Of a DNA stretch of 32,221 nucleotides, positions 1-32,221 are shown piece after piece. The notes beneath the pieces were generated by a model. It made no database searches. It was not told where the DNA came from and saw only the letters and a program-made list of their open reading frames with translations. The DNA is taken from contig DTTI01000044.1 of assembly GCA_012964825.1 (NCBI GenBank), forward strand, positions 1 through 32,221, read 5' to 3'. Positions within the stretch are counted from its first letter, which is position 1. Every line of letters starts with the position of its first letter. The DNA comes from Candidatus Neomarinimicrobiota bacterium (GTDB taxonomy: Bacteria > Fidelibacterota > Marinisomatia > Marinisomatales > S15-B10). The position numbers were made by a program, and so were the translations under genes.

Positions 1-72
<72 letters not shown>

Positions 73-273
73 TAGGGTTGTTTGTTTGTTTTTTTGTAAC
101 ACTCTTGTCGAGGTTAATTCCTGCCATCGCTCATCACCATACGCATACCAATTGTCAAAAAACGAAATTGAAAAAAAATAAGCTTAAGAAGATTGCTTTA
201 AACCAAACCTCTAGAGCAAATAAAGTTAGCTTCTTACTTACCTCGGAGACAAACTATTTTTTCGAGGGAAACT
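73..273 (-). promoter_or_regulatory. 16S rRNA leader / promoter region (AT-rich)
   Basis: This 200-base AT-rich stretch between the TPR gene and the 16S start has no credible gene on either strand. Candidate elements on the minus strand are TTGACA at 158-153, which lacks a convincing -10 box at normal spacing; a weak TTGTCT...TAACTT pair further upstream; and TGCTCTAGA at 218-210, which resembles the boxA antitermination element TGCTCTTTA. The short inverted repeat CCTCG/CGAGG just after the TPR gene has a long loop and no T-tract, so it is not a clear terminator. That this is the rrn leader is clear from position; the individual elements are weak. Confidence 0.35.
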
Positions 274-1203
274 CTACCGCACTGTAAGGCTTACAGGCTC
301 GGGAAAATCTAGAAAAAGGCCTGGTCCATACCGAGCCTGCACTCTTTTGGTATATCTTATCTCTCGCTCACGGTTTGCAAACTCAATTCCCTTCACTGAT
401 CCCCAGATACTGCCCCCGTAAAGCCCAACCAGGGTAATTCGAGGAACCCACTTGGCAATGACCGTCGGTCCTCCAGCAAAGAACTGAATGGTCAATCCTG
501 TCATGGAAGCGAAGGTACCCACGGCGGGAATCCAGTCTTGGAGGTAAACGCGCCCTCCACCGGGGAATATACCGAAAAGCCCTGTCCTAACGGGATCCCG
601 GTTTGGGAGCTTTTCCACATTGTCGCAGGCCTTCATGAGCACTGTCAGGTTACGGCGGTGCTCTTTCGAATCAAATATGCGCCGTGCCTGGTCGAATCTC
701 TTCTTAGCTTCTTCGAATTGCAGATCATTGAATTTCGCATATCCGTCCAGTGTGATCAGATAGGGATCTTGTGTGGATCCTACCATGGTATAAACCGTAT
801 CGTAGTCGCCTTGCATGAGGTTGAGGTAGATAAGTCGGTACCGTGTCGCACGGAATTCGGAGCTGTTAGGCTGTACTTCGTTCTGAGCTTTATTAAAGTA
901 ATCGGTGGCCAGTACGTATTTTCCCTGTTCTTCATAGCTCCTGGCAATTTTGTAATAGACATTCGGTGTCAGCAGATCATCTGGATAGAGGAACAGATAC
1001 CTGAAGCACGCCACCACACATCTTTCATAATACCCCTGATCAAACAGAAAATCGCAAAAGCTTGTGAGCTCCTCTTTCTGGTACCCAGTGTATTCCTTCC
1101 ATTGCTCCTCCAGATCGGCTACAGTACCGTAAGTTGTCTGAGCGGGCAAAGGTGATAACGCCATTGCCCATATAAAAAGGTTGTATAAGTATCTTTTCAG
1201 CAT
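274..1203 (-). CDS. Exported tetratricopeptide-repeat protein with C-terminal TM2-like segment
   Basis: This 309-residue protein starts with a signal peptide (hydrophobic residues about 7-20, cleavage after a PAQ motif near 22). Residues about 45-190 are helical and TPR-like, with alternating YYxxA, Yxx(A/G) and FxxA patterns such as KIARSYEEQGKY. The C-terminal third (about 210-280) has a PGGGRVYLQDW segment and hydrophobic stretches, recalling the PGxGxxY motif of small membrane proteins that accompany TPR modules. It probably sits in the envelope, perhaps as an outer-membrane or periplasmic scaffold. It is the last gene of the secreted block before the rRNA leader, five bases after the gene at 1209-2081. 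The precise function is unknown. Confidence 0.8.
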   Translation of the reverse strand: MLKRYLYNLFIWAMALSPLPAQTTYGTVADLEEQWKEYTGYQKEELTSFCDFLFDQGYYERCVVACFRYLFLYPDDLLTPNVYYKIARSYEEQGKYVLATDYFNKAQNEVQPNSSEFRATRYRLIYLNLMQGDYDTVYTMVGSTQDPYLITLDGYAKFNDLQFEEAKKRFDQARRIFDSKEHRRNLTVLMKACDNVEKLPNRDPVRTGLFGIFPGGGRVYLQDWIPAVGTFASMTGLTIQFFAGGPTVIAKWVPRITLVGLYGGSIWGSVKGIEFANREREIRYTKRVQARYGPGLFLDFPEPVSLTVR

Positions 1204-1208
1204 GGAGA

Positions 1209-2081
1209 CTACTTCAACAATGTCATTTTCTTCGTTTCAGAAAAATCTCCGGCCACAAACTTGATGTAGTATATACCGGCTGAAACAGGAACCCCTTTAT
1301 CATTTAGCCCTGACCAATTCATGGAATGACTCCCCGCCGACAGGTTGCCTCGTACCAAAAGAGCGACCTCCCTCCCCAACATGTCGTAAACGGCTAACCG
1401 AATATCAGAATCACCGGGCAAGTCGAAACTGAATGTAGTGGTGGGATTAAACGGATTAGGATAATTTTGATGTAGTGCAAACTGTGCTGGCACCAGTTTA
1501 CTGTGCTCATGAACAGCGAGCCAGTTCACTTCATAGGTTACAGGATTCTGCTCATCGGGATATACACAGAGAACGTTCTCACCATCGGCATCAGATAGTA
1601 TAACATCTTCATTAGAGTCAAGATAGAATGACAGCTGGGACGGTAGTCTTTTCACCACATCAAACATGACCTCTACCAGAACCCCTTCCGAGCTCTGCAC
1701 AGTCTGCCCTCCTTCAAGGTCCAAACCTAAAACAGTGGTCGATCCGTCGGCATGTTCTATTCCCCACACTTCCCAGTCGGCGGCCTTGCCGCCAGTTCGG
1801 GCCCAGTTAAAACGCAACGTGCCGTTAGAATTATTACGCAATGTAAACTGAAATCCCCTGAGAGCCTCATTGTCAAATACCACAATTGGCACCAGGACCG
1901 AGGTATCCGTTCCCGCAACGGCTGAGGAAAAGCCGAGGCATCCACACTGGCCGGTGGCTACCGTATCACCAAATGTGACACTGGTGGAGTCTAAATCAAC
2001 ATACCGGGCGGTTTCGTTGGGACAGTCAATCTCCGCTGACAACGTTGAGATAAGATAAACAAATGGCAGAAAGCGCTTCAT
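1209..2081 (-). CDS. Secreted protein with cohesin-like domain and T9SS type A sorting domain
   Basis: The 290-residue product has a short N-terminal signal peptide (about 1-16). Its middle part, about residues 60-170, is beta-rich and has the layout of cohesin-like domains found in large secreted proteins: a VPIVVFDNEALRGFQFTL-type strand pair, then alternating strands ending in a DSNEDVILSDADGE loop. Residues about 205-290 are the C-terminal sorting domain: NYPNPFNPTT, then a VYDMLGREV strand, WSGLNDKG, SAGIYY and a terminal KKMTLLK. In Bacteroidetes such domains direct export by the type IX system and cell-surface attachment; use of the same route here is inferred. It has no visible catalytic motif and may be a surface-binding protein. 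Confidence 0.85.
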   Translation of the reverse strand: MKRFLPFVYLISTLSAEIDCPNETARYVDLDSTSVTFGDTVATGQCGCLGFSSAVAGTDTSVLVPIVVFDNEALRGFQFTLRNNSNGTLRFNWARTGGKAADWEVWGIEHADGSTTVLGLDLEGGQTVQSSEGVLVEVMFDVVKRLPSQLSFYLDSNEDVILSDADGENVLCVYPDEQNPVTYEVNWLAVHEHSKLVPAQFALHQNYPNPFNPTTTFSFDLPGDSDIRLAVYDMLGREVALLVRGNLSAGSHSMNWSGLNDKGVPVSAGIYYIKFVAGDFSETKKMTLLK

Positions 2082-2146
2082 AGCAAAATCATTGTTAATG
2101 AAGGAATCTACACATCATCGCTTGTAATAATGAAAAAGGAGCAGCT

Positions 2147-5100
2147 TTACTTCAAAAGGGTCATCTTCCGGATCCGGAAATCATTGCCGGCCCTAACAGA
2201 GAGTAGATAGATACCCGCCGCCACGTGATTACCGCGCATTTCAGTGCCATCCCAATTTAGCAGGTGCAAGCCGCCATTCATCTGTTCGGAAGCTAATATT
2301 TTCACCTCTCTACCGGTTACATCATAAACAACGGCGGTGACAAAACGTTCATTCGGAAGGCTGAGTTCAACTGCCGTTGTAGGATTGAACGGGTTGGGAT
2401 AGTTATCTGATACTGAAAATTTTATAGGTAACTCATCAGGCACATCAGCTATGGATAATGCCGGATCATAGATTATTCCTGTGCGAAAAGGTCCGCCCCT
2501 ATACATCCGCCAGCGGGTGCCATCACCGGCCCTCGTCTTCACATCTATAACTACAAGCTGCGTGGATGCCGCTGCCGCAATTTCCGGGTCACCGTCACCA
2601 TCCAGATCACCCACTGTGAAGGAACTCTCCACCGACCCCTTCAGATTGATCGGAAAACTGGACACTACCGTACCGTCAAGATTAACGGCGAAAAGCATCC
2701 CTTCGGTGAGTGAGGCCACCACCTCAGCCACGCCGTTGTTATCCAGATCAAATGCTACGGGTGAACTCTTTAAAGCTGTGGTGCCACCCAAGTAAAATGG
2801 CCAGCCCGACATCTCTAATAGCTGATTCTCGGAATAGCGGACCCCGTAGAGCTTCCCATCATTGGCGCCAAAAATAATTTCATAGGTACCGTCACCGTCC
2901 AAATCATCAACCATGGGTGAACTTTGAACATGCCCGCCCACGGCATAGGTGGCTAGGGACTTCCCTTGCCAATCAATAATGTGGAGCTTGTCATCATCAG
3001 AGCCGATAATGATTTCCAACATCCCGTCACCGTTCAAATCGGCCAAAGCAGGATCAGTAGATACTTTGTTGCCCGTGGTGTATGGAAATCCACTGGGAAT
3101 GGAACCGTCAGCAGTGAACAGATAAACATGATCACTCCATGTCCCAATCACAATGTCAAACTGGTTGTCTCCATCCACATCACCCACTGCAGGGGCGGAA
3201 AAGATGGATTCATTGATTGAAATGGGAAATGAACCGTAATCAGTGCCGTCATGATTGATGACGTAAAGATATTTCTCAAAAATAGTGAAAATGATTTCCA
3301 GATCTCCGTTCCGGTCCAGATCGGCCAGGACCGGCGGTGAAACGATCATCCCGTTGGCGGAGTATTCCGCTTCTTTCACACCATCATGACTCAATATATA
3401 AAGTGTGTTGTCCATGGAGCCGAAGACCACTTCAAGCTGCCCATCTCCATCCACATCTCCAATGGCGGGGGTGGAGCGAACATTGCGGCCCGCTTTGAAA
3501 GACCATTTAAGATCGCCGTCAGCGTTAAGCACGTATAGATAGTGATCATCTGATCCCATAAGAACTTCCTGTATGCCATCTCCATCAAGGTCAATGATGG
3601 TGGGTGATGTCCTGATTATGTTGTCTGCTGTAAACGGGAAGCCGGCCTGGTTCAAACTTACATCTACTGAAAATTTCTTTGTGTCCTGGTAAATGTTGCT
3701 GCCCGATCCCTCGGCTATAACCTCCATGGAAAAAGGGATCTCATCGGGCGTCATGGCCACATCAACCTGAAACTGGAACCGGTCAGTCACATTGACACCG
3801 CTGTTTCCCGATCCGATGTCAGGAAACACCGCCTCGCTGTCGATCATAGTCACCGCCCAGTGATCTGAGGAGAGTGTTGCTGTAATGTTTTTTGCATCCG
3901 CCCACCCTTCTTCATTCACAAGGACAACTCTCATCAGTGCGATCTCTCCGGGATTGAGTACACCGTCATCATCGTTCACCGGCTGAGTGGAGTAGGAAGA
4001 GACCTTAAGCTGAGGCAGCATTCCGCTGGCGATAGCGCGGAAAACATTGAGCCGCCCTGAACCGATCTTGCCTACATAAGATGAATTGTTATCATCAATA
4101 TTATCGGTACCACGGAGGACCATCTGTTCAATTTTGTCAGCCGATTCGTTTGGGTAATAAGACCAGACGAGGCCCAAGGCCCCGGCCACAAGGGGTGAAG
4201 ACATGGAGGTTCCGCTCCAAGAAGCATACTTGCCATCATAGACTGTGCTGAGAATACCGGAACCCGGCGCTATAATGTCCACCCAAGTTCCATAATTGGA
4301 AAAACCGCTTTTCCTATCTGAAGAATTTGAAGAAGCAACTGAGACAACACTTCTGTAAGCGGCTGGATAGCTTTCATCTTCACTCTCCTCATTGCCTGCA
4401 GATGCGACTACAATAGCACCATAATTATCCCTGATGTTGTTGTAGAGTGCACGTTCCGAATTGGACCGTCCTCCGCCTCCCCAACTAAGATTGATTATGT
4501 GAGCACCAGCTTTTGCAGCATAGAGAACGCCTGCGGAACCACCGCCGTCAAAAGTGGAGTCCGACGGGTTATCATCGTACTGAATTTTTACCGGCATATG
4601 TTTAATGGAAAAACCAACACTTGCCATACCAATACCATTATCCGTTGTAGCTGCCACGATACCCGCAACATGTGTACCATGAGGGTTACCATTAGTGGGA
4701 CCGGGATCAGGCGGCGCCATAGGATCATTGTCCGGATCATTTCCCGCTGTCTTACCAGAAACATCCCAACCGATGAGATCATCCACATAGCCATCCCCAT
4801 CATCGTCAACTTCGTTCAAGTCTCCAGGATCGAGCTGCCATTGCCCGTTGATAAGCTCGATTGTGTGACCGTCACCGTCAAAATCTTCATCAAGATTTTG
4901 CCACAGATTATCCACAAGATCGGGATGATCCCATTCACAGCCACTGTCTACGACCCCTACAACAATAGTTGGATCACCTGGAAGGTCGCCCCCTTGAATA
5001 TCCCATAAATCCCAGGCCTCAGGCGCCTGAATGGTTCGCAAATACCACTGGTTGTTATACCGGGGATCATCAGGTGTATAGCGAAAACGATAATTGGGAA

Positions 5101-5452
5101 CATATTCGGCAGATCTGATGGTTGGTTCAGAAGCCAATTCGCTTCGAACGGCGCTCCTATCGACAGTTTCATCATTAAATTTGATATCGTAGTAGCGGCT
5201 CAAAAGGATATCCCCATCCCTGTCCTTGTCTGTGGCTTGAGGTAGCCATTGGCTGATCCGCGCTGCGCCATGGCGGGAGAGCAAATTATCTATGCTTTCG
5301 ATACCAGTCTTGTTCGAAATCAGGTCAATTGCTTCTACATTTACACTTTCATGAAAATAGATTCTGACCACATTGTCAAGATAGACGCGTCCTTTCGGTT
5401 CAGCTACTAAAAAACAAAAACACCCCAAGAGTAAAAAATAAAATCTTCTCAT
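2147..5452 (-). CDS. Subtilisin-family (S8) serine protease with FG-GAP/VCBS repeats and T9SS sorting domain
   Basis: I chose the ATG at 5452 (1101 residues) because an AGGTG ribosome site precedes it; an in-frame GTG six bases upstream is possible. A signal peptide (about 1-17) is followed by a propeptide-like region to about 125. The S8 catalytic residues are Asp169 (VVDSGCEWDHPD), His258 (NPHGTHVAGI), the oxyanion Asn353 (SAGNE) and Ser416 (SGTSMSSPLVAG). Between Asp and His lies an insert with two DxDGDG calcium-binding-like loops. Residues about 590-980 hold at least six FG-GAP/VCBS repeats with DxDGDGxxE cores, predicted to form a beta-propeller that binds calcium. The end (about 1020-1101) is the NYPNPFNPTT sorting domain. 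The likely role is an extracellular or surface protease for protein degradation. Confidence 0.95.
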   Translation of the reverse strand: MRRFYFLLLGCFCFLVAEPKGRVYLDNVVRIYFHESVNVEAIDLISNKTGIESIDNLLSRHGAARISQWLPQATDKDRDGDILLSRYYDIKFNDETVDRSAVRSELASEPTIRSAEYVPNYRFRYTPDDPRYNNQWYLRTIQAPEAWDLWDIQGGDLPGDPTIVVGVVDSGCEWDHPDLVDNLWQNLDEDFDGDGHTIELINGQWQLDPGDLNEVDDDGDGYVDDLIGWDVSGKTAGNDPDNDPMAPPDPGPTNGNPHGTHVAGIVAATTDNGIGMASVGFSIKHMPVKIQYDDNPSDSTFDGGGSAGVLYAAKAGAHIINLSWGGGGRSNSERALYNNIRDNYGAIVVASAGNEESEDESYPAAYRSVVSVASSNSSDRKSGFSNYGTWVDIIAPGSGILSTVYDGKYASWSGTSMSSPLVAGALGLVWSYYPNESADKIEQMVLRGTDNIDDNNSSYVGKIGSGRLNVFRAIASGMLPQLKVSSYSTQPVNDDDGVLNPGEIALMRVVLVNEEGWADAKNITATLSSDHWAVTMIDSEAVFPDIGSGNSGVNVTDRFQFQVDVAMTPDEIPFSMEVIAEGSGSNIYQDTKKFSVDVSLNQAGFPFTADNIIRTSPTIIDLDGDGIQEVLMGSDDHYLYVLNADGDLKWSFKAGRNVRSTPAIGDVDGDGQLEVVFGSMDNTLYILSHDGVKEAEYSANGMIVSPPVLADLDRNGDLEIIFTIFEKYLYVINHDGTDYGSFPISINESIFSAPAVGDVDGDNQFDIVIGTWSDHVYLFTADGSIPSGFPYTTGNKVSTDPALADLNGDGMLEIIIGSDDDKLHIIDWQGKSLATYAVGGHVQSSPMVDDLDGDGTYEIIFGANDGKLYGVRYSENQLLEMSGWPFYLGGTTALKSSPVAFDLDNNGVAEVVASLTEGMLFAVNLDGTVVSSFPINLKGSVESSFTVGDLDGDGDPEIAAAASTQLVVIDVKTRAGDGTRWRMYRGGPFRTGIIYDPALSIADVPDELPIKFSVSDNYPNPFNPTTAVELSLPNERFVTAVVYDVTGREVKILASEQMNGGLHLLNWDGTEMRGNHVAAGIYLLSVRAGNDFRIRKMTLLK

Positions 5453-5461
5453 GAGCACCTG

Positions 5462-8311
5462 TTAACGAACGATGAGAAGTTTTTTCGTCGACATAAAACC
5501 GGGCGCTTCCATTCTGTAAAAATAGACACCTGAAGCAAAGCCGCGGCCGTTAAGAAAATAGGTATAGCTTCCCGGTGCCAAAAACTTGTCATGGAGGCGG
5601 CTCACCTCTCTCCCGGTAATGTCATAGAGCTTCAGAACGACTCGTCCCTCTCTTGCAACATCAAATTTAATGAGGGTTTCCGGGTTGAAAGGATTTGGCA
5701 TATTCTGACTCAGCACGAACTGCTCAGGCAGACCTATGTCGTCCTCAACACCAGCCCCCTCAATGTCGATGGCGGTGCGAATAAGGAGATCCCCTTCATA
5801 ACCAAGATCGGAAAGGGGGGCCCATTCGTCAACCTCTGTGTAATAGTAGCTTCGCTCTTTCGATTCGCTACCGGTGTCAATACTGAGCGGCGGTGAATCG
5901 GCCGTCTCACCCCATGCAACATAGAATTGTCCCTCAGTGAAGGTCAACCCCGCGCCAGAAACATCTTTGATATTCCAACCCTGAGTCACCGTAGGAAAAA
6001 TGAGTGTTGCGCCTATGTGATTGCCAGGCATACCATCATTGCCGTCATCATCAAAGATGGCCAGGTAGGTCAGTCCTCCTGCTTCTCTGGAGTGATATTT
6101 TAAGGTCATGAGTGTGATTGGGAAAATGTTAGAGCTGAATCTTACAGCGTACCAACTATTCTCACCCAAGGACGTTGCACCGGTCTCCGATGTGCCGTCA
6201 TCATAAGCTACTTCCCTGACCGTGTCAGATCTGGGCCGGATGGTCACAGTAGAAGACATTGCACTTTCCACTTCATCAGAGGCTCCAGAGTTGTAAATCG
6301 ATGTAATCCCATAGGTGTAATCAACTGCTATGAGAACCAACGAATCAGTAAAACTTGTTTTCGTCAAATATGTACCGTCCGGCAAAGGCTCGGCGAAAGA
6401 CTCGCCCGGGGCGTGGCGGTAAACGTTGTAGACAGCATTCTGTCCGCCTTGTGTAGAAACCTCAACTCGGATCCCCCACTCCCCATCGGGAAGATTGTTG
6501 TTCTCTGCAGTGGTTCTCCACCGTTGCCAGGGCCCGTCTCCAAGTTTGGTCCAGGAATGTTCACTTGGGGTTGCATCTTCATCGAGCCCAGCATGCAAAA
6601 GGGTGTCTATTGCCTGAGCAATGAGGAAGTCACCCTCAAATTCCCAGTCCACTTCAATCTCGTTCCATACTGCCGAAGACCGGGACATGGTGATGTCGTA
6701 GCTCGGCTCGTCCGCCGGCTCTCCGCCCGCCACTTCATAACCGTAGACCGTAACCGTGCTCACACTGTCTGCGCCTATAAGTTTCACTTTTTTAACTATG
6801 GCAGAGGAACCGAAAGGCATCTTGAAAACATTGCCACAGAGGCCAGTACCCCCAGTCATAAAGATAGCATCTTCAAATGAACCGTCATCATAGGCTACTT
6901 CACCATCAATATCACCGCTGGGAACAGCCTCCCACGAAAGTTCCACCGTTCCGCCGCCTGTGGAGACGGTTAATCCCTTGGGAGCAGGAGCAGTTTCCAC
7001 CAGCGATTTTTTCCAGACATGGAGATCGTCAATATATAGGCCCATGCTGGTGTTGCCTGTATCCCCATCGTGGTTGTCATCAGATTTGAATTCCCAGGCT
7101 ACACGAATTCTGTTTCCTGCCCATTGGGACAAATCCAGCTGAACGTTCGTATCTTCATTGAAGGGACTTCCAGGACCATAGATTTCCCAGCCGTAGGTAC
7201 CAGGACGACCATCGGTGCCGTAATCATAAGTAACGGCGTAGGAAGGTGCGCTAAGTTCAGCTCCGGCCCACCACGACTTGGTTCCGTCGTATCCGTTGTA
7301 TTCGTTCATGTTCCAATGAGATCCCCCAGCGGGTGTGAGGACTACCTTATCGTCAGCATTGTCGTAGAGCAATGTATCCGAGCTGTTGGATACCAAAACT
7401 TCATCCACATAGAAACCACTTCTGTACAGCGTGTTATCATCCGCCGTGCTCCAACCTGGATCAGACGCAAAAACAAACCGGATTTTCACGGTATCACCGC
7501 TAAATGAGCTCAGATCAAACTCTGCGTCAACCCAGTCGTCAATTTTGTCCGTCCAGCCCGGAACGTTGCACTGGTCCAGGTTGTACTGAAAACCAAAACA
7601 GCTACTACATTCGTAGCTTGGAGTTCCTTCAATTGTAGTCCACGACATACCCTGGTCTTTTGAAACCTGAACGTTAGCGGCATCCCAACCATTTAGAACA
7701 CAACCGCTGTCATCCGTGTAAGGCAGACCAGATATTGACTCAAGGCGATAAAGCAGTTTGAATGTTAGTTTGTAATCATTGCTGGTGATCTCAAGTTCCG
7801 GGGAGAGGAGATATTCCACCCATTCATTGGAGTATCCCCTGAGAGAATTGTCCATATCCTGAACCCAAAGCCTGTAATAATCTTCAAGAGAACCGTCACC
7901 ATTTCCGTCTGAATCGAGCATCTCAGCCCAGACTGCAAACGAAAAATGGAGTTCTTCCAGTTCAGCGTCAATTTCAGGCAGTTGAATTATGGGGCTTAAC
8001 AATGTGTCATTCTCATCTATCCCTACAGCATGATGAAAACTGTGGGTAGGGCTGTTTGAAGTCTCGGTGGTGATTTTCCAGGTGCCCTGAGTTTCCCAGT
8101 CTGCAACCCCAGACTCAAGGTCGTCGTAGAAAATGCTGGTTGTGTCCGGAAGTACAGCTGGTTGCGTACCGTGTATCAGAGTCTTTCCTGAAACATTTCG
8201 GAAGGCAGACAGACGTTTTTCTCCGCCTTTGGTTGCTTTTTTTTCATTACCGTTGGCAGTTACAATCATCAGCAGAAAAACAGGAAAAAGTCTCAGTAAC
8301 AAACTTTTCAT
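5462..8311 (-). CDS. Large secreted multi-domain protein (MAM/choice-of-anchor-like) with T9SS sorting domain
   Basis: The 949-residue product has a signal peptide (about 1-21) and an ATG preceded by a GGAG ribosome site. The N-terminal half has repeated beta-sandwich modules of the type seen beside immune-inhibitor-A peptidases and in choice-of-anchor domains: a DDLESGVADW start, then GFYVDEVLV near 300 and GLYIDDLHVWKK near 430. A fibronectin-III-like segment (APKGLTV...VELSWEAV) follows near 440. Two later beta-rich modules both start with VAYDDG. The last about 85 residues are the NMPNPFNPET sorting domain. I see no HExxH or other protease motif, so it is probably a binding or adhesion protein rather than an enzyme. 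Its stop lies just before the S8 protease start, suggesting co-transcription. Confidence 0.87.
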   Translation of the reverse strand: MKSLLLRLFPVFLLMIVTANGNEKKATKGGEKRLSAFRNVSGKTLIHGTQPAVLPDTTSIFYDDLESGVADWETQGTWKITTETSNSPTHSFHHAVGIDENDTLLSPIIQLPEIDAELEELHFSFAVWAEMLDSDGNGDGSLEDYYRLWVQDMDNSLRGYSNEWVEYLLSPELEITSNDYKLTFKLLYRLESISGLPYTDDSGCVLNGWDAANVQVSKDQGMSWTTIEGTPSYECSSCFGFQYNLDQCNVPGWTDKIDDWVDAEFDLSSFSGDTVKIRFVFASDPGWSTADDNTLYRSGFYVDEVLVSNSSDTLLYDNADDKVVLTPAGGSHWNMNEYNGYDGTKSWWAGAELSAPSYAVTYDYGTDGRPGTYGWEIYGPGSPFNEDTNVQLDLSQWAGNRIRVAWEFKSDDNHDGDTGNTSMGLYIDDLHVWKKSLVETAPAPKGLTVSTGGGTVELSWEAVPSGDIDGEVAYDDGSFEDAIFMTGGTGLCGNVFKMPFGSSAIVKKVKLIGADSVSTVTVYGYEVAGGEPADEPSYDITMSRSSAVWNEIEVDWEFEGDFLIAQAIDTLLHAGLDEDATPSEHSWTKLGDGPWQRWRTTAENNNLPDGEWGIRVEVSTQGGQNAVYNVYRHAPGESFAEPLPDGTYLTKTSFTDSLVLIAVDYTYGITSIYNSGASDEVESAMSSTVTIRPRSDTVREVAYDDGTSETGATSLGENSWYAVRFSSNIFPITLMTLKYHSREAGGLTYLAIFDDDGNDGMPGNHIGATLIFPTVTQGWNIKDVSGAGLTFTEGQFYVAWGETADSPPLSIDTGSESKERSYYYTEVDEWAPLSDLGYEGDLLIRTAIDIEGAGVEDDIGLPEQFVLSQNMPNPFNPETLIKFDVAREGRVVLKLYDITGREVSRLHDKFLAPGSYTYFLNGRGFASGVYFYRMEAPGFMSTKKLLIVR

Positions 8312-8363
8312 AACATCTCCAAGATTAAAGGATATTCTAAGTCCATACTTTATCTGAATTAGG

Positions 8364-10325
8364 CTACTTGAGCAGGATCATTTTCTTCGTCTTCCTTATG
8401 CTGCCTGCTTGAAGACGATAAATATAAATACCTGCCGGAGAATTGGCCCCGTTCCACGAAACGGCGTGATTACCGGCATCTGACGGACCCTTCAGCAGGG
8501 TTGTCACTTCGTTACCTAACAAGTCGTAAACTGTCAGTGAAACTTCGGCTTTCTCCGGGAGGGTAAATTCTATGACCGTAACAGGGTTGAACGGATTGGG
8601 ATAGTTCTGCGCCAGATCAATACGGGCTGGCAAAAGATCTGAATCTTCCACAGTAAGAGGCTTAAGTGTCACTTTGGAAAAGTATACCCTGTTCTTGAAA
8701 TCAGCCTGTGACGGTGAACCCCCATCAGAAGGCGTGACGGTCTGAACATTGTAGTCCGGGCTCTCGAACATAATATAGGCCTCATTATCGGTGGCTATGA
8801 ATGCCAGCTGAGGATAAACCTCATCAAGCTCCCTGTCCCTGGTGTCTGTAACGTTGACTGGGGCTTCCCAGGTTTTCCCGCCATCGATAGAGCGCTGAAC
8901 AAAGACATCATAATTAAAATAGGTTTCGGTGGTGTCTGCAACGGCCATGTAGCCCACATACATGACGTGAGGGTCATCTTTACTGATGGCGGCTGACGGG
9001 TAGATCCTATGCCAGTTATTGTCCCAGAAAAAAGAAATCTGGGTGGAGTTGACAAAATAGATCTCCCAACTCTCGGGATCGGAAGGATCATTAGAAAAAA
9101 AGTGGTAAATGCCGCAAGATTCATCTATAGCAGGATAGACACTGCCGCTGGAACTTGGAATTGCCGTAGAGAAAATGTGCAGACCTCCGGAAGGGTCCGT
9201 CTTCAGTTCGACTTCGTAGGATATAAACGGACTTTCAAATACGACTGTATCAAACTTTGCTATCATCAAGCTGTCACTGAAAAAGCGGTCTTTCAGAATA
9301 TCACGAGGGATATAGTAATAGTCCGTTCCATCCATACCAGTTCCACCCTCCCCACTCCAGCTTGCACCGTAATCAGTTGTTTTTCGTATCATGACGGTGT
9401 GAGATGAATCGGGGGATTGACCCTTGAAATAACTAGAAACTGCAGCATAGCCGGTTCCGCTTTCGTTAATATCTATAACCACATTTGAGGTGAATCCACC
9501 TTGCATGAAATCAGCTTCATCAAAGAGCAATATGGGATCGTCAAAAGTAAAGTAACCGGACATATTTTTATTGGAGTGGTAAAGCCACCTGTTGCTTGAA
9601 GTTTCCTGAAGGGAATTTGACCACTGGCTGTAAGCAGCATTCAGCACCGGTGTGTCACCGTCATGGGCCAGGGAGACGGAACCGACCCAATTGTCCGGCG
9701 GGTCGCACGGTGTAGGGCTACAACCGTTGTTGAGATCTACTGGAGGTGAAAAGAAAGAACCACCTCCATAATAAAATTCATCCCAACTGTAGACTGGTCG
9801 GCCACCATACAGACCGCCCCCAGTGCCTGTCTGGGTATATTCGTTCCAAACAATGTAAGGGTAATCACTACCGGCTACTGCACTGGGATAGCGACCCATT
9901 TTCTCGGCCGGTTCAATGATGTTCAAATCTGAGTAGGTAGTAAACAACTCGCCATCCTCAGACCATGCCGCCCCCATATAGCCCGAATTTATGGGGTCAT
10001 TGAAGCTCCACTGCCTGTAGGCCATGATGAAACCGTTGTCAGGATGATATGACAGCGGTGTGGTGTTACCAACCACCATACCGTACCCGTTCCGGGAAGA
10101 ATCCACCAGAACTGTGGATACAGAAGATGTGGAACGGTAAACCCTGGGCGAATGCGAGTTTGAGTTACTATAAATAAGTGTTGGTTCGCCCTCCAACTGG
10201 AACTTCATGGTGGCTGGTTGTACCTGTGCCTGCATCCGCTTCGGTACCGGACTTTGTGCCAGAAGTGTGGCGGCAAAACAGACAAAAAGAATAAGTGTAC
10301 TTTTTTTCAAAGCTGACTCTTGCAT
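8364..10325 (-). CDS. Secreted Asp-box (BNR/sialidase-like) repeat protein with T9SS sorting domain
   Basis: The 653-residue product has a signal peptide (about residues 8-24, ending LLAQ). Asp-box motifs typical of sialidase-fold beta-propellers are visible: TDYGASW in the middle and SIDGGKTW near 485, with a more degenerate WSEDGELFTT near 115. The last about 85 residues form the sorting domain with NYPNPFNPVT, VYDLLGNEV and a terminal KKMILLK. I do not see the sialidase arginine triad clearly, so enzymatic activity is not claimed; many such propellers only bind glycans. It is the first of four consecutive sorting-domain genes in transcription order and follows clpP by 45 bases. The ATG at 10325 was taken; a TTG near codon 6 is an alternative. 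Confidence 0.85.
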   Translation of the reverse strand: MQESALKKSTLILFVCFAATLLAQSPVPKRMQAQVQPATMKFQLEGEPTLIYSNSNSHSPRVYRSTSSVSTVLVDSSRNGYGMVVGNTTPLSYHPDNGFIMAYRQWSFNDPINSGYMGAAWSEDGELFTTYSDLNIIEPAEKMGRYPSAVAGSDYPYIVWNEYTQTGTGGGLYGGRPVYSWDEFYYGGGSFFSPPVDLNNGCSPTPCDPPDNWVGSVSLAHDGDTPVLNAAYSQWSNSLQETSSNRWLYHSNKNMSGYFTFDDPILLFDEADFMQGGFTSNVVIDINESGTGYAAVSSYFKGQSPDSSHTVMIRKTTDYGASWSGEGGTGMDGTDYYYIPRDILKDRFFSDSLMIAKFDTVVFESPFISYEVELKTDPSGGLHIFSTAIPSSSGSVYPAIDESCGIYHFFSNDPSDPESWEIYFVNSTQISFFWDNNWHRIYPSAAISKDDPHVMYVGYMAVADTTETYFNYDVFVQRSIDGGKTWEAPVNVTDTRDRELDEVYPQLAFIATDNEAYIMFESPDYNVQTVTPSDGGSPSQADFKNRVYFSKVTLKPLTVEDSDLLPARIDLAQNYPNPFNPVTVIEFTLPEKAEVSLTVYDLLGNEVTTLLKGPSDAGNHAVSWNGANSPAGIYIYRLQAGSIRKTKKMILLK

Positions 10326-10370
10326 ATGCTGAATCTTAATTCTCAGGAACCAAACGTGCTGTGACAGGAA

Positions 10371-10964
10371 TCACCGCTTGTTTAAAACACGGTCGATGAG
10401 TCCGTACTTTTTCGCTTCTTCAGCGGTCATGAAGAAATCTCTGTCCGTATCGTCCGTGATCTTCTTGAGGGTCTGGCCTGTCTGAAACGCCAACATCTTG
10501 TTCAGCCGCTCCTTCATGGCCAGAAGCTCCTGTGCATGGATCTGGATGTCGCTGGCGGTTCCCTGCATACCGGCCCACGGCTGATGAACCATAACACGGG
10601 AGTTGGGCAGGGCCGAACGTTTTCCCTTCTTCCCCGCTGACAACAATACCGCTCCCATGCTGGACGCCTGCCCCATGCAAATGGTAGCCACATCGGGCTT
10701 GATATAATTCATTGTATCCACAATCCCCAACCCAGAAGTGACAGAGCCACCAGGAGAATTAATGTATAGCGAAATATCCTTATTAGAACTCTCAGCCTCC
10801 AGGAAAAGCAGCTGGGCAATGGTGAGGGACGCTACGGTGTCGTCCACGGGAGTGCCAATAAATACAATCCGCTCCTTCAGCAGGCGTGAATAGATGTCGT
10901 ATGCACGTTCCATCCTCCCTGACTTCTCAACAACAATCGGTACAATCTGAGATCTTTCAATCAT
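10371..10964 (-). CDS. clpP: ATP-dependent Clp protease proteolytic subunit ClpP
   Basis: At 197 residues this has the usual ClpP length and no long extension. The catalytic triad is Ser102 (GQASSMGA), His127 (MVHQPW) and Asp176 (DTDRDFF). The SPGGSV oxyanion loop (70-75) and the [17 protein letters not shown]-terminal segment are typical. ClpP forms a double heptameric cytoplasmic chamber that degrades proteins delivered by ClpX, ClpA or ClpC. It lies eight bases after tig, the common tig-clpP order, but clpX does not follow here: the next gene encodes a secreted protein. It is likely co-transcribed with tig. Confidence 0.98.
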
Positions 10965-10972
10965 GATTTAAA

Positions 10973-12268
10973 CTAAGCTCCTTCTGTGGAAAGTTCACGC
11001 TGTTTGCGAAGGTCGCTGGTGCTGATGATTACTTCGCTTATCTTTGCATATTCTTTCAGTGTCTCAAAAAGAGAACGGTCCAGCAAATCATCTCTCAGCC
11101 GTTCCTTGTTAGAAGATTTTTTGTAATAACGCCTGATCTTACCCTTCTCATCCTCTGCTGATTCGAGAATCTTTTCGATGTGCTCATTAACCTCCTCATC
11201 GGAGACCGAAAGTTCTTCACCATTAACAAGTGCTTTTCGGATGAGATACCATTTAATGCTTCTAACAACGGACGGACGGGCCTCGTTCCTGTATTTATCT
11301 TCATCGAAGGTTTCCCCGTTATTGGATTTTGCCTGCTCAATAGAGTTTTCGATATAATTGTCAACCATGGATGGCGGCGGTTCCAGGTCCGTTGACTGGA
11401 GAAAATAATCTATGATCGCTTCATTGAGTTGACCTTCAGCGTCCCGATCCATCCGCTCCTGGATTCTTTTCAGAACGTTTTCCCTGAAAGAGGTTTCATC
11501 GGTGGCTTCATTATCAAGTTTTTTGATGAACTCTTCATCCATCTCCGGGAAAATCTCTTCCTGAACGTTTTTTACTGTGAGCTTATACTTGGTAAGGCCG
11601 CCCTCCTTTGTGGTCTCTGTTTCCACCATAGCGGTGTCTCCCACCTTCAAATCGGTGAGGCGACTCAGATTATCACCACCGAAAACGCCGTCGCCCACTT
11701 TAATGTAACGGTCCTCCACTTTCTTACCGATGATGGGGACGCCGGAAGTGTCCATCTCCTGCATATCCACCAAAAGAAGATGACCGTCACCTGATCCCTC
11801 CTCTACCGTCTTCAGTTCGGCAAACTGCCGGCGGACTTCTTCTATATAGGCATCCACATCTGCATCATCTGGGACGTAAATATTTTTCTTCACTTTCATC
11901 TTGCGATTGTACTTCGGCAGTTTCACCTGGGGCTCGACTTCCACCGTGGCTTTGAAACTGAGGGACGTACCTCGGGAGAATTGAAGGTCTTCTATTTTCG
12001 CCTGATTCACAGGGACAATTTTGTGTTCCTGTAGCGCTTCTGAATAATGCATTTCGATGGAATCCTGAGCAAATTCGGCCTCCAGCTCCATTCCAAAGTT
12101 TTGAACAACCACCTTCCGTGGAACTTTCCCTTTCCTGAAGCCGGGCATACGCACCTTTTTAGTAAAGCGGCGCATGTGTGCCTCAAAAGCGGACTCCAGA
12201 TCCTCCCAAGGCACAGCAATGGTAACCTGCCGGGTGTACGGGTTGATTTCTTTCAGTTTCACGTTCAT
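10973..12268 (-). CDS. tig: Trigger factor, ribosome-associated chaperone
   Basis: At 431 residues this matches trigger-factor length. The ribosome-docking loop GFRKGKVP is at 43-50 in the N-terminal domain. Residues about 150-245 correspond to the FKBP-like prolyl isomerase domain, rather diverged here, and the helical C-terminal arms (about 250-415) are rich in Glu/Lys with a long ERM(D/E) run. The protein binds the ribosome exit tunnel and shields nascent chains. It is immediately upstream of clpP (eight-base gap). The 80-base gap before it could hold its promoter; TTAGAA...TAATTT with an 18-base spacer is a weak candidate. Confidence 0.97.
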   Translation of the reverse strand: MNVKLKEINPYTRQVTIAVPWEDLESAFEAHMRRFTKKVRMPGFRKGKVPRKVVVQNFGMELEAEFAQDSIEMHYSEALQEHKIVPVNQAKIEDLQFSRGTSLSFKATVEVEPQVKLPKYNRKMKVKKNIYVPDDADVDAYIEEVRRQFAELKTVEEGSGDGHLLLVDMQEMDTSGVPIIGKKVEDRYIKVGDGVFGGDNLSRLTDLKVGDTAMVETETTKEGGLTKYKLTVKNVQEEIFPEMDEEFIKKLDNEATDETSFRENVLKRIQERMDRDAEGQLNEAIIDYFLQSTDLEPPPSMVDNYIENSIEQAKSNNGETFDEDKYRNEARPSVVRSIKWYLIRKALVNGEELSVSDEEVNEHIEKILESAEDEKGKIRRYYKKSSNKERLRDDLLDRSLFETLKEYAKISEVIISTSDLRKQRELSTEGA

Positions 12269-12349
12269 GCTTGAAAAAACCGCGTTGTTAAAATTACGAC
12301 GACCGGCCCCTTAATTCTAAAGGCACTTTTTCTCAAATATGACAGAGGC

Positions 12350-13000
12350 TCAGCGGGGAAGCTGACCCGCGACGATCATGACACCACCCTGATAGAGCAG
12401 CCAGAGACACACTATCTGGACGGCGTGAAAAAGGTCGTTGTGGTTGAAATTTTTGTGAATAGACCATCCCGTGGCCCACAAACCGCCGGCAGCAACAGTA
12501 AGGAGCGCCCCAGCGAAGAGATAACCAGACCCGGAGAGGGCCTGCCGCCAGTAAAGTGTTGCGAATACAGCCAGGATAACCATCAGCCCTACAGCTATAA
12601 ACTTTATCGAATGACCGAACCCAGCAAATTTTACCGTTTGCCACACATATAAGATAAGGCCGATGGCAGCCACCCACAGGATGATCCAATAGGATGAAAA
12701 AGGTATTACCGCAGAAACTCCCGCCATCATGAGGAAAAATGTAGTAAATCCCATACATGTCAGAGCCACCTTCCAGATCCACTCCCGCATCATTTGAGAA
12801 AAGTGGGGGCCAAAGCCATGAAACAGAGCACCCATAACGGACCCCGCCGCCACAGCAAAAAAAGCCCAGCTGAGATGGAAATGAAACGGGTGAATACTTT
12901 GCCGGTAAACATCTGACATTTTCTGCCCCAGGGTAAAAGTTATTAAGAGTAAAATGATGTTTATGACGAACGTCGTAGGCTCGAACAGATTTTTTTTCAT
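12350..13000 (-). CDS. Seven-TM membrane protein with CREST/DUF6962-like conserved residues
   Basis: The 216-residue product has about seven hydrophobic segments (near 9-24, 43-61, 78-98, 103-120, 132-150, 158-178, 190-212). Polar residues sit where membrane hydrolases of the CREST group (alkaline ceramidase, PAQR) place theirs: Ser54 and His61 in TM2 and the NHNDLFH motif with His187 and His192 before TM7. I believe this NHND(L)xH signature occurs in the uncharacterised DUF6962 family, from memory. Its ATG shares ATGA with the stop of the upstream zinc-ribbon gene, so translation is probably coupled. Substrate and activity are unknown; a role with lipids or redox is speculation. A competing longer reading frame over the same bases gives an implausible protein. 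Confidence 0.8.
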   Translation of the reverse strand: MKKNLFEPTTFVINIILLLITFTLGQKMSDVYRQSIHPFHFHLSWAFFAVAAGSVMGALFHGFGPHFSQMMREWIWKVALTCMGFTTFFLMMAGVSAVIPFSSYWIILWVAAIGLILYVWQTVKFAGFGHSIKFIAVGLMVILAVFATLYWRQALSGSGYLFAGALLTVAAGGLWATGWSIHKNFNHNDLFHAVQIVCLWLLYQGGVMIVAGQLPR

Positions 13001-13212
13001 TGTCCCTTTCCCCCTGCGGCTGGTTTTCTCTCACCGCAATAGATGCATTCTGTCCCCATCTGAACGGTGAAACTGCAGGTGGGACAGTTCCACTCCTCCA
13101 GATCAGACTCTTCCAGTTTACCCTCAGTCGGTTCGCGTTTCAGTGACCAGTGGAAAACGCCTCCCAAAAAGATGATGATAACGAAAAAAAAGAGCCACAG
13201 CAGGTATGTCAC
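12997..13212 (-). CDS. Small single-TM zinc-ribbon protein
   Basis: I place the start at a GTG at 13212 that overlaps the upstream stop as GTGA, giving 71 residues; a longer in-frame start at 13305 would add residues that lie wholly within the VKOR gene. Residues about 3-20 form one transmembrane segment and the tail is cytoplasmic or soluble. A zinc ribbon follows: CPTC near 44-47 and CIYCG near 57-61, with 9 residues between the pairs. The C-terminus is Lys/Gly rich. The gene overlaps its neighbours by four bases on both sides, as the whole operon does. Function unknown; it may be a membrane-tethered metal or protein-binding adaptor. Confidence 0.68.
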   Translation of the reverse strand: MTYLLWLFFFVIIIFLGGVFHWSLKREPTEGKLEESDLEEWNCPTCSFTVQMGTECIYCGERKPAAGGKGQ

Positions 13213-13632
13213 GGTGTCTTCCAGGTAAGAATCAAAAACAGCAGAACCACAGCGTGTGTGGCAAAACAGAAAGGACAGGGAGTTCGGAGCCTGTAAAGTC
13301 CCCACAAAAGGTAGAGGCTAAGAATCATGGCAAAAACGGCCGGGATCAAAAAAAATGACCTTTCAATCAGTTCCGCTCCAACAAAACAGATAACTATCAA
13401 CATAATAAGGATAATAGAGATCCCCCCAAAATGCATTCGGTTTACCGACTATTTTGCTGTAGGGTGTTCCCACCAGAGTTTGACAGTTCCCTTCAGTCAT
13501 GAGGAGAATTGCGGGCATCCACCAGGCATTGGGGCTCATTTTTCCCATTACAACCTTCTGGCAATAAAATGAGAAGGCCCAACCGGCGTCAGCCAGCAGG
13601 GCCATGAGAAGTAAATATGCAGCTTGGTTCAC
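13209..13632 (-). pseudogene. VKOR-family thiol oxidoreductase, split by one frameshift
   Basis: Two overlapping frames join into one 140-residue protein if one base is removed from the run of six G (plus-strand C at 13422-13427). The joined protein has four TM segments, a loop cysteine C50 in an EGNCQTLV motif, the SPY-like TPYSKIVGKPNAFWG segment and the redox CPFC motif at 119-122 in TM4, all typical of the vitamin K epoxide reductase family, which re-oxidises thiol-disulfide partners and passes electrons to quinone. The start is a GTG at 13632 that overlaps the preceding stop (GTGA). Both halves are well conserved, so the shift is more likely a sequence error, or a phase-variable tract, than old decay. 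Confidence 0.78.
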
Positions 13633-14069
13633 TGCCTCAACCGATAGGCGATTCCTTCGATGCATTGCATCAGTTTGTCTATCTGGGCGCCGGTTGTGAA
13701 GAGCTCGGCCATGTTCTCAAGACTGTCGATGGGAAAATTCACAGTATCATAATCTCTCAGAAAGTTGGCTTCAAGTTTGATGACAAAATCTCGCATAATG
13801 TTCTTAGGCACATCTTTTTGCCGAAGGACGTTGAGGCAGAACTTGATCTGCCCCCTTGTCGTGATCTGGAAAAGAGAAATGAGCCCGAAGTCCGACTTGG
13901 ATTTGTAGGTCATTGTACCATATTCGTTGCCTCTACCCCAGGAAACTTCATCAGCATCCCTCTCCGAGAATTCGCACAGCATTTCACCGACTTTCGCTAC
14001 TTCCCTTGAGGTATTTTTCCTCAGTTCCTGGAGAAATTTTCCCTTATCCCATTTCACATACGTCTCCAC
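13629..14069 (-). CDS. Conserved hypothetical soluble protein, first gene of the VKOR operon
   Basis: The 146-residue product has no signal peptide or TM segment. A central WGRGNEYGTMTYK stretch followed by an LFQITTRGQIKF strand looks like a conserved core and recalls small alpha/beta domains attached to nucleases or restriction-like proteins, but I cannot name a family. The start is uncertain: GTG at 14069, or GTG at 14057, which has a GGAG six bases upstream. Its stop overlaps the VKOR start (GTGA). It is divergent from the EamA gene, so its promoter should lie in 14070-14158. Why a soluble protein heads an operon of membrane proteins is unclear. Confidence 0.7.
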   Translation of the reverse strand: METYVKWDKGKFLQELRKNTSREVAKVGEMLCEFSERDADEVSWGRGNEYGTMTYKSKSDFGLISLFQITTRGQIKFCLNVLRQKDVPKNIMRDFVIKLEANFLRDYDTVNFPIDSLENMAELFTTGAQIDKLMQCIEGIAYRLRQ

Positions 14070-14158
14070 TAAGTTTGATGTTTTGGGGGTAAAAAATCAC
14101 CCCCGAATTTACCATGAGATCTAATAAAAACGAATTCCATTTAAAACTGTCAGGCTAA

Positions 14159-14188
14159 TTGACTGACGTTGAGAGCGGGAACTATATT
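14159..14188 (+). promoter_or_regulatory. Sigma70-type promoter for the EamA transporter gene
   Basis: TTGACT at 14159-14164 and TATATT at 14183-14188 are separated by 18 bases, close to the consensus. Transcription would start near 14195, leaving a short leader with an AAGGTG ribosome site before the ATG at 14208. The position in the divergent gap agrees with transcription of the lone plus-strand gene. Confidence 0.6.
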
Positions 14189-14207
14189 GCCCAGCAATTA
14201 AGGTGCA

Positions 14208-15047
14208 ATGAGAGACAAACCGCCGAAATCGTCCCTCCCCTATCTCATGCTTGTAATAACAGCTCTGCTGTGGAGTACCGGCGGGTTCCTTGTAAAGGGT
14301 ATCCAGTGGCACCCGGTGGCCATCGTAGGGATGCGTAGCCTTATCGCCGCTGCGGTGATTCTTATAGCCATCAGAAAGCCGGAACTGACGTGGTCCCTCC
14401 CCCAGCTGGGTGGTGCGGTCTGCTACGCCGGGACGGTGATCCTCTACGTTATTGCTAACAAACTCACCACGGCCGCAAATGCCGTATTACTCATGTATAC
14501 GGCACCCATTTATGTCATTATTTTCGGACCTTGGTTCCTAAAGGAAAAAGCGTCCAGGCGGGACTGGCTGGCCGTCGGGGCTGTTATGGTGGGGATTGTG
14601 GTCTTTTTCATGGACAAACTTTCACCGGAAGGTTTCTTGGGAAACATGCTGGCGGTATTGAGTGGCGTAAGTTTCGCGTGGATGACACTCTTTCTCCGAA
14701 AACAAAAGCGGGGTTCGCCTGTTGAATCTGTATTCCTAGGCAATCTGTTGGCTGCCGTCATCGGCCTACCTTTCTTTTTAAGAGAAGAACTTCCTGAAAT
14801 TAACGGAATCCTCATGCTCATAGCCCTGGGGACTTTTCAGTTGGGGTTTTCTTATGTGCTCTATACCAAGGCGATCCAGAAGGTGCGGGCCTTTGAGGCT
14901 GTCCTCATCACCATGCTGGAGCCCGTCCTCAACCCGGTGTGGGTATTCCTGCTGCTGGGTGAAGTGCCCGGCAATTGGGCCCTGGCAGGGGGTACCATCG
15001 TTATGGCGACGGTAGTCCTCCACGGGCTGGCCGCCAGTAGAAAGTAA
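14208..15047 (+). CDS. EamA-family (drug/metabolite) transporter
   Basis: The 279-residue product has about ten TM segments in two similar EamA halves. The first half begins LVITALLWSTGGFLVKG, a typical EamA start. Both repeats end in a segment near an acidic or proline-rich turn (WFLKEKASRRDWLAVG; LEPVLNPVWVFLLLGEVP). Such proteins usually export or import small metabolites or amino acids by proton exchange; the substrate cannot be read from the sequence. It has an ATG with an AAGGTG ribosome site and its own promoter. It stands alone on the plus strand and converges with thiI; the 27 bases between the two stops hold only an AT-rich palindrome. Confidence 0.9.
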   Translation: MRDKPPKSSLPYLMLVITALLWSTGGFLVKGIQWHPVAIVGMRSLIAAAVILIAIRKPELTWSLPQLGGAVCYAGTVILYVIANKLTTAANAVLLMYTAPIYVIIFGPWFLKEKASRRDWLAVGAVMVGIVVFFMDKLSPEGFLGNMLAVLSGVSFAWMTLFLRKQKRGSPVESVFLGNLLAAVIGLPFFLREELPEINGILMLIALGTFQLGFSYVLYTKAIQKVRAFEAVLITMLEPVLNPVWVFLLLGEVPGNWALAGGTIVMATVVLHGLAASRK

Positions 15048-15074
15048 GCTAAGGCTCCCAGGTGCATATTTAAA

Positions 15075-16247
15075 TTAATCGATAATTTCAATTTCAGCTG
15101 AGGTCAACCCTGTTTCTACAAGTTTATCAACGTCCAGCAAAACTTCTTGCCTTTCTAACTGCTCAGGCCTGGCTTTTGTGGCAGGATGGTCCGGCACAAA
15201 AAGTGAACAACAGTCCTGATCGGGCTGGATAGAAATATCGTAGGTGCCTATATCCCGCGCTTTGTCAATGATCTCCTGTTTATCAAAACCGATCAAGGGA
15301 CGAAGAATCGACATGTTTGTCACCCTTCCCACTGCTTCCATATTTACCAGCGTCTGAGATGCAACCTGCCCTAGTGATTCACCTGTGATCAGAGCGTGGG
15401 CATCTACTTCCCTTGCAATCTGCTCAGCAATTCTCAACATAAATCGTCGGTAAATCAGTACTCTGTAACGGGCTTCCGTCTCCGTCATGATCTGTTTCTG
15501 AATGGGTGCCAGTTCAACCAGATACAATTTTGATCGCATCTGAAAACGGTTCAATGTGGTAATCATTTCCCTCACTTTCTCAATGGATGCAGGCGTGGTG
15601 TACGGCACGGAATGGAAGTGGACAAAAACAACGGTCGCTCCACGCTTCATGGCTAGGTAGGCGGCGACGGGTGAATCGATGCCGCCTGAAAGCATGGCAA
15701 CCACCTTGCCACTGACGCCTACGGGCAGACCTCCCGGGCCGGGAATTCTTTCAGGATAGACGAATGCCCTGTCTTCAAACATATCGATGTAACAGTTGGC
15801 ACCCGGTTGAGTAAGGTTAACCTTTTTTTTCATGGTTTCAACAATATGGGTGCCCACTTCTTCATTTACCGTTTTCACTTTCAGTGGAATGTTACTGTTG
15901 GCACGCCGGGCAGTAATTCGGAAAGATTCGAACTCCGAATCAGAGAGCAATGCGTGCGCATCTTCCTTGAGAGTATTCAATTCTTGCTTCGATTCAAACG
16001 CCGGAGCGAAGTAAGCAAGTCCCGGCACATCTTTCAGTGCATTCTCGATGCTGTCCAAGTCTGCGCTCTCTTGCTTCAATTCAATAACTAACCTTCCGTG
16101 GTAACGCTTTACCGATTCAGCTGAATCGGGGCAGCGGATTTTTAGTGTTTTTAGTATGTTCTGCCGGAGCCGGTCCTCAAAGAATCTTCTATTTTTACCT
16201 TTGAGACCAATTTCTGAATAGTGGCAGAGGACGTGATCGAACTTCAT
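15075..16247 (-). CDS. thiI: tRNA 4-thiouridine synthase ThiI (no rhodanese domain)
   Basis: At 390 residues this is the short form. The N-terminal ferredoxin-like part starts with HYSEIGLKGKNRRFFE, the THUMP domain spans about 60-165, and the PP-loop SGGIDS is at 187-192. The loop QPDQDCCSLFVP with Cys346/Cys347 corresponds to the region of E. coli Cys344, which takes part in sulfur transfer. The rhodanese extension of E. coli ThiI is absent, as in Bacillus, where a dedicated cysteine desulfurase supplies sulfur. The enzyme adenylates U8 of tRNA and may also serve thiamine synthesis. The sulfur donor is unknown; the nearby TusA/rhodanese operon is one possible source, but that is speculation. 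Confidence 0.94.
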   Translation of the reverse strand: MKFDHVLCHYSEIGLKGKNRRFFEDRLRQNILKTLKIRCPDSAESVKRYHGRLVIELKQESADLDSIENALKDVPGLAYFAPAFESKQELNTLKEDAHALLSDSEFESFRITARRANSNIPLKVKTVNEEVGTHIVETMKKKVNLTQPGANCYIDMFEDRAFVYPERIPGPGGLPVGVSGKVVAMLSGGIDSPVAAYLAMKRGATVVFVHFHSVPYTTPASIEKVREMITTLNRFQMRSKLYLVELAPIQKQIMTETEARYRVLIYRRFMLRIAEQIAREVDAHALITGESLGQVASQTLVNMEAVGRVTNMSILRPLIGFDKQEIIDKARDIGTYDISIQPDQDCCSLFVPDHPATKARPEQLERQEVLLDVDKLVETGLTSAEIEIID

Positions 16248-16301
16248 GCCTGAAGTTTTTTTACTGGACTGTATTGAGAATTTATGGCCGGTCCAATCAC
16301 C

Positions 16302-16721
16302 TCAGATCCGGCCGGATAGCTGCGCACCCAGGTGTGCACCGTAGAAAAGCAGACCTACAGTGGCACCCGCCGCCGAAAGATAGAGAGAACGGAGATTCCC
16401 TTCCGGCAGCCGCTGACCGTTCCTGAAACGCCAGATGAACAGACCAAGAAAAATAAGACAGGCAGTTATTTGCAAAGCACCGTGTGTCGTGAAAAATGGA
16501 AATGGGAGTGACATGTGGCCATACAGACGGTCAGCAAGAAAGCCAGTCCCCACAGTAAACATTGAACTGACCACACCGAAAAGCTGACACCACCACCCTG
16601 CGTCAGCTGCCGACCGGTTTCTGAATGAAACACTGATAAGGTCGCAAACCCACCCTGTTGAAAAAAGTGCGATAGGAAAATGAATGAAAAGAAGATGAAT
16701 ATTTTCAGTAGTCCACGGCAT
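16302..16721 (-). CDS. DUF2231-family membrane protein
   Basis: The 139-residue product opens with IHLLFIHFPIALFSTGW, the HFPIAL motif of the DUF2231 family of small membrane proteins. Four TM segments are visible (about 8-30, 43-62, 76-96, 112-132), with conserved His near the start, in the middle (TTHGALQ) and near the end. Family function is not established; relatives are often near redox or metal genes. It lies 11 bases after the glutamine amidotransferase gene and before thiI on the same strand. Confidence concerns the family, not the role. Confidence 0.78.
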   Translation of the reverse strand: MPWTTENIHLLFIHFPIALFSTGWVCDLISVSFRNRSAADAGWWCQLFGVVSSMFTVGTGFLADRLYGHMSLPFPFFTTHGALQITACLIFLGLFIWRFRNGQRLPEGNLRSLYLSAAGATVGLLFYGAHLGAQLSGRI

Positions 16722-16732
16722 ATCTCAGACGG

Positions 16733-17587
16733 TTATAGTTTAACAGGTTTCACTGACTGACTCAAATCCTTATCCAGCATAACCATATGATTCCCCGGGA
16801 CCAGGTGCCAGTCTTCGGCTACATCCGTCAATTTCTCTGATACAATCATGATACAATCATTCTCCGGTTTCCCCTGAACGATACGACAGACTCCTTCATC
16901 ACACTCAAAACGTCCCCGGCCTGAATGATAAAGGGTGTGAGGCTCCAGTTTCTCATCAGAGACATACCGGGTAGTTACCATCCTCTCCCCATCACTCAAC
17001 AGGCCATTCAAATAGAAAGGACGGTCAATACTGTGTTCATTAAGTAATTCAGTCAGTTCCTTCAGGGCTTTAATGTATGCCTCTGCCATATGATTAACTG
17101 TTAGGTCACCATGGGCGTCAAGATACTGTAATATGAGTGCAAAGAAATGTTCTGAGTCCGTGTCTCCCTTGATCCAATCATAGATGCCATCTGACAGGCG
17201 CATCCTGAGTGCCCGCTTGATCACATTAAAGCCAGCAATGGAACCGTTGTGCATAAAGAGAAGTTTCCCGTACTGAAAGGGGTGACAGTTAGACTCAGAG
17301 ACCCTCCCGTGTGTAGCGGCCCGGACGTGTGCAAAAATTGAACCGGAACGGATCTTGGGTGAAAGATTACGGAGGTTCTTGTTGTTCCAAGCCGGCTGGA
17401 TGGAAGTGAATACTGCCGGTGTCGGTTCCAGTTCAGGTGAATACCAGCCTACCCCAAAACCATCACCGTTAAGCGGCTCCTCTCTTTCCCGCGCTCTGAA
17501 ACTCTGGTTAATGAGAGAATTCTTAGGGCGATAAAGCAGCTTGTCCAGTTTGATAGGCGTGCCCCTGTAGGCCAAGAATCTGCACAT
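16733..17587 (-). CDS. Class II glutamine amidotransferase (YafJ/EgtC-like)
   Basis: The 284-residue protein begins Met-Cys, and Cys2 would be the N-terminal nucleophile after methionine removal. The class II core is present: NGDGFGVGWY near 40-49, HVRAATHG near 87-94, and NCHPFQYG...MHNGSIAGF near 100-120. The C-terminal half is less conserved. Such proteins hydrolyse the amide of glutamine or a gamma-glutamyl bond; in mycobacteria the related EgtC acts in ergothioneine synthesis. No egtB, egtD or similar gene is in the window, so that role is not supported. It lies three bases after the SDR gene. Confidence 0.9.
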   Translation of the reverse strand: MCRFLAYRGTPIKLDKLLYRPKNSLINQSFRAREREEPLNGDGFGVGWYSPELEPTPAVFTSIQPAWNNKNLRNLSPKIRSGSIFAHVRAATHGRVSESNCHPFQYGKLLFMHNGSIAGFNVIKRALRMRLSDGIYDWIKGDTDSEHFFALILQYLDAHGDLTVNHMAEAYIKALKELTELLNEHSIDRPFYLNGLLSDGERMVTTRYVSDEKLEPHTLYHSGRGRFECDEGVCRIVQGKPENDCIMIVSEKLTDVAEDWHLVPGNHMVMLDKDLSQSVKPVKL

Positions 17588-17590
17588 GTT

Positions 17591-18385
17591 TCAGGGCTGG
17601 GATTTTGATATCATTCCCGCCACCACAATAACCCACTTCCTAGGAAACAAACGTATCGTAAATGCCAGGAAACGGTTCAAGCCGCCGTGGATAACAGATG
17701 GCTTTTTACCCAAATTTTCCAGAGCTGTATCCACAACATTATCTGGGGTTTCCCACAGAATACCACCCACATCTTCATTCAGTCCCGCAGCTTTTTGAAA
17801 TTCTGTCTTAGTGTAGCCGGGAGAGAGAGCCATGGCATCAATACCCAATTTCCTGTATTCCTGCCAAAGCCCTTCGCCCATGAAAAGATTAAATACCTTG
17901 GTGGCACTGTAAACCGAGAAAAAAGGTGTAGCCTGATAAGCGGCCGTAGATGCCACAAAAATAACAGCGCCCCGCCCTCGCTCAACCATTTTCGGTAAGA
18001 ATTTATGGGTCAAAACCACAGGTGCAAGGCAGTTAAGTTTAATCATATCTGCGTCCCGCTCAGGGCTTTTCTTATGGAACCGCCCCAAATGACCGAACCC
18101 TGCATTATTCACCAGAAGTCCCACCTCCAGGTCGGCCATCGCTGTTTCAAGCCTTTCGGCGGCATCAGACTGTGTCAGGTCAAGGGGCACGGAACGGGTG
18201 GAGACACCGTTATTTTTTTCCAGTTCACTGCCCAACGTTTCCAGCTTTTCTCCCCGACGAGCTACCATGGCAATATTCATTCCTTTTGCCGCCAACTGGC
18301 GGCAAAATTCTTCACCGATACCGGCGGAAGCTCCCGTCACCAAGGCCCAGTCGCCGTAGCGTTCTTTCCAGCTTCCGTTCAACAT
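17591..18385 (-). CDS. Short-chain dehydrogenase/reductase (SDR)
   Basis: I use the ATG at 18385 (264 residues), where TGATG overlaps the Usp stop; a GTG one codon upstream is also possible. The classical SDR features are the cofactor loop TGASAGIG (17-24), NNAG (93-96), catalytic Ser146, and Tyr159-x3-Lys163 (YSATK). An arginine pair (VARRGEK) after the second strand favours NADP(H). The C-terminal extension of about 40 residues has a hydrophobic stretch (FLAFTIRLFPRKWVIVVAGM), suggesting membrane association. The substrate is unknown. The position downstream of a Usp gene suggests a stress or general metabolic role. Confidence 0.93.
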   Translation of the reverse strand: MLNGSWKERYGDWALVTGASAGIGEEFCRQLAAKGMNIAMVARRGEKLETLGSELEKNNGVSTRSVPLDLTQSDAAERLETAMADLEVGLLVNNAGFGHLGRFHKKSPERDADMIKLNCLAPVVLTHKFLPKMVERGRGAVIFVASTAAYQATPFFSVYSATKVFNLFMGEGLWQEYRKLGIDAMALSPGYTKTEFQKAAGLNEDVGGILWETPDNVVDTALENLGKKPSVIHGGLNRFLAFTIRLFPRKWVIVVAGMISKSQP

Positions 18386-19269
18386 CACTTATCCTTCACC
18401 ACAAGAATTGGGCAATTGGCTTTTTCCAGAGTTTTCATAGGTTTGCTCCCCAAAAAGAATTTAACAAGGGCGGACCTACTGGAGGCACCCATAACAATGA
18501 GATGAGTTTCACCGGCCGTTTCAATAAAAGTCTTAACCGGGTCACCCGTGATGAATTTCTGTTCATGATCTACTTGCTGGGACTCCAGATGACTCGATGC
18601 TGATTCTGCCGCCCCGCTGTAGCCCGGCCCAAATTCTTCTGTCTTTGATACGGTCATGACAGTAACTGGAAAATTCATCTGTTTTGCAATGATGGCACCG
18701 AAACGGACTGCCCGATCGGTGGCAGAGGAGTCATCCACGCAAAGAAGAATTCTGTATTTTCGGTCCAGGTCTACATTCTTTATCACTAAGACAGAAGTGG
18801 GGAGATACTGGAGCAGATCGTGAGCCATATTTCTCCCTTTACTACCCCCTATGATAGATACTGTATATTCATCCTCACTGCACTCCCGGCGGAGTTCATC
18901 AATAATTTCACCTTCCCGCAAAATAAGATCTATATCCTGACCATAGCTTCCGGGCAAGACCATCCGGTAACGGTCTTTCTCCTCCACCATGTTGAGAGGG
19001 TTGAATCCGTTTTCATCCAAATTCTCCAGAAAACCGGAGCTCTTGAGATCATAAAATGCCCACCTCAGCACATCGATCCCAGGATGATAGATCTCCCATT
19101 TTGCCAGGGTATCTCGGGCAAGGGAAACTCGGCCGGCGTAAAGTTCTTTCGGCTTAGGACCCACATAGACCACCGCCAACTGAGCACCGAATGACTTGGC
19201 CACCCTGGAACCCATCCGCAGAGTGGGTCCGGAATATTCCTGACTGCTGACCGCTAAGAGAAACTTCAT
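18385..19269 (-). CDS. Tandem universal stress protein (UspA family)
   Basis: The 294-residue protein has two Usp-like domains. The first (about 1-165) starts KFLLAVSSQEYSG and ends with SVLVIKN; the second (about 170-294) starts YRILLCVDDSSATDRAVRFGA and carries MGASSRSALVKFFLGS near 265-280, which matches the nucleotide-binding loop, then CPILVVKDK. The first domain has a long insert and lacks a clean loop, so only the second probably binds ATP. Usp proteins are cytoplasmic and induced by stress, energy or redox change. The gene overlaps the SDR start by one to four bases. Confidence 0.88.
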   Translation of the reverse strand: MKFLLAVSSQEYSGPTLRMGSRVAKSFGAQLAVVYVGPKPKELYAGRVSLARDTLAKWEIYHPGIDVLRWAFYDLKSSGFLENLDENGFNPLNMVEEKDRYRMVLPGSYGQDIDLILREGEIIDELRRECSEDEYTVSIIGGSKGRNMAHDLLQYLPTSVLVIKNVDLDRKYRILLCVDDSSATDRAVRFGAIIAKQMNFPVTVMTVSKTEEFGPGYSGAAESASSHLESQQVDHEQKFITGDPVKTFIETAGETHLIVMGASSRSALVKFFLGSKPMKTLEKANCPILVVKDK

Positions 19270-19340
19270 AACCTTTTTGTGACTACGGATGGGGTTTTTA
19301 TTGCCATGTGTGCTTCCGGTTTCATTAGTTCAATATACAC

Positions 19341-20735
19341 TTATCCCATTAACGGCCAAAACAGATGAATAAAAAGCAGCAATACAACAATGGACATGAC
19401 AGTCATTTTCCAGCCGCCACGGAGAAAATCCGACGGTTTTATCAGTCCGCTGGAATGAATGATCATGCAGGTTGGAGATGCCACAACAGTGAGATAGGCG
19501 AATGCCGATGCTAGAGCGGTTGAGAGTGCTATCATAACTGCGTCACCGCCCATATTCAGAACGATTGGTCCAAGAACAGCGACCGTGGCTGCATTACTTA
19601 GGAAATTTGTCAATCCCGCGGTAAGAAAAACCGAGACGAAGGATCTTGAAAAATCGATATTGGGGGAAATCACTCCAAGTCTTTCGATAACATTGTTCGC
19701 AACCCAGAGCGCGGCACCGGTATCCTTCATCTGAATCCCGATGGAGATGGCCGCACCGAAAAGCATGATAACACCCCAGTTGGTGTTCCGGTTCAGATCT
19801 CGCCATTCTACCAGTCCGATCACAAGATATATAACTACACCCAAGAGCGCCACGATACCGAGACCGATCTTTGGGCTCAAAAATACCCACCCCAAAAAGA
19901 CCAAAATAAACACCCCAATAGCGGTTACCTGACTCCCGGTGATGTCGCCGGATTTTGCCACCTGAACCTTCAATTTTCTCACAGCTGAATCCAGGATCGT
20001 TTTTTCGGGACGAAACGTCCACCATAGGATCATAGTGGCAAGGGGAATCTCAATGAGAAGTATGGGGTAGGCATATTTCATCCATTCCAGATAGGAGATG
20101 TTTCCCATACCAAATTGAGAAAGATATCCAATCATTATCACATTTCGGCCCCCGCCTGAAGGTGTCCCTATGGAACCCATGGCACTGCCGTATGCAATCG
20201 AAAAGAGGATAAGAGTAGTGAGACCGGTGACCTTTTTGGGATCGTGACTGGTGTGCCGAACCAGTGTCAGGCCTACAGGCATCATCATGGCTGTCACCGT
20301 ATGTTCCCCTATAAAAGAAGAAAGCAGAGCACAGACAGCAACGAAACCAGCGATGATGCGCCACGTTTTGTGCCCCGTAATATTGATAATTCCCAAGGCA
20401 AGACGCGTATCAAGACCTTGAGAAACGATGGCCACCGCCAGCATGAGTGAACCCATAATAAAGAAAACAGCGTCACTCATGAACGAAGAGGCAACCTGGT
20501 TTGGCGTAGCAATCCCGAACAGTACCTGAAAGACCAAAATGAGCATCGCCACTGCAGGGAGTGGAATGGGCTCAAAAATGATAAGAATAATAGTGGAAAG
20601 AACAATAATGAGAGTATGATACCCTTCAGACGTCAGGCCGTGAGGCGTAGGGAAAAGGTACAGGACGGTACCGAGAAAAAGAGTAATAAGGAGCCACTTT
20701 TTTTGAGTGGCCCAGTAGATGATATTTAAGATCAC
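19341..20735 (-). CDS. SLC13/DASS-family anion permease
   Basis: The 464-residue protein has 11-12 predicted TM segments. Family signatures are IGTPSGGGRNVIM in the first half and FLSNAATVAVLGPI in the second, matching the two repeated Ser-Asn-Thr-type motifs that bind sodium and substrate; the usual Asn-Thr positions are altered. The end has ASPTCMIIHSSG. The family carries dicarboxylates, sulfate or related anions, usually with sodium. It starts with GTG, with no strong ribosome site. It lies 41 bases downstream of the molybdoenzyme gene, no terminator is visible between them, and so it may belong to the sulfur operon and move sulfate or sulfite. That substrate is inference. Confidence 0.9.
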   Translation of the reverse strand: MILNIIYWATQKKWLLITLFLGTVLYLFPTPHGLTSEGYHTLIIVLSTIILIIFEPIPLPAVAMLILVFQVLFGIATPNQVASSFMSDAVFFIMGSLMLAVAIVSQGLDTRLALGIINITGHKTWRIIAGFVAVCALLSSFIGEHTVTAMMMPVGLTLVRHTSHDPKKVTGLTTLILFSIAYGSAMGSIGTPSGGGRNVIMIGYLSQFGMGNISYLEWMKYAYPILLIEIPLATMILWWTFRPEKTILDSAVRKLKVQVAKSGDITGSQVTAIGVFILVFLGWVFLSPKIGLGIVALLGVVIYLVIGLVEWRDLNRNTNWGVIMLFGAAISIGIQMKDTGAALWVANNVIERLGVISPNIDFSRSFVSVFLTAGLTNFLSNAATVAVLGPIVLNMGGDAVMIALSTALASAFAYLTVVASPTCMIIHSSGLIKPSDFLRGGWKMTVMSIVVLLLFIHLFWPLMG

Positions 20736-20776
20736 AAGATTTGCTTCACTTCAGTGCCTGCTACAAAAATGATTTC

Positions 20777-23617
20777 CTATTTTACATAATAGGATTCATC
20801 AGCTGGTCGGAGGGTTCTCGCCATCCAAAGTGGTCGTCGAAGACCTCCGGGTCCCGGACCCGGCCGCGTCATCTCCAACCACTCTTTGTAGATCTCAAAA
20901 GACCTGTTCGTGTCCACCTGAATATCTCCATATTTCTCATTTGGGCCAGGAAGGGAGAGTCTCACCTTCTGATGCCAGCAATGCATCCCTGAAATAGGGT
21001 CTGGGTGAACAGGAAAAGTAATATTCTGGTGAACACCGCCATCCCGCCACCAGATCCGTTTTGAATCTGAATCGCCGCTTTCAAAGGGCTGAACCAACTC
21101 CGATAGTTTCATCTTCCATTTGCCTTCCTGTGACTCTTCCATTTTTACCGTACTGGTCATCCAGCTGTTGCCCGAGGGATCCTGTGACCTGCGCCAGCGG
21201 CCTGTATGGTGGGAACAGGCCACCACATCAGGTTTGATGGCTTCCGTGATCCACACCTTATCGATAAAATAACCAATATCTGTTTCAACTTTCACAAGAT
21301 CGCCTGACCGCTTCAATCCGATGTGGATCGCTGTCTTTGGGTGCATCCAGACTGGGTTTCGGTGTGAAATCTCCGCTAGCCATTTGGCATTGCCTGACCT
21401 GCTGTGAATTAGTGTGGGCAAACGGAATGTGGGCACCAAAACATACTCATTCCTAGATCGGTCTAGGCTGTCCGGATGGATATGACTCTTTATGTAGCCT
21501 GGAATTGTCTGGTCATTCCACTTCCACCGAGCCATGGTATCGGAATAGAATTCCTGCTTTTTGGACGGGGTGGGGAAACCACACACAGCTGTACCGTTAT
21601 CACGAATTGCTACCACCTTGCCATCCTTAATAAATTGACCGAAATCGTTCAGCTCCGCCCCTTCCGTATCAGCGGTACCGAGATGCTTAGCGTAAGAAGA
21701 GGCTTCTACCTCAAAGGCGCCGAATTTCCGCATATATTCCAACGGGGAAAGATTTTCATTTTTCGCTGCCCCTGTAAGACCAGGAATGTTTTCAAAGATG
21801 TACTGATAATATTCATCAATGTTGATCTTTTCACCATTCCGGTAAGGGGACTTGAAATGGTCCCGTATACCCAACGATTCATCGGGGTCCATCTTCCAGG
21901 AAAGCTCGATCCAGAATTCATCCTCTTCCCACACCTCACCGGGGTTCACCTCGTGGGTGAACTGAACCTCTCTCCCTTCCCGCCGAGCATACTCTCTCAA
22001 TACCGGTTGGCGAAAGGCGATCCAGACAGAGGAATGTGTTTCATAGGAGTTGAGATCGTGGCGTTCGCTGGCGTGGCCCATGGGCAGAACATAATCAGCC
22101 CAGTAGGCAGTCTCGTTCCAGGTGGGTGTCAGGGCAACATGACATTTGATTTTGGACTCATCCCGTAGTACCTCGATCCAACTGAACCCGTCCGGATAGG
22201 TCCAGACAGGATTAAAGACCCGTGTGAAATAAACATCAAGTTCTCCCCTGCCATCTTTGAGGAAGTGCGGAAGAAGAAAACTCAGTTCATGATGTGCCAA
22301 GGGATATTCCATGGGGTACTGGAGAATATTCCAGAATTTTTGTGCCGGTGGCGTGTCAAAGAATGTCGGTTTGAACTTGTTCCATCCGCTTGGTGAGGTC
22401 CCTCCCTCCGTACCCACACTCCCGGTCAGAACGTTGAGAAAATGGAGACACCGGGCCACCTGCCAGCCACCTAAATTACCGCTTCCCGCTGAACGCCAGT
22501 TGTGGGTTGCCAGCTGGGTACCCGCTTCAGCCACGTGCTGTGCCGCTTCAACAATTTTTTCCGCCTCCACCCCAGCTTCTTGGGCGGCGAACTGAGGTGT
22601 GAATTCGGCATATTCCTCTTTTATCCGTTTAATGAAATTGTCGAAAATGACCTCATCCCCGGGATGGACCTTCTGAAGATAGTCGTGCCAGTTCACCCAC
22701 GTCTCCATGAATTGTCTATCGTACCTACCTTCATCCAGGATGATCTTTGCCATAGACAGTAGAACAGCCGCTTCCGATCCGGGATATGTGGGCAGCCAGA
22801 TATCGGCCATACTGGCTGTATTGGAGAGGCGCGGATCCATCACAATAAGTTTTGCTCCGTTCATCATCCCCTCAATAATCCGCTGGGCATGTGGATTGAA
22901 ATAGTGGCCGGTTTCAAGATGAGAACTGATGAGGAGAATAGTCTTGGCATTGGCGTGATCGGGAGACGGGCGGTCAAAAAAGTGCCACAAAGCGTACCCT
23001 AGCCGGGCACCGGCGGAGCAGATGTTTGTGTGTGAATTGTGGCCGTCCACACCCCAGGCCTGGATTACTCGCTCGGTATAACCCTCGTGTCCCGGGCGAC
23101 CCACATGATAAACAACGGAGTTGTGACGCTTTGCTTTCAGGGAATTGTGTATCTGCCCAGCAATGTCGTCCAAGGCGGCTTCCCAGGATACTTTCTCCCA
23201 CTGACCGGACCCTCTCTCCCCTTTCCTTTTCAGGGGATAAAGAATGCGCTCCTCATCGTTGATCTGGTTAATGGTGGCAGGGCCTTTGGCACAAAGTCGC
23301 CCCCGGCTGGCTGGGTGGTAAGGATTTCCCTCAAATTTCCGGACATTACCGGACTGCTTGTCCACGTAAGCCAGTAGACCACAGGCAGATTCGCAGTTAA
23401 AACAGGTAGTGGGAACAATGGAATAATTTTTCTTTTCCCGCCGCGGCCAGGAACCAGCGTCATATTCCGTCCAGTCATGCCACTGTTCCGGAGACGGATA
23501 TTTGGAAAAATCACCTTCAGAAACGGGCAGGTCGCCTGGAGTCGGTTCAATGGTTTCCAAAATTCCAAGCGATTCGCAAGCTTTTTCTATTAACGATTTT
23601 TTCAGACTGGTTGTCAC
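20777..23617 (-). CDS. Molybdopterin oxidoreductase catalytic subunit (Psr/Phs/Soe-like)
   Basis: The 946-residue protein belongs to the DMSO-reductase (CISM) family. It has an N-terminal [4Fe-4S] site with Cys72, 75, 79 and 109 (CxxCxxxC...LCAKG). Cys200 in NICSAGARLG aligns with the cysteine Mo ligand of Psr/Phs/Nap-type enzymes, not Ser or Asp. The dinucleotide-binding domain spans about 725-900. No twin-arginine signal precedes the cluster; the only RR (59-60, SWPRREKK) lies too far in and lacks a hydrophobic stretch. So it is probably cytoplasmic, like the sulfite dehydrogenase SoeA, rather than periplasmic PsrA. The start is GTG with no clear ribosome site, three bases after the FeS/NrfD gene. 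The substrate (polysulfide, thiosulfate or sulfite) is undecided. Confidence 0.93.
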   Translation of the reverse strand: MTTSLKKSLIEKACESLGILETIEPTPGDLPVSEGDFSKYPSPEQWHDWTEYDAGSWPRREKKNYSIVPTTCFNCESACGLLAYVDKQSGNVRKFEGNPYHPASRGRLCAKGPATINQINDEERILYPLKRKGERGSGQWEKVSWEAALDDIAGQIHNSLKAKRHNSVVYHVGRPGHEGYTERVIQAWGVDGHNSHTNICSAGARLGYALWHFFDRPSPDHANAKTILLISSHLETGHYFNPHAQRIIEGMMNGAKLIVMDPRLSNTASMADIWLPTYPGSEAAVLLSMAKIILDEGRYDRQFMETWVNWHDYLQKVHPGDEVIFDNFIKRIKEEYAEFTPQFAAQEAGVEAEKIVEAAQHVAEAGTQLATHNWRSAGSGNLGGWQVARCLHFLNVLTGSVGTEGGTSPSGWNKFKPTFFDTPPAQKFWNILQYPMEYPLAHHELSFLLPHFLKDGRGELDVYFTRVFNPVWTYPDGFSWIEVLRDESKIKCHVALTPTWNETAYWADYVLPMGHASERHDLNSYETHSSVWIAFRQPVLREYARREGREVQFTHEVNPGEVWEEDEFWIELSWKMDPDESLGIRDHFKSPYRNGEKINIDEYYQYIFENIPGLTGAAKNENLSPLEYMRKFGAFEVEASSYAKHLGTADTEGAELNDFGQFIKDGKVVAIRDNGTAVCGFPTPSKKQEFYSDTMARWKWNDQTIPGYIKSHIHPDSLDRSRNEYVLVPTFRLPTLIHSRSGNAKWLAEISHRNPVWMHPKTAIHIGLKRSGDLVKVETDIGYFIDKVWITEAIKPDVVACSHHTGRWRRSQDPSGNSWMTSTVKMEESQEGKWKMKLSELVQPFESGDSDSKRIWWRDGGVHQNITFPVHPDPISGMHCWHQKVRLSLPGPNEKYGDIQVDTNRSFEIYKEWLEMTRPGPGPGGLRRPLWMARTLRPADESYYVK

Positions 23618-23620
23618 AGG

Positions 23621-25216
23621 TTAACTCAAGGCTATCAGTTGAGGGACTCTAATCCAGATATGTTCCGTTACAAGAATTCCAGCAAGAAGTACCAGCACAG
23701 AGATCTGAATCGGAACGACCGTCACGCCGACAAACAAAATGATCAGAGGGATGACTCTTGTCAGCCCGATTGCCATCCAGAAGGGTGCTGCATACCGTCC
23801 ACGAAGGATCATCTGAGCGGCGGTCCGGGCGTCATCGGTCAGTCTTGAGGAAGTAAGCTCTGCCGCGAAAATAGCGAGATTAAGAAGAAGCAAACCCACC
23901 ATAAATAAAGCAAGTCCCGTTGAAATCCCGCCCGTTAGCAGTGCAATACCGGCTCCGCCGGCCAGAAGGGCGTGTATAACCATCTGATAAGGGGCCATAT
24001 GAGACTGCCAGAAATCCCGCCCCTTGGCCTGGGCGAAAAGGAAGGCGGTATAAACGGCAGAAAAAAGAGCCAGGGCCGCACCTACCCACTCAAGCCAGGC
24101 GAGGTTCATAAGGTTCAGATAACTGTTCAAAAGAAGCAGTGTCAGCACACCTCCAAAGCACACAAGGCCGTAGGCCCCTTTCACCAACCAGGAGGTCCAT
24201 TGAGGCCGGAGAATGACATAAAGAAACCGCCTTGGCTGGTCCAAATCCTTGACCAACAGGACGGTGGTAAGCAGTAAAAATATGAGTGAACCCCAAAGGG
24301 AGTTTATCTCGGCAGCAGGAGAAAATGTTGCCCACCCCATAAGTTTGGAGAAAAAAGTCATAAAGAAAAGTCCGCTGGACATGGCCTTTGTCCAGACATA
24401 GGCTGAAACCTCCCATCCCCACAAAACACCTTTGCTGGGACTATCATAGACCCGGCGCGCATCACCGGATTTAAGTGTTTCAACAATTTCGTCAGGGGAG
24501 TTGCCTTTCTCTCTTTTTGCCCCCGCCTCCATGGCGAGCTGGATGAGCATATCTTTGGGATCTTTTTCGTTGGCCTTCTGTTCGGCAAAGTGGGAAAAAT
24601 GACCTACACCTTTATACTGTTCACTCCAGAGGTACTGGTCGTCAGGCTTCGCCGACATAGGATCCAGAGAAGCTTTGTCACCATTGATATAATAAAGTTT
24701 TGGTTTTGTCCCCTTCTCCGGTTTCCGGACCGTAACAGGCTCATTCTTCACCAGCTGGGAAATATTGGATTCTTCATTGTCCAAATCACCGAAAACAATG
24801 GCCTCTTCCGGGCAGACCACCACACAGGAAGGCTCTAACCCCACATCAATTCGGTGTGCACAAAAATTGCACTTTTCTGCCACGTGGTCGTCCGGGTCAA
24901 TATAAAGAGCATCATAAGGGCATGCCTGCATGCACGACTTGCAGGCGATACACCGTTGAGTGTCGAAATCGACAATACCGTTATCCCGATAATAAAGCGC
25001 GCTGGTAGGACATATTTCTACGCAGGGTGCTTCCTCACAATGGTTGCAGCGCAAAACAGAAAAGAGGCGCTGAGTGTCGGGGAAAGACCCCTTTTCTACA
25101 TACTTTACCCAGGTCCGGTTCACACCAATGGGCACCTCATGTTCGGACTTGCAGGCTACCGTACAGGCGTGGCAGCCAATACATTTCCTGTTATCGATGA
25201 GGAACCCGAGGTTCAT
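23621..25216 (-). CDS. Fused four-cluster ferredoxin and NrfD-type membrane subunit
   Basis: The 531-residue protein combines two subunits that are separate in most PsrABC or NrfCD systems. Residues 1-150 are a DmsB/PsrB-type ferredoxin with four [4Fe-4S] cysteine sets: 12/15/18/22, 57/60/65/69, 89/92/95/99 and 116/119/131/135. A charged linker (about 150-265) leads to an NrfD/PsrC-like membrane part of about eight helices (270-531) with the DLDQPRRF...WLVKGAYGL hallmark. It would pass electrons between the quinone pool and the Mo subunit. The ferredoxin has no signal peptide, so it should face the cytoplasm if the Mo subunit does. The start shares ATGA with the stop of the gene at 25213. Confidence 0.94.
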   Translation of the reverse strand: MNLGFLIDNRKCIGCHACTVACKSEHEVPIGVNRTWVKYVEKGSFPDTQRLFSVLRCNHCEEAPCVEICPTSALYYRDNGIVDFDTQRCIACKSCMQACPYDALYIDPDDHVAEKCNFCAHRIDVGLEPSCVVVCPEEAIVFGDLDNEESNISQLVKNEPVTVRKPEKGTKPKLYYINGDKASLDPMSAKPDDQYLWSEQYKGVGHFSHFAEQKANEKDPKDMLIQLAMEAGAKREKGNSPDEIVETLKSGDARRVYDSPSKGVLWGWEVSAYVWTKAMSSGLFFMTFFSKLMGWATFSPAAEINSLWGSLIFLLLTTVLLVKDLDQPRRFLYVILRPQWTSWLVKGAYGLVCFGGVLTLLLLNSYLNLMNLAWLEWVGAALALFSAVYTAFLFAQAKGRDFWQSHMAPYQMVIHALLAGGAGIALLTGGISTGLALFMVGLLLLNLAIFAAELTSSRLTDDARTAAQMILRGRYAAPFWMAIGLTRVIPLIILFVGVTVVPIQISVLVLLAGILVTEHIWIRVPQLIALS

Positions 25217-26130
25217 CTTCCTAACTCCAAAACAGAATTTTCAATATGTTTTGCCAGCTTTTTCAGCTTGGAGACCTGCCGACGGGTCAAATCGGGAAAT
25301 CCTGCAGGGATACGAAATAGGGGTGCTGGGGTAAAAATCCGTCCCTCAACTATCGCAATTTGCCAGGGATAAAAGGGTGTTCTTTTACGTTCATCCCGAT
25401 CCAAAATTTCAGCAATTTCACTTTCCTGAGGAATCTGGACACCAAAAAGTGTGGCATCCTTCCGCATGATATCAAACCTGTACAATTTTCCCAACCCCTT
25501 GGAGCTCTCTAAACTTTCTTCCACAAACTTAACAGCATCGACATGTTGTTCAAACTGCCCCAGTTCAATCATTTCATCACGGGTGGGGTAACGCCGAGAA
25601 TGCCGGTAGGTTTTCAGCTTTTCCGAAGTGAGTGGCTCAGACGCCCCAAAGGGGCGCATGAATCTTCCTCTCAACTGTGGTAACAGTCGGGGCAGGTCCG
25701 TTTTGAATTCCCCAACTGCTTTGCCCACTTTTGCGAAATCATCTTGCAAATAAAGATTCCCCCAGTAATCGATATTGGGAACCGAGAGATAAACCATATC
25801 TCCCTTCAAATCCAAAGCCAGGTGTAAGACACCTATAAAAAGCCCATAGTCGCCGCCATTCCTGGCGGCCTTTTTCAGATGTTTCGTTGTAATAATGAAC
25901 ATGTATCTGCCGGAATCATCAACAGGCCTGTATCTGCCCAAGATTTCCACATCATTCATAAAGAATTTTTGAATAATAGCTTCTTCAGTACCGTCAAAGT
26001 TTTTTCCCGTTTCTCCAAGAAGGATATAAGGCTGGAAGGTTTCCGATTGAGAAAAACCAGAGGTAGTTGCCAACAAAAGAGAAAAATAAAGTGACAGAGT
26101 TAAAAAGAAAAACCGGTCAGCTATTGTCAT
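25213..26130 (-). CDS. Exported protein of unknown function in the sulfur operon
   Basis: I choose the ATG at 26130 (305 residues): its first 27 residues form a clean signal peptide (hydrophobic core FFFLTLSLYFSLLLA). The earlier ATG at 26184 would put 18 charged residues before it inside the upstream gene. The mature protein is alpha/beta with conserved-looking segments ILGRYRPVDDSGRYMFIIT, HLALDLKGDMVYLSVPNIDYWGNLY and YPTRDEMIELGQFEQHV, and a proline/arginine-rich end. No metal, heme or cysteine motif is seen and I do not recognise the family. It overlaps the dioxygenase gene by 14 bases and the ferredoxin gene by 4, so it is firmly part of the operon. A periplasmic partner next to cytoplasmic enzymes is odd and deserves attention. 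Confidence 0.8.
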   Translation of the reverse strand: MTIADRFFFLTLSLYFSLLLATTSGFSQSETFQPYILLGETGKNFDGTEEAIIQKFFMNDVEILGRYRPVDDSGRYMFIITTKHLKKAARNGGDYGLFIGVLHLALDLKGDMVYLSVPNIDYWGNLYLQDDFAKVGKAVGEFKTDLPRLLPQLRGRFMRPFGASEPLTSEKLKTYRHSRRYPTRDEMIELGQFEQHVDAVKFVEESLESSKGLGKLYRFDIMRKDATLFGVQIPQESEIAEILDRDERKRTPFYPWQIAIVEGRIFTPAPLFRIPAGFPDLTRRQVSKLKKLAKHIENSVLELGR

Positions 26131-27268
26131 AGTGGCTTGCCGCACATTCATTTTTTCCAAGATCCATAATATCCGCTTCTTCATCTGTTACATTAATGAG
26201 CCCACGGTTGACTTGCTTAATATCGATATAGACTTCCGGCATTTCACGCATATGGTCAAAAATGAACTGAACAAATTCATTTTCCGAAGCGAGAGTAAAA
26301 ATAGGATTATTTTCCCGCAACTTTTTCAACGGCGCCACAAAACGAAGGTCCTCATTCGCCTCTTCCCAGGTGACATAATGGGCCGGTAGAACGGCGGCAT
26401 CACCGGGCAGTTCGGCATATTGGTGAATAAGGGTTTTGTATAGATCACAAACCCACTTTTCCGCCTTGCCACCGAGATCCGGCCTGCCGGCTGAGATAAT
26501 AAACAAGGTGTCACCCGTGATGAGATATTTTCCGTCAATGAAGTAGGTAACACTCCCTTCCGTATGGCCCGGTGTATGATAAACATCCATTTGAGGGCCA
26601 TCACCGCATAGGGTCACCTTTTCTTGATGCTCAAGAGAAACATAACTGAAGGGGGAATCGGGGAAATCCAGTTTATGAACCAGCATTTCAGCTTTGTCAT
26701 CACCAGAAATCTCCATTCCACCGGAAAGGTGATCAGCATGGGCGTGGGTCTCCACCACCTGGGTAATGATAGCGTCGTGTGACTGAGCAAACCGGGTATA
26801 GAAATTGATATTTCGTGATGGGTCCACCACGGCCATCTGACTTTTATAAACCACACCGTAACTGAGGCACGCTTTTCCGGGACGAATGAATTGGTAAAGG
26901 CCGTAGTCGTCACTTTCCGGGTTAATTCTTACGGGCGTCAGCAGTTCTCCCCAGGTCTTTATGCCGCCGGACAGGTAGCCCACATCACTGAAACCGTTGG
27001 CGGTGAGAATGTCACCCACATACTGGGCTGACCCCTCTTTGGCACAGACAATTTTCACAGGTTTCTCTTTCGGTATCCTTGCCACGGAAGCTTTCTCTTC
27101 CTCAATAAAATCAAAATACGGTATGTTGGACATTTCAAAGGTGTAAGGACTTTCCACCTGGAAACTGCTGAAATCATCCTCGTTTCTCACGTCCAGCAGG
27201 TGGAAATCGGTCTTATTGATTAAATCGCTAAAAAGGTCTTCAGAAGAATAAACGTAGGACCTGGACAT
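26117..27268 (-). CDS. Rhodanese-persulfide dioxygenase (ETHE1-like) fusion
   Basis: With the ATG at 27268 (TGATG overlap with the DsrE-like stop) the protein has 383 residues. Residues 5-112 are a rhodanese domain with the active loop Cys75-Ala-Lys-Glu-Gly-Ser. Residues about 115-383 are a metallo-beta-lactamase fold of the ETHE1/persulfide dioxygenase type: His175, His177, Asp179 and His180 in THAHADH, His231/His235 in HTPGHTEGS, Asp253 in TGDT, GRPDLGG and His297. These enzymes use iron and O2 to turn a persulfide into sulfite. The order here is rhodanese first, the opposite of the common dioxygenase-first fusions such as CstB-type proteins. Activity in this organism is not shown. Confidence 0.93.
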   Translation of the reverse strand: MSRSYVYSSEDLFSDLINKTDFHLLDVRNEDDFSSFQVESPYTFEMSNIPYFDFIEEEKASVARIPKEKPVKIVCAKEGSAQYVGDILTANGFSDVGYLSGGIKTWGELLTPVRINPESDDYGLYQFIRPGKACLSYGVVYKSQMAVVDPSRNINFYTRFAQSHDAIITQVVETHAHADHLSGGMEISGDDKAEMLVHKLDFPDSPFSYVSLEHQEKVTLCGDGPQMDVYHTPGHTEGSVTYFIDGKYLITGDTLFIISAGRPDLGGKAEKWVCDLYKTLIHQYAELPGDAAVLPAHYVTWEEANEDLRFVAPLKKLRENNPIFTLASENEFVQFIFDHMREMPEVYIDIKQVNRGLINVTDEEADIMDLGKNECAASHYDNS

Positions 27269-27789
27269 CAAATAAAAAGCTGGATATCCGCTTCACAGAC
27301 AAATTCAAGAAAAGTTGCTGCACCGCCAATGTCCACACCATCAATAAAGTCATCATTGCTGAAACCGAATACATCCATGGTCATTTGGCAACCGATAAGT
27401 TAACATCACTTTCCAGGTATATGTCCCGTAGTTCTTCGATGGTGGCCACACCTTTCTTTTTAAAGGTCTGCTTCATGAGAGAGGTTGCCACAGTTTCGAA
27501 GCCAGGCACGTTCCCCATATAGAATATTAGGCATTGGCCACTCTATCTGCTGGAATCCGTCAGAACCAAACGGCATCTTCATGGGCATTGCAGGGTTAGC
27601 GTGAGGCGCTACTTTGGGTTTCAGGTTTTTTTTAAGCAGTGTCAAACCGTAAAAGGTGAAGAATACGCCCACCTTCATCTCCATGGCAGCCGCTGTGGAA
27701 GCGAGAATGAACGGCGGATACGCCCAGTCCAATGTTCCTTTGGAGGCGATGAGTGCCATTCTTTTTTGTTTGTCAGTAGTTTCACTCAT
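27268..27789 (-). pseudogene. DsrE/DsrF-like (DrsE2-type) sulfur carrier, two compensating frameshifts
   Basis: The N-terminal part, read from the ATG at 27789 with an AGGAGG ribosome site, is a DsrE-like protein (IASKGTLDWAYPPFILASTA, VGVFFTFYGLTLLKK, NPAMPMKMPF). After PNIL (about 27517-27522) one extra base shifts the frame into MGNVPGFETVATSLMKQTF and KKKGVATIEELRD. Near 27393-27397 one base is missing and the original frame resumes with GCQMTMDVFGFSNDDFIDGV...GGAATFLEF. Repaired, the product is about 173 residues with the conserved GCQMTMD cysteine that carries sulfane sulfur. All three pieces keep family conservation, so sequence errors seem likelier than decay. Role: cytoplasmic sulfur carrier with TusA and rhodanese. 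Confidence 0.8.
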
Positions 27790-27807
27790 TGTTCTGTCCT
27801 CCTTTTC

Positions 27808-28044
27808 TTAAGATTTTTTTAGGAAAAAAGTGAATTGACCATCCTTCGCGACTGATTTCAGCAACTCGTTGCCAGTCCTTTTGACCCAAGCGGTTAGATC
27901 ATTCACTGATCCGGGATCACTTGAAATCATTTTAAGCACCTCTCCTGTGTTGAGTCCATCCATGGCCTTTTTTGTTTTCAGAACCGGCAATGGACAGTTC
28001 AATCCAGAGCAGTCCAGTAAATAATCTTCTTGATAATTTGACAT
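27808..28044 (-). CDS. tusA: TusA/SirA-family sulfur carrier
   Basis: The 78-residue protein has the TusA fold: LDCSGLNCPLPVLKTKKAM with active Cys in CPLPV near residue 17, then GEVLKMISSDPGS and a WVKRTGNELL helix. Its ATG at 28044 follows a strong GGGGAGG ribosome site that overlaps the stop region of the arsR-type gene upstream, which fixes the start. TusA proteins carry persulfide sulfur between enzymes in the cytoplasm. Here the partners in the operon are the DsrE-like protein and the rhodanese-dioxygenase. The symbol is used for family membership rather than a proven tRNA-thiolation role. Confidence 0.92.
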   Translation of the reverse strand: MSNYQEDYLLDCSGLNCPLPVLKTKKAMDGLNTGEVLKMISSDPGSVNDLTAWVKRTGNELLKSVAKDGQFTFFLKKS

Positions 28045-28045
28045 A

Positions 28046-28393
28046 TTACCTCCCCTTTTCTTCAGTTTCAAACATGCCCAGTTCCCACTCTCCCGCTTCA
28101 ACTTTATGTTGACACTCAGAGACACAGTCCAATATCTTGAATATGAACTGGGAGGCAATGGAATAGTAATATGTGGTCCCCTGCCGTCGGTATTTCACAA
28201 TTCCCCGGCTATGCATATAGCGTAGATGCTGTGACGCAAGAGGCTGAGAAACATTCAGATGTTCCTGGATCTGACCCACGGACTTCTCCCTCGTGTCCAG
28301 AAATTCAATGATCTTCAGGCGCTGAGGATGTCCCAAAGCCTTGATTACATGCGAAGCCTGCTGGAAGAATTCTACAGAAAGAGAATTATTCAT
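28046..28393 (-). CDS. ArsR-family HTH regulator, likely persulfide- or redox-sensing
   Basis: The 115-residue protein has a winged helix-turn-helix core: ASHVIKALGHPQRLKIIEFL, then VGQIQEHLNVSQPLASQHLRYMHSRGIV and the wing KYRRQGTTYYYSIA. The start is the ATG at 28393, since a more upstream in-frame start would lie in the promoter. Only two cysteines occur, Cys90 and Cys94 (DCVSEC), in the C-terminal helix. Sulfide-responsive SqrR/BigR proteins sense through two cysteines, but theirs lie in different places (known for that family), so this pair may be an alternative sensor or a metal site. It heads the operon and probably controls it. TusA follows after one base. Confidence 0.9.
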   Translation of the reverse strand: MNNSLSVEFFQQASHVIKALGHPQRLKIIEFLDTREKSVGQIQEHLNVSQPLASQHLRYMHSRGIVKYRRQGTTYYYSIASQFIFKILDCVSECQHKVEAGEWELGMFETEEKGR

Positions 28394-28412
28394 ATCTAAG
28401 TTCCCCAAAATT

Positions 28413-28428
28413 ATTCCATGCAATGATT
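28413..28428. promoter_or_regulatory. Candidate ArsR-type operator (ATTC-N8-GATT)
   Basis: ATTC at 28413-28416 and GATT at 28425-28428 are eight bases apart, one base off the ATTC-N8-GAAT element that I recall being described for SqrR. It covers the expected transcription start (about 28424), just downstream of the -10 box of the minus-strand promoter, where a repressor would block initiation. This is a single imperfect match, so it is tentative. Confidence 0.35.
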
Positions 28429-28430
28429 GA

Positions 28431-28459
28431 TATATAACACTTTTCTTATATTGAGTCAA
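28431..28459 (-). promoter_or_regulatory. Sigma70-type promoter of the sulfur operon
   Basis: On the minus strand TTGACT (28459-28454) and TATATA (28436-28431) are separated by 17 bases, near consensus. Transcription would start near 28424, about 30 bases before the regulator ATG at 28393. The promoter lies in the gap shared with the divergent mobA gene, whose own promoter is not clear; TATATT at 28447-28452 is a possible -10 on the plus strand. Confidence 0.65.
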
Positions 28460-28516
28460 GTGATAATGAGAGCAAGGGATAGATGGTACCTCTTTCGTAT
28501 TTTACCTGTTGAAGAA

Positions 28517-29089
28517 ATGTCCCCCCTGATCCCAGCCACAGCCGGTATCCTCATTGGCGGCCAGAGCCGCCGGTTCGGTTCACCCAAATGGAAAGTCAAG
28601 GTCGGCGGTGAGACTGTGCTGGACCGGCTGTGGCAAGTGTGCGGAAGGTTCGAAGAGAGAATTGTCATCGGCAAGGAGAAACCGGCTGATTTAGACAAGC
28701 CGTTTCATAAAGATGAGCTGGAAGGCCAAGCGCCCATCCTGGGGCTCTATACTTTACTGAAAAACAGCGTTCACGAATGGAATCTGCTGCTCTCCTGCGA
28801 TCTGCCCCTTATTACAGCAAGTCTCCTTGAGAAAATCTGGGAGAACCGGGACAGTGAAAAAGATATCATAGCTCCCGAGTCTGATGCCCACCTTCAAGTG
28901 ACTTGCGCCTTTTATCACCGTAGACTTGCTGAGACCGTTGAGGCTTTCATTTCGAATGGCCAACTCAGCCTTTATCACTTTGTCAAGACTGTAAAATGCA
29001 ATAAGGTGTCTATGCCTGAGAAACAATTTTTCAATATGAATGCTCCGGAAGATTTAGGCACCGCTGAAAAACTGCTAAGAAATGAGTGA
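28517..29089 (+). CDS. mobA: Molybdenum cofactor guanylyltransferase
   Basis: The product has 190 residues from the ATG at 28517, which places the nucleotide-binding signature AGILIGGQSRRFGSPKWKV (about residues 8-26) near the N-terminus as usual for MobA. Earlier starts (28427, TTG; 28466, ATG) would add 17-30 residues with no family match. LLLSCDLPLIT near 95-105 is the metal-binding Asp motif, followed by a variable Lys/His region and FFNMNAPEDL near the end. MobA joins GMP to molybdopterin to form the MGD cofactor of DMSO-reductase-family enzymes, so its place divergent from the molybdoenzyme operon makes functional sense. The stop overlaps the DUF167 start by 8 bases. Confidence 0.92.
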   Translation: MSPLIPATAGILIGGQSRRFGSPKWKVKVGGETVLDRLWQVCGRFEERIVIGKEKPADLDKPFHKDELEGQAPILGLYTLLKNSVHEWNLLLSCDLPLITASLLEKIWENRDSEKDIIAPESDAHLQVTCAFYHRRLAETVEAFISNGQLSLYHFVKTVKCNKVSMPEKQFFNMNAPEDLGTAEKLLRNE

Positions 29090-29315
29090 GGTGAAAAAAC
29101 TTCTGATCAAGGTAAAACCTAACGCTCGGGAGAACAGTCTAAGACAGTTCCAGAATGGCACCTGGCTTGCGGAAGTGAAAGCACCACCCAAAGACAGCAA
29201 GGCCAACAGAGCCGTGATTGAGCTGATCGCCAAACAGTTTAAAGTGACCAAGTCCCGAGTCTCCATCAAGAGCGGCAAAACCGGGCGCATCAAACTTATT
29301 CAGCTGGATATCTGA
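29082..29315 (+). CDS. DUF167 (YggU-like) family protein
   Basis: The 77-residue protein shows the DUF167 pattern: LLIKVKPNARENSL at the start, WLAEVKAPPKDSKANRAVIELIAKQF in the middle, and SRVSIKSGKTGRIKLIQL at the end. Members are small alpha/beta proteins of unclear function. It overlaps the end of mobA by 8 bases and is likely co-translated, though no functional link to molybdenum is known. The start is the ATG at 29082; a GTG nine bases later is also possible. Confidence 0.9.
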   Translation: MSEVKKLLIKVKPNARENSLRQFQNGTWLAEVKAPPKDSKANRAVIELIAKQFKVTKSRVSIKSGKTGRIKLIQLDI

Positions 29316-29362
29316 AAAACCTTTCTGCAGTGGTGATTTACATCAAATAGGAGATACGCTTT

Positions 29363-30400
29363 ATGAATACCAGGACTATTGCATTTCATAAGACAATATT
29401 TGTAGCTGCGCTGCTGTTGCTTATGGGTTGCTCAGGAACGGTCCCACCCGCTTTCCAGCACAGTTTCAATAACAGGCCAACACCGTGGACGCATAATCGG
29501 TTTGACAATGTAGAGGATAAGTTCACTTTTGCCATATTTTCAGATCTGAACGGTGGTGAGCGTGAGAAGGTGTTCGAAATTGCGGTGGCACAGCTCTCTC
29601 TCCTGCGTCCTGAACTTATCCTCAGTGTAGGAGACCTCATCAATGGGGGTACTGAAAACAGGGAAACATTACGACAGGAATGGGGTTCCTTCGATGAAAG
29701 GGCCTCTCAAGCTATGGCTCCTGTATTTTATGTGGGAGGTAATCACGATCTGACAAACCAAACCATGCGAGATGTCTGGACCGAACGGTACGGCGCCCGG
29801 TATTACCACTTTGTCTACAGGAACGTGCTGTTCCTGGCCCTGGACAGTGAAGACTATTCAGATGAGCGGATGCGGGAGATCTATCTGGCCCGTGCCGCAT
29901 ACCTGGAAGCGAGAGACAGGGTCGAACCAGAACAAGCCCAGGCAATGGAATACATAAAAATGCCTGAAAGGCGAACCGGTGAAATTGGAAAAGAACAGTC
30001 TGAATATTTTCTTAAAGCCATCGCCGATTACCCTGATGTAGACTGGACATTCTTGTTCATACATAAGCCGGTTTGGTTGAGAGATGATGAGCCTGAATTT
30101 TCAGCCATTGAATCTGCCTTGTCCAACCGCCCCTATACACTATTCAACGGCCACTTCCACACCTATTCTCACACTGTAAAGAATGGGCGGGATTACATTA
30201 TGCTTGGGACGACAGGAGGAGCACAAGGCGAAAACAATGACATGGCCTTCGACCACGTTACACTGGTAACCATGACCAGAGATGGCCCCACCATAGGAAA
30301 TGTGAGGCTAGACGGTATTCTTGACAAGACGGGCCACATCCCAGCAGGAGGTGACAATCTCTGCTTCCAAGCGTCAAAGTGCAAGGACACTGATGAATAG
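29363..30400 (+). CDS. Lipoprotein calcineurin-like metallophosphoesterase
   Basis: The 345-residue protein has a type II signal peptide with lipobox LMGC (lipidated Cys at about 23), so it is membrane-anchored outside the cytoplasm. The metallophosphoesterase motifs are in order: FSDLNGG (about 57-63), GDLINGG (93-99), GGNHDL (125-130), HKPVW near 230 and GHFHTYSH near 257-264. The first motif is usually D-x-H, but here it is Asp-x-Asn (DLN), so one metal ligand appears changed. The start has an AGGAG ribosome site nine bases upstream. The substrate is unknown. It may be co-transcribed with mobA and DUF167 (47-base gap). Confidence 0.9.
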   Translation: MNTRTIAFHKTIFVAALLLLMGCSGTVPPAFQHSFNNRPTPWTHNRFDNVEDKFTFAIFSDLNGGEREKVFEIAVAQLSLLRPELILSVGDLINGGTENRETLRQEWGSFDERASQAMAPVFYVGGNHDLTNQTMRDVWTERYGARYYHFVYRNVLFLALDSEDYSDERMREIYLARAAYLEARDRVEPEQAQAMEYIKMPERRTGEIGKEQSEYFLKAIADYPDVDWTFLFIHKPVWLRDDEPEFSAIESALSNRPYTLFNGHFHTYSHTVKNGRDYIMLGTTGGAQGENNDMAFDHVTLVTMTRDGPTIGNVRLDGILDKTGHIPAGGDNLCFQASKCKDTDE

Positions 30401-30446
30401 GAAACTTTGTCTCAGTTAATAAGTGTCTCTAGTGAACAGGAATCTG

Positions 30447-30884
30447 TTATCTGTCCAGTTTGTCTATGCGCCTTTTGTGGCGACCGCCGGCGAAGGCCTC
30501 CGCCAGCCACTGGTCAATTATATCATAGATCTCTTCTTCTGATATAAAGCGGGCTCCAAGGGAGAGAATATTCGCATTGTTGTGCTCACGAGAGAGCCTG
30601 GGAATGTCCCGCTCTGATCCGTAATAGACAACAGCCCGGACACCTTTGACACGGTTGGCCGTCATGGCCTCCCCCTGGCCAGATCCGCCTAAAATAATAC
30701 CCCGGCTCTCCGGATCAGCCCCCACCGCCTCGGCGCAGGGGAAAATAAAATCGGGATAGTCATCTTCGGCATCGTATTCATTGGCACCGTGGTCGGTGAT
30801 GTCATGACCTTTTTGGGACAGATATTTTCCGATAGCGTTCTTCAGTTCAAGGCCGGCGTGGTCTGTGGCGAGGTGGATCTTCAT
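30447..30884 (-). CDS. rpiB: Ribose-5-phosphate isomerase B
   Basis: At 145 residues this has the RpiB length, with TDHAGLELK at the N-terminus (His9 phosphate-binding region), a GGSGQGEAMTANRVKG core (66-81) and NNANILSLGARF (102-113). The enteric catalytic Cys in CGTG is replaced by Gly; instead Glu72 matches the Glu of the mycobacterial-type RpiB (GGSGNGE), as I recall it. The enzyme interconverts ribulose 5-phosphate and ribose 5-phosphate in the pentose phosphate pathway. It follows rpe by four bases, its natural partner. Confidence 0.95.
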   Translation of the reverse strand: MKIHLATDHAGLELKNAIGKYLSQKGHDITDHGANEYDAEDDYPDFIFPCAEAVGADPESRGIILGGSGQGEAMTANRVKGVRAVVYYGSERDIPRLSREHNNANILSLGARFISEEEIYDIIDQWLAEAFAGGRHKRRIDKLDR

Positions 30885-30888
30885 TATT

Positions 30889-31542
30889 TCAAGTAAGGGC
30901 GGCGAATTCCTTCATGGTATCTACCGGATCGGACGTGCCAAAAACACCGGAGCCTGAGACCACAATATTAGCACCAGCCGAAATCACTTCTCTGGCATTG
31001 TGGAGTTTCACATCACCATCCACAGAAATTTCGGGCCGGGTCTTCCCCATCTTATCAACCCATTCACGGACTTTGGAAATGCGGTCCATCATTTCGGGAA
31101 TAAAAGCCTGTCCGCTGAAGCCAGGCTCAACCGACATCACCAGTACCAGATCCACTTCATTCAGCGTATCCTCGATCGTTTCCAGATCCGTGCTGGGGCG
31201 GAGAGTAATACCCGGCTTGACCCCTTCGTCCCGGATCTGCTGGAACACTTCCTGAACTTTCAGGCATGTCTCAATGTGAACGGTAATCATATCTGAGCCG
31301 GCTTTGGCAAAATCGGCGATGTAGCGGTCAGGGTTCTCGATCATAAGGTGCACATCCAGAACCTGATCAGTGGACCGCCGAACCCCCTCTACTACCACAG
31401 GCCCCATGGTAATATTTGGGACAAAGTGGCCGTCCATAACATCGATGTGGACCATGGAGGTGCCCCCTGCCTTGCACTGATCCAGTGCGTGGGAAAGGTT
31501 TGAAAAGTCAGCTGACAGTAAGGATGGTGAAAGTTTGGCCAA
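30889..31542 (-). CDS. rpe: Ribulose-phosphate 3-epimerase
   Basis: The 217-residue TIM-barrel enzyme starts at a TTG (31542) with an AGGGGA ribosome site, then LSPSLLSADFSNL. Key parts are MVHIDVMDGHFVPNITMGP (His33 and Asp35 as metal ligands), DVHLMIENPDRYI, VMSVEPGFSGQAF and SVDGDVKLHNA near 172-182 (the second catalytic Asp region), then GANIVVSGSGVF. It converts ribulose 5-phosphate to xylulose 5-phosphate. rpiB lies directly downstream, and the SLC13 permease gene ends 34 bases upstream. Confidence 0.96.
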   Translation of the reverse strand: MAKLSPSLLSADFSNLSHALDQCKAGGTSMVHIDVMDGHFVPNITMGPVVVEGVRRSTDQVLDVHLMIENPDRYIADFAKAGSDMITVHIETCLKVQEVFQQIRDEGVKPGITLRPSTDLETIEDTLNEVDLVLVMSVEPGFSGQAFIPEMMDRISKVREWVDKMGKTRPEISVDGDVKLHNAREVISAGANIVVSGSGVFGTSDPVDTMKEFAALT

Positions 31543-31576
31543 TCTGATCCCCTGTGGTATCGAAGTTAAGGAATCT

Positions 31577-32221
31577 TCAGAAGGGCCAAAAGACGGGAAT
31601 GAGAAATGTTGCCAAAATCCAGAAAAGAATGTTCAGGGGTGTCCCCACTTTTATAAAATCAGAGAACCGGTACTGACCGGGACCATACACCATGAGATTT
31701 GTCGTGTAACCAATAGGTGTGATGAAAGATGTGGAAGCACCAAAGGCCACTGCAAAAATGAACGGCCTCACGTCTACGCCCATCTGGCCGGCAACAGAAA
31801 AGGCCACAGGAACGAGAACAATGGCAGCTGTATTATTGGACATGATGGACGTAATCACTGCTGCCACAAAAAAAAGGGAAGACATAGCTGCCCTGGGAGC
31901 CATGTCCGAATCGAACATATTGCCGAAAGTGGTGATGGAGGAGCCGAGGATATGGGCAGCGCCAGACCGCTCCATGGCAATACCAACAGGGATGAAAGCC
32001 GCTATCATTACTATTACAGACCAGTTTACTGACTGATAAGCCTCCTGCGGGGTGATGGCGCCTACCAGCAGAAGAATCACTGTCCCTATAAGTGCAGCCT
32101 GGAGAATATCTACAACACCGGTAGCGGCAATCAGCATTATGAGCGGTATAACGGCGATGGCCAGCCACCAGAATCGCACCTTGTGAAGACTGATGTCATG
32201 CTCTTGAAGGATGGCCAGATC
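31577..32221 (-). CDS. SLC13/DASS-family permease, C-terminal part (partial)
   Basis: The frame stays open to the right edge, so the gene starts outside the window; about 214 residues are visible. The first visible residues LAILQEHDISLHK look like the end of a TrkA-C (RCK) domain, which in long SLC13 permeases sits between the two membrane halves. The rest is the second membrane half, with MSNNTAAIVLVP (the Ser-Asn-Asn-Thr motif) and TPIGYTTNLMVYGPGQYRF, well-conserved transport motifs. The family carries sulfate or dicarboxylates. It is not a close match to the permease at 19341-20735, which has no TrkA-C insert. Confidence 0.88.
   Translation of the reverse strand, partial: DLAILQEHDISLHKVRFWWLAIAVIPLIMLIAATGVVDILQAALIGTVILLLVGAITPQEAYQSVNWSVIVMIAAFIPVGIAMERSGAAHILGSSITTFGNMFDSDMAPRAAMSSLFFVAAVITSIMSNNTAAIVLVPVAFSVAGQMGVDVRPFIFAVAFGASTSFITPIGYTTNLMVYGPGQYRFSDFIKVGTPLNILFWILATFLIPVFWPF

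What the first reader, a model, noticed from the sequence alone, without database searches (positions are those of the whole stretch)
12350..14069. Four-gene translationally coupled membrane operon of unknown purpose
Unknown soluble protein, VKOR, zinc-ribbon and CREST/DUF6962-like 7-TM proteins are chained by GTGA, GTGA and ATGA overlaps. VKOR implies disulfide exchange and the 7-TM His/Ser set implies a metal-dependent membrane hydrolase. Such coupling points to a single complex or pathway not described to my knowledge.
Basis: partly seen in the sequence, partly recalled or inferred. Interest (0 to 1): 0.6.

Follow-up and report, generated by a model that had tools for sequence, protein, structure and literature searches.

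The report
Patchwork gene string before trigger factor
The four overlapping genes are the front end of a longer string leading to the protein-folding gene for trigger factor and the protease gene clpP in an uncultured marine bacterium; they are swapped in and out across relatives rather than forming one fixed machine, and one of the four is broken here.

Summary
The gene string and its overlaps are real: P0004 (soluble, unknown), VKOR, a membrane-anchored zinc ribbon, and a 7-TM DUF6962 protein, all on the minus strand in a Candidatus Neomarinimicrobiota genome. (1) The VKOR gene is broken by a 1-bp insertion; two same-genus genomes carry it intact, a same-family copy is a clear pseudogene, and substitutions suggest relaxed selection. 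(2) The string runs on into tig (trigger factor) and clpP. Across the order P0004 is almost universal (43 of 45 good genomes). VKOR, the zinc ribbon and DUF6962 come and go; streamlined genomes lack all three there, and P0004 abuts or overlaps tig directly. P0004-VKOR is the tightest pair (adjacent in 30 of 37 VKOR-bearing genomes). The 7-TM protein belongs to DUF6962 and its predicted fold resembles adiponectin receptors (CREST/PAQR), but the CREST catalytic set (SxxxH, TM3 Asp, HxxxH) is not kept, so a canonical metal hydrolase is not supported. Outside the phylum DUF6962 has none of these neighbours. Best reading: a lineage-specific, modular extension of the tig-clpP locus, not a dedicated four-part complex. 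P0004 has no detectable family or solved fold and is the part worth pursuing.

The parts
13629..14057 (-).
   Evidence: 33-34 invariant residues incl. W-G-x-G and YRL near the C-terminus; no significant Pfam/NCBIfam/PHROG/PDB match
13363..13632 (-). VKOR, N-terminal part of a frameshifted gene (stop at 13363-13365)
   Evidence: (PF07884 profile 2-68)
13209..13426 (-). VKOR, C-terminal part in another frame, holding the CPFC redox motif
   Evidence: (PF07884 profile 66-134)
13400..13410 (-). approximate site of the 1-bp insertion that breaks the VKOR frame (CCTTATTATG versus CCCTTTATG in G001/G002)
12997..13212 (-). 71-aa protein with one N-terminal TM segment and a four-Cys zinc ribbon (CPxC...CIYC)
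12350..13000 (-). 216-aa 7-TM DUF6962 protein
   Evidence: PF22285 E=1.5e-26; pLDDT 94.8, seven helices
10973..12268 (-). tig, trigger factor
   Evidence: follows DUF6962 in 44 loci. Named by recognition of the sequence, not scanned against Pfam
10371..10964 (-). clpP, Clp protease proteolytic subunit
   Evidence: follows tig in 51 loci. Named by recognition of the sequence, not scanned against Pfam

Best explanation
The four genes are the front, variable part of a proteostasis operon whose stable members in this order are P0004, tig and clpP. P0004 is a small cytosolic protein made together with trigger factor and probably helps in handling newly made, mostly exported proteins (function inferred). 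VKOR, when intact, is a quinone-linked disulfide oxidase for exported proteins; here it is decaying. The zinc-ribbon protein is held at the membrane by one helix with the ribbon probably on the cytoplasmic side (inferred from positive residues after the helix). The DUF6962 protein is a CREST/PAQR-like 7-TM membrane protein with a remodelled site (Glu7, His61, Asn188-Asp189, His192), more likely acting in membrane homeostasis, like bacterial PAQR/TrhA, than as a canonical metal hydrolase (inferred). The 4-bp overlaps reflect genome compaction and coupled translation of neighbours, not a stoichiometric four-protein complex. Shown: gene order, conservation, broken VKOR, predicted fold, motif loss. 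Inferred: co-transcription and every function statement.
For: DUF6962 lies upstream of tig in 44 loci and tig abuts clpP in 51 (order seen). P0004 is present in 43 of 45 good genomes of the order and class-wide, but not in the other classes of the phylum that were listed. In six of seven direct P0004-tig pairs, all six in streamlined genomes of about 0.7-1.0 Mb, P0004 overlaps or abuts tig (-4 to +1 bp) with VKOR, ribbon and DUF6962 missing between them. P0004 to VKOR spacing is -4 to +7 bp in all 21 loci measured, and VKOR lies directly after P0004 in 30 of 37 VKOR-bearing genomes. VKOR and ribbon co-occur (24/5/10/30, Fisher p=2e-6, not corrected for relatedness). VKOR broken here and in G003, intact in G001/G002; differences by codon position 30/16/37 versus 6/6/32 for P0004 and 30/18/64 for DUF6962, pointing to relaxed selection. 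AdipoR2/1 are the best fold matches. Bacterial PAQR/TrhA act in membrane energetics (PMC9017321).
Against: In other orders of the class P0004 is not next to tig (often follows a transketolase gene), so the tig link is order-specific. Gaps between the ribbon gene and DUF6962 reach 4.9 kb and between DUF6962 and tig reach 3.0 kb, so co-transcription is not certain everywhere. Promoter and terminator scans were uninformative. No transcript or protein data. In another order P0004 and the ribbon stay near each other without tig, which could mean that this pair, not P0004-tig, is the functional unit.
Confidence: 0.55

Rival explanations
1. A dedicated four-protein membrane complex or redox pathway: VKOR supplies disulfide exchange, DUF6962 is a metal-dependent membrane hydrolase, and the ribbon and soluble protein are their partners.
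For: Three consecutive 4-bp overlaps in the genus; tight P0004-VKOR spacing order-wide; VKOR-ribbon co-occurrence; CREST-like fold.
Against: VKOR broken here and in G003; the genes are lost independently; DUF6962 elsewhere has no such neighbours; CREST catalytic motifs absent.
Confidence: 0.12
2. Chance neighbourhood plus genome compaction: P0004, VKOR, ribbon, DUF6962 and tig-clpP have unrelated functions and share only a transcript.
For: Other inserted genes in the same slot are unrelated (a CPA1-type antiporter, agmatine-deiminase-like secreted proteins, large secreted proteins); P0004 has other neighbours in other orders.
Against: P0004-VKOR adjacency in 30 of 37 genomes, at -4 to +7 bp in the loci measured; P0004-ribbon proximity also in another order; order-wide DUF6962-tig adjacency.
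Confidence: 0.28
3. The VKOR frame break is an assembly or sequencing error in this draft genome and the gene is functional (a side question, independent of the readings above).
For: Single 1-bp difference in a draft genome of 84 contigs; the CPFC motif and the C-terminal frame are preserved.
Against: High first- and second-position divergence (30/16/37 by codon position); a related copy is a multi-lesion pseudogene.
Confidence: 0.25

Closest known systems
tig-clpP locus of bacteria (tig-clpP-clpX in E. coli, from general knowledge)
   Same: trigger factor directly followed by clpP on one strand
   Different: preceded by P0004 and optional VKOR, zinc-ribbon and DUF6962 genes; clpX was not looked for downstream
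DUF6962 (PF22285)
   Same: all 50 aligned proteins, the window's included, match the Pfam family
   Different: the window's protein is divergent and has Asn in place of the nearly invariant TM1 Asp14
CREST superfamily / PAQR-HlyIII (TrhA, AdipoR)
   Same: seven TM helices and a best structural match to AdipoR2/1; one conserved TM2 His and one TM7 His align with two of the three CREST His
   Different: Ser of SxxxH, TM3 Asp and first His of HxxxH are not conserved; the organism also has a regular HlyIII
VKOR family (PF07884), bacterial VKOR/DsbB-type disulfide oxidases
   Same: relatives are above cut-off (E down to 3e-16), CxxC and one loop Cys invariant
   Different: window copy frameshifted; the second loop Cys is missing in the genus and in two other copies; no DsbB and almost no Thioredoxin_4-type partner in the order

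Membership tests
DUF6962 (PF22285) | score above curated cut-off over nearly the whole profile | tested here: met
   94.1 bits versus cut-off 27, profile 1-193 of 198
CREST superfamily | seven core TM segments with a CREST/PAQR fold | tested here: met
   AlphaFold2 pLDDT 94.8, seven helices; best Foldseek hit AdipoR2, E=7.5e-3, prob 1.00, TM 0.69/0.54; GPCRs score lower, up to about 0.61 by query length
CREST superfamily | SxxxH at the end of TM2 | tested here: not met
   His61 invariant, but the residue four before it is invariant Gly57
CREST superfamily | Asp at the start of TM3 | tested here: not met
   aligned position is Ala/Thr; the profile alignment itself is weak (probability 2%, E=0.023)
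CREST superfamily | HxxxH at the start of TM7 | tested here: not met
   NDxxH: Asn188 in place of the first His, His192 invariant
CREST superfamily | metal-dependent hydrolase activity | not testable with these tools
   needs purified protein
VKOR | intact ORF matching PF07884 above cut-off | tested here: not met
   two half-frames at 21.8 and 18.5 bits versus cut-off 27.5; no VKOR match genome-wide at E<=0.001
VKOR | CxxC plus paired loop Cys | tested here: inconclusive
   CxxC present in relatives and in the window's C-terminal half; only one of the two loop Cys in this genus
tig-clpP locus | tig followed directly by clpP | tested here: met
   window 12268-10973 and 10964-10371; 51 loci

The most novel reading that the evidence does not exclude
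P0004 is a previously undescribed, class-specific core protein with a fold not seen among solved structures that works with trigger factor on nascent chains, with VKOR, zinc-ribbon and remodelled CREST-fold proteins as optional envelope-side modules of the same protein-biogenesis operon.
Probability: 0.2. Interest if true: 0.6.

Novelty: new variant of a known kind. Interest (0 to 1): 0.35.

Why it matters
If P0004 proves to be a trigger-factor partner, a major uncultured ocean lineage has an unrecognised part of its protein-folding machinery, kept even in genomes under 1 Mb. The DUF6962 result shows a CREST/PAQR-like fold whose usual catalytic residues are replaced by a different invariant set, which makes 'hydrolase or not' testable by mutation. 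The four-gene complex itself is not supported, so no new pathway should be claimed from the overlaps alone.

Tried and rejected
Pfam, NCBIfam and PHROG scans, PDB sequence search and tblastn against plasmids for P0004: nothing significant. Fold search of P0004 in PDB and in predicted viral proteins: no match at E<=0.001, query TM-scores at or below about 0.4. PDB sequence search with the DUF6962 profile: only weak chance-level hits. Profile comparison of DUF6962 with HlyIII: full-length but weak. Literature: no held paper names DUF6962; none links trigger factor, VKOR and operon usefully. Programmed frameshifting in VKOR rejected because same-genus copies are in frame. Promoter/terminator scan uninformative.

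Full report
Observation. The four coding stretches and their overlaps are present on the minus strand: P0004 ends at 13629 and shares GTGA with the VKOR start (13632), VKOR ends at 13209 and shares GTGA with the zinc-ribbon start (13212), and the ribbon gene ends at 12997 sharing ATGA with the DUF6962 start (13000). Relatives place the P0004 start at GTG 14057 rather than 14069. The VKOR gene is not intact: its first half (13632-13363) and second half lie in different frames, and each half matches the complementary part of PF07884 below the curated cut-off. A PF07884 search of the whole genome finds no match at E<=0.001.

The VKOR break. Aligned with the two same-genus genomes, the window has one extra base (CCTTATTATG against CCCTTTATG); both relatives are in frame. 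In G003, same family, the copy has an in-frame stop and further indels. By codon position the window's VKOR differs from G001 at 30/16/37 sites, against 6/6/32 for P0004, 30/18/64 for DUF6962 and 16/5/67 for ClpP. That pattern fits relaxed selection better than a lone sequencing error, but reads are needed.

The neighbourhood. DUF6962 was found in 38 of 61 genomes, the window's own included. In their contigs the order is P0004, VKOR, zinc ribbon, variable inserts, DUF6962, tig, clpP. Inserts include a CPA1-type antiporter, agmatine-deiminase-like secreted proteins and large secreted proteins (named by eye). Measured gaps: P0004 to VKOR -4 to +7 bp in 21 loci; DUF6962 to tig mostly 41-164 bp in 44 loci, up to 3.0 kb; tig to clpP -17 to +57 bp in 51 loci; ribbon to DUF6962 from -4 bp to 4.9 kb. 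The complete three-overlap chain with intact genes was seen only in the same genus. In streamlined genomes P0004 overlaps or abuts tig (-4 to +1 bp) and VKOR, ribbon and DUF6962 are absent from the slot.

Distribution. P0004 is in 99 of 121 genomes and 43 of 45 good ones, extends through the class and is absent from the genomes of other classes that were listed. VKOR is in 37 of 121 (22 of 45 good ones) and directly follows P0004 in 30 of those 37. The ribbon is in 40 of 150 genomes of the phylum with completeness 85 or more. VKOR and ribbon co-occur more than expected (Fisher p=2e-6, counted by hand, not corrected for relatedness). In another order P0004 and the ribbon remain close, with a third gene between, without tig nearby. 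No DsbB was found in 61 genomes. Named records place the family in Candidatus Neomarinimicrobiota.

DUF6962. All 50 aligned homologues, from Neomarinimicrobiota, KSB1, Acidobacteriota, Nitrospira, Deltaproteobacteria and others, match PF22285. Outside the phylum they have none of these neighbours. Invariant residues are E7, T10, G57, H61, W76, F185, N186, N188, D189 and H192. The predicted structure is confident (pLDDT 94.8, seven helices), and AdipoR2 is the best PDB match (E=7.5e-3, TM 0.69 by query, 0.54 by target), with AdipoR1 also among the top hits and GPCRs lower by TM-score. CREST proteins are defined by SxxxH at the end of TM2, Asp at the start of TM3 and HxxxH at the start of TM7 (PMC3146951). 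Here the Ser is Gly, the Asp is Ala/Thr and the first His is Asn. The fold is CREST-like; the catalytic set is not. The genome also has an ordinary HlyIII, whose bacterial homologues affect membrane energetics (PMC9017321).

P0004. A confident model (pLDDT 90.9) matches nothing in the PDB or the viral library at E<=0.001, and no family library recognises it. Its near-universal, almost always single-copy presence in its order, including very small genomes, is the strongest hint of an important role; its link with tig in this order suggests nascent-protein handling, but other orders do not share that link.

Verdict. The most likely reading is a modular, lineage-specific front end of the tig-clpP locus, with a decaying VKOR in this genome.

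Noticed in passing
L219 (G010:C33:1700-3300) and L221 (G029:C72:3700-5300): DsbA-like Thioredoxin_4 genes with an in-frame TGA in place of the first redox Cys (UPYC motif); the four PF13462 hits in the order each contain one TGA, and selB is present in all eight genomes checked, the window's included: probable selenoproteins. The L220 translation was in a wrong frame, and no SECIS element was sought.
   Followed up: partly
window 20777-28459: Molybdopterin oxidoreductase, 4Fe-4S/NrfD-like protein, rhodanese plus metallo-beta-lactamase, TusA-like and ArsR-like genes lie together, suggesting a sulfur-redox island (read from the translations, not scanned).
   Followed up: no
L066 and L067: In G008 and G005 the DUF6962 homologue lies in a different conserved neighbourhood without tig, while G008 has P0004-VKOR-ribbon-tig-clpP on another contig (L161).
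   Followed up: no
L199-L218: In other orders of the class P0004 often follows a transketolase gene.
   Followed up: partly
L212 complement, 5891-6376 in the reversed locus: A gene weakly matching Nfu_N (PF08712, E=5e-4, below cut-off) lies between P0004 and the zinc ribbon in family f19.
   Followed up: no
window 274-10325: Several large secreted proteins end in a YPNPFNP...KKMxLLK C-terminal sorting-like domain.
   Followed up: no

Follow-up and report, generated by a model that had tools for sequence, protein, structure and literature searches.

A probable two-step operon for cytoplasmic sulfane-sulfur oxidation in a Neomarinimicrobiota genome

Seven consecutive minus-strand genes in a Neomarinimicrobiota MAG (positions 28393-20777 of the window, by which we mean the whole 32,221-nucleotide stretch of DNA analysed) quite likely form an operon for two-step cytoplasmic oxidation of sulfane sulfur, and probably turn toxic sulfur compounds into sulfate. 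In the proposed pathway the carriers TusA and, provided that it works here, DsrE2 would join the rhodanese domain of a fusion protein, RhdPDO, in passing sulfane sulfur on to that protein's persulfide dioxygenase domain, which would combine it with O2 to make sulfite. On the cytoplasmic side the molybdoenzyme subunit MoA would then turn this sulfite into sulfate, with electrons passing through the four-cluster half of its partner BC to quinone at the NrfD half, while a DASS transporter may move the anion product. MoA/BC would be the constant part of the system: elsewhere in the phylum an O2-independent type II sHdr-LbpA-Etf-lipoate module appears to replace the O2-dependent one-gene module in the same place. 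An earlier, sequence-only reading of this DNA had already proposed sulfane-sulfur transfer, sulfite production by the dioxygenase and Soe-like oxidation into quinone. That much stands, and to it is now added the alternation of two unrelated, presumed sulfite-making modules before one molybdoenzyme.

The same reading had described a seven-gene run with overlaps or tiny gaps and had named its families; both descriptions are confirmed, the gaps from ArsR to MoA being 1, 18, 0, -68, -4 and 3 nt and the families agreeing with domain profiles. The run opens with an ArsR/SmtB-type regulator of 115 aa (28046-28393; PF01022, and NF033788 above cut-off), which may respond to sulfane sulfur. In the alignment it lacks the Cys50 and Cys116 pair of sHdrR, BigR and SoxR and has cysteines only in its C-terminal helix, as a C-x3-C motif whose second Cys is present in 11 of 15 Neomarinimicrobiota rows. 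TusA, a sulfur carrier of 78 aa (27808-28044; PF01206, 5.4e-24 for 27808-28059), has an RBS-like GGGGAGG before its ATG at 28044. It is followed by the sulfur carrier DsrE2 (27272-27789) and by RhdPDO, a rhodanese plus metallo-beta-lactamase protein (26117-27271). Next come an exported protein of unknown family (25213-26184, 323 aa, with a hydrophobic N-terminus at 21-39), BC, a 4Fe-4S ferredoxin joined to an NrfD-type membrane subunit (23621-25216), and MoA, a molybdopterin oxidoreductase of 946 aa (20777-23617). The exported protein was found in 37 of 245 Neomarinimicrobiota genomes, and its single-sequence structure prediction is of low confidence (mean pLDDT 34.5); a relationship to DUF302, suggested by eye, found no support (hhalign probability 4.8).

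Past MoA the minus-strand run continues with the DASS anion transporter (19341-20735, gap 41; TIGR00785 above cut-off), a candidate sulfate/sulfite carrier that lies downstream of MoA in loci of the PDO type and the sHdr type alike, and then with a Usp gene (gap 71). On the plus strand, a divergent neighbour (28427-29089) encodes a MobA-like Mo-cofactor guanylyltransferase that scores below the MobA cut-offs and adjoins BC-MoA even in loci with no sulfur module. The operon had been called promoter-led, which the counts do not bear out: eight sigma-70-like sites were found where 11.8 +/- 2.7 were expected, so there is no excess over chance.

Nor is the operon strictly complete, as had been claimed, because DsrE2 is broken in the assembly by two compensating 1-nt indels. 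Relative to the copy in G003, a genome from another genus of the same family, it has one extra nucleotide and, about 120 nt away, lacks one; it meets a stop at 109 aa, leaving an annotatable ORF at 27460-27789 that loses the conserved cysteine of GCQMTMD; the DsrE2 of relatives has 171-172 aa. Being truncated, the window ORF scores 99.6 with model NF047629 (cut-off 210), against 219.1 for the relative in locus L185. The indels may be a MAG consensus error or a real lesion. The order from ArsR to MoA is undisrupted in G003 (locus L014), and the operon core recurs in other families across Neomarinimicrobiota. A check of co-occurrence across genomes, which had been suggested, thus finds an order that is not unique to this contig, and its conservation exceeds chance.

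Domain profiles and alignment divide RhdPDO into an N-terminal rhodanese (VCAKEGS loop) and a persulfide-dioxygenase-type MBL domain. By comparison with the reference residues in PMC11507549, the iron-triad positions correspond to H176, H232 and D254 and the substrate Asp position to D180; with the curated Blh model NF040641 the protein scores 35.6 bits, under the cut-off of 625. The source genome also encodes a haem-copper oxidase and an SQR-like protein. The one SQR query matched 10 of 22 genomes and gave no match in G003, which carries the same operon.

A constant frame, TusA-DsrE2 at one end and the fused FeS/NrfD protein with MoA at the other, runs through both operon types. RhdPDO occupies it in 14 of the 47 Neomarinimicrobiota loci surveyed, the type II sHdr-LbpA-Etf-lipoate block takes its place in eight, no locus has both, and in 13 BC-MoA stands beside MobA with no sulfur module. 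In a search of 35 genomes, selected for their typed loci, HdrB1 turned up in all eight sHdr-type genomes and in no other, and RhdPDO (E below 1e-80) in all 14 PDO-type genomes and in no other; strong matches to both modules occurred in none (Fisher one-sided p 0.009, kinship ignored). The type II assignment comes from locus L185 of genome G198, where shdrC1B1AHB3 and etfAB lie in one cluster, as the definition in PMC11582611 specifies; here the HdrA and HdrB models are methanogen-derived and their cut-offs are not reached, no Pfam family matches the 'H' protein, and Etf was named by eye.

The exchange can be seen at one chromosomal site within genus g83, where G231 has sHdr and G230, G233, G227, G229 and G234 have PDO, the exchanged block being flanked in both types by a common gene upstream of ArsR and by BC-MoA-DASS. 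The MoA tree implies at least four PDO/sHdr changes, and G018 bears a scar, the truncated beginning of an EMO-like sequence lying between DsrE2 and BC. A single clean recombination between the G231 and G230 types found no support, as identity is patchy: the first ~540 nt of BC, and MoA, are closest to G233/G227, the rest of BC is 62-78% identical, and the upstream 892-aa gene diverges too. Nor was there support for a rule by which aerobes use PDO and anaerobes sHdr: a haem-copper oxidase is encoded in 21 of 22 genomes, with both operon types, so the two types do not divide neatly into aerobes and anaerobes.

According to PMC10332631 sHdr produces sulfite, and PMC6397845 reports soeABC in every hdr-positive strain among 82 sulfur oxidisers. 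The pairing is not universal, since Hyphomicrobium denitrificans has sHdr yet is described as excreting sulfite (PMC10332631, PMC11582611). Both modules being expected to make sulfite, the molybdoenzyme that they share is best read as a Soe-like sulfite:quinone oxidoreductase, not a polysulfide reductase. MoA has domains PF04879, PF00384 and PF01568, with 4Fe-4S cysteines C72, C75, C79 and C109 invariant in 33 sequences; C200, within HTNICSAGAR and likewise invariant in 33, is a candidate Mo ligand in a stretch (193-204) where the structure model has low confidence. A simple scan found no hydrophobic segment in MoA, the N-termini of six sequences showed no signal by eye, and no Tat or other export signal was seen on MoA or BC; from sequence, the catalytic subunit is predicted to be cytoplasmic, lacking a Tat or Sec signal. 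The N-terminal part of BC has 16 Cys for four 4Fe-4S clusters, of which 14 are invariant across 11 sequences and the other two almost invariant.

The operon might serve only to detoxify sulfide or sulfite in a heterotrophic host, with no energy gain. Many of the host groups are regarded as heterotrophic. The last step is, by its anatomy, membrane-bound and quinone-linked, and what stands in for RhdPDO elsewhere is a complete type II sHdr system that includes Etf, both of which speak against pure detoxification; we hold this reading, which is compatible with the main one, to be plausible at somewhat longer odds than its opposite.

Alternatively, MoA/BC could be a Psr/Phs-like polysulfide or thiosulfate reductase, and the operon could use sulfur as an electron acceptor or store. 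The best NCBIfam model for MoA is indeed PhsA (PRK15488.1), at 199.7 bits far below its cut-off of 694, and the Thermus polysulfide/thiosulfate reductase heads the PDB sequence matches and ranks third by structure. The best 50 of 767 structure matches span various MopB enzymes at 14-20% identity, ArrA first, and carry no function signal. In a small tree of MoA with PhsA, DmsA, FdnG, NarG and sequences from Azoarcus and Cereibacter, without SoeA, the MoA clade is monophyletic; long branches meet, its placement relative to PhsA, DmsA, FdnG and the Azoarcus homologue is not resolved, and the AU test does not reject a clade of MoA with PhsA (p-AU 0.20). A Marinimicrobia psrABC, which may belong to this family, is named polysulfide reductase in PMC5688066. 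Against these points, PsrA and PhsA are described as periplasmic (PMC10100899) while MoA/BC show no export signal, and the partner modules are oxidative, one of them O2-requiring. The polysulfide alternative, which the sequence-only reading had left beside sulfite oxidation, is therefore the less supported of the two, and we consider it improbable.

Close relatives of MoA/BC occur in many phyla: 80 named loci, mostly from other phyla, were examined (64-94% identical), haloarchaeal relatives are 54-56% identical, and named strains include Rhodococcus jostii RHA1, Thermomicrobium roseum, Natrinema and Flavilitoribacter nigricans. The BC cluster (median 542 aa, with some short members at contig ends) is present at 70 of the 80. 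Sulfur genes are more frequent near these loci than far from them (SulP 33 vs 2, PDO-rhodanese 24 vs 1, SQR 6 vs 0); 32 loci, many on short contigs, have none of the counted genes nearby. On RHA1 plasmid pRHL3, Rhd-PDO, DsrE2, TusA, BC and MoA lie together, with Rhd-PDO on the opposite strand. That MoA/BC is a formate:quinone oxidoreductase (the 'FqoABC' of Calisto and Pereira) beside sulfur genes by chance is very improbable: the tentative FqoC groups (Actinobacteria, Chlorobi, Crenarchaeota, Chloroflexi, Deltaproteobacteria; PMC8076601) partly overlap the clade in taxa, whereas formate-dehydrogenase models fall far under cut-off (TIGR01553, 112.8 vs 814) and the sulfur neighbourhood is wide across loci.

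In oxygen-poor ocean waters Marinimicrobia are a prevalent group, and published accounts differ on whether they reduce sulfur, oxidise it or have a role left unspecified (PMC8359478, PMC5688066). Exchange of the cassettes singles out sulfite as the intermediate shared by both operon types, which favours oxidation, a reading testable with one enzyme. We tentatively go further, at a little under even weight: the sulfite-making modules may be exchangeable cassettes, an O2-dependent one-gene dioxygenase and a ~17-kb O2-independent sHdr-lipoate block that swap at a single site before a fixed fused sulfite dehydrogenase, both at the scale of a phylum and inside a genus; the fused complex may be a main sulfite dehydrogenase, so far unrecognised, in many phyla outside the Proteobacteria; and some 'polysulfide reductase' entries from Marinimicrobia may be the same enzyme running the other way. 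If the complex is a sulfite dehydrogenase, surveys based on SoeABC may undercount sulfite oxidation; proteobacterial SoeABC is reported absent in Bohai sediments (PMC12345210). The earlier suggestion of an undescribed route was too strong, as both SQR/PDO oxidation and the coupling of Hdr to Soe have been published (PMC12345210, PMC11507549, PMC6397845); among the literature matches listed, none describes a fused complex of the SoeBC type, the PDO operon that encodes it or the PDO/sHdr exchange.

The operon resembles several known systems. As in sHdr-LbpA oxidation, which comes in types I and II and has been studied in Hyphomicrobium denitrificans, sulfur carriers supply a sulfite-making enzyme and the regulator is of the ArsR type; the type II block occupies the same frame in other Neomarinimicrobiota; the window has one dioxygenase gene in place of that whole block. 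With the SQR-PDO-rhodanese sulfide oxidation of heterotrophs it shares a rhodanese and a sulfite-making persulfide dioxygenase. It differs in its N-rhodanese/C-PDO domain order, in an operon that joins PDO to TusA/DsrE2 and a presumed sulfite dehydrogenase, and in HxQxDY replacing HxHxDH in 11 of 13 aligned Neomarinimicrobiota copies; RhdPDO of the window and of G003 keeps HxHxDH, and HxQxDY is the form in g83. PsrABC/PhsABC have the same molybdoenzyme-ferredoxin-membrane-anchor architecture in the periplasm, unlike MoA/BC with no export signal seen. SoeABC of Allochromatium vinosum and Aquifex aeolicus, as described in PMC6397845 and PMC8076601, likewise combines a cytoplasmic MopB subunit holding one 4Fe-4S cluster with a four-cluster ferredoxin and an NrfD anchor, and is found alongside enzymes that make sulfite in the cytoplasm, sHdr among them. 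SoeC is placed in Proteobacteria, Clostridia and Aquificae by PMC8076601, whereas the relatives found here are largely non-proteobacterial; and since ferredoxin and NrfD form one polypeptide in the window and in 11 aligned sequences, in place of separate SoeB and SoeC, we name the complex Soe-like and do not file it as SoeABC.

The operon is conserved and real. In the window its seven genes, their families named from Pfam and NCBIfam matches, lie on the minus strand at 28393–20777, where the sequence-only reading had placed them: ArsR, TusA, DsrE2, RhdPDO (a rhodanese fused to persulfide dioxygenase), an exported protein, BC (a four-cluster ferredoxin fused to an NrfD-type subunit) and MoA (the molybdopterin catalytic subunit), with intergenic gaps of 1, 18, 0, −68, −4 and 3 nt. 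A DASS transporter begins 41 nt past MoA, continuing the run. That reading had also called the operon complete and promoter-led; however, DsrE2 has one inserted and one missing nucleotide and stops at 109 aa, and promoter-like sites are no more frequent than in shuffles. The two indels (DsrE2 at 27460–27789 and 27272–27459) compensate each other, the rest of the operon being intact, and are either an assembly error or a recent lesion. The genome that includes the window is 2.2 Mb with a completeness of 97.6%; among 16 genomes DsrE2 is present in eight, open across almost the entire model in six, partial in G040 and broken in the window genome. The window also holds two SLC13-type transporters (19341–20735 and 31577–32221) and, at 1209–10325, large secreted proteins bearing NPFNP-type C-terminal sorting domains, which we take to be a clue to the phylum.

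The gene order recurs beyond the contig: in G003, a genome of a different genus in the same family, the genes likewise run ArsR-TusA-DsrE2-RhdPDO-exported protein-BC-MoA-DASS (L014), with DsrE2 intact and flanks conserved with the window on either side. MoA occurs in 56 of 245 Neomarinimicrobiota genomes (survey at E up to 1e-100), and 47 loci were compared (the window, six and 40 further loci). Fourteen are PDO-type, with RhdPDO ahead of BC-MoA (the window, L014, L017, L018, which is without DsrE2, L187, which is partial, L189, L190, L197, which ends with its contig, L211, L213–L216 and L218). Eight are sHdr-type, with an sHdr-LbpA-Etf-lipoate block in that place (L186, L193, L217, L219, L220, L221, L223 and L225, several stopping short of the upstream end). 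None of the 47 has both modules. MobA adjoins BC-MoA without either module in 13, one (L015) is of scar type, and 11 are undecided, mostly from contig ends (L013, L191, L194, L195, L198, L199, L201, L207, L212, L222 and L224). L198 has neither module nor MobA, and L222 (G195:C66) is an odd locus, with TusA-DsrE2-DsrE3 directly 5′ of a broken MoA and no BC, possibly a remnant or misassembly.

The sHdr-type operon of G198 (record B25T3L8) reads ArsR-TusA-DsrE2-DsrE3-LbpA-thioredoxin-like-HdrC1-HdrB1-HdrA-hypothetical-HdrC2B2-(small protein), then EtfB-EtfA-EMO-like (Etf membrane oxidoreductase)-LbpA2-LplA-LipS-LipS-LplA-radical SAM-exported protein-BC-MoA. Domain matches in its module are to DsrE, GcvH-like LbpA, CCG/HdrB, HdrA, LipS1 (over the cut-off) and one lipoate ligase; HdrA and HdrB fall below the cut-offs of the models used, which are methanogen ones, and the Etf, second lipoate ligase and EMO labels are presumptive, assigned by eye.

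Among 35 genomes picked by locus type (14 PDO-type, eight sHdr-type, one scar and 12 module-free), the genomes with HdrB1 are precisely the eight sHdr-type ones, and those with RhdPDO, at E below 1e-80, are precisely the 14 PDO-type ones. No second module was found elsewhere in any of the 35, a gain over locus typing, and the exclusion has a one-sided Fisher p of 0.009 with kinship ignored. The MBL part has weaker matches in G016, G101, G092 and the sHdr-type genome G192, and in G013, G151 and G022 such matches are second copies.

Within the genus g83, G231 has the sHdr block and G230, G233, G227, G229 and G234 have RhdPDO, while an upstream 892-aa gene, BC, MoA and DASS are common to all six; the other genes compared mostly match wherever sequence is available, G234 differing upstream. 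The MoA protein of G231 shares 93–96% identity with four of the PDO-type members and 87% with G234. At the DNA level G231 shows uneven identity: the opening ∼540 nt of BC together with MoA are closest to G233/G227, and the remainder of BC is more divergent, as are ArsR/TusA/DsrE2 and the gene upstream, so that the site is shared but the history is not one clean event. Downstream of MoA, G231 and G230 carry two DASS genes and Usp. On a quick MoA tree of 54 rows (14 labelled PDO and six sHdr, partial rows excluded, some outgroup rows on long branches) the label changes at least four times; the window and G003, both PDO, group as sister to the sHdr genomes G194 and G198. In G018 a 101-aa start of an EMO-like gene (L112:6661–6966) lies between DsrE2 and BC, which we interpret as what is left of an sHdr block that has been lost; HdrB1 had no match elsewhere in that genome.

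No export signal or membrane segment was recognised in MoA; across 33 sequences drawn from several phyla, its four 4Fe-4S cysteines do not vary, nor does C200. BC has an N-terminal part with 16 cysteines and an NrfD domain; a simple scan gave six hydrophobic segments, whereas PMC8076601 gives NrfD proteins 8 to 10 helices. Because it is fused and without a signal, the ferredoxin half would, if this prediction is right, be intracellular. In RhdPDO the iron-triad residues and substrate Asp of persulfide dioxygenases are retained (reference residues from PMC11507549). Its MBL motif is HxHxDH in the window and G003, and 11 of the 13 Neomarinimicrobiota copies in the alignment (L017, L018, L189, L190, L197, L211, L213–L216 and L218) have HxQxDY; compared with the usual HxHxDH, the latter retains the first His and the Asp and loses two residues, which would favour a single-metal site.

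The exported protein is dispensable for the operon core. The window copy has no Pfam match at E up to 1, and its family, found in 37 of 245 Neomarinimicrobiota genomes, has members at two of the 14 PDO-type loci, namely the window and L014, and at one sHdr-type locus (L220, 29% identity); five other sHdr-type loci have another exported protein at the same position, weakly matching the window's (13.3 bits, E 0.011). At 30 loci inspected for the family, the adjoining gene is BC in L132, L135 and L157, DsrE2-like in L156 and a MerR-type regulator in L133 and L134; L134 also has an SQR-like (sulfide:quinone oxidoreductase) gene, and the remaining loci have other neighbours. The window genome has a haem-copper oxidase and, on contig C14, a 413-aa SQR-like flavoprotein 28% identical to the query, in which the SQR cysteines are presumably present, judged by eye. 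With that one query SQR matched in 10 of 22 genomes and had no match in G003.

A contig scan gave 515 MoA relatives at E up to 1e-3, of which the best 80 are 64–94% identical (the nearest named one, at 94%, being a Candidatus Neomarinimicrobiota bacterium) and, by title, include Bacteroidota, KSB1, Calditrichota, Acidobacteriota, Planctomycetota, Latescibacterota, a spirochaete and SAR324. In these best 80, BC adjoins MoA in 73, and sulfur genes concentrate within 4 kb of MoA (484 kb in total) relative to further out (352 kb): SulP at 33 versus two loci, PDO-rhodanese at 24 versus one, YeeE-like genes at 14 versus two and 11 versus four, and SQR at six versus none, with at least one counted sulfur gene near MoA in 48 of the 80. 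Plasmid-borne relatives (53.5–57.2% identity) occur in Thermomicrobium, Rhodococcus jostii RHA1 and haloarchaea. In RHA1 pRHL3 the genes DsrE2-TusA-BC-MoA-NBP35 share a strand, and Rhd-PDO and ArsR adjoin them on the opposite one; KatS3mg041 has RhdPDO-TusA-DsrE2-BC-MoA. An NBP35/Mrp-type ATP-binding protein lies directly 3′ of MoA in both Natrinema (L127, a haloarchaeon) and RHA1 (L126, an actinobacterium).

Our main argument is that two unrelated, presumed sulfite-making modules alternate ahead of the same MoA and BC, so that the simplest substrate for MoA/BC in both operon types would be sulfite. The operon is best explained as oxidising sulfane sulfur to sulfate by way of sulfite, using a Soe-like (sulfite:quinone oxidoreductase) complex with fused subunits. 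In the literature, sulfite is the product of the sHdr-LbpA pathway (PMC10332631) and soeABC is found in every hdr-cluster strain among 82 compared (PMC6397845), but the sHdr-bearing H. denitrificans excretes sulfite (PMC10332631, PMC11582611). The type II sHdr system is defined, in PMC11582611, as HdrC1B1A-H-B3 with etfAB; the part that we rate as new is the swap of the dioxygenase gene for an sHdr cassette within one operon frame.
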